This document shows positions 1-64,000 of a DNA stretch of 64,000 nt, piece by piece (the first letter of the stretch is position 1; the number at the start of each line of letters is the position of its first letter). The stretch lies in the NCBI GenBank assembly GCA_003331605.1, contig QOPD01000002.1:54188-118187 (forward strand), in the 5' to 3' direction. The DNA comes from SAR86 cluster bacterium. GTDB taxonomy: Bacteria; Pseudomonadota; Gammaproteobacteria; Magnimaribacterales; TMED112. The position numbers and the translations under genes are program-made. The notes below the pieces were generated by a model. The model saw only the letters and a list, made by a program, of their open reading frames with translations. It searched no databases and was not told the origin of the DNA.

Positions 1-27
1 GGTTATTATAGGGTTTAAATTAAAGAA

Positions 28-1068
28 ATGTTTAAATTTTTAAGAAGTCTTTTCTCAAATGACATATCAATCGATCTAGGAACTGCTAACACATTGATAT
101 ATACCAAAGAAGACGGAATTGTCCTTGATGAGCCTTCAGTTGTAGCTATACAAGAAAAAAATGGGCAGAAAACAGTAGTGGCTGTTGGTCACGACGCTAA
201 GAAAATGCTTGGTAGAACACCCGGTCAAATGGAAGCAATCAGACCATTAAGAGACGGTGTCATTGCTGACTTCAATGTTACAGAAAAAATGCTACAGCAT
301 TTCATTAAAAAAGTATCAAATAGCTCGATACTGGCACCAAGCCCAAGAGTATTAATTTGTGTGCCTTCAAAAGCAACTCAAGTTGAAAAAAGAGCTATAA
401 GAGAATCGGCTCTTTCTGCAGGAGCCAGTGTAGTGAAGCTTATCGAAGAGCCAATTGCAGCTGCTTTAGGGGCAGGAGTTGCCATTGATAGACCGAGAGG
501 GAGCATGGTAATTGATATTGGCGGCGGCACTTCAGAGGTTGCAATCCTTTCTTTAAACGGTATCGTCTATTCAGAATCACTTAAAGTTGGCGGTGATAAA
601 TTTGATGAAGCCATCCAAGCTTATGTTAGAAGAAAATTTGGTGTAGTTATTGGAGAATCAACTGCTGAATTAATCAAATTGCAGGTTGGATGTGCCACTC
701 TGAACTGTAAAAAAGATTTTGAGCCATTCGAATTTAGAGGGAGAAACCTTGCTGAAGGAATCCCGGAACTAGTTGTTTTTCAGAAAGAGGATGGTTTTAG
801 AGCTTTAGAAAACCAAACTTCTGCGATTGTTCGATCAGTAAGAACAGCTTTAGAGTTATCTCCTCCTGAATTGGCTGCTGATATTTCTCAAGATGGTATT
901 GTATTGACTGGTGGTGGGGCATTATTGCATTGCCTTGATACCCTCATAGAGCAGTCAACAGGAATACCTACTAGAGTTGCTGAAGACCCTTTAACTTGTG
1001 TAGCTCGAGGCGGAGGTATTGCTTTGGCATTGATGGATAAAGATTTTGATCTCTTTGCAGAAGAGTAA
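28..1068 (+). CDS. mreB: Rod shape-determining actin homologue MreB
   Basis: MreB is a bacterial actin that polymerises under the inner membrane and directs side-wall peptidoglycan synthesis. The 346-residue product has the usual family length. It shows the phosphate-1 loop [10 protein letters not shown] near residue 17, the phosphate-2 motif [11 protein letters not shown] near 163, and the adenosine motif TGGGALL near 290. The N-terminal MFKFLRSLF is the amphipathic membrane anchor typical of gammaproteobacterial MreB. The stop codon shares one base with the mreC start, so mreBCD is an operon. The promoter lies mostly outside the window. Identification is certain. Confidence 0.98.
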
Positions 1069-1865
1069 TGCAAGTAAAAAAAATATCTTTAAGAGATAAA
1101 ATTAAAACTCTCATCTTCTCTATTTTTCTCATTTGCTTGCTAAGTTTTTTTTCCTATGCTGTTGATTTAAATAAAAAATCCCAAAGGTTTTTAGAAATGC
1201 TTTTTTCTTTTCCAAGTGAACTAATAAATGCAGCTTTTGAAAACGTTAGAGAGTATGAAAACAATAGAATTTTTGAGCTTGAGAATAGAATTATGATACT
1301 TGAGTCTGATATTTATGAAAAAAATCTAGAGATATTGGCTCTAGAGAACAAGAGAAATTTTACAAATGACACCATTACAAGATTCAATAATGTTGAAGCC
1401 TATGTATCTGGCTTTGATCAGGGCAACTATGTATGTTGTCGAAAACACAGGATATATGTTTCAACAGATGTAGATAATATTGATACATCAAAAGCGATAT
1501 CTCAAGGGAGTTTTGTTGTCGGTAGGTCAGGTGCTACTGTTTTTGATGAAGTGGAAGTAAGACTAGTTAGTGATCCAGAGGAATTTATATCAATAAAAAA
1601 TAGCCTTGGCTTTTTTTGCATAGCGCAAGGAACAGCTGTCCCTCAAGAAATCAGTTGCGATAATGAATCTAAAACAAGCAAATATGCCGTTGGAGATACT
1701 TTTTTTACAACTGGTTTTGATGGCATTTATCCAGAAGGCCAAATTGTAGGCAGACTTCATAAAGTAACTGAAAATGAGGGCCCAAACTTTAAGCAATCAT
1801 TGTATATAAAGCTATTTTTCAATCCATATAATTCGATGAATAAGCAGCTGGTAATACATGAGTAA
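1068..1865 (+). CDS. mreC: Rod shape-determining protein MreC
   Basis: MreC is a bitopic periplasmic scaffold linking MreB to PBP2 and RodA. The 265-residue protein has one N-terminal membrane helix (about residues 13-31), a coiled coil around residues 60-100 (ELENRIMILESDIYEKNLEI), then the beta-rich MreC region with the GRSGA and VSDPEEF segments. Its length is slightly below the E. coli protein (367 residues) because the C-terminal tail is short. The ATG overlaps the mreB stop, and its own stop overlaps the mreD start. The call rests on family pattern and position. Confidence 0.95.
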   Translation: MQVKKISLRDKIKTLIFSIFLICLLSFFSYAVDLNKKSQRFLEMLFSFPSELINAAFENVREYENNRIFELENRIMILESDIYEKNLEILALENKRNFTNDTITRFNNVEAYVSGFDQGNYVCCRKHRIYVSTDVDNIDTSKAISQGSFVVGRSGATVFDEVEVRLVSDPEEFISIKNSLGFFCIAQGTAVPQEISCDNESKTSKYAVGDTFFTTGFDGIYPEGQIVGRLHKVTENEGPNFKQSLYIKLFFNPYNSMNKQLVIHE

Positions 1866-2313
1866 TTTAAATTTTTTTATTACAACCTTCTTTTGCATTT
1901 GTATTAACTATTTATTGCTAAGAGCAAATATATGGTTTGTTTTCCCTGATATATTTCTACTACATTTGTTGGTTTTAGCCACAACCAATACGACTTACCC
2001 AAAGGTTTATATTTTTATTTTAAATGGATTCTTCATAGATATTTTCTTTTATGAAATAATAGGCCCGTACACCATAACTTTTTTTATTGCTGGCATTTTT
2101 TTGGCGTTCTCCTTAGTAAGGTGGCAGCAAAGGTCATTGCTCATTCAGTTTGTTCTGATTGCAGTCACGAGCCTGTTACTTAATTCTTTTATTGGTATCC
2201 AAGAAGGGTTTGCATTTGTGGAGAATCGAGCTGTAATTAGCACAATTCTTTTAATTATAATTTGGGTTTTAATTTTCCTATACCAAAGAGATAAATGGTT
2301 GAAAAATATTTAA
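1858..2313 (+). CDS. mreD: Rod shape-determining membrane protein MreD
   Basis: MreD is a small polytopic inner-membrane partner of MreC in the elongasome. The 151-residue sequence is almost wholly hydrophobic with about five predicted membrane helices. It contains the family-like stretch FILNGFFIDIFFYEIIGPYTI, where D and G residues recur in MreD proteins. It starts inside the last codons of mreC (8 bp overlap), consistent with translational coupling. Primary sequence is poorly conserved in this family, so position between mreC and the YhdP-like gene carries much of the weight. Confidence 0.9.
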   Translation: MSNLNFFITTFFCICINYLLLRANIWFVFPDIFLLHLLVLATTNTTYPKVYIFILNGFFIDIFFYEIIGPYTITFFIAGIFLAFSLVRWQQRSLLIQFVLIAVTSLLLNSFIGIQEGFAFVENRAVISTILLIIIWVLIFLYQRDKWLKNI

Positions 2314-4295
2314 TTTGGCCAGCTAGGCTTTTCCTTTATTTTTCATGTTTGGCACTGTTAGTATTCTACTCAATTATTTTTTCCTTAAGTATTAATGCAG
2401 TTTCTAAAGCAATTATTAGTACTGCTATGGGCGAAAGCATTTCATACGATAGTCTATCGGTTAAGCCACGTTTGTTGGGTATTGAAATCGAAGGCCAAAA
2501 CTTCAGTTACCAAGAAAAGGATGTTGCTTTCAAAGTTGAAAACATAAACTTGGATTTAGATTTTCTTAAAACACTGCTAAAAAATAAATTCTACTTAAAC
2601 AAATCAGAGATCTACAACGGTAGTGTAGACTTCATTGGCACATCAGGGAATGTAACAAATCTAAATTTTCAGATTGAAAGTGCAAACTTCAAAAATTTTA
2701 AATTCGAAACATTAGAATTTAAAAATCTAGTGTTAAATAATGTTGTATCTGGGTACGACGGAGTTGGCTTTGAATTCTCAAGATTAGATTTGAAGCTTCC
2801 CGGCAATCTTCAACAGATCAATAATCTAGATGGTATTGGCAGCTTCATAGATCGACAATTAAAGCTGCTTGTAAATTCTACACTTGGAGAGCTGAAAATA
2901 AACGGCTTTGACAGATTTCTTTTTCCTGACTTAAGAGGTTTTATACATCTAGATTTCGCAGATGGCTTTAAAATTCCAAAAGGTCATTTATTTTCAGGCA
3001 GTAATCAAGAACTAGTGAATGCTTACTTTGTATTTAATCAATACTTTAATCTGGTATTAAATCAACAAGGTGACTCCAATAGAATTATTTCAGCACTTCC
3101 TGCAAATCTTGATAAGCTGGCTATTTTCTTAGATGAATCAAATTTCTACGCTAGGAATGTAAACTTGCTCTTATCTTATTCCTCAAGGGGGCAAGAAAAT
3201 AGTTTTGACTCCGTAGCAATATATAAAGATCTAGACATTAACTTTAGCGGTCTAGAGCTGAGATCAGTATTAGCAAAAAGCTACATTGACTCTAAGAAGG
3301 TTTCATTATTTTCCGAAAAAATAAATACCGGAAGTTTAAGTTTAGACAAACTAAACATCTCAAAAAAGCATGCTGATGATAGGTTTCAAGTGCATTTAAA
3401 TTTACTTGGCAACTCTTTTTGGTCAAGGTACTACAATCAAAAAGGTTCAGACATGATCTGGCTGTATACCAATACAGAAAGTAAGGCATCTTTTTCGATA
3501 GGTGGGAGCAAAACAATTTTTGCTCAAGGCGAGTACGTTATAGGTTTTGATTTGACAAATGAATTGGATTTAAGAACCAATGGTGTCCAAATAAATCCAA
3601 CGTCTGTTTATTCTAATTTTTTTGATTTTAATGATAGCTTCCAGAATGCACTTTTTTTTAATTTTCAAAAATTAAGACTTGAAGAAATTAATACAAATGC
3701 ATCTTTCAAAAAAAATAATCTAACTCCTGATGGTCTTGATTTTAAAAATTTATCAGTGAGCCTAAAAGATGGGTTCTTTGATTTCGGCTTAGACACCTGG
3801 AGTGTTGGTGGTGAAATAAATATAGCTGGCAGCGATGTAATTTATAACGAGAATACTTTTACTCCTGGAATCTTGGGCGTACTCTCACTGATTGATATTA
3901 GATCAAATATAACTGATTTATTGAGTTTAGATTTTGATAAGTTAAACACTGAAAATATCCTTGTAGACAAACTTAAGGGGAATTTATTTTTAGATGGAAA
4001 TAACTTTATAAATATTGATGCTATTGAGCTAAATTTTGGTTCAGCACAAGCTAATATTTCAGGGATAGTAAGCTCTAATATTGAGTATCTAGATACTTAT
4101 GATTTGAATTTAGTATTTGATTCAAATATATCTCAAAACATCCCTTGGTATTTTGCTTTGTTTGGCAATATTCCAGCCGCTGCCGGAGCAGCAGTTATAA
4201 GTAACTTACTGGAGCAAGATGGGAACAAGTTATTTTCAGCAAAGTATAAAATCTCAGGGACTACTAATGAGCTTGAAGTCAGTCCTATGCAATAA
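2295..4295 (+). CDS. YhdP/AsmA-like envelope protein, half-length
   Basis: This is a 666-residue protein with an N-terminal membrane helix (about residues 10-35) and a long beta-rich periplasmic body. In family terms it resembles AsmA-like/YhdP proteins, which bridge the periplasm and help move phospholipid to the outer membrane. The C-terminal hydrophobic stretch IPWYFALFGNIPAAAGAAVISNLL followed by KYKISGTTNELEV matches the way YhdP proteins end. In E. coli yhdP also lies downstream of mreBCD but has about 1266 residues, with yhdE (maf) and rng in between. Here both intervening genes are absent and the protein is about half size. The start overlaps mreD by 19 bp. Confidence 0.7.
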   Translation: MVEKYLIWPARLFLYFSCLALLVFYSIIFSLSINAVSKAIISTAMGESISYDSLSVKPRLLGIEIEGQNFSYQEKDVAFKVENINLDLDFLKTLLKNKFYLNKSEIYNGSVDFIGTSGNVTNLNFQIESANFKNFKFETLEFKNLVLNNVVSGYDGVGFEFSRLDLKLPGNLQQINNLDGIGSFIDRQLKLLVNSTLGELKINGFDRFLFPDLRGFIHLDFADGFKIPKGHLFSGSNQELVNAYFVFNQYFNLVLNQQGDSNRIISALPANLDKLAIFLDESNFYARNVNLLLSYSSRGQENSFDSVAIYKDLDINFSGLELRSVLAKSYIDSKKVSLFSEKINTGSLSLDKLNISKKHADDRFQVHLNLLGNSFWSRYYNQKGSDMIWLYTNTESKASFSIGGSKTIFAQGEYVIGFDLTNELDLRTNGVQINPTSVYSNFFDFNDSFQNALFFNFQKLRLEEINTNASFKKNNLTPDGLDFKNLSVSLKDGFFDFGLDTWSVGGEINIAGSDVIYNENTFTPGILGVLSLIDIRSNITDLLSLDFDKLNTENILVDKLKGNLFLDGNNFINIDAIELNFGSAQANISGIVSSNIEYLDTYDLNLVFDSNISQNIPWYFALFGNIPAAAGAAVISNLLEQDGNKLFSAKYKISGTTNELEVSPMQ

Positions 4296-5628
4296 GCACA
4301 GCTATGATTCCAAGAAAGCTAACAAACCCAAGAATGTCTGTGACTGTAGTAATCACAACTCCACCCGATATTGCAGGATCATAACCGAATTTTCTAAGCA
4401 AACTTGGTACTAGGAAACCAAAAATTGCTGCAGCTAATAAATTAATTATCATTGCACCAGATATTGCTAATGAAAGTTGAAAGTTATCAAACCAAAAGTT
4501 GGTAATCAAAAATATTGCTAATGAAAAAAATACAGCATTTGCTATTGCTACTATAAACTCACGTCTAAGGAGATAAGCTTTGCTTTTGCGATTTAACTTT
4601 CTTAAAGCCTCAGCCCGTATATATATTCCCAATGTTTGTGTTGCAGCAATACCACCCATACTTGCAACAATTGGCATTAAAACAGCTGCGTAAATTATTT
4701 GGTCTAAAATTTCTGTAAAAAAACTTATGGCATAAGAAGCCATTATTGCAGTACCTAAATTGATTGAAAGCCAAACTAATCTACTCAAGATTGTTTTTTT
4801 AGGCGACGCAAAAATATCGTCCTCAATTTGAGTAAGACCTATGAAGTCTTGTTCGACTTCATCGACAGCAATGTCAATAATATCATCTACTGTGATTCTA
4901 CCAAGTAATTTATTTTCCTCATCGATAACTGGAGCAGAAAAAAGATCTTTATTTTTAAAGAGATTATAAACATCGATTTGGTTTAATGAGGATAATATCG
5001 GTTGAAATTCTGTGTCCATTACTTCTCTTACTGTCATATTTTGCTCAGATGTTAAAATCTTTGTAATCGGAAGGATGCCTAAATATTCATCATTCTTTGT
5101 TACAACATAAATATCATCTGTATTTTGGGGAATGTTTTTTAAGAAACGCAAATACCTTGAAACAAGCTCAATTGTATTGTCTGCTCTTACAGTAATGATG
5201 TCTGTATTCATTAAACCCCCAGCTGTTTCCTCTGAGAAATCTAAAACATTTTCAACTCTTCCTCTGTCTCTTGAATTCATCAAGGAAAGTACCTCATTGG
5301 TTATTTTTTCTGGTAAGGATTGCAAAATATCGGCAAGATCATCTGCTTCTAAATCACTTATTGCCAAGGAAATTTCCTCTGGATTCATATCAATCAAAAG
5401 TTGTTCTCTTAAAGATTCATCAAGCTCACCTAGAACCTCGCCTTCGGCATCAAGCTGAATTAAATCCCATATTATTTTTCTCTCTTGAGGTGGAGAATTT
5501 TCCATAACGAACGCTAACTCACTTGCTGACATTTCAGAAAGTATTCTTGTAAGTTTGGCTTTGTATTCAGGATTATTTATTGTGGACTGAATAAGTTCGT
5601 ATTTGGATTCTGGGATTTGATAAGCCAT
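4285..5628 (-). CDS. mgtE: Magnesium transporter MgtE
   Basis: This is a 447-residue inner-membrane Mg2+ channel of the MgtE family. An N-terminal superhelical MgtE_N domain (about residues 15-120, with AFVMENSPPQERKIIWDLI) leads into two CBS domains (about 125-255), which in characterised MgtE sense Mg2+. Five membrane helices follow, containing the pore signature PIVASMGGIAATQT (about 315-330). Length matches the family. Its 3' end overlaps the end of the YhdP-like gene by 11 bp in convergent orientation, leaving no room for a terminator. It probably forms its own unit; lptB lies 32 bp upstream on the same strand. Confidence 0.95.
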   Translation of the reverse strand: MAYQIPESKYELIQSTINNPEYKAKLTRILSEMSASELAFVMENSPPQERKIIWDLIQLDAEGEVLGELDESLREQLLIDMNPEEISLAISDLEADDLADILQSLPEKITNEVLSLMNSRDRGRVENVLDFSEETAGGLMNTDIITVRADNTIELVSRYLRFLKNIPQNTDDIYVVTKNDEYLGILPITKILTSEQNMTVREVMDTEFQPILSSLNQIDVYNLFKNKDLFSAPVIDEENKLLGRITVDDIIDIAVDEVEQDFIGLTQIEDDIFASPKKTILSRLVWLSINLGTAIMASYAISFFTEILDQIIYAAVLMPIVASMGGIAATQTLGIYIRAEALRKLNRKSKAYLLRREFIVAIANAVFFSLAIFLITNFWFDNFQLSLAISGAMIINLLAAAIFGFLVPSLLRKFGYDPAISGGVVITTVTDILGFVSFLGIIAVLIA

Positions 5629-5660
5629 GCGGCTATTTTACTAGATTATTTGGAAAATTA

Positions 5661-6365
5661 TTATTCACCAAAATAAAACTTCTTTGCAAGAGGATCTTTG
5701 GAAATCTCTTGTGGACTTCCGGTTGATAGAATCTCGCCTTGATTCATCAAGATAATGCTATCACAGACATTTATTACATCTCTGAAGTTATGATCACTGA
5801 TAAAAATGCTTATTTCTTTGCTAAGCTCCTTAAGTATTTTGTTTATCTCATCGACTGATATTGGGTCTACGCCAGCAAATGGCTCATCCAAAAGGATAAC
5901 CTTAGCATCAAGCAAAATTGATCTTATGATTTCTGCTTTACGTTTTTCTCCACCTGATAGGAATTTCGCTTTGGTGTCAGTCTTTGCTGTTAACCCCATT
6001 TTCATAAAAAGCTTATCAATATCTTTTTCCTTGCTTTCTGCAATTTTTTTAAATTTTAATTCCATCACAAGCCTAATATTTTCTATCAGACTTAATTCTT
6101 CAAATAGAGAGTTCTCTTGAGGCACGTAACTTAGACCGAGCTTTGATCTTTCTTCAAGGTTTAAATCTGTTACATCTTGACCAAAAAATATTAATTTTCC
6201 ATTATTTATTTTTGATAATCCTGCTATAGCTCTAAAAAGGCTTGTTTTCCCAGCACCATTTGCTCCCAACAGGCCTGTGATTGATTTATTTTCGATGGTG
6301 AGGCTAATATTATTAAAAAGCTTTTTGTTGTTAACTGTCTTGGTTATGCTGAAAGCTTCAATCAT
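5661..6365 (-). CDS. lptB: LPS export ABC transporter ATP-binding protein LptB
   Basis: LptB is the cytoplasmic ATPase that drives LPS extraction by LptFGC. The 234-residue protein has Walker A GANGAGKTS (near residue 35), Q-loop VPQEN, the ABC signature LSGGEKRKAE, Walker B VILLDEPFAGVDP, a DHN switch histidine (SDHNFRDV), and the LptB-like tail. The PFAGVDPISV stretch distinguishes LptB from LivF/LivG. It overlaps the end of lptA by 8 bp and is last in a kdsD-lptA-lptB operon. rpoN and hpf, which follow it in E. coli, are not there. Confidence 0.95.
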   Translation of the reverse strand: MIEAFSITKTVNNKKLFNNISLTIENKSITGLLGANGAGKTSLFRAIAGLSKINNGKLIFFGQDVTDLNLEERSKLGLSYVPQENSLFEELSLIENIRLVMELKFKKIAESKEKDIDKLFMKMGLTAKTDTKAKFLSGGEKRKAEIIRSILLDAKVILLDEPFAGVDPISVDEINKILKELSKEISIFISDHNFRDVINVCDSIILMNQGEILSTGSPQEISKDPLAKKFYFGE

Positions 6366-6738
6366 TTTTTAGTTTTATAACTATTGATTCAGATACAATC
6401 TTATTATTATTGGTCATAAGCTGAACATTGCCTGAAAGAGAGAGCAAATTCTCAGTAAGTTCTAGTTTTATTGAGGTGCCAAAAACCTCCTGCCCATCAG
6501 CAATGTAACTGATTTTAATTGGGTTTCCTTCTGCGATGAATTTTTCCTGTTCTTGGTCTACTAAAAGCTTGGATGATGAAAAGTTTACTTGCTTTGATAT
6601 AAACTGCACATCCCCTTCATATACTACTTGATTGTTCTCAGTGTCAATTTCAACATACAAAGAGTTTATCTCGTACTCTTGGCTCCAAGAATAAAAGGAC
6701 AGAACGAAGAAAAAAGCTAGAAAGGTTTTATAGTACAT
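6358..6738 (-). CDS. lptA: LPS periplasmic bridge protein LptA
   Basis: LptA is the beta-jellyroll periplasmic protein that carries LPS from LptC to LptD. The 126-residue product begins with a hydrophobic signal segment (about residues 5-18). It then shows the OstA-type repeats VVYEGDVQFISKQVNFSSSKL and LSLSGNVQLMTNN. It is short compared with about 185 residues in E. coli, suggesting fewer beta strands per monomer. Its start overlaps kdsD by 11 bp and its end overlaps lptB. lptC, normally immediately upstream, is missing. The call rests on the OstA pattern plus context. Confidence 0.85.
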   Translation of the reverse strand: MYYKTFLAFFFVLSFYSWSQEYEINSLYVEIDTENNQVVYEGDVQFISKQVNFSSSKLLVDQEQEKFIAEGNPIKISYIADGQEVFGTSIKLELTENLLSLSGNVQLMTNNNKIVSESIVIKLKND

Positions 6739-7705
6739 TTGATTCCAGTATTTGATGCATAGTTAAAAAACCAACTACTTTGGTATTTTCTTTAACTACA
6801 AGGTTGTAAATTTTATTTTTCTGCATAAATTTTGCTGCATCGGCTACAAGCAAATTACATTCAATAGTTTTAAAAGATTTAGTCATAACCTGACCAATAT
6901 TGGCATCATCAATATCAATCTTTTTCTCTAAATTCCTTCTTAGGTCTCCATCTGAAAAGATCCCAAGAATTCTAGAATCTTTATCTTTTGTCGATGTTAT
7001 CAAGGCAAATCCCTGCTTCTTCTTAGAAATTTCGATGAGAACTTTTCTGATGCTCAAGTTTTTGGGAACTAAAGGTGCATCTTTGACTTCTGTCATAACA
7101 TCAGATATTTTTAGAGTTAACTTTCTGCCAAGCTTTCCACCTGGATGAGACTTAGCAAAATCTTTTTCACCAAACTCCCTTGCCTTAAGAAGTGCTACAG
7201 CAACAGAGTCACCCAAGGCAAGAGTTACTGTTGTGCTAGAAGTTGGAGCCAATCCGTTTGGGCATGCTTCCTTGGCTACTCTCACCTCTATATGACTGTC
7301 TGAAGCCGAACCAATAGAGGACCTGCTATTTTCAGTAATTGATAATAATTTGATCTTTAAATTTTTAATTGCTGGAAGAAGTTCAACGATTTCTTTACTT
7401 TCTCCAGATTTTGAAATTGCAATTAATAGATCTTTCTTTTGTATCATGCCCACATCACCATGCAGTGCTTCTGCAGGATGTATATAGAAAGATGGAGTTC
7501 CTGTGCTTGAAAGTGTTGCCGCGATTTTATTTGCAATATGGCCTGATTTGCCAACCCCTGTGAGAAATATTTTGCCCTTACATTTAAAAATGTGCTCACA
7601 AAATTGATTTACTTTGAAGGATTTAGACTCAATAAAGCTTTTTAACTCATCCAATTCAATTAAAAGTGCTTTTTTTGCTTCTTTTTGGAAATTTATTTTT
7701 TTCAT
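6728..7705 (-). CDS. kdsD: Arabinose-5-phosphate isomerase KdsD (KpsF/GutQ family)
   Basis: KdsD interconverts ribulose-5-phosphate and arabinose-5-phosphate, the first step to Kdo for LPS. The 325-residue protein has an N-terminal SIS sugar isomerase domain with GVGKSGHIANKIAATLSSTGTP near residue 50 and HPAEALHGDVGM near 80. Two C-terminal CBS domains follow (about residues 200-320). Length agrees with E. coli KdsD. It heads the kdsD-lptA-lptB run. kdsC (Kdo-8-phosphate phosphatase), normally the next gene, is absent here; kdsA lies at 36.4 kb. The start is divergent from mlaC with only 18 bp between the start codons. Confidence 0.95.
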   Translation of the reverse strand: MKKINFQKEAKKALLIELDELKSFIESKSFKVNQFCEHIFKCKGKIFLTGVGKSGHIANKIAATLSSTGTPSFYIHPAEALHGDVGMIQKKDLLIAISKSGESKEIVELLPAIKNLKIKLLSITENSRSSIGSASDSHIEVRVAKEACPNGLAPTSSTTVTLALGDSVAVALLKAREFGEKDFAKSHPGGKLGRKLTLKISDVMTEVKDAPLVPKNLSIRKVLIEISKKKQGFALITSTKDKDSRILGIFSDGDLRRNLEKKIDIDDANIGQVMTKSFKTIECNLLVADAAKFMQKNKIYNLVVKENTKVVGFLTMHQILESNVL

Positions 7706-7711
7706 TTCTAC

Positions 7712-7717
7712 TATAAT
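7712..7717 (+). promoter_or_regulatory. Candidate -10 element in the mlaC/kdsD divergent gap
   Basis: A perfect TATAAT lies 6 bases before the mlaC ATG, in an 18-bp gap. If it acts as a -10 element, transcription would start near the mlaC ATG itself, giving a leaderless or nearly leaderless message. No convincing -35 sequence lies at the usual spacing; the region upstream is T-rich. This is inference from a short motif in AT-rich DNA. Confidence 0.3.
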
Positions 7718-7723
7718 TACAAT

Positions 7724-8350
7724 ATGTTACGACTTTTTCTCTATAAATTTATATTTCTTGCAATATTCTCACTTAATTTAAAAGCAGATCAAATACCAGA
7801 AATACACTCGTTTATTGATAAAAATGCTCAATACTTTTTGACAATAATTAAAACAGAAGGTTCAGATTATGAGGCAAATCCAGAGCAGTTTAAAAATAAA
7901 TTAAAGAATATTTGGGAGCCAATGGTTGATGTCAGGCTGGTCTCCCGGCTAATTCTAAGCAAAGCATATTCTTCAGCTAGTGAAGACCAAGTATTGCGTT
8001 TCCAAGAAAGAACAAAAAAACTTTTATTGGATACTTACGTCACAACTTTGCTTGAATTCAAAGATTATGATATTTCCACAGATCAGGAAATAAAGGTGAA
8101 TAAAAATAAAACATATGAGGTTGATGTAAAGTTTTCCTCTAATACTTCCTATTCATTCTCAACAAAGTTTACTGTTTATAAAAATAAAGCAGGAGAATAT
8201 AAGATTGTAAATATAATTATCGACGGAATAAATTTAGGACTTACATTTAGAAACCAATTTCAAGGGGTTTTGAAAAAATCTAACTTTGATCTTGATAAGG
8301 CCATAAATTCTTGGCAACCACTATCAAGCGAAGAGCTATTTAGTACATAA
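7724..8350 (+). CDS. mlaC: Phospholipid-binding periplasmic protein MlaC (Ttg2D family)
   Basis: MlaC shuttles phospholipids between the outer-membrane MlaA complex and the inner-membrane MlaFEDB transporter. I chose ATG 7724 rather than the track's TTG 7685 because it gives a clean signal peptide (MLRLFLYKFIFLAIFSLNLKA). The resulting length is 208 residues, close to 211 in E. coli. Family-type segments include the PEQFKNKLKNIWEPMVD region and the C-terminal DGINLGLTFRNQFQ. Upstream, mlaF, mlaE and mlaD are absent and kdsD follows directly in the opposite direction. murA begins two bases downstream. Confidence 0.88.
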   Translation: MLRLFLYKFIFLAIFSLNLKADQIPEIHSFIDKNAQYFLTIIKTEGSDYEANPEQFKNKLKNIWEPMVDVRLVSRLILSKAYSSASEDQVLRFQERTKKLLLDTYVTTLLEFKDYDISTDQEIKVNKNKTYEVDVKFSSNTSYSFSTKFTVYKNKAGEYKIVNIIIDGINLGLTFRNQFQGVLKKSNFDLDKAINSWQPLSSEELFST

Positions 8351-8351
8351 A

Positions 8352-9614
8352 ATGGAAAGATTAATTATAAAAGGCGGCAATCAGCTGCATGGTGAAGTAG
8401 AATGTTCTGGTGCAAAAAATGCAGGTCTCCCAATTTTAGCTTCTACAATACTTTTCGATGATCCTGTTTCAATCTTTAATCTTCCACATCTAAAAGATAT
8501 ATCTACTATGCTTGAGCTTTTAAACTCAATGGGTTCCGTGATTCGATTTGAGGAGGATGACGGAATTGAGATTGACTCTTCATCTATAGATAATCCTGAA
8601 GCAAGATATGAATTAGTTAAAACTATGAGAGCATCTGTTCTAGTAATGGGGCCTCTTCTTGCAAAGTATGGAAAAGCAAAAATATCTCAACCGGGTGGAT
8701 GCAATATAGGAACTAGGCCAATTGATTTTCATCTTGCTGGACTGCAGCAAATGGGCGCCAATATAACCACTGACTCAAAGTTTATTTATTTAGAAGCAGA
8801 AAACTTAAAGGCAACTCACTTTAAGTTTCCAAAAATTTCGGTAACTGGCACTGAAAATTTAATCATGGCCTCGATTTTTTGTGATGGAACAACGACTCTT
8901 GAAAACTGTGCGAGAGAGCCAGAAGTTGAGGATTTAATTAATTTTCTTAATTCATCAGGTGCAAAAATATCTAGAACAGATGACGCTACAGTAATTATTG
9001 AGGGTGTAGCCGCTTTAAATCGAAATAACTGGAGCATTCTTCCAGATAGGATAGAGGCAGGCACTTATCTTGTAGCGGGAGCTATCACCAATGGTCATGT
9101 AAAGGTAAATGGTATTCAGCCTAGCTTGCTAGAGCCAATAATAGAAAAATTTAAAGAAATGGGCGCTTTTATTAATACCGGTAAGGATTTTGTTGAGATA
9201 GATGCCACATTAACAGATTTGAAAGCATGTAATATTAGTACGGAACCATTCCCAGGCTTTCCAACGGACATGCAGGCACAATTCATGGCCCTAAACACAA
9301 TTTCAAAAGGTGAAAGCACAATTGTTGAAAATGTTTTCGAAAATAGGTTTCAACATGTGGTTGAGCTAAAAAAGATGGGTGCAGACATATCGCTCAATGG
9401 AAGCACAGCATATATAAGTGGGGTAGCAAATTTAGTTGGATCTTCTGTAATTGCATCAGATCTAAGAGCATCAGCAAGTTTGGTATTGGCTGGTTTGGTA
9501 GGAAAGAATAGAACTGAAATAGAGAATATCTTCCATATCGATCGAGGCTATGAATGCATTGAAGAAAAACTTAATAAGCTTGGTGCAGAAATAATTAGAG
9601 AACCAGTAGTCTAA
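8352..9614 (+). CDS. murA: UDP-N-acetylglucosamine enolpyruvyl transferase MurA
   Basis: MurA transfers enolpyruvate from PEP to UDP-GlcNAc, the committed step of peptidoglycan synthesis. The 420-residue protein has the N-terminal SGAKNA motif (Lys and Asn contact UDP-GlcNAc). The catalytic Cys is near residue 117 in QPGGCNIGTRPID, so this is the fosfomycin-sensitive Cys form. GFPTDMQAQF and the DLRASASLVLAGL segment near the C terminus are also present. It follows mlaC by one base, as murA follows the mla genes in other gammaproteobacteria, though mlaB and ibaG are absent. Its stop overlaps the stop of the convergent degS-like gene within CTAA. Confidence 0.97.
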   Translation: MERLIIKGGNQLHGEVECSGAKNAGLPILASTILFDDPVSIFNLPHLKDISTMLELLNSMGSVIRFEEDDGIEIDSSSIDNPEARYELVKTMRASVLVMGPLLAKYGKAKISQPGGCNIGTRPIDFHLAGLQQMGANITTDSKFIYLEAENLKATHFKFPKISVTGTENLIMASIFCDGTTTLENCAREPEVEDLINFLNSSGAKISRTDDATVIIEGVAALNRNNWSILPDRIEAGTYLVAGAITNGHVKVNGIQPSLLEPIIEKFKEMGAFINTGKDFVEIDATLTDLKACNISTEPFPGFPTDMQAQFMALNTISKGESTIVENVFENRFQHVVELKKMGADISLNGSTAYISGVANLVGSSVIASDLRASASLVLAGLVGKNRTEIENIFHIDRGYECIEEKLNKLGAEIIREPVV

Positions 9615-10564
9615 TCGTCAGGTTTTAAGACGGTAACTATTTTCAATTCTATTAACTTATCTTTTCTTACAACTTCTAATTCAATTTCTTCTCCAGGTTT
9701 AATGCTATTAATTGACGCAATGAAAGTGCTCCAGATAGCACTTGCTCCTTTGATTTTTAAAATAATATCGCCATCCTCCAGTCCACCACTTATAGTTTTA
9801 TCATTTCCAATTACTAGTAGTCCTGGCATGATCTGATTTTCATTATCTCTGTATGAAATGCCTCTAAACCTTAAATCACCAATCCACGCGCGCTTTATCG
9901 ATCCATACTTAATTATCTCTTGAGCTATTGAAATAACTTTATCTGAGGGAAGAGCAAAACCAACACCCTCTGACCCTCCAGATATTGATGCTATTGAAAT
10001 ATTCATTCCAATAAACTCGCCCCTTTGATTTACTAAAGCACCTCCTGAGTTACCTCGGTTTATTGAGGCGTCTGTCTGAAAGATATTTAGATAAGGGTTA
10101 CCAAAGTTTCTTCCTGTTGCACTTAAAATGCCTGAAGAAACTGAAATGCCAAGGTTGAATGGATTGCCGAGGGCATAAACTTTGTCACCAATAGAAACAT
10201 CAAGATTGTTTGGCATTTTAATGGGCCTAAGATCATTCATTTCACTTTTTAAAACTGCAACATCAGAAAATTGATCATAGCCTATAAGCTTTGCTGGAAA
10301 GTCACTACCTTGGTTAACTAATGTAATTGTGGCAGCATTATTAACTAAATGTGATGCAGTGATGATATAGCCATCATCAGATATTATTATCCCAGAGCCA
10401 AAGTTTGATTGCCCACGAAAATTTGTGGATTTAACTTCAATTATTGATTCCGTTAGCTCTTCAAATTTTAATTGATTATTTGATGACTGATTCTCCTTAA
10501 AAAATACAATCTGAGAGCCAATTATAAGCCCAAAAAATAATATTACTAAAAACAGGTTTTTCAT
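9611..10564 (-). CDS. DegS-like membrane-anchored serine protease with PDZ domain
   Basis: This is a trypsin-fold HtrA family protease. The 317-residue protein has an N-terminal signal anchor (about residues 4-22), the catalytic triad His72 (TASHLV), Asp101 (SDVAVL) and Ser173 (NRGNSGGAL), and one PDZ domain in the C-terminal 90 residues. One PDZ and an uncleaved anchor are the layout of DegS, which senses misfolded outer-membrane proteins and cleaves RseA to release sigma E. DegS function is inferred from architecture; RseA is not in the window. In E. coli degS also lies close to rplM-rpsI. It is divergent from rplM across 55 bp. Confidence 0.85.
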   Translation of the reverse strand: MKNLFLVILFFGLIIGSQIVFFKENQSSNNQLKFEELTESIIEVKSTNFRGQSNFGSGIIISDDGYIITASHLVNNAATITLVNQGSDFPAKLIGYDQFSDVAVLKSEMNDLRPIKMPNNLDVSIGDKVYALGNPFNLGISVSSGILSATGRNFGNPYLNIFQTDASINRGNSGGALVNQRGEFIGMNISIASISGGSEGVGFALPSDKVISIAQEIIKYGSIKRAWIGDLRFRGISYRDNENQIMPGLLVIGNDKTISGGLEDGDIILKIKGASAIWSTFIASINSIKPGEEIELEVVRKDKLIELKIVTVLKPDD

Positions 10565-10619
10565 GTTTCAAATCTATTCCCTTTATATTAATATATAGCA
10601 CGTCAACTTTGAGCACTAC
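10565..10619. promoter_or_regulatory. Divergent spacer between degS-like gene and rplM
   Basis: This 55-bp AT-rich spacer must hold the 5' signals for both the ribosomal protein operon (plus) and the protease (minus). TATATT and TAATAT blocks around 10584-10594 could serve as -10 elements for rplM. I see no clear -35 element or operator dyad. Low confidence as to exact position. Confidence 0.3.
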
Positions 10620-11045
10620 ATGAAAACAACAGCACTAAGAACTCAAGACATTGAGCAAAAATGGTACTTAATCGATTGTTCTGGCCAGACATTGGGTAGA
10701 CTTTCAGTAAAGGTAGCAAATATTCTGAGGGGTAAAAACAAACCTGAATATACTCCAAATTCAGATGTTGGTGACTTTGTGGTGCTTATAAATGCAAAAA
10801 ACCTTAAAGTTACTGGTTCAAAAAATGAGGACAAAATATATTACAGGCATACAGGTTATCCTGGTGGAATTAAACAAATTGCCTTTAAAGACTTGTTAAG
10901 CAAAGACCCCGAAAAAGTTTTAAGATTAGCAGTGAAAGGTATGCTGCCAAAAAATAAACTAAATAGACAAGTGATTAAGAAATTAAAAGTTTATGCGGGA
11001 GAAGAGCACCCCCATGAAGCACAAAGTCCTGAGGTACTAAATTAA
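10620..11045 (+). CDS. rplM: 50S ribosomal protein L13
   Basis: L13 is an early-assembly large-subunit protein. The 141-residue product is one short of the E. coli length. It shows typical segments such as [36 protein letters not shown] and the [10 protein letters not shown]-like stretch [15 protein letters not shown]. It shares one base with the rpsI start, the universal rplM-rpsI pairing. Transcription probably starts in the 55-bp divergent spacer upstream. Confidence 0.98.
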
Positions 11046-11425
11046 TGTCAGTCATCTCGGGTAGAAGAAAAGAAGCCACAGCAGTTGTAAGGTTAAAAAA
11101 AGGCAGTGGTGTAATCACTGTCAACAAAAAAAGTCTAGATGATTATTTTGGTAGGGACGTTGCCAAAATGATCGTACGACAACCTTTAGTTCTCACTAAT
11201 AAAGAAAATGCTTATGATGCAGATGTTAAAGTTGAGGGTGGTGGTTCATTTGGTCAAGCTGGCGCGATTAGACTTGCTATTTCAAAAGCACTAATTGCTG
11301 AGACTCCTGATCTAAGAGGAGAATTAAAAAAAGCAGGGTATCTTACAAGAGATTCAAGAGTTAAAGAAAGAAAGAAAGTCGGCTTGAAAAAAGCAAGAAA
11401 GAGCCCACAATTCTCTAAGAGATAA
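11045..11425 (+). CDS. rpsI: 30S ribosomal protein S9
   Basis: S9 sits in the 30S head, and its C-terminal tail reaches the P-site tRNA. The 126-residue protein begins with the [18 protein letters not shown] signature and ends in the conserved basic tail [12 protein letters not shown], whose final Lys-Arg contacts the P-site tRNA anticodon stem. The ATG overlaps the rplM stop. petA starts 10 bp downstream, so the bc1 genes may be read from the same transcript. Confidence 0.98.
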
Positions 11426-11435
11426 TTTTAAATTA

Positions 11436-11990
11436 ATGTCAAAAAAAATTGACCAAAATAGAAGAAGAGCTCTTCATATTACATCTGGTATAGTTGGAGC
11501 AGTTACGGTTGCGGGTTTTGCCGTACCATTTTTGAGTGCATGGAATCCAAGTGAAAAGGCGAAAGCACTTGGAGCATCTGTTAAGTTCAATCTTTCAAAA
11601 TTAGAGGCCGGCGCAATGGTAGTTTTGGAATGGAGAAGAACTCCAATTTTTATAGTACACCAAACATTATCGGCAATTGAGAATCTTCCAAAACTTGATG
11701 CAAAAGTAACGAATCCTGCTAAAGAAGAAGGCATTACCCGTTCAGCTAATAGCAGTTACACTGTCCTAAAAGGTGTTTGTACTCATTTGTCCTGTGCACC
11801 AAAATATCATCCTGAAATTGAGCCAAAAGCTTGGGATCAGGAATGGTTAGGAGGCTTTTTCTGCCCTTGTCATGGTTCAAAATTTGATTTAGCAGGAAGA
11901 GTTTATAAGGGGGTTCCAGCCCCAACTAATTTAGAGGTTCCTCCTCACTCGTTTGATGGAGATATGCTTACAATCGGAGAAGTAGGATAA
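11436..11990 (+). CDS. petA: Ubiquinol-cytochrome c reductase Rieske iron-sulfur subunit
   Basis: This is the Rieske subunit of the cytochrome bc1 complex, which moves electrons from ubiquinol to cytochrome c1. The 184-residue protein has an N-terminal RRRAL segment before a membrane helix, consistent with Tat-dependent insertion. The two cluster-binding motifs are CTHLSC (about residues 110-115) and CPCHGSKFD (about 146-154), giving two Cys and two His ligands. It abuts petB directly (stop then ATG). Family length is normal. Confidence 0.97.
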   Translation: MSKKIDQNRRRALHITSGIVGAVTVAGFAVPFLSAWNPSEKAKALGASVKFNLSKLEAGAMVVLEWRRTPIFIVHQTLSAIENLPKLDAKVTNPAKEEGITRSANSSYTVLKGVCTHLSCAPKYHPEIEPKAWDQEWLGGFFCPCHGSKFDLAGRVYKGVPAPTNLEVPPHSFDGDMLTIGEVG

Positions 11991-13235
11991 ATGAACAAAC
12001 AGAATAATTCCTTTATGAGTTGGCTTGATAAACGTTTTCCAGTTACTGAAAACCTTGAAAGGCATTTAACAAAACACCCAGTACCAAAAAAGGTTAACTT
12101 CTTCTACATCTTTGGTGCCTTACTTATGGTCATTTTCATGGTTCAAGTTATAACTGGAATTTGGTTAATGATGTTTTATACAAATACAGAAGAGGGGGCA
12201 TTTGCATCTGTCGAATACATTATGAGAGATGTTGAGTATGGTTGGTTGATGCGTTATATGCATAGTACGGGAGCGAGCGCTTTCTTTTTTTTGATGTATT
12301 TTCATATGTTCAGAGGTCTGCTATACGGCTCCTACCAAAAACCAAAAGAATTGGTTTGGTTATTTGGATGTTTCCTCTTGTTTTTGTTGATGGCTGAAGG
12401 CTTTCTTGGCTATGTATTGCCTTGGGGTCAGATGTCATATTGGGCAGCAAATGTAATTCTATCCCTTTTTGGTGCAATTCCAGTTATTGGGCCAGATCTA
12501 CAAGTTTGGATACAAGGTGATTATGTGCTTTCTGGAGCAACATTATCTCGTTTCTTTGCTTTGCATGTTGTTGTGGTGCCATTACTAATGATTGCGTTGG
12601 TTGTATTTCACATATTTGCGTTACACGAGGTTGGAGCTGGCAATCCAGAGGGGGTTGATATTGAAAAACATCGAGATGAAAAAGGTATGCCTTTAGATGG
12701 AGCACCCTTTCATCCATACAAAACATTTAGTGCTTTACCGGCAATTGGAATTTTCTTTGTAATATTTTTCTCAATAGTATTTTTTGCACCTGAAGGTGGA
12801 GGCTATTTTCTGGAAAAACCAAATTTTGAAGAAGCAAATTTTCTTAAAACTCCAGAACACATTGCACCTGTATGGTATTACGCTCCATTCTATTCAATTC
12901 TTAGAGCGATAACATTTGGAATTCCTCTCTTAGGCATAACTAGTAAATTTCTTGGTTTTATAATATTTGCTGCCAGCATAGCAATTCTTTTTGTTGTGCC
13001 ATGGCTCGATAGATCAAAAGTACAAAGCATTAGATACAAAGGCATGTATAGTAAGATTGGGATGATATTATTTGCAGCCTCATTTATTACACTTGGATAT
13101 TTAGGAACAAAACCAGTAAATGAGCTAAGAACACTGATAGCTCAGATATGCACATTATTTTACTTCCTGCCACTTATATTGATGCCAATTTATACAAAAT
13201 ATGAAAAAACCTTGGAGGTTCCAGAGAGGTTATGA
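11991..13235 (+). CDS. petB: Cytochrome b subunit of the bc1 complex
   Basis: This is a 414-residue membrane subunit with two b-type hemes and the Qo/Qi quinone sites. Heme ligand pairs are visible as MHSTGASAFFFLMYFHMFRG and LHVVVVPLLMIALVVFHIFALH. The Qo-site motif reads PVWY rather than the PEWY of mitochondria and alphaproteobacteria; PVWY-type variants occur in other bacterial lineages. Eight or more hydrophobic helices are evident. The stop overlaps the start of petC by 4 bp. Confidence 0.97.
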   Translation: MNKQNNSFMSWLDKRFPVTENLERHLTKHPVPKKVNFFYIFGALLMVIFMVQVITGIWLMMFYTNTEEGAFASVEYIMRDVEYGWLMRYMHSTGASAFFFLMYFHMFRGLLYGSYQKPKELVWLFGCFLLFLLMAEGFLGYVLPWGQMSYWAANVILSLFGAIPVIGPDLQVWIQGDYVLSGATLSRFFALHVVVVPLLMIALVVFHIFALHEVGAGNPEGVDIEKHRDEKGMPLDGAPFHPYKTFSALPAIGIFFVIFFSIVFFAPEGGGYFLEKPNFEEANFLKTPEHIAPVWYYAPFYSILRAITFGIPLLGITSKFLGFIIFAASIAILFVVPWLDRSKVQSIRYKGMYSKIGMILFAASFITLGYLGTKPVNELRTLIAQICTLFYFLPLILMPIYTKYEKTLEVPERL

Positions 13236-13951
13236 TTAGATCTTTTACATTACTGCTTTTAATTGCATTTTGTGGAAAGCTTTTTCCTGCAGGTGATAGT
13301 GAATGTGGAGCTCTTGAAAGTTGCATAGATTATAAAGCAGATGTGCATGATTTATTCTCGCTTCAGAGAGGCTTAGGCCTGTATATGAATTATTGTTCGA
13401 GCTGCCATAGTCTGGAGTATTTAAGATGGAATAGATTGCAAAAAGATTTAGATATTCCTAAAAATATTCTTAGAGAGGACCTTATCCTAAACCCTAATAT
13501 AAAAAATAGTGATTATATGACTTTTGGACTCAACAGTGATGATTCGACTGCTTGGCTAGGGGCATATGCTCCTGATCTAACACTGAGAACAAGGGTCAGA
13601 GGTGAGAGTTGGGTGTATACCTATTTACAATCATTTTATGAGGATGCATCTAGACCTCTAGGCTCAAACAACCTAGTGCTGCAAGGAAGCTCAATGCCAC
13701 ATGTGCTCTCTAGCTTGCAAGGTAGACAGCAATTAAATAACAAAGGTGAGTTAGTAAAAGTCTCAGAAGGCAAGCTCTCCGAACAAGAGTTCGATAACGC
13801 TATGCAGGATTTGGTAAATTTTTTGGCTTATGCTGCAGAACCTATCAGGAGCGAAAGAGAGAAAAATGGAATTTTTGTGATATTATTTTTCGTTATTTTT
13901 ACAGCAGTTATGTGGCTGCTAAATAGAGAGTATTCTAAGGATATTAAATGA
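13232..13951 (+). CDS. petC: Cytochrome c1
   Basis: This is the c-type heme subunit of the bc1 complex. The 239-residue protein starts with a signal peptide (residues about 1-20). It carries the heme-binding motif CSSCH (in YMNYCSSCHSLEYLRW), a downstream axial Met candidate in GSSMPHVL, and a C-terminal membrane anchor (about residues 213-232) ending in basic residues. It overlaps petB and sspA by 4 bp each, so petABC-sspA is one operon, as in many gammaproteobacteria. Confidence 0.97.
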   Translation: MIRSFTLLLLIAFCGKLFPAGDSECGALESCIDYKADVHDLFSLQRGLGLYMNYCSSCHSLEYLRWNRLQKDLDIPKNILREDLILNPNIKNSDYMTFGLNSDDSTAWLGAYAPDLTLRTRVRGESWVYTYLQSFYEDASRPLGSNNLVLQGSSMPHVLSSLQGRQQLNNKGELVKVSEGKLSEQEFDNAMQDLVNFLAYAAEPIRSEREKNGIFVILFFVIFTAVMWLLNREYSKDIK

Positions 13952-14568
13952 TTTTTTACTCAGAGGAAAAGGGACACTATAGTCATATGGTGAGGCTTGT
14001 ATTGGCTGAAAAAGATATTTCGTGTGAAATAAAAGAATTTGATTCAGAGGCCAAAATGCCAGACGAGCTGCCTGCAATTAACCCTTACAATAAACTTCCA
14101 GTGCTTGTTGATAGAGAGGTAACTATATATGAACCAAGAATTATTTTAGAATACCTTGATGAGAGATTTCCTCACCCACCCCTACTGCCTATTTACCCAA
14201 ATGAAAAAGCAGAATGCAGGCTTTTAATCTATAGGATCGAAAAAGAGTGGCTTCCATTAATTGATAAAATGATGGAACCAAAGATTTCACAAAAAGAGTT
14301 TGATAAGCTTAAAAAAGACCTTGTGGCATTAGTATCTAGTATTGTGCTGGTGTTAAAAGAAAAACCTTACTTTATGAGCGACGAGTTTACTTTGGTTGAC
14401 TGTTATATGTCAGCTATTCTATATCGATTACCATATTTAGGCGTCACAATCCCAAATACAAAATCTTTTTCAACTTTGAAAAAGTACCAAGAAAAACTTT
14501 TCTCTAGACCTAGCTTTGATCTTTCTCTAACGGATTCCGAAAGAGACCTAAGATACTCTTTTAGTTAA
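13948..14568 (+). CDS. sspA: Stringent starvation protein A (GST fold)
   Basis: SspA is a glutathione-S-transferase-fold protein without GST activity that binds RNA polymerase during starvation in E. coli. The 206-residue protein has the thioredoxin-like N domain (MIFYSEEKGHYSHMVRLVLAEK, NPYNKLPVLVDREVTIYEPRIILEYLDERFPHPPLLP). The YEPRIILEYLDERFPHPPL block is characteristic of SspA. The petC-sspA order is conserved, but sspB, usually next, is absent. Its end overlaps the convergent lpoA by 8 bp. Confidence 0.9.
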   Translation: MIFYSEEKGHYSHMVRLVLAEKDISCEIKEFDSEAKMPDELPAINPYNKLPVLVDREVTIYEPRIILEYLDERFPHPPLLPIYPNEKAECRLLIYRIEKEWLPLIDKMMEPKISQKEFDKLKKDLVALVSSIVLVLKEKPYFMSDEFTLVDCYMSAILYRLPYLGVTIPNTKSFSTLKKYQEKLFSRPSFDLSLTDSERDLRYSFS

Positions 14569-15595
14569 TATAAGATTTAGAATTAATTGCAGTTGAAGTA
14601 AGGTTATAAATGGCATTATAGCCTCGAACCTCTCCAAGAAAATTGTTAGATTTTGCATACGCTAAAAGCATAGCATCGTACCCAAGGGCATAGCTCCTAG
14701 CTTTTCTTAAGTCATAACCAAAATTATTTTTATCTGCAAGCCCAAAAACTAAAATATTATGTAATGCAATTTCATTTGTATCTAAGGAATCTGCAAGCCC
14801 GTACGTTAATGTTGAGATCTCATATCCAAGACCATAGTTGAATCTAATATTTGAAGCAATTTCATAGATTTCATCTACTTCTTGGGGAAATAAGACTACG
14901 TGTTCAATGTCATCTCTAGACCTTGGGATTGACTTTAATTCAGAAAAGCTTGCTTGATCAATTTGTTTTATTCTGTTAGTGCTGTCTGATACTCCAAGAA
15001 TTTCTTTAACCTGATTTGAATTTGTATTTGATTTTAGAAAAATATATTCCAAGTCTAAATTTAGTTTCTTTATCTTATTTAAAGCATCTTTACCTGCTAC
15101 CATTATTTTTTTATTCTTGGTTTGCATTAGATAGTTTTTTAAAGCATTGATTTGAGAGATTGAGTTAGATGACAAAAATAAATTTTTTTGAGCTAGCCCC
15201 ATAAGAATTAAGTTTTCATTTTTCCCTTTGGAATCGAATTGTTCAACTAAGTTTGGTTTAAATGGACCAACTATAAAACTATCTGTTTTCAGATTGTTGG
15301 CATTCAGCTCACTTAAAAAAATTATTTCAGTTGTATTTTTTAGGTCTCTGGATGCATGCAGGATGCCGAGTTGAAAATAGGTATTAAAGTACTCAAATTC
15401 ACTTGGATCCGGAATTAGAAAAGTAAAATCCTGCTGAATAGCGTTAAAATTAGCCTGAGAAAATTGTGTAATACCAATGAAACCCAAAGCATCTTTTGAC
15501 TCTAAATATTTTTGATTTTCGTTTCCTTTCTGCGCACTGGAGCAAGCAGAGATAAAGATAATATGGAATACTATAATTAAAAATTTCTTCAACAT
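14561..15595 (-). CDS. lpoA: LpoA-like lipoprotein (penicillin-binding protein activator), short form
   Basis: LpoA is an outer-membrane lipoprotein that activates PBP1A. The 344-residue product has a lipoprotein signal ending in the lipobox ISAC-SS (about residues 15-19), then a periplasmic-binding-protein-like region. The C-terminal YALGYDAMLLA resembles the ARGVDANRL-type end of LppC/LpoA. E. coli LpoA has 678 residues; the N-terminal TPR-like domain seems to be missing. It is divergent from rsmI, as in other gammaproteobacteria, and the two start codons share the sequence CATG. Gene symbol is assigned by context and family, not by strong identity. Confidence 0.75.
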   Translation of the reverse strand: MLKKFLIIVFHIIFISACSSAQKGNENQKYLESKDALGFIGITQFSQANFNAIQQDFTFLIPDPSEFEYFNTYFQLGILHASRDLKNTTEIIFLSELNANNLKTDSFIVGPFKPNLVEQFDSKGKNENLILMGLAQKNLFLSSNSISQINALKNYLMQTKNKKIMVAGKDALNKIKKLNLDLEYIFLKSNTNSNQVKEILGVSDSTNRIKQIDQASFSELKSIPRSRDDIEHVVLFPQEVDEIYEIASNIRFNYGLGYEISTLTYGLADSLDTNEIALHNILVFGLADKNNFGYDLRKARSYALGYDAMLLAYAKSNNFLGEVRGYNAIYNLTSTAINSKSYIN

Positions 15596-16427
15596 GATTT
15601 TTTATATTATACCCACACCCATCGGCAATCTTGATGATTTGTCTAATAGGGCATTGAAAATATTGTCTAAACTAGACTTTTTGGTTGTAGAAAATTTTTC
15701 AATTACCAGAAAACTTCTAAATCATTACTCAATAAATATTCAAAACGTCATAACTTATAACGACCACTCCAATGATCGCGTAAGAAATAAAATTTTTAAT
15801 AATTTAAAAAAAGGGTTGGTTGGTGGTCTAGTATCTGATTCTGGCACGCCATTAATATCTGATCCTGGATTTAAATTAATCCAAACACTCGCAGAGAATA
15901 ACATTGACATTGTCAGCATTCCAGGACCTAGTTCAGTTACATCTGCTTTGGCAGGAAGTGCTTTGCCTACAGATAGTTTCCAATTTCTGGGATTCTTCCC
16001 TAGAAAAGATAAAGATAAAAAAATGATTGTGAAAACTATTGAAAGATTTGCTGGTACAAGTATTTTTTTTGACTCTCCAAAAAGGTTATTAAAGAATTTA
16101 GTTTGGCTTCAAAATAATTCAGATTTTAATGAATCAGACATCTCAATAGTAAAAGAAATTTCAAAACTTAATGAAAAATTTATAAGAGGAAAAGGCAGTC
16201 AAGTAGTTGAGAAGATTACTAAAATTAATGATTTTTTTAAAGGAGAATTTGTTGTATTGATTAAGCCAATTAAAAAAGAAGAGCAAGAATTAAAGTTAGA
16301 ACAATTCTATATGTATTTTTCTGAATTTGTGCCCAGTAAAGATTTAATAAATGCTGTGCACCTGATTACAGGAGAATCAAAAAATAAGATATATAAGTTA
16401 TTTTTAGCACTTGCATCAAAAGATTGA
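15594..16427 (+). CDS. rsmI: 16S rRNA (cytidine1402-2'-O)-methyltransferase RsmI
   Basis: RsmI adds the 2'-O-methyl group to C1402 in the ribosomal P site; RsmH, encoded 1.4 kb downstream, adds the N4-methyl to the same base. The 277-residue protein has the tetrapyrrole-methylase-like fold with PTPIGNLDDLSNRAL at residues 8-22, SDSGTPLISDPGF near 82, and PGPSSVTSALAGSALP near 107. Length is close to the 286 of E. coli. The ATG is chosen because the protein reads MIFYIIPTPIGNL, the normal family start. rnpB begins about 12 bp after the stop. Confidence 0.95.
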   Translation: MIFYIIPTPIGNLDDLSNRALKILSKLDFLVVENFSITRKLLNHYSINIQNVITYNDHSNDRVRNKIFNNLKKGLVGGLVSDSGTPLISDPGFKLIQTLAENNIDIVSIPGPSSVTSALAGSALPTDSFQFLGFFPRKDKDKKMIVKTIERFAGTSIFFDSPKRLLKNLVWLQNNSDFNESDISIVKEISKLNEKFIRGKGSQVVEKITKINDFFKGEFVVLIKPIKKEEQELKLEQFYMYFSEFVPSKDLINAVHLITGESKNKIYKLFLALASKD

Positions 16428-16431
16428 TAAT
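16426..16431 (+). promoter_or_regulatory. Candidate -10 for rnpB
   Basis: GATAAT (five of six matches to TATAAT) lies about 7 bases before the predicted 5' end of RNase P RNA and overlaps the rsmI stop region. The -35 region is not convincing. It is placed where a promoter would be expected, but AT-rich DNA makes chance matches common. Confidence 0.3.
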
Positions 16432-16438
16432 ATATCTA

Positions 16439-16768
16439 CCGAGTTGGTCGAGCTATCGCTTAATTTTTAAGAGGAAAGTCCGGACTTCAAAGAGCAAGGT
16501 GCCAGCTAACAGCTGGGGAGCGTGAGCTTACGGATAGTGCAGCAGAAAATATACCGCCATTTTGGTAAGGGTGAAAAGGTAAGGTAAGAGCTTACCGCTC
16601 AAACGAAAGTTTGAGGCAGTGCAAACCCCACTTGAAGCAATGCCAAGTAGAGATTAAATTGTGTTGCTCGCACATAATCAGGGTAGGCAGCATGAATGTT
16701 TTGGTGACAAAACATCAAGATAAATGATAGCTAAAAACAGAATCCGGCTTATAGACCAACTCGATTCT
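16439..16768 (+). ncRNA. rnpB: RNase P RNA, bacterial type A
   Basis: This is the catalytic RNA that matures tRNA 5' ends. The ends pair as helix P1 (CGAGTTGGTC at 16440 with GACCAACTCG ending at 16763). Conserved core segments are present in order: GAGGAAAGTCCGGAC, AAGGTGCCAG, AGTGCAGCAGAAA, CCGCC, GGTAAGGGTGAAAAGGT, GGTAAGAGCTTACCGC, CAGTGCAAACCCC, CAAGTAG, GGGTAGGC, GATAAATGATAG, ACAGAATCCGGCTTAT. The length of about 330 nt fits type A. The rsmI-rnpB order is known from other gammaproteobacteria such as Pseudomonas. ftsZ starts about 20 bp downstream and I see no terminator between. Exact ends are uncertain by a few bases. Confidence 0.95.
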
Positions 16769-16786
16769 CTCATCTAGAATTTATAT

Positions 16787-17881
16787 ATGACATGGCAAAT
16801 TCTTGATTCTAATTACGAGCAAGCAAAAATCGCAGTTATAGGAATTGGAGGCGGAGGCGGAAATGCTATTCAGCACATGATAAGTTCAGGCATAAAAGGC
16901 GTTGAGTTTATATGTGCAAATACTGATTCTCAAGCTTTAAGTATGATACATAATGCTAAAACTATTAAGCTTGGCAACGACTTAACTAAAGGGCTTGGAG
17001 CAGGCAATAACCCTGAAGTTGGGAAGCAAGCCACAGAACTTAGCCGTCAAGAGATTATTGACAACCTTGCTAATACTGAAATGTTATTTATTGCAGCTGG
17101 AATGGGGGGTGGTACTGGCACTGGAGGGGCACCAGTAATTGCAAAGATCGCCAAGGAATTAAATATCCTTACAGTTGCGGTAGTAACAACTCCATTTAAA
17201 ACAGAAGGTCAGAAACGAGCCAGTCAGGCAAAAAATGGAATTTCAAGTTTAATAGAAAATGTAGACTCTCTTATTGAAGTTGACAATGAAAAAGTTTTTG
17301 AAATCTTTCCTCCAGAAACTCCAATAGAAAAAGCATTTACAAAAGTAAATGATGTCTTAATGAATGCGGTTAAAGGCGTTGCAAATATAGTTTTGAAGCC
17401 TTCAAAAATAAATGTGGATTTTGCAGATGTTTTAGCTGTAATGTCACAAAAAGGGATGGCACTAATGGGGTATGGTTCTGCAGATGGAGAAGATAGAGCA
17501 CCTAAGGCTATTTATGAAGCATTGAATAATCCTTTTTTTGACAGAAACGAAGTTAAAAATGCAAAAGGGTTGCTGGTAAATGTTTGTGCTTCATCCAGCA
17601 TTACACAGAAAGAACTTAGAGATATTCTTGAGGAAGCTTCATCTATTGGGCAAGATGGCGTAGAGGCAATTCCTGGATTAACCATTGACGAATCCTTCGG
17701 AAATACTATTAGTGTAATAATTATAGCTACTGGCTTAAGGAGATTTAATTTAGGTGACTTTCAAAGACCTAAAGTTTTTACAACAAGAGCAAACAATGAA
17801 AATTTAAGTGATGACTTCCTAGATCTTGATCAGTTAAAAAGAGCAAACCTTAGTGAAGTTTTAGGGAGATTAAAAAATTAA
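16787..17881 (+). CDS. ftsZ: Cell division GTPase FtsZ, displaced to head of dcw cluster
   Basis: FtsZ is the tubulin homologue that forms the Z ring. The 364-residue protein has GIGGGGGNAI (near residue 20), ANTDSQAL, the GTP-binding signature GGGTGTG in AAGMGGGTGTGGAP (near 105), and the T7 loop NVDFADV. The C-terminal conserved peptide is unusual: DDFLDLDQLKRANLSEVLGRLKN has no IPAFLR-like core. In most gammaproteobacteria ftsZ follows ftsA. Here it sits between rnpB and rsmH, where mraZ normally lies, and ftsA is followed by rpsF. The start gives the expected short N terminus. A TATATATG stretch upstream could hold a weak promoter, otherwise it may be read through from rsmI/rnpB. Confidence 0.97.
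   Translation: MTWQILDSNYEQAKIAVIGIGGGGGNAIQHMISSGIKGVEFICANTDSQALSMIHNAKTIKLGNDLTKGLGAGNNPEVGKQATELSRQEIIDNLANTEMLFIAAGMGGGTGTGGAPVIAKIAKELNILTVAVVTTPFKTEGQKRASQAKNGISSLIENVDSLIEVDNEKVFEIFPPETPIEKAFTKVNDVLMNAVKGVANIVLKPSKINVDFADVLAVMSQKGMALMGYGSADGEDRAPKAIYEALNNPFFDRNEVKNAKGLLVNVCASSSITQKELRDILEEASSIGQDGVEAIPGLTIDESFGNTISVIIIATGLRRFNLGDFQRPKVFTTRANNENLSDDFLDLDQLKRANLSEVLGRLKN
17863..17868 (+). promoter_or_regulatory. Shine-Dalgarno sequence for the ATT start of rsmH
   Basis: AGGGAG lies inside the last codons of ftsZ and ends 8 bases before ATT 17877. This is good spacing and one of the stronger Shine-Dalgarno matches in the cluster. It supports the non-canonical rsmH start, since no ATG, GTG or TTG in the rsmH frame is near it. 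The only nearby ATG (17884) is in another frame and closes after nine codons. Confidence 0.65.
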
Positions 17882-18770
17882 ACATGTTCCAGTTTTATTC
17901 AATAAGGCTGTAGAAAGTCTAGTTCAAAATGCTGATGGCAATTATGTTGACTGCACATTTGGACAAGGAGGTCATTCAAAAGAAATACTGCGTACACTTA
18001 GCTCTAAAGGAAATTTAAATGCATTTGATTTAGATGAGCTTGCTGAAGTTGAGGCTAAGAAAATTAAAAACCCAAATTTCTCCTTCCATAAAACTAATTT
18101 TAAAAACATAGGAGATTACTTTAATGATGATGAACTAGATGGGATTCTTATTGATTGTGGTGTTTCATCTCCACAAATTGATGAACCTTCTCGAGGCTTT
18201 AGCTTCATGAGGGATGGACCACTAGATATGCGATTTGGAAAACAGGTGAAGTTGTCCTGCGAAAGTATCATAAATAATTATGCTTACAAAGATCTTGTAA
18301 GGATTTTTAAAGAGTATGGGGAAGAGACTGAATCTAAGAGAATCGCTAGAGAAATTGTAGCCAAAAGAGAACAAGATAGAATTATCTCAACCAAACAGTT
18401 ATCAAACCTTATAGAAAATATAAAAAAAATTAAAACTAAAAAAAATCCCTCCACTAAGGTATTTCAAGCTTTAAGGATGGAGGTTAATCAGGAGCTTGAT
18501 AACTTAAAAATATGCCTTAGCAGGGCAAAGAGACTTTTAAAGAAGAATGGGAGGTTGGTTGTTATTTCTTTCCATTCTCTTGAAGATCGGATTGTAAAGA
18601 ATTATTTTAAAACGGAAGAACGGCTACACGAAAAAGACATACCATTATTAAGTGAACAGGTGCAAAAAAAGAAATTTTTAGTAAGCAGTGTGATCACACC
18701 GGAGGAGTCTGAATTAGTTTCAAATGTAAGAGCAAGAAGTGCAAAAATGAGAGTAGTGACAAAATTATGA
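17877..18770 (+). CDS. rsmH: 16S rRNA (cytosine1402-N4)-methyltransferase RsmH, ATT start
   Basis: RsmH N4-methylates C1402 in the P site. The ORF track gives only 187 residues from ATG 18207, but that would remove the SAM-binding region. Upstream in frame the sequence reads KHVPVLF, then DCTFGQGGHSKEIL and LIDCGVSSPQID, all canonical RsmH. The frame opens after a TAA at 17871, and the only plausible initiator before HVPVLF is ATT 17877, giving 297 residues (E. coli 313) and the normal M-K-H-V-P-V start. It overlaps the end of ftsZ by 5 bp. Downstream motifs RGFSFMRDGPLDMRF, FQALRMEVNQEL and VISFHSLEDRIVK are intact. Start-codon identity is inference; the gene identity is certain. Confidence 0.9.
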   Translation: MKHVPVLFNKAVESLVQNADGNYVDCTFGQGGHSKEILRTLSSKGNLNAFDLDELAEVEAKKIKNPNFSFHKTNFKNIGDYFNDDELDGILIDCGVSSPQIDEPSRGFSFMRDGPLDMRFGKQVKLSCESIINNYAYKDLVRIFKEYGEETESKRIAREIVAKREQDRIISTKQLSNLIENIKKIKTKKNPSTKVFQALRMEVNQELDNLKICLSRAKRLLKKNGRLVVISFHSLEDRIVKNYFKTEERLHEKDIPLLSEQVQKKKFLVSSVITPEESELVSNVRARSAKMRVVTKL

Positions 18771-19018
18771 AACATACTAGAGTGTCTTTTTTTGTATTGA
18801 TGGTTTTCCTGGGAGGGGTTGCTTTTATAAAAGCCAAACTTGTATTTGAATATAAAAGACAATTTCTATATCTAGCTCAAATCCAAAATGAAATCGATAG
18901 GCTTGAAAATGAAAATACTAAGCTAAACCTTGAACTTTCTTTGCTTAAGTCATCCCCCTATGTTTTACAATCTGCAGCAAGCCTGGGCATGAAGAGAATC
19001 GAGCAGCTTAATGAATAA
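18767..19018 (+). CDS. ftsL: Cell division protein FtsL
   Basis: FtsL is a small bitopic protein that forms the FtsQLB complex with FtsB and FtsQ and activates FtsWI. The 83-residue product has one membrane helix near the N terminus (VSFFVLMVFLGGVAFIKA). A leucine-zipper-like coiled coil follows (IQNEIDRLENENTKLNLELSLLKS), then the C-terminal AASLGMKR segment typical of FtsL. Overlaps of 4 bp with rsmH and 8 bp with ftsI indicate translational coupling. Low sequence conservation is normal for this family; position settles the call. Confidence 0.9.
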   Translation: MKHTRVSFFVLMVFLGGVAFIKAKLVFEYKRQFLYLAQIQNEIDRLENENTKLNLELSLLKSSPYVLQSAASLGMKRIEQLNE

Positions 19019-20597
19019 AATCAGATTTATTTTTGCAGTCGTTTTATTTCTCTTAGCAACTCCGTTTTATAAATTTTTTGAGCTTGACCAAGATAAAGAT
19101 AGGTATTTAGTGGCAGGAAAATCAAGATCTCAGTTTAATGAAACAATAAATTTTCCACGAAAAAAAATTCTAGATAGAAATGGTAATGAGCTTGCTGTTA
19201 GCATCCTTAGATCAACTTTGCTTTTTCGATCAGCAGAAGAAAAAGATCTTGGTCTAGCATATGCTGAAAGAGTTAATGAGCCCATTTTTTTATTTAACTC
19301 GAAAAGAATTTATTTTGAAAATCAGCTAACTCCGGTTTTTATCAAAGAACTTAGAGAGTTTTGTGATTGCTCTGTTATATCGGAGCCTGTATATAGAAGA
19401 TACTACCCTTATGGCAGTATTATCAGTCCTCTAGTTGGTTTTTCTGGAGTAAGCGGAGGGCTTGAAGGTATAGAGAGATCTTTCGATGCATCACTTAAGT
19501 CTGATCAAAGAAGTTTAAATTTTTTTCGAGATGCTAAAGGGCGAAGAGTTAAAGGCGACCTTAAGAATTTTATTGAGAGGTCAAGTCAGAATGATCTAAG
19601 TTTAACTATTGATATAAATTTACAATTCAAACTTTTCGAGGAATTAAAGAAATCAATTTCTGCTGCATCAGCAAAAGGGGGGTTTGCAGTTATTATGGAT
19701 GCTCGCAGCGGAGATCTTCTAGCTCTTGTAAATTATCCTACATTTAATCCCAATAGATCTGATAGAGTTATCCAAAGAAACTTATCGTTTGATGAGTACT
19801 TAGAACCAGGCTCACTTATTAAACCAATCACAATTGCAGGTGCTTTCAATAACGGAATAATAAATGAAGACTCTTTAGTTGATACAAATCCTGGATATAT
19901 AAATTTGTCTGGATTCAAAAGAAGTGAGGCTGGAGGAAAAAATTATGGGGTTTTAAGCCCTTCTGAAATTATTTCAAACTCCTCTCAAGTAGGTATAGCA
20001 AAAATTTCCATCATGTTGTCAGGCGACCAAATCAATGCAAATCTTAGAAGCTTTGGTATTGGCAAAGAGTTGGATTTAAATTGGCATGGAATTGATTCCA
20101 GTTTTTTATACGATAGCTCAATTCTATATGATATTGATAAAGCCTCTTTAGGATATGGTTATTTATTGCGGGCGAATATTGTTCAGATAGCAAAAGCATA
20201 TTCTGCATTTGCTAACCAAGGGGAAATAGTTGAGCCGAGAATTACCATTAACCAACCAGTTAGAAAATCAAAAGCAATAGATAGCAAAACAGCAGATTAT
20301 ATCTTAGCTTCCTTAAGATCAACTGTCGTTGAAGGAACTGCAGAAAATATTTCAGATTCAACCGTAAGTATCGCTGGAAAGACAGGGACTACTGAAAAAT
20401 ATATTGTCGGAAATGGATATACCCCTGGCAAATACATTTCTAGTTTTGCTTCTATTTTTCCTTATGAGAGCCCAAAATATATAATGGTTGTTTCTATTGA
20501 TGAGCCTGACCCAAATAATTATTTTGGGGGCGACATTTCAGCTCCAATTGTGGCTACTTTAGCAGAACATATGTTGATTAATGGCTATATAGAATAA
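19011..20597 (+). CDS. ftsI: Peptidoglycan transpeptidase FtsI (PBP3)
   Basis: FtsI is the septal D,D-transpeptidase partner of FtsW. The 528-residue protein has an N-terminal membrane anchor (about residues 5-22) and a class B dimerisation domain with RKKILDRNGNELAVS and RRYYPYGSIISPLVGF. The transpeptidase domain shows SxxK as EPGSLIKPI, SxN as SNSSQVG and KTG as AGKTGT, so it should be active. Length is slightly less than the 588 of E. coli. The start overlaps ftsL and the stop is followed by murE after 13 bp. Confidence 0.96.
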   Translation: MNKIRFIFAVVLFLLATPFYKFFELDQDKDRYLVAGKSRSQFNETINFPRKKILDRNGNELAVSILRSTLLFRSAEEKDLGLAYAERVNEPIFLFNSKRIYFENQLTPVFIKELREFCDCSVISEPVYRRYYPYGSIISPLVGFSGVSGGLEGIERSFDASLKSDQRSLNFFRDAKGRRVKGDLKNFIERSSQNDLSLTIDINLQFKLFEELKKSISAASAKGGFAVIMDARSGDLLALVNYPTFNPNRSDRVIQRNLSFDEYLEPGSLIKPITIAGAFNNGIINEDSLVDTNPGYINLSGFKRSEAGGKNYGVLSPSEIISNSSQVGIAKISIMLSGDQINANLRSFGIGKELDLNWHGIDSSFLYDSSILYDIDKASLGYGYLLRANIVQIAKAYSAFANQGEIVEPRITINQPVRKSKAIDSKTADYILASLRSTVVEGTAENISDSTVSIAGKTGTTEKYIVGNGYTPGKYISSFASIFPYESPKYIMVVSIDEPDPNNYFGGDISAPIVATLAEHMLINGYIE

Positions 20598-20610
20598 ATT
20601 TCAAGTAATT

Positions 20611-21975
20611 ATGATTTATGTAGATCATTCTAATGACATAGAGCCAGACTCTATTTTTATATCAATTAATAAAGGCTACAAACATCTTTCGGCTAAAGAA
20701 ATTGAATTGGTATCTGAGATATGGTCTTCAGAATCGACAACAATCAATTTGGATAAAGTAAAAGTAATTCCATATCTGGATTCTAAAGTGCTACAAATTA
20801 TAGAAGATGATTATGGGCTTGTATTAGAGGATTTTGAAAATTTTTTCATAACGGGCACAAATGGCAAAACAACATCTGCTCAATTTGTATCCCAAATACT
20901 AAATATCAACAACATAAACAACGGTGTAATGGGAACACTGGGATGCTATATAAATGGCAAAAATATTGCCTCTCAAAGGCTAACCACAGAAACCCCTATT
21001 TATATCAGAAATTTCCTTAAGAAATGCCTAGATAGAAATACAACGAAAATTATTTATGAGGCCTCATCAATTGGTATCGAAAGCAATAGACTCGAGGGAC
21101 TTAGCATCGATCATTCTGGCTTTACCAACTTTACTAGGGATCATTTGGATCACCATAAAAATATGCCTAATTATCTTAAAGCCAAATTAGAGCTAGTAAA
21201 AAATACGAAGAATTCTTTCACATACAATCTTGATGATGATAGTTCAAATAATTGGATCAAAGCTTTTTCTGGCGAAAGTAAATTTTCTATTTCTTGCATT
21301 AAGCCAAGTGCTGACATCTTCTTTTCAGTTAGAAAAATATATAGTGATGGGAAAATTGCATTTGATATATATAGTCCATGGGGCTCCTCTGAGGGCTGTG
21401 CCCCAGTTTTCACAGATTTTAATTTAGTTAATATTTTTATTGGGTTGCCATTTCTAATGCACCAAGGACTAGCATTTGATTCGTTTATTTCTTCATTAAG
21501 TTTAATAAACTTACCCACTGGTAGGCAGAAGCTAATTAAATATAAATCTAATAAAATTTTTATTGACTATGCTCATACCCCTGATGCAGTAGAAAAACTT
21601 TTATCTGGGCTATCTAGATTAAAGTCTGTAAAGACAACATTAATTATTGGAGCAGGTGGGAATAGAGATCATGGTAAACGTTCGTTAATGGGAAGTATCT
21701 CGTCAAAATATGCAAATCATATTATTATCACTTCCGATAACCCTAGAGGAGAAGATCCACAACTAATTGCAGATATGATTGCAGAGGGAATAGAACAAAC
21801 AGCTTCTTATGAAGTAATATTAGACCGAGCAAAAGCAATCACAACAGCAATAAAAAAATTAACATGCGATGAGACTTTAGTAATAATTGGGAAAGGGCAT
21901 GAAGATTATCAAATAATTGGAAATAAAAGGTTCCATTTCTCAGACGAAGAGGAAGTAAATAAATGTATTACGTAG
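20611..21975 (+). CDS. murE: UDP-MurNAc-tripeptide synthetase MurE
   Basis: MurE adds the third stem-peptide residue. The 454-residue protein carries the Mur ligase P-loop GTNGKTTSAQ (near residue 87), TNFTRDHLDHH, YAHTPDAVEKLL and the C-terminal DNPRGEDP. The DNPR motif marks meso-diaminopimelate as the substrate, as expected for a gram-negative. The N-terminal UDP-binding domain is short and divergent compared with E. coli (495 residues). It overlaps murF by 13 bp. Confidence 0.95.
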   Translation: MIYVDHSNDIEPDSIFISINKGYKHLSAKEIELVSEIWSSESTTINLDKVKVIPYLDSKVLQIIEDDYGLVLEDFENFFITGTNGKTTSAQFVSQILNINNINNGVMGTLGCYINGKNIASQRLTTETPIYIRNFLKKCLDRNTTKIIYEASSIGIESNRLEGLSIDHSGFTNFTRDHLDHHKNMPNYLKAKLELVKNTKNSFTYNLDDDSSNNWIKAFSGESKFSISCIKPSADIFFSVRKIYSDGKIAFDIYSPWGSSEGCAPVFTDFNLVNIFIGLPFLMHQGLAFDSFISSLSLINLPTGRQKLIKYKSNKIFIDYAHTPDAVEKLLSGLSRLKSVKTTLIIGAGGNRDHGKRSLMGSISSKYANHIIITSDNPRGEDPQLIADMIAEGIEQTASYEVILDRAKAITTAIKKLTCDETLVIIGKGHEDYQIIGNKRFHFSDEEEVNKCIT

Positions 21976-23120
21976 CAGGATTAAAATCAAAAAATGAGTA
22001 TGCAGAGTTTCTTCAAGGCAAGACGACAGGAAAAGATATCGTCATTGATGGCATATCTTTTGATTCAAGAACTGTAAAAAAAAATCAATTATTTGTACCT
22101 TTAGAAGGAAAAAGTTTTTCTGGTTTTTCATTTATTGATGAAGCAATAAAGAAAGGTGCTGTTGTTTTGTCAAATAAATGCCATTCAGAAAATTGTATTC
22201 AGGTAGAAGACGTTTACTCTTCATTGGTTCTGTTGTGTCAGAAACATATTGAGGAGCTGGGAGTCAAATTGATTTTAATAACCGGAAGTTATGGTAAGAC
22301 AACTATAAAGGATATGTTGAGGCATTCCATTGGTTCTGCATGTCACACAAATAAATTAAACGAAAATAATGAATTTGGTATTCCTTTTACAATTTTAAGT
22401 TGCGATGCACATTCTGATTATTTAGTTGTTGAATGTGGCGCAAGAAATGTTGGTGATTTTGACCTTCTTGCAGAACATCTTAAATCTGATGTCTTTATTT
22501 TGACAGATGTTGCTGCAGTGCATCTTGAGACCTTTAAAACAATTGAGAATATCGAAAAAACAAAGCTCAAACTAAAGAAAACACTTAAGGAAAAGAGTAT
22601 TTTTATTGATGGAAGGCAGCTTAATTATTTGAATTATCAAGAAAAAAATAATCATATCGTCGAGAGTGTGATTAACAAGTTAAATATCTCTAAAGAGAGA
22701 GAGATAAATAGCTACCAACCGTCACAAGGTAGAGGAAAAATTATTAAGACTATGGGGGGAAGCATAATTGATCAAACATATAACTCCAGTCCCAGCACAT
22801 TGATTGCTACACTGATTCCTTATAGCAATAAAAATACTTCTTTGATTTTAGGAGATATGGCTGAGCTTGGTGACTCTGAGCTAGATGAGCATATAAAGGT
22901 TCTGGATCATTTTCACGATTACAAAGTTTGGGTAACAGGACCAATATTTAAGCAAGCCATTGCTAAAACAAAGTCAAAAAATGTTAATTATTTTGAAAAT
23001 GAGCATGAGTTTCCCAGAGCTGCATTTCGATTATTATTGCAAAATAATGAAAATTTATATTTTAAAGGCTCGCGATCATCTAAAATGGAAAGATTCATCG
23101 AACTATTGCTAAATGATTGA
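21963..23120 (+). CDS. murF: UDP-MurNAc-pentapeptide synthetase MurF
   Basis: MurF adds D-Ala-D-Ala to the UDP-MurNAc-tripeptide. The 385-residue protein has FDSRTVKKNQLFVPLEG in the N domain, the P-loop TGSYGKTTIKDML (near residue 108), NNEFGIPFTIL and a compact C-terminal domain with LILGDMAELGD. It is shorter than E. coli MurF (452 residues) but retains each landmark. Start and stop overlap murE (13 bp) and mraY (8 bp). Confidence 0.95.
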   Translation: MYYVAGLKSKNEYAEFLQGKTTGKDIVIDGISFDSRTVKKNQLFVPLEGKSFSGFSFIDEAIKKGAVVLSNKCHSENCIQVEDVYSSLVLLCQKHIEELGVKLILITGSYGKTTIKDMLRHSIGSACHTNKLNENNEFGIPFTILSCDAHSDYLVVECGARNVGDFDLLAEHLKSDVFILTDVAAVHLETFKTIENIEKTKLKLKKTLKEKSIFIDGRQLNYLNYQEKNNHIVESVINKLNISKEREINSYQPSQGRGKIIKTMGGSIIDQTYNSSPSTLIATLIPYSNKNTSLILGDMAELGDSELDEHIKVLDHFHDYKVWVTGPIFKQAIAKTKSKNVNYFENEHEFPRAAFRLLLQNNENLYFKGSRSSKMERFIELLLND

Positions 23121-24195
23121 GTATTTTTTGGACCTTTTCCCCGCAAGAGATGGCATCTTTAATGTTTTAGCTTACTTGTCTTCACGAACCATAATTTCAA
23201 CTCTTACAGGATTATTTGTTGTGCTTTTTTTTGGAGACAGATTTATTTCCTTAATAAAAAATATTCAGTTTAATCAAAGCTTTGATGGAAGAGCTCCAGA
23301 AACACATCGGCAAAAAGGTGGTACACCGACAATGGGCGGGTTATTGATAGTTGGAAGCGTTATTCTATCTGGTTTGCTTTGGGGTGACCTCTCAAATAAA
23401 TACGTACTGTTGGGATTATTCTGCCTTATTTCTTTCGCAGGTATTGGAATTGTCGATGATTATAAAAAGATTAAAGACCCAGGCTCGAAAGGTCTTTCTT
23501 CGTTAACGAAGATATTTTATCAAATAGTTTTTGCTTCAATAATTGCTCTTGCTCTTTTTATGAGTGCTAAGGTTCCAAATGAAACAATATATATCGTTCC
23601 TTTTTTTAAAGACATAATTTTAGATTTTGGGATTGTATTTGTACTTATTTCAATTTTTATTATTGTCGGCAGCTCTAATGCTGTAAACCTTACTGATGGT
23701 TTGGACGGCCTTGCAATACTCCCGGTGATAATAATTACAATTGCACTTGGAATAATTGCTTGGGCAGCAGGCAATGTCATAGCAGCTGATTATCTATACA
23801 TACCTTATTTAGAAACTACTGGCGAGTTATTAGTTCTTTGTGGGGCATTAGCAGGAGCAGGCATTGGTTTTCTGTGGTTTAACTCTTACCCTGCTCAAAT
23901 TTTTATGGGAGATGTTGGGTCTCTGTCTATGGGTGCTTTCATTGCTTTTGTGGCAATAGTTGTGCGTCATGAAATAGTTTTTGCGGTTATGTCTGCTGTT
24001 TTTATCATGGAAGCAATGAGCGTGATTCTTCAAGTGAGCTCGTTTAAGCTCAGAAAAAAAAGAATCTTTAAAATGGCTCCTATCCATCATCATTTTGAAT
24101 TAAGCGGATGGAAAGAGCCAAAAATTATTGTGCGCTTTTGGATCCTAACAATTATTTTTGTATTGATAGGACTGTCATTGTTGAAAATACGATGA
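23113..24195 (+). CDS. mraY: Phospho-MurNAc-pentapeptide translocase MraY
   Basis: MraY makes lipid I by moving phospho-MurNAc-pentapeptide onto undecaprenyl phosphate at the inner membrane. The 360-residue polytopic protein has KGGTPTMGGL, the catalytic Asp pair DDYKK, the NLTDGLDGLA motif, GDVGSLSMGA and the histidine cluster PIHHHFELSGW. All match active MraY, including length. It starts within the last codons of murF and ends in ATGA shared with murD. Confidence 0.97.
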   Translation: MIEYFLDLFPARDGIFNVLAYLSSRTIISTLTGLFVVLFFGDRFISLIKNIQFNQSFDGRAPETHRQKGGTPTMGGLLIVGSVILSGLLWGDLSNKYVLLGLFCLISFAGIGIVDDYKKIKDPGSKGLSSLTKIFYQIVFASIIALALFMSAKVPNETIYIVPFFKDIILDFGIVFVLISIFIIVGSSNAVNLTDGLDGLAILPVIIITIALGIIAWAAGNVIAADYLYIPYLETTGELLVLCGALAGAGIGFLWFNSYPAQIFMGDVGSLSMGAFIAFVAIVVRHEIVFAVMSAVFIMEAMSVILQVSSFKLRKKRIFKMAPIHHHFELSGWKEPKIIVRFWILTIIFVLIGLSLLKIR

Positions 24196-25262
24196 ATGAA
24201 AGACGGGTAATATTAGGCTATGGTCTTACAGGAAAATCATTCGAAAAGTTTTTAATTAAAAAAAAATTAGAATATTTTTTATATGATGATAAGCACCCCG
24301 ATGGCGGCAAATCCAATGATGTAGGAAATAAATTTATATCAAAATCTGAATTAGTTAAATTTGATACATTTTATGTTTCTCCAGGCTTCAGTAAAAAAAA
24401 GCTTAATGAGCTAGGAGTGCTAGATAAAAATTTACTCACGGACATAGATATTTTTTTTAGTCTTAACCAATCATTTAAAATAGGAATAACTGGAACTAAT
24501 GCAAAGAGCAGCCTTACACACTATCTTACGCAGATTTTGAATAGCAGATCTACAGCTATAAGTCTGGGCAATATTGGAAAACCCTTACTAGAAAACCTTG
24601 ACCATACGCATAAATATAGTGTTATTGAACTATCCAGTTTCCAACTTGAAAAGATGCAAGGAAATGAACTTAATCTATCTGTAATAACAAACATTTCAAA
24701 AGATCATATTGATTATCATGGAGATTTTGAGTCATATAAGTCCTGCAAGTTTAAGATTATGAAAACAAAAACATTTTTTTATAATGATGAATATCAGCTT
24801 CAGGATTTTGCATTTTCAATCGCAAAATCATTGGAACCAAATACTGATAAAAAATTAAAATTGAATGAACTACCTTTTCGACTGCAACCACTTTCTAAAA
24901 ATATAATTAATGACTCAAAATCTACGAACTCTTCATCTTTGTATTATGCTATTGAAAAGCTTAATTTTTCTGGTGTTTTGATTATGTGTGGAAATCCCAA
25001 CAAAGAAAATTATCAAAATCTAATCATTAATGGCCCAGCTAAAGTTTTAATTTTTGGAAAACACAGGGAAGATATAAAAAAAAGAATCATCCATAACAAT
25101 ATTAAGCTTTATAGCTCATTAGAATCATTAGTCTCCTCTTTGGATACCAATGATCAGATCTTATTTTCCCCTGGCAATCCAAGTGGTGATGATTTTTCAA
25201 ATTTCACGGAAAGGGGTGAGCATTTTTCCAAGATCATTGAGGTTCACTTTGATAAAAAATAA
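24192..25262 (+). CDS. murD: UDP-MurNAc-L-alanine:D-glutamate ligase MurD, compact with variant P-loop
   Basis: MurD adds D-glutamate to UDP-MurNAc-L-Ala. I chose ATG 24192 (ATGA overlap with mraY) because the protein then reads MNERRVILGYGLTGKSF, the normal MurD start; the track start at 24108 lies inside mraY. The length of 356 residues is well below the 438 of E. coli. The P-loop reads GTNAKSSLT where the family has GTNGKST, a Gly to Ala change. Other landmarks remain: SSFQLEKM, TNISKDHIDYHG, NDSKSTNSSS and a C-terminal FSPGNPSGDDFSNFTERG. No other murD is visible, so it is presumably functional. Confidence 0.92.
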   Translation: MNERRVILGYGLTGKSFEKFLIKKKLEYFLYDDKHPDGGKSNDVGNKFISKSELVKFDTFYVSPGFSKKKLNELGVLDKNLLTDIDIFFSLNQSFKIGITGTNAKSSLTHYLTQILNSRSTAISLGNIGKPLLENLDHTHKYSVIELSSFQLEKMQGNELNLSVITNISKDHIDYHGDFESYKSCKFKIMKTKTFFYNDEYQLQDFAFSIAKSLEPNTDKKLKLNELPFRLQPLSKNIINDSKSTNSSSLYYAIEKLNFSGVLIMCGNPNKENYQNLIINGPAKVLIFGKHREDIKKRIIHNNIKLYSSLESLVSSLDTNDQILFSPGNPSGDDFSNFTERGEHFSKIIEVHFDKK

Positions 25263-26370
25263 GAATGAATTATTTGATAGATACTTGGTCTTACCATTCT
25301 TGGCCCTAACTTGTTTGAGCCTGGTTTTTATATACTCATCCTCGAATGTAATGGCAAATGAAATTTATTCTGATCCATACTTTTTTTTTAAAAGACAGCT
25401 TTTTGCAATAAGTATTGCTCTCATTGCTTCAGTAATATTTTTATTTATTCCAACCTCTTTTTACCGAGAAAATGGAGCAATTTTAGTTATCGTATCAATA
25501 TTGCTATTATTTGTTGTGGCATTGCCTTTTATTGGGACAGAAGTAAATGGAAGTAGACGATGGCTCAATCTTAGGATATTCAATCTTCAGCCTTCAGAAG
25601 TAGCAAAGATATTTATTCCCATATACCTATGTGGCTATTGTTTACGCAGAAAAGAGCAGCTAGAGACAAAATGGAGGGGTTTCTTGAAGCCACTTATTTT
25701 GGTAGCAATATGCTGCCTTCTTTTACTGCTTGAGCCTGATGTCGGGGCAACAGCAGTGCTATTTGCAGTATCAATAATTATTCTATTTCTTGGGGGAGCG
25801 AAAACTTCACAGCTAATTATGCTGGCATTTATATTTTTTGCTCTTATTTCTACTTTTGTTTACTTTGATGAAGAAAGATTTTCAAGAGTTCTTAGTTTTT
25901 CCGATCCGTTTGATGACCCTTTTGGCACCGATTATCAGCTCCTTAACGCCCTAATTGCTTCAGTTCAAGGTGGCATATTTGGTATGGGTGTGGGAGAGAG
26001 TACACAGAAATATTTCTTTTTACCAGAAGCGCATACAGATTTCATCTTTTCTATTTATATTGAAGAATCAGGAATTTTGGGTTTAATTATATTGACTGTA
26101 ATTTACGGTGTAATTTTATTTAGATTATTTTCATTAGTAAAAGAATCTGCAAAAAAGAATTTTTTCTTTATACATCTACTTATCAGTAGCTTTTTCTTAA
26201 TATTTTTTATACAAACTTTGCTAAATATTTTTGTGAATTTAGGCATTTTGCCTACAAAAGGTTTGGCATTACCATTTATGAGTTATGGAAGATCAAGCGT
26301 TATTATGAACTTTATAGCACTTGCCATTACCCTAAGAGCAAGTTGGGAGCTAAAAAATAATATCAGATGA
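25249..26370 (+). CDS. ftsW: Septal peptidoglycan polymerase FtsW
   Basis: FtsW is the SEDS glycosyltransferase that works with FtsI. The product is multi-pass, with NGSRRWLNLRIFNLQPSEVAK, LLEPDVGAT, LIASVQGGIFGMGVG, EAHTDFIFS and the C-terminal TKGLALPFMSYGRSS, all diagnostic. The track start at 25150 overlaps murD by over 110 bp. TTG 25249 is a better start because GAGG lies 6 bases ahead and it gives MIKNKNELFDRYLVLP before the first helix (373 residues). Overlaps murD by 14 bp and murG by 4 bp. Confidence 0.95.
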   Translation: MIKNKNELFDRYLVLPFLALTCLSLVFIYSSSNVMANEIYSDPYFFFKRQLFAISIALIASVIFLFIPTSFYRENGAILVIVSILLLFVVALPFIGTEVNGSRRWLNLRIFNLQPSEVAKIFIPIYLCGYCLRRKEQLETKWRGFLKPLILVAICCLLLLLEPDVGATAVLFAVSIIILFLGGAKTSQLIMLAFIFFALISTFVYFDEERFSRVLSFSDPFDDPFGTDYQLLNALIASVQGGIFGMGVGESTQKYFFLPEAHTDFIFSIYIEESGILGLIILTVIYGVILFRLFSLVKESAKKNFFFIHLLISSFFLIFFIQTLLNIFVNLGILPTKGLALPFMSYGRSSVIMNFIALAITLRASWELKNNIR

Positions 26371-27368
26371 AAGTAGCAATTTTTGCAGGAGGAACAGCCG
26401 GTCACATTTTCCCAGGTATTTCAATAGCAGAAAAGTTTAGCAAAGAAGAAGTAATTTTCTTTTGCTCTTCAAGAAAGCTAGAAAAAGAAATCTTTTCAAA
26501 TTTAGGATATCGGGCAATACATCTGAATATTGATGGTTTCAGAGGAAAATCATTAACTCAAAAAATTCTTTGGCCATTTAAACTTGCTAATTGTTGTTTG
26601 AAAGCATTTACTCTCGCAAAGAAATATAAAGTTGATCGCGTATTATTGATGGGAGGCTATGTTTCAATAATTGGTTGGATCCTTTCTAAAGTAAAAAAAT
26701 TAAAGCTTTATATTCATGAGCAGAACTCAATTCTTGGAAGTGCAAATAAGCTGGCTTATAAATCTTCAATCACTATATTTACTAGCCATTTGTTAAATCT
26801 GCCTAATGAGAAATTAACTGGCAATCCAATAAGAAACAATTTTTTGAATAAAAATTACGATGCAAATGAAAATCGTAACAAAGTTTTAATTTTTGGAGGC
26901 AGCCAAGGATCAAGATATTTTGTTGAGAATTTAGCTAGTACATTAGATTCAATAATTAAAGAAAGCCAAATTATTTTTCAAACTGGAGGAAATCAGCCAA
27001 AATTTAAAAGCGATAATATTGTTTATAAAGAATTTATAGATGATCTTCCTAGCCTTTTTGATGAAGTAAAGTTTGTTATATGTCGATCAGGAGCAACAAC
27101 CGTTGCTGAGATTCAGTCATATGGCATGCCTGCAATCTTTATTCCTTTGAAAAACTCAATTGATAATCATCAACTTCTCAACGCTAAAGCTGCATGCCTT
27201 GAGGGGGGTGGAATGGTAGTTGAAGAAGGCGAGAGTACTACAGAAGATCTAATTGCTGCAATTGGCGAACTCCAATCAAGTGATTTAACCCAAATGAGCA
27301 AAAAGATGAAGAAAGATATACACTTTGAAGCTGCGGAAATAATAGCAAATGAAATTAAGCAGAATTAA
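26367..27368 (+). CDS. murG: Lipid II synthase MurG
   Basis: MurG adds GlcNAc to lipid I on the inner face of the membrane. The 333-residue GT-B protein has the N-terminal GGTAGHIFPG loop, HEQNSILGSANKLA, the second glycine-rich loop FGGSQGSRYF and the UDP-GlcNAc-binding C-domain stretch CRSGATTVAEIQSYGMPAIFIPL. Slightly shorter than the 355 of E. coli but complete. The start overlaps ftsW (ATGA) and the end overlaps murC by 20 bp. Confidence 0.96.
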   Translation: MKVAIFAGGTAGHIFPGISIAEKFSKEEVIFFCSSRKLEKEIFSNLGYRAIHLNIDGFRGKSLTQKILWPFKLANCCLKAFTLAKKYKVDRVLLMGGYVSIIGWILSKVKKLKLYIHEQNSILGSANKLAYKSSITIFTSHLLNLPNEKLTGNPIRNNFLNKNYDANENRNKVLIFGGSQGSRYFVENLASTLDSIIKESQIIFQTGGNQPKFKSDNIVYKEFIDDLPSLFDEVKFVICRSGATTVAEIQSYGMPAIFIPLKNSIDNHQLLNAKAACLEGGGMVVEEGESTTEDLIAAIGELQSSDLTQMSKKMKKDIHFEAAEIIANEIKQN

Positions 27369-28737
27369 ACATATTCATTTTATTGGTATTGGTGGCGTAG
27401 GAATGGTAGGGATTGCAGAAATTCTTATCCAGCAGGGTTATAAAGTCACAGGAAGTGATTTGGTGGAAAATAAAAATACTGAGAGACTAAAAGCACTTAA
27501 AGCAAAAATTTCAATTGGGCATCAAGCAGGCAATGTTGGCAATGCAGATGTGGTAGTTTATTCATCTGCTGTAAATGCCAAAAACCCTGAGATGGTAGAA
27601 GCAAAGTTAAAAGGCAAAATTATTATCCCAAGAGCAGAAATGCTTTCAAGCCTAATGAAGGGGTATCAAAGCATTGCCGTTGCTGGCTCACATGGAAAAA
27701 CTACAACTACCAGCTTAATTGCTAACATTTTTTCAGATGCGGAATTTGATCCAACATATATTATTGGAGGGAAAATTCTTGGGAAAGAGGAAAGAAGTAT
27801 TTTAGGAAGCAGTGATTTTATTATTGTCGAAGCAGATGAAAGCGATGGCTCTTTTTTGCATCTAAATCCTGAAATAAGTGTTTTGACAAATATAGATAAC
27901 GATCATTTAGATTTTTATGACAACAAAACAAGCAAATTAGAAAAAACATTTTTAAATTTTATGGAAAAACTGCCTTTTTTTGGAACTGCAGTAATTTGTA
28001 CCGACTGTTCAAAAGCAAAGAAATTATTCAAAAAGATATCTAGACCAAAAATCTCATATGGTTTTAATAAAACAGCAGATTATCAGATAGTAAAAAGGGA
28101 TCAGCATGAGCAATATCAAGCCTTTACTTTGCTAGAAAAAAAATTGAACAAAGAAACTAAATTTAAGTTGAAGATTCCGGGCCAGCATAATGCATTAAAT
28201 TCTGTTGCTGCATTTATTGTTTCAAATCTTGCGGGCATAAAATCAAGCATTGCTAAGGAATCGCTTGAGAAATTTACTGGTGTTTCAAGAAGATTGGAGC
28301 CAAAAGGTCTGTTAAGCATTGCAAAAAAAACTACTTATCTTTTAGATGATTATGGCCATCACCCCACCGAAATTAAAGCAACAATATCAGCAGTAAGGCA
28401 AAGCCATAAAGGAAAAAAGATTAATATGATTTTTCAACCACATAGGTACAGCAGATCTACATTATTGTTTGATGATTTCATTGATGCCTTGTCTAACGTA
28501 GATAAGCTAATAGTTATGGATATTTACTCTGCAGGAGAGGACAACCCTAACAACATATCATCCTATGATTTTGTTAACAGTTTGCTTAAAAAAAATATAA
28601 AAGTTTTTCATGGCAAAAACCTTACAGAGATTTCAAAAATACTAGAGGAAAATATTTCAGATAATGAAATATTAATAACTCAAGGAGCTGGGAATGTTGC
28701 AGACATTTCTAACTCCCTTGTGGCGATGTATAAATGA
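27349..28737 (+). CDS. murC: UDP-MurNAc-L-alanine ligase MurC
   Basis: MurC adds L-alanine to UDP-MurNAc. The 462-residue protein has the N-terminal HFIGIGGVGMVGIAEIL loop, the P-loop SHGKTTTTSL (near residue 114), EADESDGSFLHL, TNIDNDHLDFY, DDYGHHPTEI and FQPHRYSR. Length and motifs are complete. The ATG lies 20 bp inside murG. murB, present after murC in some bacteria, is not in this window. Confidence 0.96.
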   Translation: MKLSRIKHIHFIGIGGVGMVGIAEILIQQGYKVTGSDLVENKNTERLKALKAKISIGHQAGNVGNADVVVYSSAVNAKNPEMVEAKLKGKIIIPRAEMLSSLMKGYQSIAVAGSHGKTTTTSLIANIFSDAEFDPTYIIGGKILGKEERSILGSSDFIIVEADESDGSFLHLNPEISVLTNIDNDHLDFYDNKTSKLEKTFLNFMEKLPFFGTAVICTDCSKAKKLFKKISRPKISYGFNKTADYQIVKRDQHEQYQAFTLLEKKLNKETKFKLKIPGQHNALNSVAAFIVSNLAGIKSSIAKESLEKFTGVSRRLEPKGLLSIAKKTTYLLDDYGHHPTEIKATISAVRQSHKGKKINMIFQPHRYSRSTLLFDDFIDALSNVDKLIVMDIYSAGEDNPNNISSYDFVNSLLKKNIKVFHGKNLTEISKILEENISDNEILITQGAGNVADISNSLVAMYK

Positions 28738-29612
28738 GAAAAATAATTATTGTTTATGGTGGTGAATCCAATGAAAGTGACATCTCCAAAAAAACTGCTC
28801 AGTCAATCTTTGAAAATATAGATAGATCACAATTTCTTCCACATTTAATAAACTATTCAAGTATCAATTTTGATGAGTATGATCAAGATTGTTTTTTCTT
28901 TATCGCTATTCATGGCAAAGGTGGAGAGGACGGTGAAATTCAGGAAATTCTTGAAAGTAGAAAATTTGTTTTTTCAGGATCAGGATCAGCGGCAACAAAA
29001 AAATGTTGGAATAAAAAAATTTCAAAAAGGCTAATGGAAGAAAATCAAATACCAACACCAAAATTTATAGTTTGCTCAAACGAAATTGACCTTCAAAACG
29101 AGTTTATTCTCTCAGAAAAAAAATTCTTTATAAAACCTGCTACCAATGGCTCAAGTTTTGGAGTAACAAAGGTTGAAGATAAGGCAAATATCAATAAGGC
29201 CATAAGTGAAGCACTATCCTATTCAGAAGAGGTAATTATTGAAAAGGCTTTTTCTGGCCCTGAGTATACTGTCTCTGTACTAGGGTCAGATATTCTTCCT
29301 CCATTGGAAATAATCCCATATGGAAATGAATTCTATAATTTTTCTGCTAAATATAGCTCTAATGAAACAAAAAAAATCATGGTAACTGATCCACAAATAA
29401 GAGGAGAGCTTAGCGAAATTGCCTATAAAGCCTTTCATGCTCATGGCTGCTCTTCGTGGGCTAGAATTGATATTGTTTCAGAGGATGATAATTTTAGTGT
29501 TCTAGAAATAAATACCGTACCAGGATTTACAGAGAAAAGCCTATTTCCCTTCTCAGCAAAACTTGCTGGCATAGACTATAAAGAATTAATAACTAGGATA
29601 ATTGAAAATTAA
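28734..29612 (+). CDS. ddl: D-alanine-D-alanine ligase
   Basis: Ddl makes the D-Ala-D-Ala dipeptide used by MurF; alr at 33.7 kb supplies D-Ala. The 292-residue ATP-grasp protein has YGGESNESDISKKTA at the N terminus, IHGKGGEDGEIQ, FIKPATNGSSFGV, and the metal site ARIDIVSEDDNFSVLEINTVPGFTEKS. It is slightly short (E. coli DdlB 306). Overlaps murC by 4 bp and ftsQ by 11 bp. Confidence 0.95.
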   Translation: MRKIIIVYGGESNESDISKKTAQSIFENIDRSQFLPHLINYSSINFDEYDQDCFFFIAIHGKGGEDGEIQEILESRKFVFSGSGSAATKKCWNKKISKRLMEENQIPTPKFIVCSNEIDLQNEFILSEKKFFIKPATNGSSFGVTKVEDKANINKAISEALSYSEEVIIEKAFSGPEYTVSVLGSDILPPLEIIPYGNEFYNFSAKYSSNETKKIMVTDPQIRGELSEIAYKAFHAHGCSSWARIDIVSEDDNFSVLEINTVPGFTEKSLFPFSAKLAGIDYKELITRIIEN

Positions 29613-30228
29613 ATTTCATAGTTTCATATTCTTGTTGGTGGCCGTTCTTCAATCTTATCAGTTGAACACAAAGGATAAATTTTCAACTGTGCTTTATGTG
29701 CAAAATGAAAGTATTTGTTCAGATTGTATACTTCAGTTAAAAAATCACTTTTACAAATACCCAAAAAATTTTGAAATATTTTTATCAACCAAGAGCTGGG
29801 TGAGAAGCTACTTTATTAGTTCGACTCATAATCTGCAAACCTACCACGTTATTATCAAAGAACCCTTTGTAAAGAAATCTGAGGGAATCTACTTTGATAC
29901 AAATTTAAATTTATTTCATCTCCCCTTTAATGGAAAACTGCCATCTTTTGATTTTGAAGATGCATTAACTAAAGAGGATATTGCGGAGCTTAACCAAATT
30001 CTAAATCTGAAATTAACTCAACACCTTTTGCATATTGCATGGACAAAAATGTTTGGGTGGGAGCTTACTTATAATTTCGGGGTAGTTTTAATTGGGAAGA
30101 AAAATTTTATTAAAAAAATAAGTAAGCTAGAAAAAATACTTGAAGAAAAATGTTGCGATGAGTTGAACAGGGTAATTCTGGATTTAAGATATGACAAAGG
30201 CTATGTAATAAAGAAGCTTGATGTTTAA
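29602..30228 (+). CDS. ftsQ: Cell division protein FtsQ, divergent and short
   Basis: FtsQ recruits FtsL and FtsB to the divisome. The 208-residue product begins at TTG 29602, inside the end of ddl. It has an N-terminal membrane helix (about residues 6-20) and a periplasmic region ending in LDLRYDKGYVIK, like the DLRY-containing C-terminal motif of FtsQ. E. coli FtsQ has 276 residues; the cytoplasmic N-terminal part is almost absent and the POTRA region is divergent, with unusual cysteines (ICSDC, EKCCDE). Identity depends on the C-terminal motif and on position between ddl and ftsA. Confidence 0.85.
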   Translation: MKIKFHSFIFLLVAVLQSYQLNTKDKFSTVLYVQNESICSDCILQLKNHFYKYPKNFEIFLSTKSWVRSYFISSTHNLQTYHVIIKEPFVKKSEGIYFDTNLNLFHLPFNGKLPSFDFEDALTKEDIAELNQILNLKLTQHLLHIAWTKMFGWELTYNFGVVLIGKKNFIKKISKLEKILEEKCCDELNRVILDLRYDKGYVIKKLDV

Positions 30229-31420
30229 TATAATTGATCTTGGCACCTCAAAAATAACAGGTATCACTGTAAAAGAATCCAATGGCATGCAAAAAGTGGT
30301 TGGCTTTTCATCAAAATCTACTGCTGGATTAAAAAAAGGCTCCATCATTAATATAACTGAGACTTCAAAGACGATTGCAGAAGTTATAGAGGACCTTCAG
30401 AATCAATCTGGAGAAAATATTAGAGTCGTTGATGTTTCTTTTTCTGGTGAGCTTATATCGAGCACAAATTCTACAGGTCTGGCAACAATTAGTGACAAAG
30501 AGGTTTCTGTTAAAGATCAGCAATCTGCACTGCAAACATCAATTGCAATGAATGTTCCGGGTGATAAAGAATTGCTGAATGTTGTTCCATCTCAATATAT
30601 TATTGATGGCCAGCCGGGAATTAAGGAACCAAAGGGTATGACTGGAGTAAGATTAGAAGTTAGAACTCATCTGGTGTATTGCTCAAAGAACTCAATAAGC
30701 AACATTAGTAAATGTATAGAGGAGATTAATGGACTGCAAATTAATAAATTCTATTTTAATCAATTAGGTGCAGCAAAATGCACTCTTTCTGATGATCAAA
30801 TAGATTTAGGGGTTTGCCTATTAGATATTGGTGCAGGAACAACTGATTTGACTGTCTTTAAAAATGGCTCACTGATATTTTCTAAAGTTCTGCCATATGC
30901 TGGAGATTACATAACAGAATCAATTGCTATAGCATTAAAAATTCCATCATCTCAGGCAGAGGAGCTCAAGAAGAGATATGGTTCATCTATCTCAGATAGA
31001 GTTGCTGACGAATCGCTAAAGATTAATGGCATAGGTGGAGAAACTGATTTCAAGATTTCTAAAAGGATGCTGTGTGAAGTAATTGAGCAATCTATCTCTA
31101 ATATCTTTCGTTCCTGCATGGGGTGCATTGAAGAAAATGGTCTTCAAGACTCTATTCCAGCAGGGTTTATTTTGAGTGGAGGCACTGCAAACCTAGAGAA
31201 CATCGAGGAATTAGGTTCAGCTATAACGCAAAATTCCTTCAAAATAGGCTATCCAGAGAATGAGCCACCATTAAAAAGTGAAAAATTAATTAAGCCTCAA
31301 TATGGAGCTCCATTAGGCATGGTTAAATTTTGTGCTGAAGAACAGAATAAAGAGTTTACCTTTAATCAAAGCAAGGGTATTATAGCCCGAGTGCTTGATT
31401 GGCTTAAATCGGAAATGTAA
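30221..31420 (+). CDS. ftsA: Cell division actin-like protein FtsA
   Basis: FtsA tethers FtsZ filaments to the membrane. ATG 30221 is preferred to the adjoining TTG. The 399-residue protein has IIDLGTSKITGI at the N terminus, the GMTGVRLEVRTHLV region, LDIGAGTTDLTVF, SGGTANLENI and a C-terminal amphipathic helix (GIIARVLDWLKSEM) that should be the membrane-targeting sequence. It overlaps ftsQ by 8 bp. Unusually, the next gene is rpsF, sharing one base with the ftsA stop; ftsZ and lpxC do not follow. Confidence 0.96.
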   Translation: MFNIIDLGTSKITGITVKESNGMQKVVGFSSKSTAGLKKGSIINITETSKTIAEVIEDLQNQSGENIRVVDVSFSGELISSTNSTGLATISDKEVSVKDQQSALQTSIAMNVPGDKELLNVVPSQYIIDGQPGIKEPKGMTGVRLEVRTHLVYCSKNSISNISKCIEEINGLQINKFYFNQLGAAKCTLSDDQIDLGVCLLDIGAGTTDLTVFKNGSLIFSKVLPYAGDYITESIAIALKIPSSQAEELKKRYGSSISDRVADESLKINGIGGETDFKISKRMLCEVIEQSISNIFRSCMGCIEENGLQDSIPAGFILSGGTANLENIEELGSAITQNSFKIGYPENEPPLKSEKLIKPQYGAPLGMVKFCAEEQNKEFTFNQSKGIIARVLDWLKSEM

Positions 31421-31704
31421 TGCAAAACTACGAATTAATGTTACTTATGAACCCAAATATCAGCGATGAAGTTGATGAAATTTTGGATAACATTAAAAAA
31501 ACCATTTCTGATAATAAAGGTGATCTGGAAGAAGTAAAATTACTTGGAAAAAGACAACTTGCATACCCAATAAACAATATGAATTATGCAAATTATGTTC
31601 ACCTTAATGCAAAAATTAATGCAGAAACTCTAGTGGTTTTAGAGGAAATGTTTAAATTTGAGCAGAACATATTCAGACACCTAACTGTAAAAATTGGTAA
31701 ATAA
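31420..31704 (+). CDS. rpsF: 30S ribosomal protein S6
   Basis: S6 forms a heterodimer with S18 on the 30S platform. The 94-residue product shows [37 protein letters not shown] and the C-terminal [12 protein letters not shown], all typical. It lacks the acidic C-terminal extension of E. coli S6. Its ATG overlaps the ftsA stop by one base, so it has no leader and cannot carry the S6:S18 regulatory structure found in front of rpsF in many bacteria. Confidence 0.97.
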
Positions 31705-31705
31705 T

Positions 31706-31912
31706 ATGAGTGACGAAAAGAAAATAAATTTTGATTATAAGGATGCTGATTCATTAAGGCCTTTTATCTCTGAGAATGGAAAAATTCTATCGACAAGATA
31801 TACCAGGCTAAATGCCAAGCAACAAAGAAAACTCAATACTGCTATTAAAAGAGCTAGAGTGCTCGGAATTATCCCATTTACAGATAAACACAAGATAGAA
31901 GAGAGCCAATGA
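31706..31912 (+). CDS. rpsR: 30S ribosomal protein S18
   Basis: S18 is the partner of S6. ATG 31706 is chosen over the track's TTG 31694 because it falls one base after the rpsF stop and gives 68 residues beginning [14 protein letters not shown]. The core reads [42 protein letters not shown], which is diagnostic. The usual gammaproteobacterial N terminus with basic and cysteine residues is replaced by an acidic one. The stop overlaps rplI. Confidence 0.96.
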
Positions 31913-32358
31913 AAGTCGTTCTAGTGACTAAGATTAAAAACCTTGGTGATATAGGTGAAATTGTCGACGTAAAATCAGGCTTTGCCAGAAATTTTTTACT
32001 TCCCTACCACAAAGCATTACCAGCCACAGAAAAATACATAAAAGACTTTGAAGACAAAAAAGAAGATTATCTGAAGAAAGCGGAAGATGAACTTTCTTTA
32101 GCAGAAGCCAATGCAATCAATCTTGAAAAAATTAAACTATCATTAAAAGCTAATGCTCAAGAAAGTGGTGCACTATATGGCTCTGTTGGTATAACTGAAG
32201 TTCATGAAGCACTTCTTGCTGAAGGCGCTGATTATGTGGAAAGATCTTCAATTAATTTACCAGATGGCCCCATAAAAGAGGTCGGAGAATTTACTATAAA
32301 CGTTGAACTTCATCCTGAAATAGTTAAATCTATAGCTATAGAAGTTTTACCAGCGTAA
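31909..32358 (+). CDS. rplI: 50S ribosomal protein L9
   Basis: L9 is a two-domain stalk-like protein on the 50S surface. The 149-residue length equals that of E. coli. The N domain reads [30 protein letters not shown], a long connecting helix follows (about residues 40-75), and the C domain contains [10 protein letters not shown] and [15 protein letters not shown]. Overlaps rpsR by 4 bp and dnaB by one base. Confidence 0.97.
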
Positions 32359-33696
32359 TGCCAAATAGCAATATTGAAGCTGAGCAAGCCGTATTAGGTT
32401 CTTTGCTCTTATCCAAAGAAAAGTATCCAGAAGTTGATGCTCTACTTAGCTCTGCTGATTTTGAATCTGAGGTCCACAAAGAGATCTATGAATGCATTAA
32501 AGTGCTAGCAGATCAGGGTAAAGGCATCGACCATATTACTGTTTCAAAGCAGCTTGATAGAAACAATGCATTAAAAAGAGTAGGTGGAATTGATTATTTA
32601 AAAGAGCTGCAAACCATTCCCGTTTCTGCTCTTGCAGCTGATAGCTATGCAAATTTAGTTAAAGATCAATCAATTGATAGAAATCTAAGAAAAGTTTTGC
32701 AGGAGCTAATAAATCTTTCACAAGATCCAAAAGGAAAATCAAGTGACGAAGTTCTTAACGAAGCGGAATCAAAAATCTTTGAATTATCTGAAAACAGGTC
32801 AAAAGAAGATTCTTTAAAAAAAATAGACATCTACGTAAAAGAAACGCTCGATAAGCTTGATGATTTATCAAAGAAAACAGGAGATTTAGTTGGTATTTCT
32901 TCTGGTTTTAAAGCAATTGATGGCGTAACCCAAGGCCTAAAACCAGAGGAGTTGATTGTTATTGCTGGGAGGCCAAGTATGGGAAAAACCTCACTTGCAA
33001 TGAACATAGCCGAGAACGTTGCAAAGGAAGAAGATGGGTGCGTTCTGGTGTTTAGTCTTGAGATGTCCTCACAATCACTAACCTCAAGGATGATTGGATC
33101 AATGGCTGGCATTTCCCAGCAAAGCATCATGCTTGGGAGAAATCTAACAGATAGACAATGGGAAAAAATCGTTGAGAAAAGTAGAAGGCTTGGTGATATG
33201 AATATCTTCATTGATGACACCGCAAATATTAATCCAATGGAAATTAGGGCTAAAAGTAGAAGATTGGCCAAACAATTCAGAAAAGAAGGCGGAGTAAAAT
33301 TAATTGTTATTGACTACATCCAGCTGATGCAAATGCCTGGAAGAAATGACAATAGAGTCAATGAATTATCAGATATTTCAAGAGCTCTGAAACACCTAGC
33401 CAAAGAAGTAAAGGCACCAGTAATAGTATTATCACAATTGAACCGTAGCGTTGAGCAAAGACCCAACAAAAGACCACAGATGTCAGATCTTAGAGATTCG
33501 GGAGCCATCGAACAAGATGCAGATCTAATATTTATGTTGTACAGAGACTATGTTTACAAAAAAGAAGAGGAGTGGAAAAGTGTTGCAGAAGTTCGGTTGG
33601 TTAAACATAGAAATGGTCCAACCAAAGATCTTTTGCTTTCCTTCAGAGAAGAATTAACAAAATTTGGAGATCTTGCACCTGAGATTATGAATAGCT

Positions 33697-33722
<26 letters not shown>
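32358..33722 (+). CDS. dnaB: Replicative DNA helicase DnaB
   Basis: DnaB is the hexameric 5'-3' helicase of the replisome. The 454-residue protein has the N-terminal domain (IEAEQAVLGSLLLS, VGGIDYLKELQ) and a RecA-like C domain. Walker A is AGRPSMGKTSLAMN (near residue 205), Walker B is LIVIDYIQLM, and the DnaB motifs VFSLEMSS and LSQLNRSVEQRPNKRP-MSDLRDSG are present. No intein or insertion is visible. The ATG overlaps the rplI stop, and the 3' end overlaps alr by 26 bp. Confidence 0.97.
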
Positions 33723-36388
<2,666 letters not shown>

Positions 36389-36398
36389 TTAAACCATA

Positions 36399-37214
36399 AT
36401 GATAAAGCTGGGTACTTCAGAAATTTCAAATGAAAGTAAGCTAACAATCTTTGGTGGAGTAAATGTCATTGAATCTGAAGATTTGTTGTTCAAAGTAGCC
36501 GAAAAATTTTGCACCCTTTCGGATAAAATTGGGTTTAACTATATTTTTAAAGCATCTTTCGATAAAGCTAATAGATCTTCATTAGATTCATATAGAGGTC
36601 CAGGCATTGAACAAGGGCTAAAGGTTTTAGATAAGGTCAAAAGTACGTTTAATGTACCTGTTATTTCAGATATTCATGAGCCCGAACAAGCCAAAATAGC
36701 TGCCGAAGTTTGTGATGTAATTCAAATTCCAGCTTTCCTTTGCAGGCAAACTGATTTAGTTGTGGCTGCAGCAAAAACAAAAAAAATAATTAACTTAAAA
36801 AAACCACAATTTTCTTCTGCCTTAGAACTTTCTCATGCCATAAAAAAATGTGAGGTTTCTGGCAATCCAAACGTAATTTTATGCGAGAGAGGTAATAGTT
36901 TCGGTTACAATAATTTGGTTGTAGATATGTTAAATTTCCAATTGCTTAAAGAATTATCAAAGCCTGTTTTTTTTGATGTTACACATTCTTTACAACAGCC
37001 AGGTGCTCTAGAAAAAAGCACAGGAGGAAGGGGCCAATATGTTTTCGAGCTTGCAAAAGCTGGAATTTCTCAAAAGATAGCAGGACTATTTTTGGAAACA
37101 CATCCTGACCCTAGTATTGCAAAATGCGATGGTCCATGTGCTCTTAAACTTTCTGATCTAGAAAAATTCCTAAGTGATCTTTTCGAGCTTGACGCGTTAG
37201 TTAAAAATTTTTAA
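36399..37214 (+). CDS. kdsA: Kdo-8-phosphate synthase KdsA
   Basis: KdsA condenses arabinose-5-phosphate (from KdsD) with PEP to form Kdo-8-phosphate for LPS. The 271-residue protein has FGGVNVIESED, the FKASFDKANRSS loop, GPGIEQGLKVL, SDIHEPEQA, IPAFLCRQTDL, CERGNSFGYNNLVVDM and FDVTHSLQQPG. The motif CERGNSFGYNNL contains an Asn where metal-independent KdsA has it. Complete in length. It lies between pyrG and eno with gaps of 10 and 11 bp. Confidence 0.96.
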   Translation: MIKLGTSEISNESKLTIFGGVNVIESEDLLFKVAEKFCTLSDKIGFNYIFKASFDKANRSSLDSYRGPGIEQGLKVLDKVKSTFNVPVISDIHEPEQAKIAAEVCDVIQIPAFLCRQTDLVVAAAKTKKIINLKKPQFSSALELSHAIKKCEVSGNPNVILCERGNSFGYNNLVVDMLNFQLLKELSKPVFFDVTHSLQQPGALEKSTGGRGQYVFELAKAGISQKIAGLFLETHPDPSIAKCDGPCALKLSDLEKFLSDLFELDALVKNF

Positions 37215-37225
37215 TAGAGAAAAAT

Positions 37226-38482
37226 ATGAAAATAAAGTCTATAAAAGCGATAGAGGTTTTGGATTCGCGTGGCAGGCCTACGGTTTATGCTTCTGTAAAT
37301 CTTGAAGATGGTTCAAAGGGTGAGGCATACGTTCCTAGTGGAGCATCAACAGGGAGTTTAGAGGCTCATGAATTGAGAGATTCAGATAATAGATTTTGTG
37401 GATTGGGAGTCATGCAGTCTGTAAATAATATCAATAAGATTATCCAACAATCTTTAATCAATAAAGATGCATCAGATCAAGAGGAAATAGATAAATTAAT
37501 GTGTGAGCTTGATGCCACGGAAAATAAAAGCAAGCTTGGAGCAAATTCAGTTCTTGCAGTATCACTTGCAGTATCAAGGTCTGCTGCAAATAGCCACAAT
37601 ATTCCACTATATGAGTATCTAAATATTATTTATAAAAAAAGATTCAATCGAGAAGCACAAATGTCATTGCCAAGACCAATGCTAAATATCTTTAATGGTG
37701 GTGGGCATGCTAATAACACCATTGATATTCAAGAATTTATGATTCTTCCTGATGTTAAATTCGAATTCTCAGAGGGGTTACGAATATCAACAGAAGTTTA
37801 TATGAATCTAAAAAAAATTCTTTCTGAAAAAGGGCTAAGTACTACTGTTGGAGATGAAGGTGGCTTTGCTCCAAACCTGAGAACCAATGAAGAAGTAATA
37901 GAACACATTATTCAGGCAGTAGAAGTCAGTGGTATGAGATATGGAGAAGATATTCATTTAGGCTTGGACTGTGCAGCAACAGAATTTTTTCAGGATGGAA
38001 CCTATGTCTTGAAAGGGGAAAATAAACAACTCAGCTCTCTTGAAATGATAGATTATTTAAAAGATTTGATTAATAAATTTCAGATTATTTCTGTCGAAGA
38101 TCCATTAGATGAAAATGATTGGGATAGTTGGACTAAAATTACCGCAGAGTGCCCGAACACTCAGATAGTTGGAGATGATATTTTTGTGACACAAAGTAAA
38201 TTGCTTGATAGAGGCATCAAAGAAAATGCTGGAAATGCAATTTTAGTTAAACTCAATCAGGTTGGATCACTATCAGAAACTTTGGAGGCAATTAATCTTG
38301 CTCAAAATAATAATTTTTCAACTGTTATTTCCCACCGTTCAGGTGAAACTGAAGATAGCTTCATCTCTGATTTATCAGTTGCAGTGAATGCAAAACAAAT
38401 TAAAACAGGAGCTCCTGCAAGATCTGATCGAACCGCAAAGTACAACCGATTATTGATAATAAATTCTGAACTCTACCCATGA
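37226..38482 (+). CDS. eno: Enolase
   Basis: Enolase interconverts 2-phosphoglycerate and PEP, and in E. coli it is also part of the degradosome. The 418-residue protein has EVLDSRGRPTV, PSGASTGSLEA, ILPDVKFEFSEG, the catalytic TTVGDEGGFAPN, SVEDPLDENDWDSW, the signature ILVKLNQVGSLSETLEA and SHRSGETEDSFISDL. It is a little shorter than the 432 of E. coli. A GAGAAAAAT ribosome-binding stretch precedes the ATG. ftsB overlaps its stop by 4 bp. Confidence 0.97.
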   Translation: MKIKSIKAIEVLDSRGRPTVYASVNLEDGSKGEAYVPSGASTGSLEAHELRDSDNRFCGLGVMQSVNNINKIIQQSLINKDASDQEEIDKLMCELDATENKSKLGANSVLAVSLAVSRSAANSHNIPLYEYLNIIYKKRFNREAQMSLPRPMLNIFNGGGHANNTIDIQEFMILPDVKFEFSEGLRISTEVYMNLKKILSEKGLSTTVGDEGGFAPNLRTNEEVIEHIIQAVEVSGMRYGEDIHLGLDCAATEFFQDGTYVLKGENKQLSSLEMIDYLKDLINKFQIISVEDPLDENDWDSWTKITAECPNTQIVGDDIFVTQSKLLDRGIKENAGNAILVKLNQVGSLSETLEAINLAQNNNFSTVISHRSGETEDSFISDLSVAVNAKQIKTGAPARSDRTAKYNRLLIINSELYP

Positions 38483-38772
38483 AAATAAAGCGGGTAGTAA
38501 ATATTTTCCTTTACTCTTTTTTGCTTGGTTTATTGATTTATCTGCTTTACGACATTTTCCTTGGTGACTATAGCTTTTCTCAACAGGCGGTGTTAAAAGA
38601 ACTGGTAAACATTAAAGAAGAGGAGCTATTAAAGATTTCAAATGAAAATCAGAATATAAAAACCGAAATACAATTCATTAAAGACAATGATGAGTATGTT
38701 GAACTTATTGCCAGAGAGGAGCTGGGATTAGTTAGAGAAGGCGAAGAGTATATTGATGATGAGCCAGAATAA
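38479..38772 (+). CDS. ftsB: Cell division protein FtsB
   Basis: FtsB is the third member of the FtsQLB complex. The 97-residue bitopic protein has one membrane helix (about residues 8-27). A periplasmic coiled coil follows (LKELVNIKEEELLKISNENQNIKTEIQFIKDN), then the conserved AREELGLVREGE segment. The acidic tail EGEEYIDDEPE is typical. The eno-ftsB-ispD order is standard for gammaproteobacteria. Overlaps eno by 4 bp and ispDF by about 17 bp. Confidence 0.94.
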   Translation: MKIKRVVNIFLYSFLLGLLIYLLYDIFLGDYSFSQQAVLKELVNIKEEELLKISNENQNIKTEIQFIKDNDEYVELIAREELGLVREGEEYIDDEPE

Positions 38773-39904
38773 ACATAAAGTTGCCATTATTCCTGCCGCA
38801 GGCTTTGGTACAAGGTTTTCATCAGACACCCCCAAACAGCTATTCAAGTTAAACGATGTATCGATAATTGAAAAAACAATTTCAGCCTTTGAATTTTGCG
38901 ATCAAATAGATGAAATAATCGTTTCAGCAAACGAAGCTGTAAGAGAACAAGTAAATTTATCCAATTACAATAGAAAAAAAATTAAGCTAATTCCAGGCGG
39001 TGACACTAGAGCTGAGTCAGTCTATCAAGCCTTAAAAGAGATTGTTGATGAAGAGGCTTTAGTAATTGTTCATGACGCAGTAAGGCCATTCATCTCTACT
39101 GCAGAGATAGTAAAACTAATTGATGAGTATGAAAAGAGAAACGCTGACATCTTAGTGTTTGGCATTCCTGTTTATGAATCATTGAAACTTATAGATAGTG
39201 AAACACTCGAAATCAAAAAGAGCGTGGATAGAAATGAATACTATTTAGCACAAACACCACAAATAACTTCAGCAAAAATTTTATTTGAGGCATATGGCCA
39301 GAGTTTAAGTAATAATTTTTTTCCATCTGATGAGTGTGAAGCTGTTGAAAGATATGGTGGAAAAGGTGAGTTTGTTCCTGGAAGTAGAAAAAATATAAAA
39401 ATTACTGTTCCAGAGGATTTGCTTGCAGAGAAAGAAGAACTTATTGGTAATGGTTTTGATAGCCATAAATTTTGTGAAGGTGATGGATTGTTGATTGGCG
39501 GGTTCAAGGTTCCGTATAAATTTTCCTTTGAAGCTCATTCAGATGGAGATATTGTGCTTCATGCCTTAATTGATTCAATGCTAGGGGCTTTAAATTTAGG
39601 TGATATTGGAACAAATTTCCCTTCAACTAAAGAATGGAGAGATGCTGCAGGAAGGGAGCTATTTTCAATAGCATACGAAAAAGTTAGGAATGAGGGATAT
39701 AAGCTATTGCAATTTGATGTCATAGTCATTGCAGAGCAACCAAAAATGAGTGGCTATAGGGAGGAAATTCTAAGAAGTCTTTCAGAAATTACCTCAGTCT
39801 CTGAAAAAAACATAGGCTTTAAGGCTAAAACTGCAGAAAATATGGGATTTATTGGTAATAATGAGGGAGCAGCAGCAATGGTAATCTCTAGGCTAAGCAG
39901 ATGA
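38756..39904 (+). CDS. ispDF: Bifunctional IspD/IspF (MEP pathway)
   Basis: The N-terminal half (about residues 5-225) is 2-C-methyl-D-erythritol 4-phosphate cytidylyltransferase with IIPAAGFGTRFSSDTPKQ, VHDAVRPFI and PSDECEAVE. The C-terminal half (about 228-382) is 2-C-methyl-D-erythritol 2,4-cyclodiphosphate synthase with GFDSHKF, AHSDGDIVLHALIDSMLGA and GDIGTNFPST. They catalyse steps 3 and 5 of isoprenoid synthesis, feeding undecaprenyl phosphate. In most gammaproteobacteria ispD and ispF are adjacent separate genes; here they form one frame of 382 residues without a visible linker. Start chosen at ATG 38756. Confidence 0.95.
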   Translation: MMSQNKHKVAIIPAAGFGTRFSSDTPKQLFKLNDVSIIEKTISAFEFCDQIDEIIVSANEAVREQVNLSNYNRKKIKLIPGGDTRAESVYQALKEIVDEEALVIVHDAVRPFISTAEIVKLIDEYEKRNADILVFGIPVYESLKLIDSETLEIKKSVDRNEYYLAQTPQITSAKILFEAYGQSLSNNFFPSDECEAVERYGGKGEFVPGSRKNIKITVPEDLLAEKEELIGNGFDSHKFCEGDGLLIGGFKVPYKFSFEAHSDGDIVLHALIDSMLGALNLGDIGTNFPSTKEWRDAAGRELFSIAYEKVRNEGYKLLQFDVIVIAEQPKMSGYREEILRSLSEITSVSEKNIGFKAKTAENMGFIGNNEGAAAMVISRLSR

Positions 39905-40644
39905 AAATATTATTTACAAATGATGACGGCATTGATTCTCACATAACAAGAGAGTTATATGAAACCCTATCTGCTGAGCACGAAGCTTATTTAATTGCGC
40001 CTGCAAAAGACAAAAGTGGACAAGGTGCTGCCATAACTCTAAGAACTGCTGTTGATGTAGTAAAGCTTGAAGACAAAATCTATTCGGTTGACGGCACGCC
40101 AGCGGATTGTGTTTTTATGGGTTTGATGGCAATTATGGATGGCTTACCAGATATTATCATCTCAGGTATAAATAAAGGAGCAAATATGGGAGATGATGTA
40201 ATACATTCTGGCACGCTTGGCGCAGCTTTTACTGCTAGAAAAATGAAGCTACCTCCATTAGCAGTATCCATTGCTAGTAGATCATTTGAAAATTACCAGT
40301 CATCTATACTAGCAACCAAGCTAATGCTGGAATACATAGAGCAAAATTACTCTGATGTTCCACATGGTGGGTTGGTATTCAATGTTAATGTTCCCAATTT
40401 GCCTTTTGAGGAAATCGAAGGCTTTCAGTTAACAAAGCTTGGCAACAGAGGCATACCACTAGCACCTGAGCTTGAAGAAACTGAAGGGAAAATAAGCTAT
40501 AAGATTGGAAAATCAGGCAGTCCAGATGGAGATTTATCGGGGACTGATTTCGAGGCAATTAGATCAAATAAGATTTCAGTAACACCGCTTTATTGGGATA
40601 TGACAAATAAAGATATGGTTATTGGAGATCTTCCGAGTGTGTAA
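39901..40644 (+). CDS. surE: 5'/3'-nucleotidase SurE
   Basis: SurE is a metal-dependent nucleoside monophosphate phosphatase. The 247-residue protein has FTNDDGIDS with the metal-binding Asp pair at residues 8-9, APAKDKSGQGAAIT, DGTPADCV, SGINKGANMGDDVIHSGTLGAA and GTDFEAI. Family length is normal. In gammaproteobacteria surE usually leads to pcm, nlpD and rpoS; none of these is here. ATGA-type overlap with ispDF; the next gene starts inside its 3' end. Confidence 0.95.
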   Translation: MKILFTNDDGIDSHITRELYETLSAEHEAYLIAPAKDKSGQGAAITLRTAVDVVKLEDKIYSVDGTPADCVFMGLMAIMDGLPDIIISGINKGANMGDDVIHSGTLGAAFTARKMKLPPLAVSIASRSFENYQSSILATKLMLEYIEQNYSDVPHGGLVFNVNVPNLPFEEIEGFQLTKLGNRGIPLAPELEETEGKISYKIGKSGSPDGDLSGTDFEAIRSNKISVTPLYWDMTNKDMVIGDLPSV

Positions 40645-41374
40645 AGTTTTTTACAATCTTTTAGCAGGTTTTTGCATGGGTCTTGCTGAGATTACTCCTG
40701 GCATATCTGGTGCCACTATTGCAGGGATCTTTAACGTCTATAAAGACTTCTTGGCTTCATTAAGCTCATTTAACCCACAATTATTTAAGAAAGGCTTTAG
40801 GCAATTTATTGCCAATTTAAATTTATCATTTTTGGCGCCACTGCTGATTGGTATGTTGGTAGCTATTGTTTTAGCAGCAAATGTAATTAATTATCTGATT
40901 GTTGGCTTTCTTTACGAATTGAAAGTATTCCTTTCTTTGTTGATGGTTTTTGCAGTGGTAAAAAATTTATTTTTTGACCATGAATTTAAAAAAATTAAAA
41001 ACTTCTTTTTTAGTTTCTTAATCGGGATTTTGGTTGCTTCATTCGTTGCCTTTACTTTAGTCACTCTCGATTTCAGTAATTCTTTCTTACTTATTGTTGC
41101 CGGCTTTTTGGGGTTTAGTGCATTTATAATGCCTGGGATATCTGGATCCTTAGTTTTTCTGATATTGGGTGCTTACCAGCTTATAATTTTGGCTATAGTG
41201 GCACTAGATATTCTTGCTTTGCTACCTGTTCTTCTAGGAATGTTGCTCTCATTCTTGCTATTGCCCAAGGCAATAGTAGAGAGATTTGAAGAGAACTCTG
41301 AAAGAACGATTATGTTTTTCTCAGGGTTAATATTTGGGTCAATTCCAGCAGTTTGGCTGCACTTGCATGCCTAA
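40637..41374 (+). CDS. DUF368 family membrane protein
   Basis: This is a polytopic inner-membrane protein of the DUF368 family (PopT/UptA-like proteins; some bacterial members have been implicated in recycling of undecaprenyl phosphate). I chose GTG 40637 with GGAGAT ahead, giving 245 residues; the track uses TTG 40622. The N-terminal half has [28 protein letters not shown] and the second half repeats [21 protein letters not shown], an inverted-repeat transporter-like pattern. Its place at the end of a cell-wall gene run fits an undecaprenyl phosphate role, but that is inference. The stop overlaps fdxA within CTAA. Confidence 0.85.
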
Positions 41375-41694
41375 TCTCTAAGTAGATCAATTTTATTTCT
41401 TATGGTTTTATATTTTTCTGATTCTGGCAGGGCTTCTTTTTGTTGTGTGATATTCGGCCATAGTTTTGAATATTTTTCATTTAATTCAATGAAAGGAATT
41501 TGATCTGGAGGAAGTTCATCCTCTGCATAAATTGCATCTACGGGACATTCTGGTTCGCATAGACCACAATCAATGCATTCATCTGGATTGATTGCCAGAA
41601 AATTTGGCCCCTCATAAAAGCAATCAACAGGACAGACTTCAACACAGTCGGTGTGCTTACATTCAATGCATGAGTCTGTAACTATGAAAGCCAT
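41371..41694 (-). CDS. fdxA: Seven-iron ferredoxin FdxA
   Basis: FdxA is a soluble [3Fe-4S][4Fe-4S] ferredoxin. The 107-residue protein has the cluster motifs [18 protein letters not shown] and [17 protein letters not shown], followed by a C-terminal extension (residues about 58-107) typical of Azotobacter-type FdI/FdxA. In Pseudomonas fdxA lies between rpoS and mutS, upstream of recA. Here rpoS, mutS and cinA are missing, leaving surE, DUF368, fdxA and recA side by side. It is divergent from recA across 118 bp. Confidence 0.96.
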
Positions 41695-41754
41695 TGTGGG
41701 TATTTTACTTGTGAAAAGAAATATTCAAAAACATTCAGGACAATAATTGGAAGT

Positions 41755-41782
41755 ATTTACTTGTTAAAAAAAAAAATATAGA
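41755..41782 (+). promoter_or_regulatory. Candidate recA promoter
   Basis: TTTACT (41755) and TATAGA (41777) lie 16 bp apart, each with four of six matches to the sigma-70 consensus. The predicted transcription start falls inside the LexA-type box just downstream, which is a sensible arrangement for an SOS promoter. Placement is tentative. Confidence 0.35.
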
Positions 41783-41783
41783 G

Positions 41784-41803
41784 TACTGTATAAATATACA
41801 CTT
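41784..41803 (+). promoter_or_regulatory. LexA (SOS) box upstream of recA
   Basis: TACTGTATAAATATACACTT matches the gammaproteobacterial LexA consensus TACTGTATATATATACAGTA closely. The left half CTGTATA is perfect and the right half TATACAC differs from TATACAG in one base. It ends about 10 bases before the recA ATG. This implies that recA is SOS-controlled by a LexA with E. coli-type specificity, encoded elsewhere. Confidence 0.8.
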
Positions 41804-41812
41804 ATTTAAAAA

Positions 41813-42790
41813 ATGGCTGATAACAAAAAACAAACTCTCGAAAATGCCCTTAAGCAAATTGAAAGCCAATTTGGTAAGGGAACAATAATGAAACTTGGTG
41901 CTAGGGAGGCGGTAGAAGTGCCGTCTATATCAACAGGCTCTTTTGGTCTTGATAAAGCTCTAGGAATTGGAGGGCTTCCTAAAGGAAGAGTGGTTGAAAT
42001 CTATGGACCAGAATCTTCAGGCAAAACAACTCTTACATTGCAGATTATAGCTGAGTGCCAAAAAGCTGGTGGAAGTGCGGCATTTATCGATGCAGAGCAT
42101 GCACTGGATCCAGAGTATGCCAAAGCACTTGGGGTGGATATTGATGAATTACTACTTTCTCAACCTGATACTGGGGAACAGGCTCTAGAAGTTACAGATA
42201 TGTTGGTAAAAAGTGGAAGTCTAGATGTAATTGTCATAGATAGCGTTGCTGCTTTGGTGCCAAGAGCAGAACTCGAAGGTGACATGGGTGATTCACATGT
42301 AGGTTTACAAGCTCGACTTATGTCTCAAGCCCTAAGAAAAATTACAGGAAGCATTCAAAAATCAAACACTCTTGTGATTTTTATAAATCAAATACGAATG
42401 AAAATAGGAGTTATGTTTGGAAGTCCTGAAACTACAACAGGTGGTAATGCCTTAAAATTCTATTCAAGTGTTCGATTAGATATACGCAGAGTTGGCGCTA
42501 TAAAAGATGGTGATGAAATTGTTGGTAATGAGACAAGAGTTAAAGTTGTCAAAAATAAAATGGCACCACCATTTAAGGTTGTAGACTTTCAGATTTTATA
42601 TGGCAAAGGCATCAATAGGATGGCAGAAATCATAGAGCATGCTGTTAAAAAAGGAGCTATAGAAAAAGCTGGATCTTGGTACAGTTTTGAGGGCGATAAA
42701 ATTGGTCAAGGCATAGGAAATGCTTCACAGTTTTTAGTTGATAACCCTAAAGTTCTTAAGAAAGTTGAACAATCTATCGTTGAGGTTTAG
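41813..42790 (+). CDS. recA: Recombinase RecA
   Basis: RecA forms the strand-exchange filament and triggers LexA cleavage. The 325-residue protein has Walker [28 protein letters not shown], Walker [11 protein letters not shown], loop 1 [26 protein letters not shown], loop 2 [22 protein letters not shown], and the C-terminal domain. It ends at [11 protein letters not shown], so the acidic C-terminal tail present in E. coli RecA (about 25 residues, NEDF end) is absent. recX does not follow. The stop overlaps the convergent DUF885 gene within TTAG. Confidence 0.97.
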
Positions 42791-44658
42791 TTAGCTTTAA
42801 CTTCCTGAATATACTTTTCAATTATTGCCTCTAGCACTGTTAGAGGCAATGATCCATTCATAAGCACATGGTGATGAAAATCTTTAATATCGTAAAGGTC
42901 GCCAAGTTCATTTTTAGCTTTCTCTCTCAGCTCTAGAATTTTAATCCTACCAATCATATAGGCGCAGGCTTGCCCCGGCCAAACAATATATCTTTCTATT
43001 TCGGATGTAGCCTCACTTTCTTCAGATCCAACATTTTCCATCATATATTTAATTGCCTCTTCTCTTGTCCACTTCTTATAGTGAATTCCAGTATCAACAA
43101 CTAGCCTTACTGCTCTAAATAGTTCTGATTGCAGAGAACCTATCATTTCATATGGATCATTAATTAAATCTGCTTCAATGGCTAATCTTTCGGCATATAA
43201 TGCCCAACCTTCACCAAAGGCTGAAGTTCTATAACCTAGTTTTTTCCAAATAGTTTGATTTTGATTTTCTTGATTTATGGCATTTTGAAAGTGATGTCCC
43301 GGTATAGCTTCATGAAAAGATAGAGCTGGCATCCCAAATGTTTTGGTTGCTTTAATATCGTAGAGGTTTGCATAAAAGACCCCTGGTCTAGAGCCATCCA
43401 ACGCAGGCGATTGATAGTATCCTCCTGCAGCACTCGCTTCAGCATATTCAGGTATTCTTTTAACTATTACCTCAGCTTTTGGTAATTGATAAAAATAGCT
43501 GTCCATCTCCGTTAAAGCATTTTGTTGTATTTCTGTATACTTTTCTATAATTTGTCTTCTGCCATTATCTGAATCTTCAAAAAGAAATCTTGGGTCGTTA
43601 TTCAACTGATCATATAAAATTGGTAAAGGTTGTGTTGTATCGTAACCCTCCTTTTCAAAAATTTTAATAATCTCAGCTTGAATTTCTTTAACAAGTTTTA
43701 AGCCAATATTATGAATTTCTTCAGGTGAGTAGTTTGTGGTGGTATAAATCTTTAATCGATGTTTATAAAAATCATCACCATTGGGCAATCCCCATACACC
43801 ATCCATAGCACGTGCATTCAACAGTTGCTCATTCATAACTGACGCTAGATTTTGATAGCTTTTAATAAATGAATTTGAAAGTGCATCCTTAAGTTCATTC
43901 ATATAAAGCTCTTTTAGCCCATTATCTATTTCCACTGTTGCAATTTTTTCATTAAGATTTTTATAGATTGGATTATCAATTATCTCGAATGATGCAAGCG
44001 TATCTATTTGATTTTTAGCTTTTTCGTAAACAAATTTTGGTGAATAAATTCCTTTTTCCCCTCTTTCTATCAAGAAAAGGATAGAATCATCAATTACATT
44101 ATCTATTGTGGATACTCTGTGAATATAGTCTTTAATAGATTTTTCATCTGTAATTTTATGAGTATCTGTTAGAAACTCTACGAGACTCAAATGTAAGCCA
44201 AAAAATTGTGAAAGAGGATTGAAGTGATGTTGAAATGATTCGAAACTTACTTTTTGGTTTTTGAGACTGAATTTTGCTATCTGTAGATTGTATTTTTCCT
44301 CTTGCATTTTGTTTTCATCAAATTTTTCAAGAGTGCTGAGGCGTGAGGTGGTCTCTTCATAACTACTTTGGGCACTTTGCTGACTGTAATCGTCCCATTT
44401 GGAATTATGCCCAGTAAATGCATCAAGTTCACCAAGCCCCATGTAGCTAAGTGTTTCTGGGCTCGATAGTATGTCTTCCATAAGTATACGATCTAGAAAT
44501 CTATCTAGTTGATTTGTTGGACTTGCTCCCCATTCGCCAAGTTTGTTTTCGAGCATTTTCGTTGCAAAAAAATTGGGGTTAAACGAAAGTATTACTAACA
44601 AAGCAACGAGCAATGATCCCAGTAAAAAGCCACCAATTGTTGTAAAAAATTTAATCAT
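42787..44658 (-). CDS. DUF885 family membrane-anchored metallopeptidase-like protein
   Basis: This 623-residue protein has an N-terminal signal anchor (about residues 7-28) and a long helical DUF885 body. The HExxH-like motif is [13 protein letters not shown] (about residue 445), followed by [10 protein letters not shown], which would supply the downstream metal ligand Glu. DUF885 proteins are predicted zinc carboxypeptidase-like enzymes; the substrate is unknown. The gene starts at the base after the proS stop, so the two form an operon. Confidence 0.85.
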
Positions 44659-45930
44659 TCAACTGTTTGATTCAATAATTTTTTTAATTTCATCGGCTGA
44701 GCACTCAGTCTTCTGACCCAGAACCCGATCGTTAAACTCATATTTATTGCTATTAAAATTATTAGGACTTATAACAACTGAATATGGAATTCCCAATAAT
44801 TCATTTTCAGAGAATTTGATACCAGCTCTTATCTCACGATCATCAAGCACAACATCAATTTTATATTTCTTCATCAGTTTGTATAAGGTTAAAGAAGCAT
44901 CCATAACCTCAGGTTTCTTTGGATCTAAGCAAATAATATTAAGCTGGAAGGGTGTAATTTTTTTTGGCCACAACATTCCCATTTCTTTATAGTTTTGTTC
45001 AATTGCAGCAGCAACAATCCTAGAGATGCCTATCCCATAACACCCCATTGAAAGTGTTACCTCTTCTCCTTGATCATTCTTTAATTTTACGTCCATTTTT
45101 TCAGAGTATTTTTGTCCAAGTTGGAAAATATGACCTACTTCAATCCCTCTTTTTAATTGTAATTTTCCTTTTCCATCTGGTGAGGGCTTCCCTTCAAGCT
45201 CTGATGGGTCCTTATCGAAATCTAAAATTTCAACATTTGCAGCAAAATCACTCTCATCGCTTATAGCTAGGAGATCTTCTCCAGAGTCTGCCAAAATATG
45301 AAACTCTTCACTTACATCTCCTCCAATATTGCCAGCATCAGCCTTAACAACCCTGTAATTTAGCCCTAAATCATTAAAGATATTTACATAAGCGTCTTTC
45401 ATAACGTCGTAACTTTTTTGTAGACCCTCTGCACCCAGATCGAAACTATAAGCATCTTTCATAGTAAATTCTCTTGCTCTCATGACTCCAAATCGTGGCC
45501 TTATTTCATCTCTAAATTTTGTTTGAATTTGGTATAAATTGATTGGAAGATCTTTATAACTTATCGGGTAAGATCTAAAAATATCACAAACAACTTCCTC
45601 ATGAGTGGGCCCTAAAACGAATTCTCTATCCGATCTATCGTTAAATTTAAGCAATTCTTTTCCATATTCATCAAACCTTTTGGATTCTTTCCATAAATCT
45701 GAAGGCTGCACCATTGGCATTAATATTTCTTGAGCACCAGCTTTATTCATATTTTCTCTTACAACATCTTCAACTTTTCTTAATATTTTTAGTCCAAAGG
45801 GAAGCCAATTATAAATGCCAGCGGCTGTTTTCTTAATCATGCCAGCCCTAAGCATCAACTTATGACTTATAAGCTCAGCATCAGAGGGATCTTCTCTGCT
45901 TGTAGGGACGAATATTTTTGAGAAATACAC
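44659..45930 (-). CDS. proS: Prolyl-tRNA synthetase lacking the INS editing domain
   Basis: ProRS charges tRNA-Pro. The start is GTG with GAGGAG 6 bases upstream. Motif 2 (QIQTKFRDEIRPRFGVMRAREFTMKDAYSF) and motif 3 (SMGCYGIGISRIVAAAIEQN), plus the anticodon-binding domain, are intact. The 423-residue length is far below the 572 of E. coli. Between SDFAANVE and SPDGKGKLQLKRGIEVGHIFQLG only about 20 residues remain where the E. coli enzyme has the roughly 180-residue INS domain that hydrolyses Ala-tRNA-Pro. Compact ProRS of this type is known from alphaproteobacteria. A separate ProXp-type editor may exist elsewhere. Confidence 0.95.
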   Translation of the reverse strand: MYFSKIFVPTSREDPSDAELISHKLMLRAGMIKKTAAGIYNWLPFGLKILRKVEDVVRENMNKAGAQEILMPMVQPSDLWKESKRFDEYGKELLKFNDRSDREFVLGPTHEEVVCDIFRSYPISYKDLPINLYQIQTKFRDEIRPRFGVMRAREFTMKDAYSFDLGAEGLQKSYDVMKDAYVNIFNDLGLNYRVVKADAGNIGGDVSEEFHILADSGEDLLAISDESDFAANVEILDFDKDPSELEGKPSPDGKGKLQLKRGIEVGHIFQLGQKYSEKMDVKLKNDQGEEVTLSMGCYGIGISRIVAAAIEQNYKEMGMLWPKKITPFQLNIICLDPKKPEVMDASLTLYKLMKKYKIDVVLDDREIRAGIKFSENELLGIPYSVVISPNNFNSNKYEFNDRVLGQKTECSADEIKKIIESNS

Positions 45931-45972
45931 TATAATCTCCTCTTTTAATTATATGGTAGTTTAATTAGGAAT

Positions 45973-46218
45973 ATGCCCATTTACGAGTATTACTGCGAAG
46001 TATGTCAATCAAAGTTTGAAGTGATTCAAAAAATTTTAGATCAACCATTGGGAAAATGCTTAAAGTGTAAGAAGTCAAAAAAATTAGTAAAATTAGTGTC
46101 TGCACCGGGATTTAGGTTCAAAGGCTCAGGTTGGTACGAAACTGATTTTAAAGTTGGGGCTAAAAAAAATATTCACGGAGAAGAAAAAAAAGCTAAAAGT
46201 AAAAAAGATGAGAACTAA
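45973..46218 (+). CDS. FmdB-type zinc-ribbon protein
   Basis: This is an 81-residue protein with the FmdB/CxxC-CxxC putative regulatory zinc-ribbon domain: MPIYEYYCEVCQSKFEVIQ, then GKCLKCKKSKKLVKLVSAPGFRFKGSGWYETDFK. Two CxxC pairs (VCEVCQ-like CEVC and CLKC) would bind one zinc. The basic tail is disordered-looking. The family often lies just upstream of aspS in proteobacteria, as here (11-bp overlap). Molecular function is not established. It is divergent from proS across 42 bp containing TATAAT-like sequences. Confidence 0.85.
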   Translation: MPIYEYYCEVCQSKFEVIQKILDQPLGKCLKCKKSKKLVKLVSAPGFRFKGSGWYETDFKVGAKKNIHGEEKKAKSKKDEN

Positions 46219-47968
46219 TTATTGTGGAGAAATAACAAAAAAACTTCTTGGTGAAGAAGTCACTGTTTGCGGTTGGGTGCATAGAAGAAGAGACCATGGT
46301 GGTGTGATTTTTTTAGATCTCAGAGATACAACTGGGATTGTTCAGCTAGTTATTAACCCAGATGCTGGAGAGAGTTTTAAAATTGCTGAAGATGTTAGAG
46401 GGGAGTATGTCTTGAAGGCAACTGCAAAAGTAGATCCTAGACCAGAAGACAGTACTAATAAAGATTTAAATACAGGAGAAATAGAGCTTAATGTCAAAGA
46501 CTTAGAAATTTTAAATGTAGCAGAGACCCCAGCTTTTCCTCTTGATCAGTCATCCGAGGTTGGAGAGGATGTGCGTCTGAAGAATAGGACGTTAGACCTT
46601 AGAAGACCTGAAATGCAAAAAAATATCAGAACAAAAGCGTTGCTCACTAAAGCAATTCGTGATTATTTAGAAAGCAATAGGTTTCTTGATATTGAAACCC
46701 CAATTTTAACTAAAGCTACTCCAGAAGGTGCTAGAGATTATCTCGTGCCAAGCAGAACCAATGTTGGGAAATTCTTTGCTCTTCCTCAATCACCACAATT
46801 GTTTAAACAAATGCTAATGATCTCAGGCTTTGACAGATATTATCAGATTGCTAGATGCTTCCGAGATGAAGACCTGCGCGCAGATAGACAGCCTGAATTT
46901 TCTCAGGTTGATATCGAAGCATCATTTGTTGAGGAGAATGATGTAATGAGTTTTTCTGAGGAAATGATAAAGAAATGTTTTAAAGATATTCTGGGTTTAG
47001 ATTTAGGCAAAATAAATAAGATTACATGGGAAGAAGCCATGGAAACTTATGGAAGCGATAAGCCAGATCTTAGGAATCCCCTCAAATTAATAGAAGTCAG
47101 TGAATTATTTACCAAAGAGGAATTTAAAGTATTTTCTGATCCAGCAAATGACTCTAACTCTCGTATTGCTGCTCTTGTCATTCAAAATGGTAGCTCAATT
47201 GGCCGAGGGCAAATTGATAGATACACAGATTTTGTAAAAGATTTTGGTGCAAAGGGCCTAGCTTACATTAAAGTAGAGGAAGATAAGATTGATGGGCTTT
47301 CATCACCGATACTAAAATACCTTTCTGAAGAATGCTTAGAATCGGTATTTTCAACTCTTAATTTATCTAAAGATGATTTAGTTTTCTTTGGTGCAGGAAA
47401 GAAAAAGACCGTAAATGATTACATGAGTAGACTAATGACTAAGATTGGTGATGACGCAAAACTTCTGGATGACGACTTCAAAGCATGCTGGGTAACAGAA
47501 TTTCCAATGTTTGAAGAAGATAGCGATAAAAATTTGACTTCATTACACCATCCTTTTACCAGCCCTAGTATAGATAATGTCGGTGAGTTGGATAATATTG
47601 ATCCACTAAATCTTAATTCCAGGGCATATGATTTAGTAATTAATGGAATTGAGATTGGTGGAGGGTCTATTCGTATCCACGATCAAAGCATCCAAGACAA
47701 AGTATTTAAATTACTAGGTCTAGATGAAAAAGAAGTTGAGGAAAAATTTGGATTCTTTTTAAAAACACTTTCAACTGGATGCCCCCCTCACGGAGGTATC
47801 GCATTTGGACTTGATAGGCTTGCAATGATTATGGTGGGAGCTAGTTCTATAAGAGATGTAATTGCTTTCCCAAAAACACAATCTGCTCTTTGTCTTCTTA
47901 CTGAGGCGCCTGACAATGTTTCTGGTGAGAATTTAGATGAATTAAATATATCTTTAAAGGAGGAATAG
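46208..47968 (+). CDS. aspS: Aspartyl-tRNA synthetase, probably non-discriminating
   Basis: I chose ATG 46208 over the track's 46154 because the protein then reads MRTNYCGEITKKLLG, the usual bacterial AspRS start. The 586-residue protein has the OB-fold anticodon domain (VCGWVHRRRDHGGVIFLDLRD), class II motif 2 (YYQIARCFRDEDLRADRQPEFSQVDIE), the bacterial GAD insertion and motif 3 (GIAFGLDRLAMIM). The residue after RRRD is His (His30), as in non-discriminating AspRS of Pseudomonas; discriminating E. coli AspRS has Leu there. This suggests it also charges tRNA-Asn, relying on GatCAB. Confidence 0.95.
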   Translation: MRTNYCGEITKKLLGEEVTVCGWVHRRRDHGGVIFLDLRDTTGIVQLVINPDAGESFKIAEDVRGEYVLKATAKVDPRPEDSTNKDLNTGEIELNVKDLEILNVAETPAFPLDQSSEVGEDVRLKNRTLDLRRPEMQKNIRTKALLTKAIRDYLESNRFLDIETPILTKATPEGARDYLVPSRTNVGKFFALPQSPQLFKQMLMISGFDRYYQIARCFRDEDLRADRQPEFSQVDIEASFVEENDVMSFSEEMIKKCFKDILGLDLGKINKITWEEAMETYGSDKPDLRNPLKLIEVSELFTKEEFKVFSDPANDSNSRIAALVIQNGSSIGRGQIDRYTDFVKDFGAKGLAYIKVEEDKIDGLSSPILKYLSEECLESVFSTLNLSKDDLVFFGAGKKKTVNDYMSRLMTKIGDDAKLLDDDFKACWVTEFPMFEEDSDKNLTSLHHPFTSPSIDNVGELDNIDPLNLNSRAYDLVINGIEIGGGSIRIHDQSIQDKVFKLLGLDEKEVEEKFGFFLKTLSTGCPPHGGIAFGLDRLAMIMVGASSIRDVIAFPKTQSALCLLTEAPDNVSGENLDELNISLKEE

Positions 47969-48705
47969 TGGCAGGTCATTCCAAGTGGGCAAATATAAAA
48001 CATAGAAAAGCACGACAAGATGCAAAAAGAGGAGCTGTCTTTACCAAGATCATTAGGGAATTAACTGTCGCAGCCAAAGATGGAGGAGGAATCATTGAGG
48101 ACAATCCAAGGTTGAGGCTGGCTTACGATAAAGCTCTTTCTGCAAACATGACAAAAGACACAATTAACAGAGCAATACAGAGAGGTGCAGGCGGGCAAGA
48201 AGGCCAAAATCTTGAGGAAGTTTTATATGAGGGCTATGCTCCGGGAGGGGTTGCAGTTTTAGTAAAAACACTCACTGATAATAAAAACAGAACTGTTTCA
48301 GAAGTCAGGCATGCCTTTTCAAAATATGGAGGCAATTTAGGAACTTCAGGGTCAGTAGCATATTTATTTGAAGCTAAAGGTAAGTTGTTAGTAAATGCAA
48401 CTTTAGAGAATGAGTCATTGTATGAACTCGTGGTTGAAAATGGTGCTGACGATCTTGATCAAGTTAGCAATGAGCAGATAGAGATTGTGTGTCAGCCCAA
48501 AGATGTATCAAGTTTAAAAAGAGTGCTGGAAGAATCTGAATTTAAAGTTGAAGCATCTGAAATTGTCATGGAGGCTGACAATTCAATAAGTCTTGATCCA
48601 GAACAATCCGAAAAAAACATGAAACTTACCGATGCTCTAGAAGATCTCGATGATGTTCAAGAAGTCTTTACAAATGCAGATTTAGATGCTTCAGTATTTG
48701 AATAA
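47968..48705 (+). CDS. yebC: YebC/PmpR family protein
   Basis: YebC-family proteins are described as transcription regulators and, for some members, as translation factors that help at proline-rich stretches. The 245-residue protein reads MAGHSKWANIKHRKARQDAKRGAVFTKIIRELTVAAKDGG, then MTKDTINRAIQRGAGG and a three-domain body of normal length. The start is GTG sharing its G with the aspS stop TAG, behind a perfect AAAGGAGG. aspS-yebC proximity is conserved. A nuclease-like gene follows where ruvC is usual. Confidence 0.96.
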   Translation: MAGHSKWANIKHRKARQDAKRGAVFTKIIRELTVAAKDGGGIIEDNPRLRLAYDKALSANMTKDTINRAIQRGAGGQEGQNLEEVLYEGYAPGGVAVLVKTLTDNKNRTVSEVRHAFSKYGGNLGTSGSVAYLFEAKGKLLVNATLENESLYELVVENGADDLDQVSNEQIEIVCQPKDVSSLKRVLEESEFKVEASEIVMEADNSISLDPEQSEKNMKLTDALEDLDDVQEVFTNADLDASVFE

Positions 48706-49112
48706 TGACAATTAATCAGCGAAAAAAAGGGCATGACTTTGAAAGAAAGATTTCAAGGATGCTCCAAGATGATCTAGGGCTGAAAAAACCAGTTCGTAGA
48801 ATTCTCTCCCAATATCAAGAAAAAGATCATCCTGATTTAAAAATTGGAAGGTGGAATTTAGAATGCAAAGCCTACAAGAAGGGTTTTGAACCTGCGGCTG
48901 CATGGTGGGCACAAGTAGTTGGTGTGACTAGAGAGCATGAATTCCCAGCTTTGATTTATAAATTTGATAACAAACCAATTAGGGTAAGAGTAAGGGTCTC
49001 AGAATTAAACCCAAACCTTACAGATTCACTTAAAGTTGTTGACCTTAATTGGGAAAGCTTCTGCTATCTATTAGAGACAATGTATGTGGAAGATCTTAGG
49101 AGCCATCTTTAA
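48705..49112 (+). CDS. Putative PD-(D/E)XK nuclease in the ruvC position
   Basis: This is a 135-residue protein I cannot assign by name. It shows the layout of a PD-(D/E)XK nuclease: GHDFERKISRML with Glu13, HPDLKIG with Asp44, LECKAYK with Glu53 and Lys55, and a Gln70 in WWAQVV as the fourth motif. Several basic residues (RR at 31-32, RVRVRV) could bind DNA. This resembles Hjc-like Holliday junction resolvases and small phage endonucleases. In gammaproteobacteria ruvC-ruvA-ruvB follow yebC and precede ybgC-tolQ; here only this gene lies between yebC and tolQ, overlapping each by one base. Junction resolution is a hypothesis. Confidence 0.65.
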   Translation: MTINQRKKGHDFERKISRMLQDDLGLKKPVRRILSQYQEKDHPDLKIGRWNLECKAYKKGFEPAAAWWAQVVGVTREHEFPALIYKFDNKPIRVRVRVSELNPNLTDSLKVVDLNWESFCYLLETMYVEDLRSHL

Positions 49113-49762
49113 TGAATTTAGAGATTTTTGATTTATTGAGTAATGCTTCTTTACCAGTACAAATTATACTTTTGATATTAGTCGTAGCTTCAGTATTGTC
49201 CTGGATTTTAATTTTTGAAAAGTTTTTTACTTTAAGCAAAGCTACAAAAAATTCTCATGAGATAGAGGACCAATTCTGGGAAGGAGAGAGTGTAGAGAAA
49301 CTATATATTGATCTAAAAGAAAAAGATTTAATTGAGCTTGAAACTTCAGAGCTTGTTTTACTAACTGTGCATGAAGAACTTAAAGGCAAAAGTACAAAAA
49401 AAACAGAGGAATTAGAATCAGTAGAGCGTCTTGTGCGTGTTGTGATAAATAGGGAAGAGGAAAGGTTATCAAAAAACTTATCGCTTCTAGCTACTATTAG
49501 CTCAAGTGCCCCGTACATTGGCTTGCTTGGCACGGTCATTGGAATAATCAATGCCTTTGCCGGCCTATCGACAACAGCACAGTTAACATTAAGCTCAGTT
49601 GCACCTGGTATTTCAGAAGCTCTAGTGGCAACTGCAGTGGGTTTGCTAGCTGCGATACCTGCCTTAATTGGTTACAATCAGTTAACCAGAAAGTTAGAAA
49701 ATATTCTCAATGGATCTTTGGCTTTTGCGGAAGAGCTTATAGCTAAGTCACTCAGAAATTAA
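49112..49762 (+). CDS. tolQ: Tol-Pal system proton channel subunit TolQ
   Basis: TolQ forms the inner-membrane motor with TolR. The 216-residue protein has three membrane helices (about residues 15-37, 125-147 and 160-182). Conserved stretches are LATISSSAPYIGLLGTVIGIINAF and VAPGISEALVATAVGLLAAIPALIGYN. Family length is normal. ybgC, which normally precedes tolQ, is absent. The start shares one base with the nuclease-like gene, so the Tol genes are translated as an extension of aspS-yebC. Confidence 0.96.
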   Translation: MNLEIFDLLSNASLPVQIILLILVVASVLSWILIFEKFFTLSKATKNSHEIEDQFWEGESVEKLYIDLKEKDLIELETSELVLLTVHEELKGKSTKKTEELESVERLVRVVINREEERLSKNLSLLATISSSAPYIGLLGTVIGIINAFAGLSTTAQLTLSSVAPGISEALVATAVGLLAAIPALIGYNQLTRKLENILNGSLAFAEELIAKSLRN

Positions 49763-49764
49763 AC

Positions 49765-50187
49765 ATGCTTCTTGGAAATAGACTTCAAGGCAAAAAGAAA
49801 ATTATTAATGAGATCAACGTTGTTCCATATGTTGATGTTATGTTGGTGCTTTTGGTGATATTTATGGTTGTGACACCTTTAGCAGTTCAAGGACTTGATA
49901 TAAATTTACCCAAAACTGAAGCAAAAGAAATTGAGCTAGAAAACACTTTACCTTTTGTAATTGATGTAAGTGAAGATGGTTATTATTTCATTGAAGAAGA
50001 TAATGAGGTTGTTCAAGTTTCTATTGGTTTTCTTGAGGATAGATTTAGTCGTGTCATAGCACTAAACCCTGAAGTAGAGGTGATAATAAGGGGAGATGGA
50101 GCTGCTGATTATCAATCAATTGCTGAATTGCTTGCTGTACTGCAATCAAGTGGAGCAAATAATTTCTCTTTAGCTACACAACCATGA
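49765..50187 (+). CDS. tolR: Tol-Pal system protein TolR
   Basis: TolR is the stator partner of TolQ, with one membrane helix bearing the proton-carrying Asp. The 140-residue protein reads NEINVVPYVDVMLVLLVIFMVVTPL, where the Asp of YVDVMLVLLVIFM is the conserved ion-pathway residue. LDINLPKTEAKE and a periplasmic domain follow. It begins two bases after tolQ and overlaps tolA by 4 bp. Confidence 0.96.
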   Translation: MLLGNRLQGKKKIINEINVVPYVDVMLVLLVIFMVVTPLAVQGLDINLPKTEAKEIELENTLPFVIDVSEDGYYFIEEDNEVVQVSIGFLEDRFSRVIALNPEVEVIIRGDGAADYQSIAELLAVLQSSGANNFSLATQP

Positions 50188-50762
50188 TTAGATGGCTTAC
50201 CGCAATTATTTTCTCACTACTAATCCATGCATTCATCATTTTTTTTTATAACTTTTTTCAGAATTACGACCTAAATATCAAAGAAAGAAAAGTTACTGGC
50301 GTAAAATTTTTACCAGCTGAAATAAAACAAGAAATTAAGGAAATCCAGAGAAAACCAATCGAACCAAAGATTGTTGAATCTAAAGCAACACAACCGGCAA
50401 TTGTTAAGCAAAAAAATGATTTTTCAAGCTACATTAATGAGGAGCTGCTTATGGAGGTGGATCAAGAAAATATGGATTTGGTCGAAGAAATAAGTTTCAA
50501 AGTCATCAATGATCTTCAAAACATATGGATTGAGCCAAAAAATTTACCCTTAGATGTTTATGCAGATTTCAGTTTGGAAGTAGACCGGCTAGGTAATATT
50601 ATTTCATTTAAACTCATGAGGTCCAGTGGCATAGGCGCTTTTGATAGGGCTGCGCAAAATGCAATCCGAAAATACAAGAAAATCAAATACATTACTGAAA
50701 TTGATGAATCATTGTATTCAACATACTTTGAGAAATTTACAATAAGATTTATACCTAAATGA
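50184..50762 (+). CDS. tolA: TolA, short form
   Basis: TolA spans from TolQR to TolB/Pal. The 192-residue protein has an N-terminal membrane anchor with SLLIHAFIIFFY, retaining the SLLxH-type motif seen in TolA and TonB helices. A short Lys/Glu/Pro-rich linker (about residues 45-75) and a C-terminal TonB/TolA-like domain ending FEKFTIRFIPK follow. E. coli TolA has 421 residues with a long Ala-rich helix; that domain is missing here. Identity is based on ends plus position between tolR and tolB. Confidence 0.88.
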   Translation: MIRWLTAIIFSLLIHAFIIFFYNFFQNYDLNIKERKVTGVKFLPAEIKQEIKEIQRKPIEPKIVESKATQPAIVKQKNDFSSYINEELLMEVDQENMDLVEEISFKVINDLQNIWIEPKNLPLDVYADFSLEVDRLGNIISFKLMRSSGIGAFDRAAQNAIRKYKKIKYITEIDESLYSTYFEKFTIRFIPK

Positions 50763-52012
50763 AAAAACTATTTTTACTATTAATTGTTGTTGGCAATCTT
50801 TATGCCGACTTAGTTTTAGAGATTACGCAGGGTTCAGAACAGCCAGTTAGACTTGCACTTATTGAAATTGGTGGACCTACCTATGAGGGAAATGAGGTCA
50901 TAGAAATTGTAAGAAACGATCTTTTAAGAACTGGTGAATTTGATGTGCTAACAAGCGATCAGTTACTTTCCATTCCTGCTTCAGAGGAAGATGTCATTCA
51001 AAGAGACTGGCTATTACTTGAAGTTGATGCAATTATTTTTATGAACATTCAGCAAGAACAAGGAGCATTGGATGTTGAATATTCTTTTTTTGATATTGGC
51101 TATAAAGAGTCAGTTGAGAAAAGAAAGGTTTTAGGCTTACCTGACAGCGTTAGGCAAACGAGTCACTATGTCTCAGATGGGATATATAAATTTTTCTATG
51201 GGATCGAAGGAGTGTCTTCTACAAAATTAATGTATGTCGCCAAGAATTCAGACATTTACAGATTAATTGTAAGCGATGCAGATGGCTTTAATGAGCAAGT
51301 ATTGCTGAAATCAAATAGTTCCATTATTTCACCGGCTTGGTCAGCTGATGCAAAAGATATTGCTTATGTTTCATTTGAAAATAATAGAGCACAGGTGTTT
51401 ACTCAAAACCTAGAAAGTGGAGAGAGGGAATTGGTATTGAGTTCTAATGCTTCGGTAAGCTCACCTGCATGGTCACCAGACAAGAAGTTTCTTGCGTTTT
51501 CAACAACCAAAGACGGCAATTCTGAAATCTATTTAATCAACCTTACAAACAAAGAGCTAACAAGACTTACAGATAACACTGCCATAGATACAGAGCCTGC
51601 TTGGTCTAGAGATGGCAAGAATCTGTTATTTACATCAAACCGTGCTGGGTCCCCACAAATCTATCAAGTTAATATAAGGAACAAATTAAAAAGAAGGATT
51701 ACCACCATTGGAAGCTACAATGCTAGAGCATCCTACCTAAATCAAGATGAAATAGTGTTTGTCCATAGAGGAGAGTCTGATTTTAATATCGCCAAGATGA
51801 ACCTTAATACAAGATCACTGGATATTTTAACCAGCACTAAGTTCGATGAAAGTCCCTGTATTGCTCCGAATGGAAATGTTGTTATCTATTCAACTAAAGA
51901 CGGAAATTTATCTTACTTGGCTGGTGTAAATATAAGTAGCAGGGTAAAATTTAAACTTCCAGCATTGTATGGAGAATTAAAGGAGCCAGCATGGTCTCCG
52001 TATTTAAGATAA
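50759..52012 (+). CDS. tolB: Tol-Pal system beta-propeller protein TolB
   Basis: TolB is a periplasmic beta-propeller that competes with peptidoglycan for Pal. The 417-residue protein has a signal peptide (about residues 1-17), an N-terminal domain (about 20-150) and repeated WD40-like PD40 blades: SPAWSADAKDIAYVSF, SPAWSPDKKFLAFSTT, EPAWSRDGKNLLFTSNRAGSPQIY and a final EPAWSPYLR. Length is close to the 430 of E. coli. Overlaps tolA by 4 bp; pal starts 2 bp after its stop. Confidence 0.96.
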   Translation: MKKLFLLLIVVGNLYADLVLEITQGSEQPVRLALIEIGGPTYEGNEVIEIVRNDLLRTGEFDVLTSDQLLSIPASEEDVIQRDWLLLEVDAIIFMNIQQEQGALDVEYSFFDIGYKESVEKRKVLGLPDSVRQTSHYVSDGIYKFFYGIEGVSSTKLMYVAKNSDIYRLIVSDADGFNEQVLLKSNSSIISPAWSADAKDIAYVSFENNRAQVFTQNLESGERELVLSSNASVSSPAWSPDKKFLAFSTTKDGNSEIYLINLTNKELTRLTDNTAIDTEPAWSRDGKNLLFTSNRAGSPQIYQVNIRNKLKRRITTIGSYNARASYLNQDEIVFVHRGESDFNIAKMNLNTRSLDILTSTKFDESPCIAPNGNVVIYSTKDGNLSYLAGVNISSRVKFKLPALYGELKEPAWSPYLR

Positions 52013-52014
52013 CT

Positions 52015-52506
52015 ATGAAAAAAATAATTTATTCTTTAATCGCTTTAGCGCTACTATTTTCTTGTTCATCAACTCAAGTTGAAAAAGTTTCACAACAAAA
52101 AACTACAACTGTAGATTTAACAGGCAACCAGGCTGCTCCTGGAGCAGTGTCGCGAGATAGTGTTGACCTTGGTGAGCCATACGTTCGAATTTATTTTGAT
52201 TATGACGAAGATAATTTGAGGGAAGATATGCTTTCAAATCTATTGGCTATTTCAAAGTTAATGAAAGAAAACTCATCCTATACACTTTTAGTTGAGGGTC
52301 ATGCAGATGAAAGAGGAACAAGAGAATACAACCTAGCACTGAGTGAGAGAAGAGCAAAATCAGTTGAAGATTTTTTGACAGCTTCTGGAGTGTCTCCATT
52401 CAATATAGAAGTAGTTGGGTACGGTGAAGAAAAACCAATTGATAATGCTTCCAATGAGAGTGCATGGTCAAAAAATAGAAGAGCTGAATTATTCTTTATT
52501 AGATAG
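52015..52506 (+). CDS. pal: Peptidoglycan-associated lipoprotein Pal
   Basis: Pal anchors the outer membrane to peptidoglycan. I chose ATG 52015, which gives the standard lipoprotein signal MKKIIYSLIALALLFSC-SS (lipobox LLFSC, Cys17). ATG 51991 has a better Shine-Dalgarno (AAGGAG) and cannot be excluded, adding eight residues. The 163-residue product has the OmpA-like domain with VRIYFDYDEDNLRED and VEGHADERGTREYNLALSERRAKSVEDFL, then VVGYGEEKP and SKNRRAELFF. Confidence 0.96.
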   Translation: MKKIIYSLIALALLFSCSSTQVEKVSQQKTTTVDLTGNQAAPGAVSRDSVDLGEPYVRIYFDYDEDNLREDMLSNLLAISKLMKENSSYTLLVEGHADERGTREYNLALSERRAKSVEDFLTASGVSPFNIEVVGYGEEKPIDNASNESAWSKNRRAELFFIR

Positions 52507-53159
52507 TGCTTAGAAATTTCTTCCTTTTTTCATTAATTTTTAACCTTCAAGGTATTGCACAAGAAACCGATAGCGATAAAGATTTTCTATCCCTTTTTAT
52601 AAAAATACAGAATTTAGAGAAAGAAATCGCGCAATTAAGAAACGAGATCGAGGTACTGGAAGCCGAGGTTAAATATTACGAATCACAAAATAAAAATTCT
52701 ATTGATGGACTTGAGCTTAAAGTCCTGTCACTCATGAGTTTGGATAATTTGCAAAATGCTGAAAGCACATTGGGTAAGAAATCTGATCAACTGCTAAATT
52801 CTTATGAAGAAGCAATAATACTGATTCAAAAAGGCAACTTGGTCGAGGCTGTGAATGCCTTAAATAATTTTGTAACCAATAATCAAGACGATGAGCAAAC
52901 TCCTTTAGCATACTTTTGGTTGGGCGAACTAAATTTAACTCAAAACAACTTGGCTCTTTCAATTCAAAATTTTAATACGCTCATTGGTCTTTACCCATCT
53001 CACTGGAGAGTACCTCTTGCCAAGTATAAGCTTGGCGCAATTTATCTTGAGCAAGGCAATACCAATAGAGCTAAAACTCAGTTTGAGTTTGTGATTGCAG
53101 AATATCCCGATAGTTCTGCAGCAAAAGCTTCCAGAGAGTCTTTAGATAGTCTAGAATAG
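52506..53159 (+). CDS. cpoB: Tol-Pal accessory protein CpoB (YbgF)
   Basis: CpoB links PBP1B activity to Tol during constriction. It starts at GTG sharing a base with the pal stop. The 217-residue protein has a signal peptide (about residues 1-18). A trimerising coiled coil follows (IQNLEKEIAQLRNEIEVLEAEVKYYE, about 32-60), then TPR repeats (YEEAIILIQKGNLVEAVNALNNFV, AYFWLGELNLTQNN, AKYKLGAIYLEQGN). Shorter than E. coli (263 residues). tRNA-Lys follows after 14 bp, an order also found in E. coli. Confidence 0.93.
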   Translation: MLRNFFLFSLIFNLQGIAQETDSDKDFLSLFIKIQNLEKEIAQLRNEIEVLEAEVKYYESQNKNSIDGLELKVLSLMSLDNLQNAESTLGKKSDQLLNSYEEAIILIQKGNLVEAVNALNNFVTNNQDDEQTPLAYFWLGELNLTQNNLALSIQNFNTLIGLYPSHWRVPLAKYKLGAIYLEQGNTNRAKTQFEFVIAEYPDSSAAKASRESLDSLE

Positions 53160-53173
53160 CAAAATCATTTTGT

Positions 53174-53249
53174 GGGTCGCTAGCTCAGCTGGTAGAGCAC
53201 CGGGCTTTTAACCCGTTGGTCATAGGTTCGAATCCTATGCGACCCACCA
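53174..53249 (+). tRNA. tRNA-Lys(UUU)
   Basis: This is a 76-nt cloverleaf with encoded CCA. Acceptor GGGTCGC pairs with GCGACCC. The D stem is GCTC/GAGC, the anticodon loop CTTTTAA has anticodon TTT, and the T arm CATAGGTTCGAATCCTATG has the invariant TTCGAAT. Anticodon stem position 27-43 is a mismatch, the other pairs are good. It probably lies on the cpoB transcript; E. coli also has lysT after cpoB. Confidence 0.98.
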
Positions 53250-53361
53250 TTACCTTCTTAATAAACACATATTTACCCATTGATATATCGGTAAAGATTG
53301 ATAGATTAAATAATAGAGAATTTCTGAAACTTTTTAATCGGGCATAAATAATACTTAAAAA
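53250..53361. other. 112-bp spacer between tRNA-Lys and the S8 protease gene
   Basis: This is one of the two longest non-coding spacers besides rnpB. It is AT-rich and holds an imperfect dyad TTTACC-N12-GGTAAA at 53272-53295 without a following T tract, so not a clear terminator. CATAAATAATAC near 53344 could be a -10 region for the downstream gene. I see no gene here. Confidence 0.4.
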
Positions 53362-56300
53362 ATGAAAAAAACCAAATTAAGTTTATTTTTTGCAGTAGTA
53401 GTTACTGTTTTGTTGTCAGGATGTGGCGGTGGAGGCTCAGGTGGAACCCCTGCACCAGTACCTGTCCCAACACCAGCCCCAACACCAGCCCCAACACCAG
53501 CCCCAACACCCGCCCCAACACCCGCTCCAACACCAGCCCCATTGGAAATTTCATCACGCAATGAATGTTTCGAAGGCAGTTGCTACGACATCATCCAAGT
53601 ATCCGGAGCAGATGAAACTGCAACACCAGGAGGAAATGCCTTAGCTAACAAAAGAACAGTATATTCGTACATACCCGATGGCAGTGATAACGGGGTAGGG
53701 ACCTATGAAGGCTCTAATTGGCCATATGTTATTACCAGTGACGATGTTACGACTATTGAAGTACCAGAGAATATAACAGCAAGTTTTTCCACCAATTCTG
53801 AAAACCAGTTGCTTATTAACAACCAACCAGCTTATCAATATACACAGGATGAGAGTGAAGACGATGTGAATGGTAATGGTGTTTCTAATGTTTGGTATGT
53901 TTTTAAAGTTGATGGGGTGAGTTTGGCACCTGAACCAACCCCTGATCCAACACCAGAACCAACCCCTGAACCAACACCGGAGCCAACCCCTGAACCAACA
54001 CCGGAGCCAACCCCTGAACCAACCCCTGATCCAACACCAGAACCAACCCCTGAACCAACACCGGAGCCAACACCAGAACCAACCCCTGAACCAACACCAG
54101 CCCCTGCCTCCGCTGTTCAAGGGTCAGTTAAAATTGAAGGTCCTTTTGCACTCGATTCAGATATTAATAATGAAAACATAGAAAATATCGATAATGGTTT
54201 CACCAATAGAGCTCAATTCCTTGAACAGTATTCAACCGTATTAGGTTGGATGGGCGATGATGATGACTTAGAAATCTTCCAACTTGTAGCTGCAGAAAGT
54301 GAAACAGCAGTTCAATTAGAAATAATCAATCATAACGGTGACCCTGATAATAGAGCTGAGAATACAGACTTAGATATGTACATTGTCAATACCGATATTG
54401 AGACCATATCATCTGGAGCTGGCTTAGAAAAAATTGAATTTGCAGAAATTCCAGCAGGAGAGGGTGATATTTATTACATAATAATTGATCATTACAGGGG
54501 GGACAACTCAAATTCTAGTGCATATATAATAAACCAAGAGCCAACCGCAGCTTCAAGTTCTGATAATCAAGCTAAGCACCAAGAATCCAATGCTGAAATT
54601 AATATTGGTAAATTAATAATAGTCAACAAAGAGTTTAATTCTACAAACAGTCAGGAAGCGCTATACAAAGATCTCTCTCCAAAACTAGAAACTAGACCAA
54701 GTGCATTAATTGAAATTTCAGAAGAAAAGTTAAAAGAGTTTGTTAATCTTTCTGGAGTTGAAACATCTAGCCTTAAACAGCAATTCCCTGCAGTCGCTAA
54801 GTTAGGAGAATGGAGAAAAGCAACAAATCTATTAAGAAAGAGATTGCCAAGTGCAAAGATTGATTTTGACTACAAAAGAGAGCTTCATGATGTGTTTGTT
54901 AAAGACCCTCTTTACGATAGTTATCAATGGTGGAACTTTGATATCGTTAACCTGCCTGAAGCACTTGATATTTTAGGTCAAGAAACTAAGCCTATTAATG
55001 TTGCTGTTTTAGATTCAGGTTCACCAGATGTTGATAATGTTGGCTATCAGCGTTCAATTTTTGATAACGATCGTGGCTGGGATATGGAAGACAACGATTC
55101 AGTACCAATAGATATTCCATCAGAGAATGCATCAACAACAAGTCATGGCTCTCATGTTGGTAGCACCATTTCAATGCTGAATGATGGAGTAGATGGCAAT
55201 GGTTTTGGAGCAAGAGTTACGCCTGTTAGAGTCTGCTACGATCGAGGTTGTGGCCCTACCTATGAAGCCTATCTTTTTATCAATGGGGATGAGAATGATT
55301 CTGAGACAACTTGGGCACAGAGGACAGCTGAATCAAAGGGAGTGCCTCTAGAGGATTTAGATGAAAAGCTTTACTCCATGAATATGAGTTATGGCGGAGG
55401 CGGCGGAAGCGCCAATTCAAATGCCTGTGAAAAGCTAGCTGAAATTTCAGAAAGTGGTATTTTAGTTGCTTCATCATCTGGAAATGGCGGAATCAATTCG
55501 ACAAGTTGGCCAGCGGCATGCCCTACAGTATTTTCAGTTGCAGCCACCAATGGAACTCATAGAAGGTCGTCCTACTCATCAACTAATCAATATGTCGATT
55601 TTGCAGCACCAGGAGGAGAATATTCTGATTGGAATGACGATGGTATAGACGATCTGGTCTATGCTTATGCGTTATTTGATAACTCTAATCCAGATGTTGA
55701 GATGCCTCTGTCTGGGCTGCAGGGAACTTCAATGGCATCACCGCATGGCGCAGGGTTTTTAGCTTTACTTAAACACTATTATGAAGACGTTGCCAAACCA
55801 TTTGAAATAAACACAGATTTACCAGAAATTCTTAAATACAACCATGTTGAACAACTTCTAAAAGCAAATCTAATCACTAACGATGTAAATAAAGAATCAA
55901 GAGAATTTGATACAACTGCAAGGCCTGGTAGAGATGATCATCTTGGGTATGGAATTATAGATTTACACAAAGCAATTAAATCAATAGATGCGTTTAAATC
56001 GAGTTACTTCACTTCTTTTGATGCTTTACCTTCTTATGAAGGACCCTCACTAATCAAACTTAATGCCGGTGAGGTACAAGAATTTACTCTGACACCAAAA
56101 GGTGTTGCAGGAGATGGCTTCAACAGCCTAGAGTATACTTTCCAGTCAGAGTTTTTAGAAGTTAAGGACTTAGATAATCTTAATTACTCTGTTGTTAATG
56201 CTCCGGACTATACTTGGGCAGGTTGGGTCGATACCCCAATTACTTTTACATTTCCTATGGAAGAGGGAGCTGATTTACCTTTCGAAGGATATGAGTTGTT

Positions 56301-56952
56301 GGCTGTTGGGGTAAATATACTTTTTCACATTAAAGGAGAAGCCTCTTCAGTTGATATTCTAGACTTAAAAGCATATTTATTAGATGAAGAAGATCAAGTT
56401 TTACAGGAAAGTAGAACAGACTTGATTGGTGGTGAAGGTGCGCTTGGTTTTAATGAGGTAGAACCAGGCAACTACAAACTGAAAGTATGTTCAGATATCA
56501 ACGGTGATAATGCATGGTGTGGTAGTGGAGAGCTTGTTGCAGAAAGTGAGGTATTTGAGGTTACTGGAGTTTCTTCAACAGAAGTAGGTTTAGAGTTATC
56601 TGCCTTTAGTGAAGGCGTTCCAAATAATGCTCCTGTCATAACATCGGATCCTGAAATAACAGACTCTACTTTTGCAACTGTCGGAGAAGAATATTTATAT
56701 AGAGTCCTCGCAACTGATGAAGACTATGAAAATGAAAATGGAACCTCCGCACCAAGAAGTTGGTTTAATTATTCCATTGAGCTAATAAATGAAGAAGATG
56801 GTTCAACTGGAAATTTCTTAAGCATTGATATTATCGGAGAAGTAACTGGGGTCCCTAAAGAAAAGCATATTGGTTCGTGGAAGGTTAAAATTGGTGTTAG
56901 CGATAGAATCGATACAACTTATCAGGAATTTATACTTACAGTCGATGAGTAA
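53362..56952 (+). CDS. Multidomain S8 (subtilisin-like) lipoprotein protease with Pro-Thr linkers
   Basis: This is a 1196-residue surface or periplasmic protease. A lipoprotein signal ends in LLSGC-GGGG. Then come a (TPAP)n linker (about 36-60) and a domain (about 62-190) whose [29 protein letters not shown] resembles the secreted-repeat lipoprotein family PF03640. A longer (TPEP)n linker (about 192-247) and a PPC-like beta domain (about 255-395) follow. The S8 domain has Asp551 (AVLDSGSPD), His595 (SHGSHVGS) and Ser790 ([11 protein letters not shown]), with SSGNGG for the oxyanion Asn. C-terminal beta domains include an Ig/cadherin-like one (NAPVITSD onward, about 1090-1196). Substrate unknown; nutrient scavenging of protein is an inference. 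Confidence 0.88.
53467..53538 (+). repeat. 12-bp tandem repeat encoding PTPA, six copies
   Basis: There are six consecutive 12-bp units close to CCAACACCAGCC, encoding Pro-Thr-Pro-Ala. Units 4 and 5 vary (CCAACACCCGCC, CCAACACCCGCT). It lies between the lipidated Cys and the first folded domain of the S8 protease. As the unit is a multiple of three, copy change would alter linker length without frameshift. Opposite-strand ORFs in the track here are artefacts of the repeat. Confidence 0.95.
53935..54102 (+). repeat. 12-bp tandem repeat encoding PTPE/PTPD, fourteen copies
   Basis: There are fourteen 12-bp units of the type CCAACCCCTGAA / CCAACACCGGAG / CCAACCCCTGAT / CCAACACCAGAA. They encode Pro-Thr-Pro-Glu with occasional Asp and a final Ala. 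Units 1-4 are repeated as units 8-11, an 84-bp offset, so a block of seven units has probably been duplicated. It forms a stiff acidic linker before the PPC-like domain. Confidence 0.95.
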
Positions 56953-56988
56953 TGTTAGTAATATTTAAAGTCGATTATAAGTATCAAA

Positions 56989-58092
56989 ATGGAAGATTTT
57001 TTTACCAGCATTACACCTAAAAGAAATTTTAATACTTCTTCCACTCCACCAAGCCCAAATTACAATAGCTTAGATTTTTGGTCAGCCCATCCCGATAAGT
57101 CGAGTTATGCCACATTGCAGCCAGATACAAAAACAAAAAATAGTCATGAAGTTGATTGTTTTTATGTGCACCCAACCGGTTTTTACTTAAAAGAATGGAA
57201 TGCGCCGCTTGATTTAGAGAACTCAGCATACGACAGGGTTGACCTAACGCTTGCAACCCAAGCCTCTGCATACAGTTCTGGTTGTAATATTTATGCCCCT
57301 CACTATAGACAAGCAACTTATGCTGCAATTGCAACCAACCAAGCTGATAATAGCTTAAAGGCACTCAATTTAGCTTACGAAGACATTAAAAATGCATTTG
57401 ACTACTACTTAAAAAACTTTAACCAAGACAAGCCATTTATTTTGGCATCTCACAGTCAAGGATCATTGCACTGTCAAAGACTTATTTCTGAGAAAGCTTT
57501 CAAGAATATTTTTAAATCAAGGATGATTGCAGCCTACCTTATAGGTTATCCATTAGAAAAAAAATTATTAATTGATAACCACTACAAAGCTTCAGACTTT
57601 CCTATTGAAACTGGATGTATTATTCAATTCTGCACTGTTGGAGTCGGGGCATCTAGTCTTTCGTTGGGCGGAATAAAAAAGAGGTTGAAATATTGGAAGT
57701 TTAATGGCGAAAGTTATGCATTAGATGAAATAAATGATCTTGCTAGCACTAATCCAGTTTCTTGGGGTAGAAGCCAAGACTGGTCTGTAGTACCAAAAGA
57801 TAGCTTTATCATGCCGAGAGTTACTGGGAAGAGCGTGTATTTTAATTTTAGTGCTGTAAATAGAACTTCACCCAAGATCACAGAAATTAAATTTGCTGCC
57901 GATCAAAATATAGATATTAGATTGAGAGATGATGGCTTGCTAGAAAGCAAAGGATCATCGATTGAAAGAATCCTTAAGCGAGATATAACTGGCAATAGAG
58001 ATCTTCACATTTGGGACTACCAACTTTTTTGGGGGCAGTTAAGAGAAAATAGCCAAAAAAGGATAAAGGAATTTTTAAAGAACAATGGCTAA
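56989..58092 (+). CDS. DUF3089 alpha/beta hydrolase
   Basis: This is a 367-residue protein of the DUF3089 family, which has an alpha/beta-hydrolase-like fold. Landmarks are DCFYVHPTGFY, NIYAPHYRQATY, FILASHSQGSLHCQRL with the nucleophile Ser in SHSQGS (about residue 158), AAYLIGYP and a C-terminal HIWDYQLFWGQLREN with a candidate His. No signal peptide is evident, so it is probably cytoplasmic. Substrate unknown. It overlaps the following MFS gene by 8 bp, suggesting a transported substrate that it hydrolyses, but that is inference. Confidence 0.85.
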   Translation: MEDFFTSITPKRNFNTSSTPPSPNYNSLDFWSAHPDKSSYATLQPDTKTKNSHEVDCFYVHPTGFYLKEWNAPLDLENSAYDRVDLTLATQASAYSSGCNIYAPHYRQATYAAIATNQADNSLKALNLAYEDIKNAFDYYLKNFNQDKPFILASHSQGSLHCQRLISEKAFKNIFKSRMIAAYLIGYPLEKKLLIDNHYKASDFPIETGCIIQFCTVGVGASSLSLGGIKKRLKYWKFNGESYALDEINDLASTNPVSWGRSQDWSVVPKDSFIMPRVTGKSVYFNFSAVNRTSPKITEIKFAADQNIDIRLRDDGLLESKGSSIERILKRDITGNRDLHIWDYQLFWGQLRENSQKRIKEFLKNNG

Positions 58093-59479
58093 GCTTTCTT
58101 TTTTTCAAAAATGTTTTTATGGCCTCGGAGGCGGTGTAAATGCAGTTAAAACTGATTTTTTTGTTTTTTATTTAGGTTTTTTTTATTTAACTGTTGTTGG
58201 TTTGAATCCAATATATACTGGACTTGCGCTCTTTTTAGCTTTGGTTCTTGATGCCTTTACAGATCCTTTGATTGGCAGCATATCCGATAGATTAAAAACA
58301 AAGTATGGCAGAAGACATTATTTGATGATGATCTCTCTGTTGCCAGTTCTTGTTTCATATTTAATGTTGTTTTTTCCCATTAATGTATGGGTAGAGAGTG
58401 AAATCCTAATTTTTCTTTGGCTATTATTCTTTTCTTCTCTTACAAGATTCTGTGTAACTTTATTTGATATTCCTCATAGAGCTTTGGCAATTGAATTGCC
58501 AAATAGTTACGAAGAGAAAAGCGATATCATGTCATTGCGTGAGGGGTTCCAAGCACTTATTGCTTTAAGCCACTCATTTTTAATTCTTCCAATAATGTCA
58601 CCATTATTAAGATCAAACAATGACCCTCTTGAGTGGCTTAATGTGGGGATAATTGGGGGCATTATGATGGTGTTAATGGGGCTTTTTTCAATTGTTGGTA
58701 CTCTAAAGATTATCCCTAATCTCAAGACAGTTGCCGAAGAGAACAAATTTCAGTTCAAAAAGTTGAATCAAATATTTTTAGACCTAAAAAAAGTTCTTAC
58801 AAACAAAAGCCTGTTAATCTTTCTTGTGGGGTCTATTCTTATTCAGGCGGGTTGGGGGTTGGCTAATAGTTTAACTTTTTTGACTCAAATTGAGTTTTGG
58901 CAACTGACTCCTAACCAGATTCAACGATTTATATTCATATATTTTCTTGCAGCATTAGCTGGTTGGTATTTAACTCCAAGAATAATTAGAAAAATTGAGA
59001 AGCACGTATTGGTTGTTGTAAGTCTTTTTGTTATTGGTTCATTTTTATCTTTACCCTATTTAGGGTATCTCTTTAACCTTGCCCCAGTAAAGGGTTCAGA
59101 TTATTTGATATTTTATATAGGCGTATGCGTCTTTTTTACAAGCACTTTCTCCTATGTCAGCCTTATGGCTAGGGAGAGTATGGTCCCAGATATTGTTGAT
59201 CAGATATCTCAAAATACTGATGTAAGAAATGATGGTTCTGTTAGCGCAGTTACATCATTTTGCGCAAAGTGCATGTCAGGCCTCGGGCAATTTATCTCTA
59301 TGTTTATTTTATGGCTTATAGCATTCCCCAGTGGTAATAATGGTGAACCAACAATATTGCAGCTTGAACAATTAGCATTTTTTCAGGGCCCCTTTATATT
59401 TTTGTTATTCTTGGTCCCAGCCTTGATATTTCTTCGATATCCTCTTACTAGAGCTATCCACAGAAATATCAAAACGTAA
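58085..59479 (+). CDS. MFS transporter of the GPH (glycoside-pentoside-hexuronide) type
   Basis: This is a 464-residue polytopic protein with about twelve membrane helices. The signature DAFTDPLIGSISDRLKTKYGRRHYLMM (about residues 56-82) identifies the GPH/MFS_2 sugar:cation symporter family, of which MelB is the model. The second half carries APVKGSDYLIF and the loop DIVDQISQNTDVRNDGSVSA, similar to family members. In marine gammaproteobacteria such genes accompany diverse hydrolases, so the substrate need not be a sugar. Coupled to the DUF3089 gene upstream. Confidence 0.9.
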   Translation: MAKLSFFQKCFYGLGGGVNAVKTDFFVFYLGFFYLTVVGLNPIYTGLALFLALVLDAFTDPLIGSISDRLKTKYGRRHYLMMISLLPVLVSYLMLFFPINVWVESEILIFLWLLFFSSLTRFCVTLFDIPHRALAIELPNSYEEKSDIMSLREGFQALIALSHSFLILPIMSPLLRSNNDPLEWLNVGIIGGIMMVLMGLFSIVGTLKIIPNLKTVAEENKFQFKKLNQIFLDLKKVLTNKSLLIFLVGSILIQAGWGLANSLTFLTQIEFWQLTPNQIQRFIFIYFLAALAGWYLTPRIIRKIEKHVLVVVSLFVIGSFLSLPYLGYLFNLAPVKGSDYLIFYIGVCVFFTSTFSYVSLMARESMVPDIVDQISQNTDVRNDGSVSAVTSFCAKCMSGLGQFISMFILWLIAFPSGNNGEPTILQLEQLAFFQGPFIFLLFLVPALIFLRYPLTRAIHRNIKT

Positions 59480-59531
59480 TTCTTTAATTATTTATATAAA
59501 TAGACTAATCTGGAAAGTCAGAGTTAATAAT

Positions 59532-61508
59532 ATGAAACAAATAATCACATTTTTTACATTAATCTTCTCATTAGAGTTTGCAGCAAAAAACCTTGTTCCA
59601 GAAAGTTATTGGGACATTCAAAATATCTCAAATCCAAGAGTTAGCCCAAGTGGCGATGATATTTTATTTTCAAAAAGATACATAGATAAGTTTAACGACT
59701 CATTCGTAACAGAAACCTGGGTCATGAATTCAAAAGGAGAAAATAAGAGATACTTTACCGATGGCTCAAATGCAAAATGGTCTCCTGATGGAACAAAAGT
59801 AGCATTTATCAAGAGTGACAAGAATGATAACTCTCAAATTTTTATAAAGTACTTAGCCAGTGAAGCTGAAACACAAATAACAAATTTTGATCAGGATATT
59901 TCAGATTTTTCTTGGTCAAAAGATGGCAAGCATTTTGTTTTCGCATCTTTCAATGAGTACGATGACGATTGGCAAGTTGAGATTCCAGGAGAAAAGGAAG
60001 GTGAATCATACAATTGGACTGAAAAGCCGAAAGTTGTCACTACTATGCACTGGCGTGCCGATGGTCAAGGAGAGCTTGAAAGTGGTGAGGATCATCTTTA
60101 CTTAGTAAGTTCAGATGGCGGCTCAGCAGCAAAGCTTAACGATTGGGGCATGGATTACCAAGGAAGTCTAAGCTGGTATGACGAAACAACTGTGCTTTTT
60201 CAAGGCAATGGCTCTCTTAATGATTTGCAGACACCATGGAAACAGTCCTCAGTCTTTTTGCTCGACATTAATTCTAAGAGACTTGAAAAAATTTCTCCTG
60301 ACAATGGTGTATTTACTGCTCCAAAATCTTCTAAAAATGGAAAGATTGTCTTTTTAGGCCACCCCTCTACCGATTATTCTTCAGTTGCATTTGATGTTTA
60401 CCTAACAGATGGAAGATCTCAAGCTAGGTCTTTGACTTCAAACTTAAGCGCAACACCAAGAGAGTTATTCTGGCTAAATGAAAATGAGGTCGCCTTCTCA
60501 ATTGATGACAGAGGAGCATCAAAAGCCTTAAAGCTTAACGTTTTAACTAAAAAAATATCAGAAGTTATTCCTAATTTTAAAGAACAATTTAATTTATCTT
60601 CGGTTAGCGGAAATATTCTTTATGGGGCATATGCTAATGATGAAAGACCATCAGAGGTGGCTTTTATTTCTGGCTCTAAATTAGATAAGCTTACAAGTTT
60701 CAATGAGGTTGTTCTAGGACAATACGATTTAGGTGAAACAGTTGAGATAAACTATAAAGCTCCTGATGGCACACCAGTACAAGGTTGGTACATCTTGCCT
60801 CCAGGATTCGATAAAAGTAAAAAATACCCATTGATTCTAATCATACATGGTGGACCACACGCAATGTATAGATATCAGTTTAATTATTTATGGCATCAAT
60901 TTGCTAGTGATGGTTATGTAGTTCTTTATACCAATCCAAGAGGAAGCACTGGTTATGGATCTGAGTTTGCTAACGTCATCGATAATGATTATCCTGGTAT
61001 GGGTGATCTATCAGATTTACTATCTGGTGTAGATTATGTCACCAACTTAGGGTTTATTGATGAAAGTAAAATGTATGTCCAAGGTTGTAGTGGAGGAGGG
61101 GTGCTAACTGCTTGGGTTGTTGGTCACGATGATAGGTTTGCAGCAGCAGCTTCTTTATGCCCTGTAACAAACTGGATCTCAATGGTTGGTACAACTGATA
61201 TTCCAGCCTGGACCTTTGAATGGTTTGATGTTCCTTTCTGGGAAGATCCAACAAATTGGCTTGAGAGATCTCCAATAATGAGGACAGGATACATAAATAC
61301 TCCTACTTTATTTATGACTGGTGTGTTGGATATAAGAACACCAATGCCACAAACAGAAGAAATGTATGTTGCACTTAAAGAGGCTGGAGTTGATACGGTT
61401 CTTATTCGAATGAATGGGGAGTGGCATGGTACAGGAAGAAAGAAGCCAACCAATTGGTTTAGAACCTATGGTTATTTATCCGAGTGGTATCAAAAGTACC
61501 AAAAATAA
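59532..61508 (+). CDS. S9 family prolyl-oligopeptidase-like peptidase
   Basis: This is a 658-residue secreted serine peptidase. It has a signal peptide (about residues 1-18), a beta-propeller of PD40-like blades (SNPRVSPSGDDILFSKRY, SNAKWSPDGTKVAFIKSD, DFSWSKDGKHFVFASF; to about residue 400) and a C-terminal alpha/beta hydrolase domain. The oxyanion HGGP motif is in ILIIHGGPHAMY, Ser520 in GCSGGG, Asp in TGVLDIRTPM and His in NGEWHGTG. The nucleophile elbow has Cys at position -1 and lacks Tyr. It belongs to the dipeptidyl-peptidase/acylaminoacyl-peptidase group. A 52-bp spacer precedes it, so it may have its own promoter. Confidence 0.93.
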   Translation: MKQIITFFTLIFSLEFAAKNLVPESYWDIQNISNPRVSPSGDDILFSKRYIDKFNDSFVTETWVMNSKGENKRYFTDGSNAKWSPDGTKVAFIKSDKNDNSQIFIKYLASEAETQITNFDQDISDFSWSKDGKHFVFASFNEYDDDWQVEIPGEKEGESYNWTEKPKVVTTMHWRADGQGELESGEDHLYLVSSDGGSAAKLNDWGMDYQGSLSWYDETTVLFQGNGSLNDLQTPWKQSSVFLLDINSKRLEKISPDNGVFTAPKSSKNGKIVFLGHPSTDYSSVAFDVYLTDGRSQARSLTSNLSATPRELFWLNENEVAFSIDDRGASKALKLNVLTKKISEVIPNFKEQFNLSSVSGNILYGAYANDERPSEVAFISGSKLDKLTSFNEVVLGQYDLGETVEINYKAPDGTPVQGWYILPPGFDKSKKYPLILIIHGGPHAMYRYQFNYLWHQFASDGYVVLYTNPRGSTGYGSEFANVIDNDYPGMGDLSDLLSGVDYVTNLGFIDESKMYVQGCSGGGVLTAWVVGHDDRFAAAASLCPVTNWISMVGTTDIPAWTFEWFDVPFWEDPTNWLERSPIMRTGYINTPTLFMTGVLDIRTPMPQTEEMYVALKEAGVDTVLIRMNGEWHGTGRKKPTNWFRTYGYLSEWYQKYQK

Positions 61509-61520
61509 CTCTTTTTAATT

Positions 61521-62192
61521 ATGGATGTCATTGAAGCAATAAAAACACGTCATTCCGTAAGAGCTTATCTTGATAAGCCAGTGGAGGAAACTCTCGTAAG
61601 AGAGATTATTGAAATTTCTAAACAATCTCCTTCTGGAGTTAACTCACAGCCTTGGAGGGTATATGTGGTTATGGGGCAGGCCAAAGACGCTTTAGTCAAA
61701 GATGTGCTTGAAAAGTTTGATGCTGGCACTCCTGAAAAAGAGGAATACCAAGTGTACCCAAACAAAGCAGATATTCCAGACTGGTATAAAGCTAGACAAA
61801 GAGCCTGTGGCTTCGGTATGTATGGTGTTTTAGGAATTGAGAGAGAAGATATGGATAAAAGGGTAGCTCAGGGCCGAAAGAATTATGAGTTCTTTGGAGC
61901 TCCAGTAGGGATGTTTGTTACAGTGCCAAAAGCCATAGGTGCAAATGGATGGGGGCACGTAGGACATTTTATTCAAAGCGTATGTTTAGCTGCAAAAGGC
62001 AAAGGTTTGGATACCTGTCTTCAGGAAGCTTGGGCTGGCTTTCCTGTGACACTAAAAAAACATTTAAATTACGGTGATGATGAAATTTTATGGTGCGGTA
62101 TCTCAATGGGCTACAAAGATGAGGAGCATATAATCAATACCTTTGTCCCTGAAAGAGAAAGTTTCGAAAACTTTGCCAAAATAATTAAGTAA
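61521..62192 (+). CDS. Nitroreductase family FMN oxidoreductase
   Basis: This is a 223-residue flavoprotein. The N terminus IKTRHSVRAYLDKPVEETLVREIIEISKQSPSGVNSQPWRVYVV is the nitroreductase FMN-binding pattern, with SVRAY and PSGVNSQPW contacting FMN. The C-terminal part has GWGHVGHFIQSVCLAAKGKGLDTCLQEAW and SMGYKD. Members reduce nitroaromatics, quinones or enones with NAD(P)H; the specific substrate cannot be told. It lies 12 bp after the S9 peptidase and its stop shares a base with the next start. Confidence 0.93.
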   Translation: MDVIEAIKTRHSVRAYLDKPVEETLVREIIEISKQSPSGVNSQPWRVYVVMGQAKDALVKDVLEKFDAGTPEKEEYQVYPNKADIPDWYKARQRACGFGMYGVLGIEREDMDKRVAQGRKNYEFFGAPVGMFVTVPKAIGANGWGHVGHFIQSVCLAAKGKGLDTCLQEAWAGFPVTLKKHLNYGDDEILWCGISMGYKDEEHIINTFVPERESFENFAKIIK

Positions 62193-63100
62193 TGAAGGAA
62201 ATATCCTTTGATACCTCTTCGGGAACGATTAAAGCTGCATGTTGGGACGAGGTTAATAATCCAAAAGGGACTGTTCAAGTTGCCCATGGTTTAGGTGAAT
62301 ATCATGGCAGGTATCATGAGCTTGCTGAGCGTTTAAATCGCAAAGGCTATATAGTTTTTTGTAACGATCATCTTGGTCATGGATTAAATGTTTCCGAACA
62401 GAATCCTAAAGGATACTTTGGAGATGAAGAGGGCTTTAGCGATGTTGTGAATCATTTGGCTGAAATGAATTCATACATAAGAAAAAAATATCCTGCAAAA
62501 AAACATTTTCTTGTTGCTCATAGTCTTGGTGCTGCTATTTCAATATCTTTATTACAAAGAGGATTAACTTTTGATGGTGTGGTTCTTAGTGCAACATTCT
62601 CAATAAATCCATTATTGCTTTTTATAAATGGGTTGCTAGTAGCTTTAGAAATGAGGACTCTGGGTCCTAAAGGGATAAGTAAACAGATGGAGGACCTTAC
62701 AACTGTTAAACACAATTCTGCATTTAAACCTAATAGGACCACACATGACTGGCTTTCAACTAACGAAGAGAGCGTTGATGCTTATGTTGCAGATCCTTTG
62801 TGTGGTTTTCCAAATACGGTAAAGCTTTGGCAAGACTTAAAAATTGGTTTTAGTGACTTATGGTCGAAAAAAAGCTTTAAAAAAATAGATGAAAATAACC
62901 GATTTCTATGTCTAACTGGAAGCCAAGATTCTGTGAATGCTAATGGAAAGCAGTCTGAGAAAATTCACAATCTATTGATTGATTTAGGTCTTGAGTCGGA
63001 ATTTATTTCGCACGAAGGAATGCGACATGAGATTTTTAATGAACTAGGTAGAGAGAAAGTATTTGATCAGGTTTTAGACTTTTTTGAGCATTCAGCCTGA
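62192..63100 (+). CDS. Alpha/beta hydrolase, monoacylglycerol-lipase-like (S33/Hydrolase_4)
   Basis: This is a 302-residue cytoplasmic hydrolase. It has VAHGLGEYHGRYHELAERL (oxyanion loop and family signature), NDHLGHGLN, the nucleophile Ser111 in VAHSLGAAIS, a lid region (about residues 140-205), Asp in LTGSQDSVN and His in GMRHEIFNE. This pattern is that of lysophospholipase/monoglyceride lipases. The start overlaps the nitroreductase stop by one base. The end overlaps the convergent M48 gene by 9 bp. Confidence 0.92.
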   Translation: MKEISFDTSSGTIKAACWDEVNNPKGTVQVAHGLGEYHGRYHELAERLNRKGYIVFCNDHLGHGLNVSEQNPKGYFGDEEGFSDVVNHLAEMNSYIRKKYPAKKHFLVAHSLGAAISISLLQRGLTFDGVVLSATFSINPLLLFINGLLVALEMRTLGPKGISKQMEDLTTVKHNSAFKPNRTTHDWLSTNEESVDAYVADPLCGFPNTVKLWQDLKIGFSDLWSKKSFKKIDENNRFLCLTGSQDSVNANGKQSEKIHNLLIDLGLESEFISHEGMRHEIFNELGREKVFDQVLDFFEHSA

Positions 63101-64000
63101 TGTATTTCTGCTATTCCTTACATAGGATTGAAGAATCAGTATTCTTTCGGTAATTATCTCTCTAATTTTAAAATTGTTAGTGGCTATGCTTCGTGCTCTT
63201 TGCAAATCTCTTAAAGCCTCCTCATATCTTGCAGAGTAAAACAGGTACTCACTATTTGTCAGATGGTAGCCTAGTAAATTATTGCTCTTAAGCTGTACTT
63301 CGCTTAGGTCTTTCAAAAGATTAATATCAACAGGCCTATAAAATTTTATATCCTCTAAGATTTGCTCTGCAGCTAAGAAGTTATCTTCCATTATATGGGC
63401 ATTGGCAAGGTTGTAGCTTAGTGGATAGTTACCAAGAGAAATTTCGAGCAGGTTTTGAGTATAGCTTTTACTTTTTCCAATATTGCCTGATTCTGTATAA
63501 GTCTCAGCGATAGTTGTCTTTATTATTAAATTGTCAGGATATTTTTTTTCAAGCTCCTCCAGAATCTCAATTGATTTAGAAAAATTAAGCTTCTTCCTTT
63601 CAAGTAATGCAGAAAAATACTTGCCATCATCGCTATCGTATTTTTCATTTTCAAGAGCTCTTATAGAGAGATTGTCAGTCATTAAAAATCTAACTCTTTG
63701 TTTTATCAGTTTAAAGTTAAGCGTATCAATGATTCCTGATTCATCGCTTTGCCTTGCTCTCTCGCGTGATTCGGTGATTCTTCTTGTTGTAATTGGGTGA
63801 GTAAGTAGAAATTCTGGAACATTATCTCCTGAAAGTCTTCTAACCTCTTGCATATTCCTAAACATTTCTGACATTTCTTTTGTTCTGTAGCCAGCCTTCT
63901 CTAGCGTTACGAAACCTTCTCTATCTGCTTCGGTTTCGTAAAGTCTTGAATATCTTAAGCTCTGAGTTGCAATAATTCCTTGTCCTCCAATTACAGCAGC
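63092..64000 (-). CDS. M48 metalloprotease with TPR domain (BepA/YfgC-like), truncated at window edge
   Basis: The frame is open to the end of the window, beyond the track's start at 63874; 302 residues are visible and the N terminus with HExxH lies outside. The visible part begins with AAVIGGQGIIATQSLRYSRLYETEADREGFVTLEKAGYR. ETEADREG is the second M48 motif, carrying the third zinc ligand Glu. TTRRITESRERA, then helical TPR-like repeats, follow to the end. This is the architecture of BepA/YfgC, a periplasmic protease and chaperone for outer-membrane protein assembly. Confidence 0.88.
   Translation of the reverse strand, partial: AAVIGGQGIIATQSLRYSRLYETEADREGFVTLEKAGYRTKEMSEMFRNMQEVRRLSGDNVPEFLLTHPITTRRITESRERARQSDESGIIDTLNFKLIKQRVRFLMTDNLSIRALENEKYDSDDGKYFSALLERKKLNFSKSIEILEELEKKYPDNLIIKTTIAETYTESGNIGKSKSYTQNLLEISLGNYPLSYNLANAHIMEDNFLAAEQILEDIKFYRPVDINLLKDLSEVQLKSNNLLGYHLTNSEYLFYSARYEEALRDLQRARSIATNNFKIREIITERILILQSYVRNSRNTSG

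Follow-up and report, generated by a model that had tools for sequence, protein, structure and literature searches.

How does a bacterial gene begin translation when its frame offers no ATG, GTG or TTG ahead of the conserved N-terminus, and does it matter that scarcity of its product would leave C1402 of the ribosome under-methylated? Both questions are raised by rsmH (mraW) in a stretch of 64,000 nucleotides from a SAR86 cluster bacterium (GenBank assembly GCA_003331605.1, contig QOPD01000002.1, positions 54,188 to 118,187 of the forward strand), hereafter called the window, whose genome of 0.94 Mb belongs to a marine SAR86 genus with tiny genomes. A first-pass annotation of this DNA proposed that rsmH starts at ATT and that this start could close a feedback loop through start-codon fidelity. 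We find the first part well founded and offer a simpler account for the second: rsmH is probably a functional gene that starts at AUU 17877 by means of a Shine-Dalgarno (SD) sequence lying in ftsZ, most likely through coupled reinitiation, with a codon trapped by its neighbour and a likely low output of RsmH.

The rsmH reading frame

Re-reading of the letters agrees with the first-pass annotation on the frame itself, which opens after a TAA, continues with AAA, ATT, AAA, CAT, GTT and CCA, and holds no ATG, GTG or TTG until position 18207 (Table 1). From ATT the translation runs IKHVPVLF...CTFGQGGHS...DCGVSSP. It matches TIGR00006 with 320.7 bits (cut-off 154.3) over positions 6-309 and PF01795 with 317.2 bits over residues 2-296, and the E. 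coli RsmH structure 3tka aligns with it from residue 2, with KHVPVLF...GQGGHS in frame. Both family matches extend over the part upstream of 18207, which is therefore genuinely coding. Between genomes G000 and G008, moreover, codons 61-110 differ by 18 synonymous and 5 replacement changes. Judged by these comparisons, the window protein appears to be a full-length member of the RsmH/MraW family that carries the N-terminal SAM-binding motif. The prediction that gene callers limited to canonical starts would cut the protein to 187 residues is borne out by the mechanical list of open reading frames, which gives precisely that length from the ATG at 18207.

Table 1. Positions of the features discussed, in window coordinates except for pyrD.
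Feature	Position	Strand	Remarks
rsmI, 2′-O-methyltransferase partner for C1402	15594..16427	+	PF00590
RNase P RNA (rnpB)	16440..16767	+	between rsmI and ftsZ; RF00010, 313.3 bits
ftsZ	16787..17881	+	PF00091, PF12327; joined directly to rsmH
Shine-Dalgarno AGGGAG	17863..17868	+	within ftsZ coding sequence; spacer of 8 nt; anti-SD pairing predicted at -8.9 kcal/mol
In-frame stop TAA 5′ of rsmH	17871..17873	+	excludes an upstream start in the rsmH frame
rsmH (mraW) CDS read from ATT	17877..18770	+	297 codons and stop; TIGR00006, PF01795, 3tka alignment
Proposed AUU start codon of rsmH	17877..17879	+	sole near-cognate codon between in-frame stop and conserved KHxPV
ftsZ stop TAA, overlapping third base of AUU start (ATTAA)	17879..17881	+	found at +2, counted from the ATT, in all 16 genomes
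First canonical in-frame rsmH start (ATG)	18207..18209	+	would give a truncated 187-aa product without SAM motif I
pyrD loci with ATT (17) or ATC (1) start	L174:14210-15181		G000 contig C11; also L185-L199, L204

The neighbourhood was also described correctly in that rsmI lies about 1.4 kb upstream of rsmH, an identity which we take from its sequence and from established knowledge of the family. Between 15594 and 31420 the window holds a cluster of division and cell wall genes in rearranged order (rsmI, RNase P RNA, ftsZ, rsmH, ftsL, ftsI, murE, murF, mraY, murD, ftsW, murG, murC, ddl, a ftsQ-like gene and ftsA), in which the gene names other than ftsZ, rsmH and rsmI come from reading the translations. 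Here ftsZ sits before rsmH and not after ftsA, and there is no mraZ 5′ of rsmH. In the mechanical list ftsA (30218-31420) and the ftsQ-like gene (29602-30228) have TTG starts.

Conservation of the AUU start in the genus

The first-pass annotation had reckoned with relatives carrying an ATG at the same junction, or with an error in the letters. Within the genus the ATT was upheld: 16 of the 21 genomes sampled gave an rsmH match, and every one of them reads ATTAA[A/G]CA[T/C] at the homologous ftsZ/rsmH junction, including two single-contig genomes (G007 and G013), which rules out a one-off or a sequence error. All 16 also place the ftsZ stop at +2, and in each the rsmH frame is closed by a stop codon that lies one to five codons before the ATT; in nine of them this second stop is only one codon away, so that nothing but AAA-like codons, ATT, AAA/AAG and CAT precedes the conserved residues. 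RsmH itself has diverged to a pairwise identity of 45-94% (median 54%) across these genomes, which form a single branch of the tree against the other SAR86 families, with a support of 100/98. A contig search of another collection added one close relative with an RsmH 81% identical.

Outside the genus the picture is a different one. In the sister family f3, ftsZ is also found 5′ of rsmH and an ATG that aligns with the ATT of the genus follows a few bases after the ftsZ stop (for example GATTAAAATGCTTCAT), whereas families f4 and f2 have a different upstream gene and an rsmH that starts with ATG or TTG. Among the sister-family sequences sampled, AUU is absent at rsmH, and most show ATG there. 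When 203 genomes of the SAR86 order were searched for the ATT-Lys-His junction, the 13 matches all fell in the genus, with none among the 182 other SAR86 genomes; a class-wide search with a junction pattern gave 0 of 369, a figure of little weight since the same pattern misses the window's own genome. Possible later starts do occur in three members, an ATG at codon 7 of rsmH in G008 and a TTG at codons 7-8 in G001 and G007, where a slightly shortened product is possible. Altogether, the comparison strongly supports the AUU start of rsmH as a real lineage trait, which most simply would have arisen once, on the stem of the genus, through a short deletion just after the ftsZ stop.

The ftsZ overlap and the Shine-Dalgarno sequence

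A feature absent from the first-pass annotation is that the last T of the rsmH ATT is at the same time the first T of the ftsZ stop (the end of ftsZ in the window reads ...GTTTTAGGGAGATTAAAAAATTAAACATGTTCCAGTT...). Because this base is shared, an ATG at the start of rsmH is not possible without loss of that stop: in the window TAA would become GAA and FtsZ would gain eight residues. The other two letters are likewise bound by ftsZ, as part of its final Asn or Asp codon. As the conservation of ATT is in this way partly forced by ftsZ, the argument for an AUU start rests on the SD sequence, the frame and the absence of alternatives more than on the letters themselves.

The SD sequence AGGGAG and its spacer stand in the window just as originally described. 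Its predicted pairing of -8.9 kcal/mol compares with -0.9 kcal/mol for the median start and is equalled, in two related genomes, by 4% of starts. An SD sequence with a spacer of 6-9 nt lies upstream of the ATT in 16/16 genomes, where the predicted pairing at rsmH falls among the top 0.2-16% of starts; in the AT-rich genomes of this genus an SD match of at least 5 nt is found in only 12-13% of genes. These values assume the usual CCTCC as anti-SD; the 3′ end of the 16S rRNA was not found in the stretches searched. Moreover, in five genomes the GGAG within ftsZ owes its letters to CGG, a codon that makes up 0.9% of Arg codons, and this choice argues for selection on the SD sequence itself. No conserved mRNA structure was obvious by eye among single-sequence folds of the 16 junctions.

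A second near-cognate start at pyrD

Other genes of this kind were sought by comparing the closed genomes G013 and G007 in 789 non-overlapping reciprocal-best ORF pairs, of which the flagged ones were read by hand; 584 kb of the window's genome served as a third point of comparison. A gene that has a canonical start a little further downstream would escape this survey, as would anything in the 72 kb of G013 and 80 kb of G007 that lay outside it. Besides rsmH, only pyrD clearly lacked a canonical start before its conserved N-terminus. This gene begins with ATT-TAT in 17 of 18 genus genomes and with ATC-TAT in the other one, and in 14 of the 15 examined its start shares bases with the stop of the gene before it, which encodes a nucleotidyltransferase of family PF00483 (ATTTATAA). 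The motifs 5′ of pyrD are SD-like and of moderate strength (top 8-24%), and in family f3 the loci read have TTG after the upstream stop. In G008 the upstream stop lies at -4 and the overlap is gone; because ATT has stayed there all the same, overlap alone does not explain its retention.

The gene for IF3 offers a different picture. Most members of the genus apparently start infC with UUG (AATTTG before Arg; loci L036-L038 and L040-L049), and it is ruled out as a further AUU gene on that ground; in the window's genome and in G008 an ATT stands directly before the TTG and either could be the start, and no aligned start was established for G018 and G010. There was no sign of a special initiator tRNA: that of G013 carries the normal CAT anticodon on a GGG/CCC anticodon stem, and in the stretches scanned ARAGORN listed the usual three Met(CAT) tRNAs and no further one. 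Also noticed was a VTT-domain protein (PF09335; L076:17634-18173, minus strand, in G013, with an orthologue in G007) whose domain frame has no canonical start. In both genomes an out-of-frame ATG lies just upstream and leads into about ten consecutive A, which suggests that the two share a slippage by which the domain frame is regained, or else that another start is used.

How the AUU codon may be used, and why it is kept

We propose that the SD sequence in the last ftsZ codons would set ribosomes on AUU 17877, and that these would probably be, in the main, ribosomes fresh from termination at the ftsZ stop that overlaps this codon. A ribosome ending the upstream gene would already be on the SD sequence, with less need for codon-anticodon pairing. 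The stop-start overlap and the SD sequence within the upstream gene, by which a coupled pair is recognised, are found for ftsZ and rsmH in all 16 genomes; and because rsmH and pyrD share a near-cognate AUH start, an SD sequence in the upstream gene and an overlapping stop, we infer coupled initiation from this geometry, conceding that independent SD-led initiation would look the same. In our reading, what lets this genus get by with AUU and AUC starts would be an SD-led overlap of stop and start, at which translation of the second gene is coupled to that of the first. With a coupled reporter in E. coli, re-initiation was found to use initiator tRNA and IF2, to be cut by excess IF3 and to be aided by the SD sequence (PMC2268962). 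The rsmH codon would be trapped, for it shares its last base with the start of the ftsZ UAA and so has to end in U. Among codons of the form NNU, AUU alone retains the first two letters of AUG, and ATG would lead to readthrough of ftsZ. A low RsmH output, tied to FtsZ synthesis, is the likely outcome, expected because AUU gave about 10% of the output of AUG in S. aureus reporters (PMC13009471).

What else could account for such a junction? A sequencing error, a pseudogene or a truncated protein from ATG 18207 has next to no chance of being the answer. Callers restricted to ATG, GTG and TTG would indeed produce the short protein, but the junction is the same in 16 genomes, full-length RsmH is conserved, and the truncated form is ruled out by the conserved SAM motif I that lies upstream of 18207. 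We consider very improbable a programmed +1 frameshift near the ftsZ stop, which would yield an FtsZ-RsmH fusion with no AUU initiation at all. In its favour, rsmH does lie in frame +1 relative to ftsZ, a stimulatory role is conceivable for the SD-like site, and the window has a run of six A; the run is however missing in most relatives, and before its stop ftsZ closes with AAT or GAT, codons read by tRNAs that, by established decoding rules, re-pair poorly on ATT. The spacing of 6-9 nt suits initiation, whereas in RF2-type shifts it is about 3 nt. Lacking both a conserved slippery site and adequate re-pairing, a +1 frameshift or A-run slippage at rsmH was discarded.

The two remaining explanations concern the reason why AUU persists. 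It could be a neutral trap and nothing else, in which the ATG after the ftsZ stop was lost to a small deletion and the overlap has blocked repair ever since, with no regulatory benefit; we regard this as a serious possibility, though one that we lean against. GATTAA-xATG of f3 and GATTAA-ACAT of f1 are one small deletion apart, the ATG that would mend the start would abolish the ftsZ stop, and weak starts can persist for ordinary reasons, as seen between two members of the genus where UUG was kept in 33 of 42 orthologues and GUG in 19 of 36. Against it, repair by an inserted ATG codon or a shifted stop was open to all 16 species and is seen in none; at pyrD, exchange of one T for G would bring ATG back, with Leu becoming Val near the C-terminus of the upstream protein, and no genome has it, and the pyrD ATT of G008 survives with no overlap to hold it. 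The loop of the first-pass annotation, on the other hand, would have scarce RsmH leave C1402 under-methylated, AUU accepted more readily and rsmH translation raised, with ample RsmH repressing its own AUU, by analogy with IF3 and infC. The conserved start in the genus agrees with it and so does the sign of the effect, since a 2026 paper, citing earlier work, states that without MraW/RsmH or RsmI E. coli mis-initiates more often at AUU and is impaired in the use of GUG and UUG (PMC13317604). We nevertheless hold the loop to be unlikely. A conserved AUU/AUC start is shared by pyrD, which has no fidelity role, so that AUU is not reserved here for a fidelity gene; the overlap with the ftsZ stop already accounts for why ATG has not returned at rsmH; infC, the classical AUU-autoregulated gene, apparently has UUG in most of the genus; and the AUU of rsmH is absent from the other SAR86 families. 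Methylation of C1402 is moreover described as a late step of 30S assembly (PMC5053481), from which a feedback that is slow and diluted by existing ribosomes would be expected. Of the earlier interpretation, then, the AUU start stands on strong support, and the loop, plausible as it is, is not needed to explain the pattern, for which the overlap, pyrD and the UUG of infC give a simpler account. It seems to us quite doubtful that RsmH sets its own level through a property of the P site, with AUU kept because under-methylated ribosomes translate it better and pyrD derepressed too; were it true, C1402 methylation would be the switch of a small translational regulon (rsmH and pyrD) in this genus.

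Significance and comparison with known systems

Under our preferred account of an SD-led, probably coupled start, the genus would be a natural system for near-cognate starts in coupled translation. Bacterial AUU starts are few and mostly isolated cases, and here two of them, at rsmH and pyrD, have been kept across deep divergence in one genus. We found no description of such a genus-wide pair of AUU starts fused to upstream stops, or of AUU on rsmH, in the open-licence literature. Gene callers limited to ATG, GTG and TTG would truncate both RsmH and PyrD in these genomes. The C1402 feedback idea is, for its part, directly testable, the codon reported to be derepressed on RsmH loss being the very start of rsmH.

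AUU starts are established for infC and pcnB of E. coli, pncA of Borrelia and cvfC1 of S. aureus, and AUA starts for infC and ccpN of S. aureus, so that a conserved SD sequence combined with a rare start is a known design; rsmH shares with AUU genes the lack of any ATG, GTG or TTG that would give the conserved N-terminus, together with an AUU that is homologous and conserved (16/16). The infC gene of E. coli likewise has an SD-led AUU start and a product that acts on start-codon discrimination. Its feedback is experimental, as changing AUU to AUG abolishes autoregulation (Butler 1987, cited in PMC1780047), whereas the loop at rsmH is a proposal and its AUU is fused to an upstream stop. In pcnB of E. 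coli a weak AUU start limits expression (Binns and Masters 2002, cited in PMC1780047); the AUU start is shared with rsmH, while a stop-start overlap of this kind is not known from pcnB. The S. aureus genes cvfC1 (AUU), ccpN (AUA) and infC (AUA) have an extended SD sequence, and the start of cvfC1 is conserved across its genus (PMC13009471). They resemble rsmH in combining a non-canonical start with a strong SD sequence, but they are known from ribosome profiling and reporters and cvfC1 is first in its operon, whereas rsmH is joined to an upstream stop and known from sequence. In Borrelia burgdorferi the AUU start of pncA (BBE22) is proven, its essential N-terminus is obtained only from AUU, and databases list a truncated protein (PMC13398362); rsmH is alike in having an N-terminus reachable only from AUU, while pncA is a single gene with no proposed link to fidelity. 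The closest layout is that of the familiar stop-start overlaps ATGA and TAATG, where coupled re-initiation is likely; in this genus the overlaps read ATTAA at rsmH and ATTTATAA at pyrD, with a near-cognate codon in place of AUG.

Follow-up and report, generated by a model that had tools for sequence, protein, structure and literature searches.

A rebuilt head of the dcw cluster in SAR86, with ftsZ in the place of mraZ and a probable ATT start codon of rsmH

The dcw locus of the window

The window analysed here, a 64,000-nucleotide stretch of a SAR86 genome, contains a dcw cluster in which ftsZ is the first protein gene. The genes of the locus are as follows:

15594–16427, + strand: rsmI, 16S rRNA C1402 2'-O-methyltransferase (TP_methylase domain; named from position and domain)
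16440–16767, + strand: rnpB, RNase P RNA class A (Rfam RF00010, 313 bits, full length)
16787–17881, + strand: ftsZ, first protein gene of the dcw cluster (Pfam domains and order across relatives)
17877–18770, + strand: rsmH/mraW, 16S rRNA C1402 N4-methyltransferase (Methyltransf_5, full length)
18767–29612, + strand: ftsL-ftsI-murE-murF-mraY-murD-ftsW-murG-murC-ddl, in the standard order
29602–31420, + strand: ftsQ-ftsA, now the cluster end (FtsA domains; ftsQ by position, without a Pfam match)
31420–32358, + strand: rpsF-rpsR-rplI, occupying the usual place of ftsZ-lpxC after ftsA

The open reading frame at 16787–17881 encodes 364 amino acids and matches the Pfam families Tubulin (PF00091, 3e-44) and FtsZ_C (PF12327, 4.9e-21). 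A Tubulin/FtsZ GTPase domain joined to an FtsZ_C domain, in single copy, identifies the product as a true division FtsZ. It is the only ftsZ match in the assembly, which is 97.5% complete at 0.94 Mb, and a search of the same assembly returned no match to MraZ. The lpxC gene is located on another contig, away from ftsZ, and the second, canonical ftsZ beside lpxC that the initial annotation had raised as a possible objection was not found.

The genes run in the order rsmI-rnpB-ftsZ-rsmH...ddl-ftsQ-ftsA-rpsF, with rsmI as the last gene 5' of rnpB, a place that it holds in all SAR86 families. While ftsL and ftsI were named by Pfam, murE to ddl were assigned from their order and their similarity to the genes of relatives. 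At the far end, ftsA (30218–31420) is followed by rpsF (31420–31704, S6 domain). The locus shares with the canonical dcw clusters of E. coli and Pseudomonas the same genes, the same strand and the same inner order from rsmH through ftsL-ftsI-murE-murF-mraY-murD-ftsW-murG-murC-ddl to ftsQ-ftsA. Unlike in the canonical cluster, where mraZ comes first and ftsZ directly follows ftsA, here ftsZ stands at the head, mraZ and its operator are missing, the rpsF block comes after ftsA and lpxC lies elsewhere. Domains and gene order thus bear out the initial annotation, which had placed ftsZ at the cluster head and rpsF behind ftsA and had noted the lack of mraZ. They equally show that ftsZ is now separated from ftsQ-ftsA, with the whole cluster lying between them.

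Gene order across SAR86 families and beyond

We compared the locus across four families of the order (f1–f4), with the window belonging to f1. All f1 relatives with a contig spanning the locus share the gene order of the window, and a close relative (G008) has an FtsZ that is 86% identical to the one described here. This identical order in many independent genomes, including the single-contig G007 and G013, rules out a misassembly at the window junctions, which the initial annotation had considered, or a strain oddity. MraZ was found in none of 21 f1 genomes, whereas 38 of the 40 genomes from f2–f4 have it.

In f3, the order is rsmI-rnpB-mraZ-ftsZ-rsmH...ddl-(ftsQ)-ftsA-rpsF, with ftsQ named by position. 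The f3 cluster resembles that of f1 in having ftsZ already 5' of rsmH; it differs in keeping mraZ and the repeats upstream of it, an ATG start of rsmH and an intact FtsZ tail (DVPTFMRKQVD). The f2 and f4 order is rsmI-rnpB-mraZ-rsmH-ftsL-(ftsQ)-ftsA-ftsZ-ftsI...ddl-rpsF, where ftsQ was again named by position. In these families (L082–L088), ftsL and ftsI flank the block ftsQ-ftsA-ftsZ, an order that amounts to a second, independent dcw rearrangement within SAR86.

A tree built from the concatenated mraY, murC, murG, ftsW, rsmH, ftsA and murE proteins, with four outgroups, grouped f1 with f3 (100/100) and f2 with f4 (99.9/99). The same family groupings are found in a published phylogeny, provided that the families correspond as we have matched them (PMC11582366); f1 is most likely CHAB-I-7/TMED112, which is sister to the Suzuki family in that study.

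The simplest history starts from a SAR86 ancestor with a canonical cluster, followed by a move of ftsZ in f1 and f3, a separate move of ftsQ-ftsA-ftsZ in f2 and f4, and the loss of mraZ in f1. A single ancestral rearrangement for all SAR86 is unparsimonious, as f2 and f4 shifted ftsQ-ftsA-ftsZ whereas f1 and f3 kept ftsQ-ftsA in place. The initial annotation had ftsZ jump straight into the mraZ slot. This part of its account has to be revised, because f3 retains mraZ 5' of ftsZ (mraZ-ftsZ-rsmH), which places the ftsZ move first and the deletion of mraZ later. Judged by this comparison, ftsZ in f1 is best described as having inherited the slot of mraZ.

We propose that the head of the f1 cluster was rebuilt in two steps. 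In the first, ftsZ would have left the cluster end in the common ancestor of f1 and f3 and inserted between mraZ and rsmH. In the second, f1 would have deleted mraZ together with its GTGTG repeat operator and promoter, leaving ftsZ 19 nt behind rnpB. We assign a probability of roughly 0.7 to this two-step rebuild, including a probable leaderless promoter of ftsZ and the ATT start of rsmH, both of which are considered below.

Among 60 regions surveyed in other gammaproteobacterial families, 50 held ftsZ, which was located at the cluster end in 48 of them and early in the other two. An early ftsZ is therefore rare, not unique, and the exact f1 gene order appeared in no family but f1. The two early copies lie between ftsI and murE (L141, G089) and between rsmH and ftsI (L178, G102). 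Multicellular Neisseriaceae have also naturally lost mraZ from the start of the dcw cluster; unlike in f1, the loss accompanies a change in cell shape there, and the murC-ddl-ftsQ-ftsA-ftsZ sub-cluster is retained (PMC9395523). A literature search that covered few subscription papers found no description of the f1 arrangement or of an AUU start of rsmH, which is a weak sign of novelty.

The rnpB–ftsZ spacer and MraZ control

Three promoter-like elements were located around rnpB:

16426–16431, + strand: GATAAT, putative −10 for rnpB, which overlaps the stop codon of rsmI (consensus match only)
16752–16757, + strand: TAGACC, candidate −35 of ftsZ in the 3' end of rnpB, 17 nt before the −10
16775–16780, + strand: TAGAAT, candidate −10 of ftsZ, 6 nt before the ATG, in a leaderless arrangement

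The spacer between rnpB and the ftsZ ATG measures 19 nt in 14 of 15 f1 genomes and 20 nt in the remaining one. All 15 have a TANNNT box that ends 6 nt (once 7) 5' of the ATG; spacer positions −11, −9 and −7 are invariant, while positions −6 to −2 vary. Shine-Dalgarno energies of ftsZ are zero or positive throughout f1, meaning that the gene is without a Shine-Dalgarno sequence. In sequence it therefore bears the marks of a leaderless mRNA, namely a −10 about 6–7 nt before the start and no Shine-Dalgarno sequence. The candidate −35 matches the consensus at four of six positions; its spacing is conserved in f1, but the DNA of rnpB is conserved anyway for the RNase P RNA. When the region was scanned for promoters by a simple method, the hits did not clearly exceed those in shuffled sequences, so that the weight of the case for a leaderless promoter rests on conservation.

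This conservation suggests that ftsZ in f1 has its own promoter and a leaderless mRNA. Transcription would probably start from a promoter with its −10 in the 19-nt spacer and, possibly, its −35 in the 3' end of rnpB. The leaderless ftsZ mRNA would then continue through rsmH and the remaining cluster genes, free of control by MraZ. The leaderless transcript, the initiation of rsmH at AUU and any change in protein dose, including the highest dose that the initial annotation attributed to ftsZ, are things we infer, whereas the gene order, the spacer element and the conserved ATT and Shine-Dalgarno sequence of rsmH are read directly from the DNA. Boxes of the form TANN(A/T)T also lie 6–7 nt before ATG codons at 5628, 10564 and 41694 (all on the − strand) in the window, suggesting that leaderless mRNAs may be used more widely in the source genome.

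Alternatively, ftsZ might be without a promoter of its own and depend on read-through from the rnpB promoter, with its message cut free where the RNase P RNA is processed at its 3' end. The short distance of 19 nt between the two genes fits this explanation, as does the result that no terminator-like site was found behind rnpB on the + strand. It also agrees with the conserved −10-like element 5' of rnpB, which recurs as TGATAAT/TGATATTAT at equal distance in the f1 relatives. However, read-through leaves unexplained why the spacer keeps a −10-like box at the exact leaderless distance while the adjacent bases vary, and why ftsZ is without a Shine-Dalgarno sequence. We consider read-through somewhat improbable and favour a leaderless ftsZ promoter.

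Repeat operators are known upstream of mraZ. In f2–f4, the gap between rnpB and mraZ contains GTGTGNAAAAGTGTG repeats, with tandem GTGTG repeats about 10 bp apart, which are probably MraZ boxes. In several f3 genomes, TTGCAA-17-TATATT-6-ATG is found 5' of mraZ. A search of the window for a GTGTG repeat operator gave no convincing match, and f1 thus lacks both the mraZ gene and the upstream repeats that define an MraZ-regulated dcw cluster. The earlier claim that MraZ control has been removed stands in so far as gene and operator are both gone. Its description of MraZ as a repressor, however, is not general, as the deletion of mraZ in Neisseria elongata lowers dcw gene expression (PMC9395523). 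The direction in which expression changes after MraZ loss is therefore unpredictable from sequence.

The probable ATT start of rsmH and the FtsZ tail

The junction between ftsZ and rsmH contains the following features:

17843–17878, + strand: C-terminal tail of FtsZ (ANLSEVLGRLKN), where the conserved DxPxF peptide is degenerate
17863–17869, + strand: AGGGAGA, Shine-Dalgarno sequence for rsmH within ftsZ (GGAG at 17865–17868, 8 nt before the ATT)
17877–17879, + strand: ATT start codon of rsmH, its last T shared with the TAA stop of ftsZ at 17879–17881

The first ATG in the rsmH frame lies at 18207, and the conserved beginning of RsmH (KHVPVL) and the SAM motif are encoded 5' of it. From the in-frame stop at 17871–17873 up to 18207, the frame contains no ATG, GTG or TTG. 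The corrected start is the ATT at 17877, about 330 nt earlier, which overlaps the ftsZ stop (ATTAA); the resulting frame encodes 298 amino acids, and the alignment with relatives begins at the first residue after the ATT. ATT occupies this place, with an in-frame stop a few codons upstream, in 16 of 16 f1 genomes, which are related and hence do not count as 16 independent observations. One of them (L007) has an extra TTG two codons 5' of the ATT. At the same place, all 13 f3 genomes have ATG, and f2 and f4 have TTG or ATG. Each of 59 rsmH genes from other gammaproteobacterial families has a standard start available (ATG in 52, GTG in five, TTG in two). As in genes of the infC type, f1 rsmH has AUU at its start and no standard start at hand. 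A general use of AUU in the genome found no support: of thirteen neighbouring genes compared in seven f1 genomes, all start with a standard codon except for one murD that could not be anchored, and infC in f1 starts with a conserved TTG. Profile and protein searches for infC (IF3) gave no match in G007 (single contig) or G004.

The Shine-Dalgarno sequence of rsmH has an anti-Shine-Dalgarno duplex energy of −7.6 in the window and −7.4 on average in f1, where all values are at or below −5.8. The f3 mean is −1.8, and random positions in ftsZ average −1.65, with 8% of them reaching −6. Several f1 species form the element with CGG, which makes up 1.7% of the Arg codons in a sample of window genes. 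Strong Shine-Dalgarno sequences also precede proS and yebC, which start with GTG. The ftsZ-rsmH junction is rigid in f1 (ATTAA(A/G)CA), whereas spacing and stop codons vary in f3, and the difference between the f3 junction GATTAAAATGCTTCAT and the f1 junction GATTAAACAT resembles a 6-nt deletion. The ancestral ATG of rsmH may have been lost in such a deletion, and rsmH would now be translated from the ATT, aided by a strong Shine-Dalgarno sequence that evolved inside the codons of the FtsZ tail. A FtsZ-RsmH fusion by −1 slippage was rejected, as rsmH lies in the +1 frame and the A-rich heptamer does not fit. The normal distance of the Shine-Dalgarno sequence speaks for initiation at the ATT rather than for a fusion by a +1 shift.

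A C-terminal peptide of the DIPxF type, which binds FtsA and ZipA, is typical of FtsZ, though not universal. The DxPxF peptide is absent from FtsZ in 15 of 15 f1 genomes and present in all 20 other SAR86 sequences examined. The f1 tail keeps a loose D/N-I/L-x-x-x-L/I/F-R-like pattern, with the Pro and Phe of DxPxF lost in all 15; the domain identity of FtsZ is independent of this peptide. Loss of ZipA was discarded as the cause, as ZipA is encoded in most f1 genomes, and FtsA is kept too. The Shine-Dalgarno sequence of rsmH occupies the same codons as the degenerate tail, and a conflict between the peptide and the ribosome-binding site is a possible cause of the change. In one f1 subclade (L070, L071 and L073, from G013, G016 and G004), FtsZ is 39–51% identical to that of the window, compared with 58–86% in other f1 genomes, while RsmH is not more diverged. 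The ftsZ frame of G016 is interrupted by stops, possibly through sequencing error.

Two explanations can be offered for the ATT. In the first, which we give an even chance, it is an evolutionary trap: after a small deletion had taken away the ATG, initiation passed to the ATT that GATTAA already contained, with a low output of RsmH tolerated and the Shine-Dalgarno sequence evolving to compensate. This explanation draws on the junction comparison described above, in which ATT and TAA share a T, and on the observation that, within the codons of the FtsZ tail, replacing ATG by AGG is the one change needed to yield AGGAGA (f3 compared with L013). An ATG in place of the ATT would abolish the stop codon of ftsZ; the ATT is thus locked, and it may have been conserved without being of use. 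The varied f3 junctions illustrate that an ATG could be regained through small indels, yet none of the 16 f1 genomes has taken this route.

In the second explanation, the AUU makes rsmH self-limiting, because methylation of C1402 at the P site would lead to poor AUU initiation, in a manner similar to the control of infC by IF3. In E. coli, loss of MraW (RsmH) or RsmI increases mis-initiation at AUU (PMC13317604, citing Kimura and Suzuki 2010), and RsmH loss raises initiation at non-AUG codons generally (PMC6821322). An AUU-started rsmH is therefore predicted to limit itself. A precedent is E. coli infC, which starts with AUU and is repressed by its own product IF3 (PMC5472188); infC and pcnB are described as the only two AUU-started genes in E. 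coli (PMC9410913). Feedback is also consistent with the rigid f1 junction, with a strong Shine-Dalgarno sequence compensating for the AUU, and with the retention of AUU in 16 of 16 f1 genomes even though RsmH identity to the window drops to 50–56%. Nevertheless, the overlap with the ftsZ stop can by itself account for this conservation, and the TTG start of infC indicates that AUU control is no general theme here. We regard self-limitation as doubtful, and the trap as at least as likely.

The rare start codon of f1 rsmH is conserved within its lineage, like those of E. coli infC (AUU, with IF3 feedback) and Streptomyces sigR (GTC). The infC product itself discriminates against its AUU start (PMC5472188, PMC9410913). 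Unlike infC and sigR, the f1 gene encodes an rRNA methyltransferase, and its putative start codon overlaps an upstream stop. It is a tentative and rather unlikely proposition that f1 rsmH adds to infC/IF3 a second bacterial homeostatic loop based on AUU, born of the ftsZ move and the overlap.

Of the results presented here, the AUU start of rsmH is more surprising than the relocation of ftsZ with the loss of mraZ. Gene callers that accept only ATG, GTG and TTG miss the true start of rsmH in f1, and an rsmH called from 18207 in the window would lack roughly 110 residues of its N-terminus, among them the SAM-binding motif. The AUU start also makes it testable whether the enzyme that methylates C1402 is under feedback from this methylation by way of AUU initiation. 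Within one marine order, the dcw cluster has been rebuilt in two ways, both of which shift ftsZ frontward, and living families record the steps. The f1 family provides a natural case in which mraZ and its operator vanished together.
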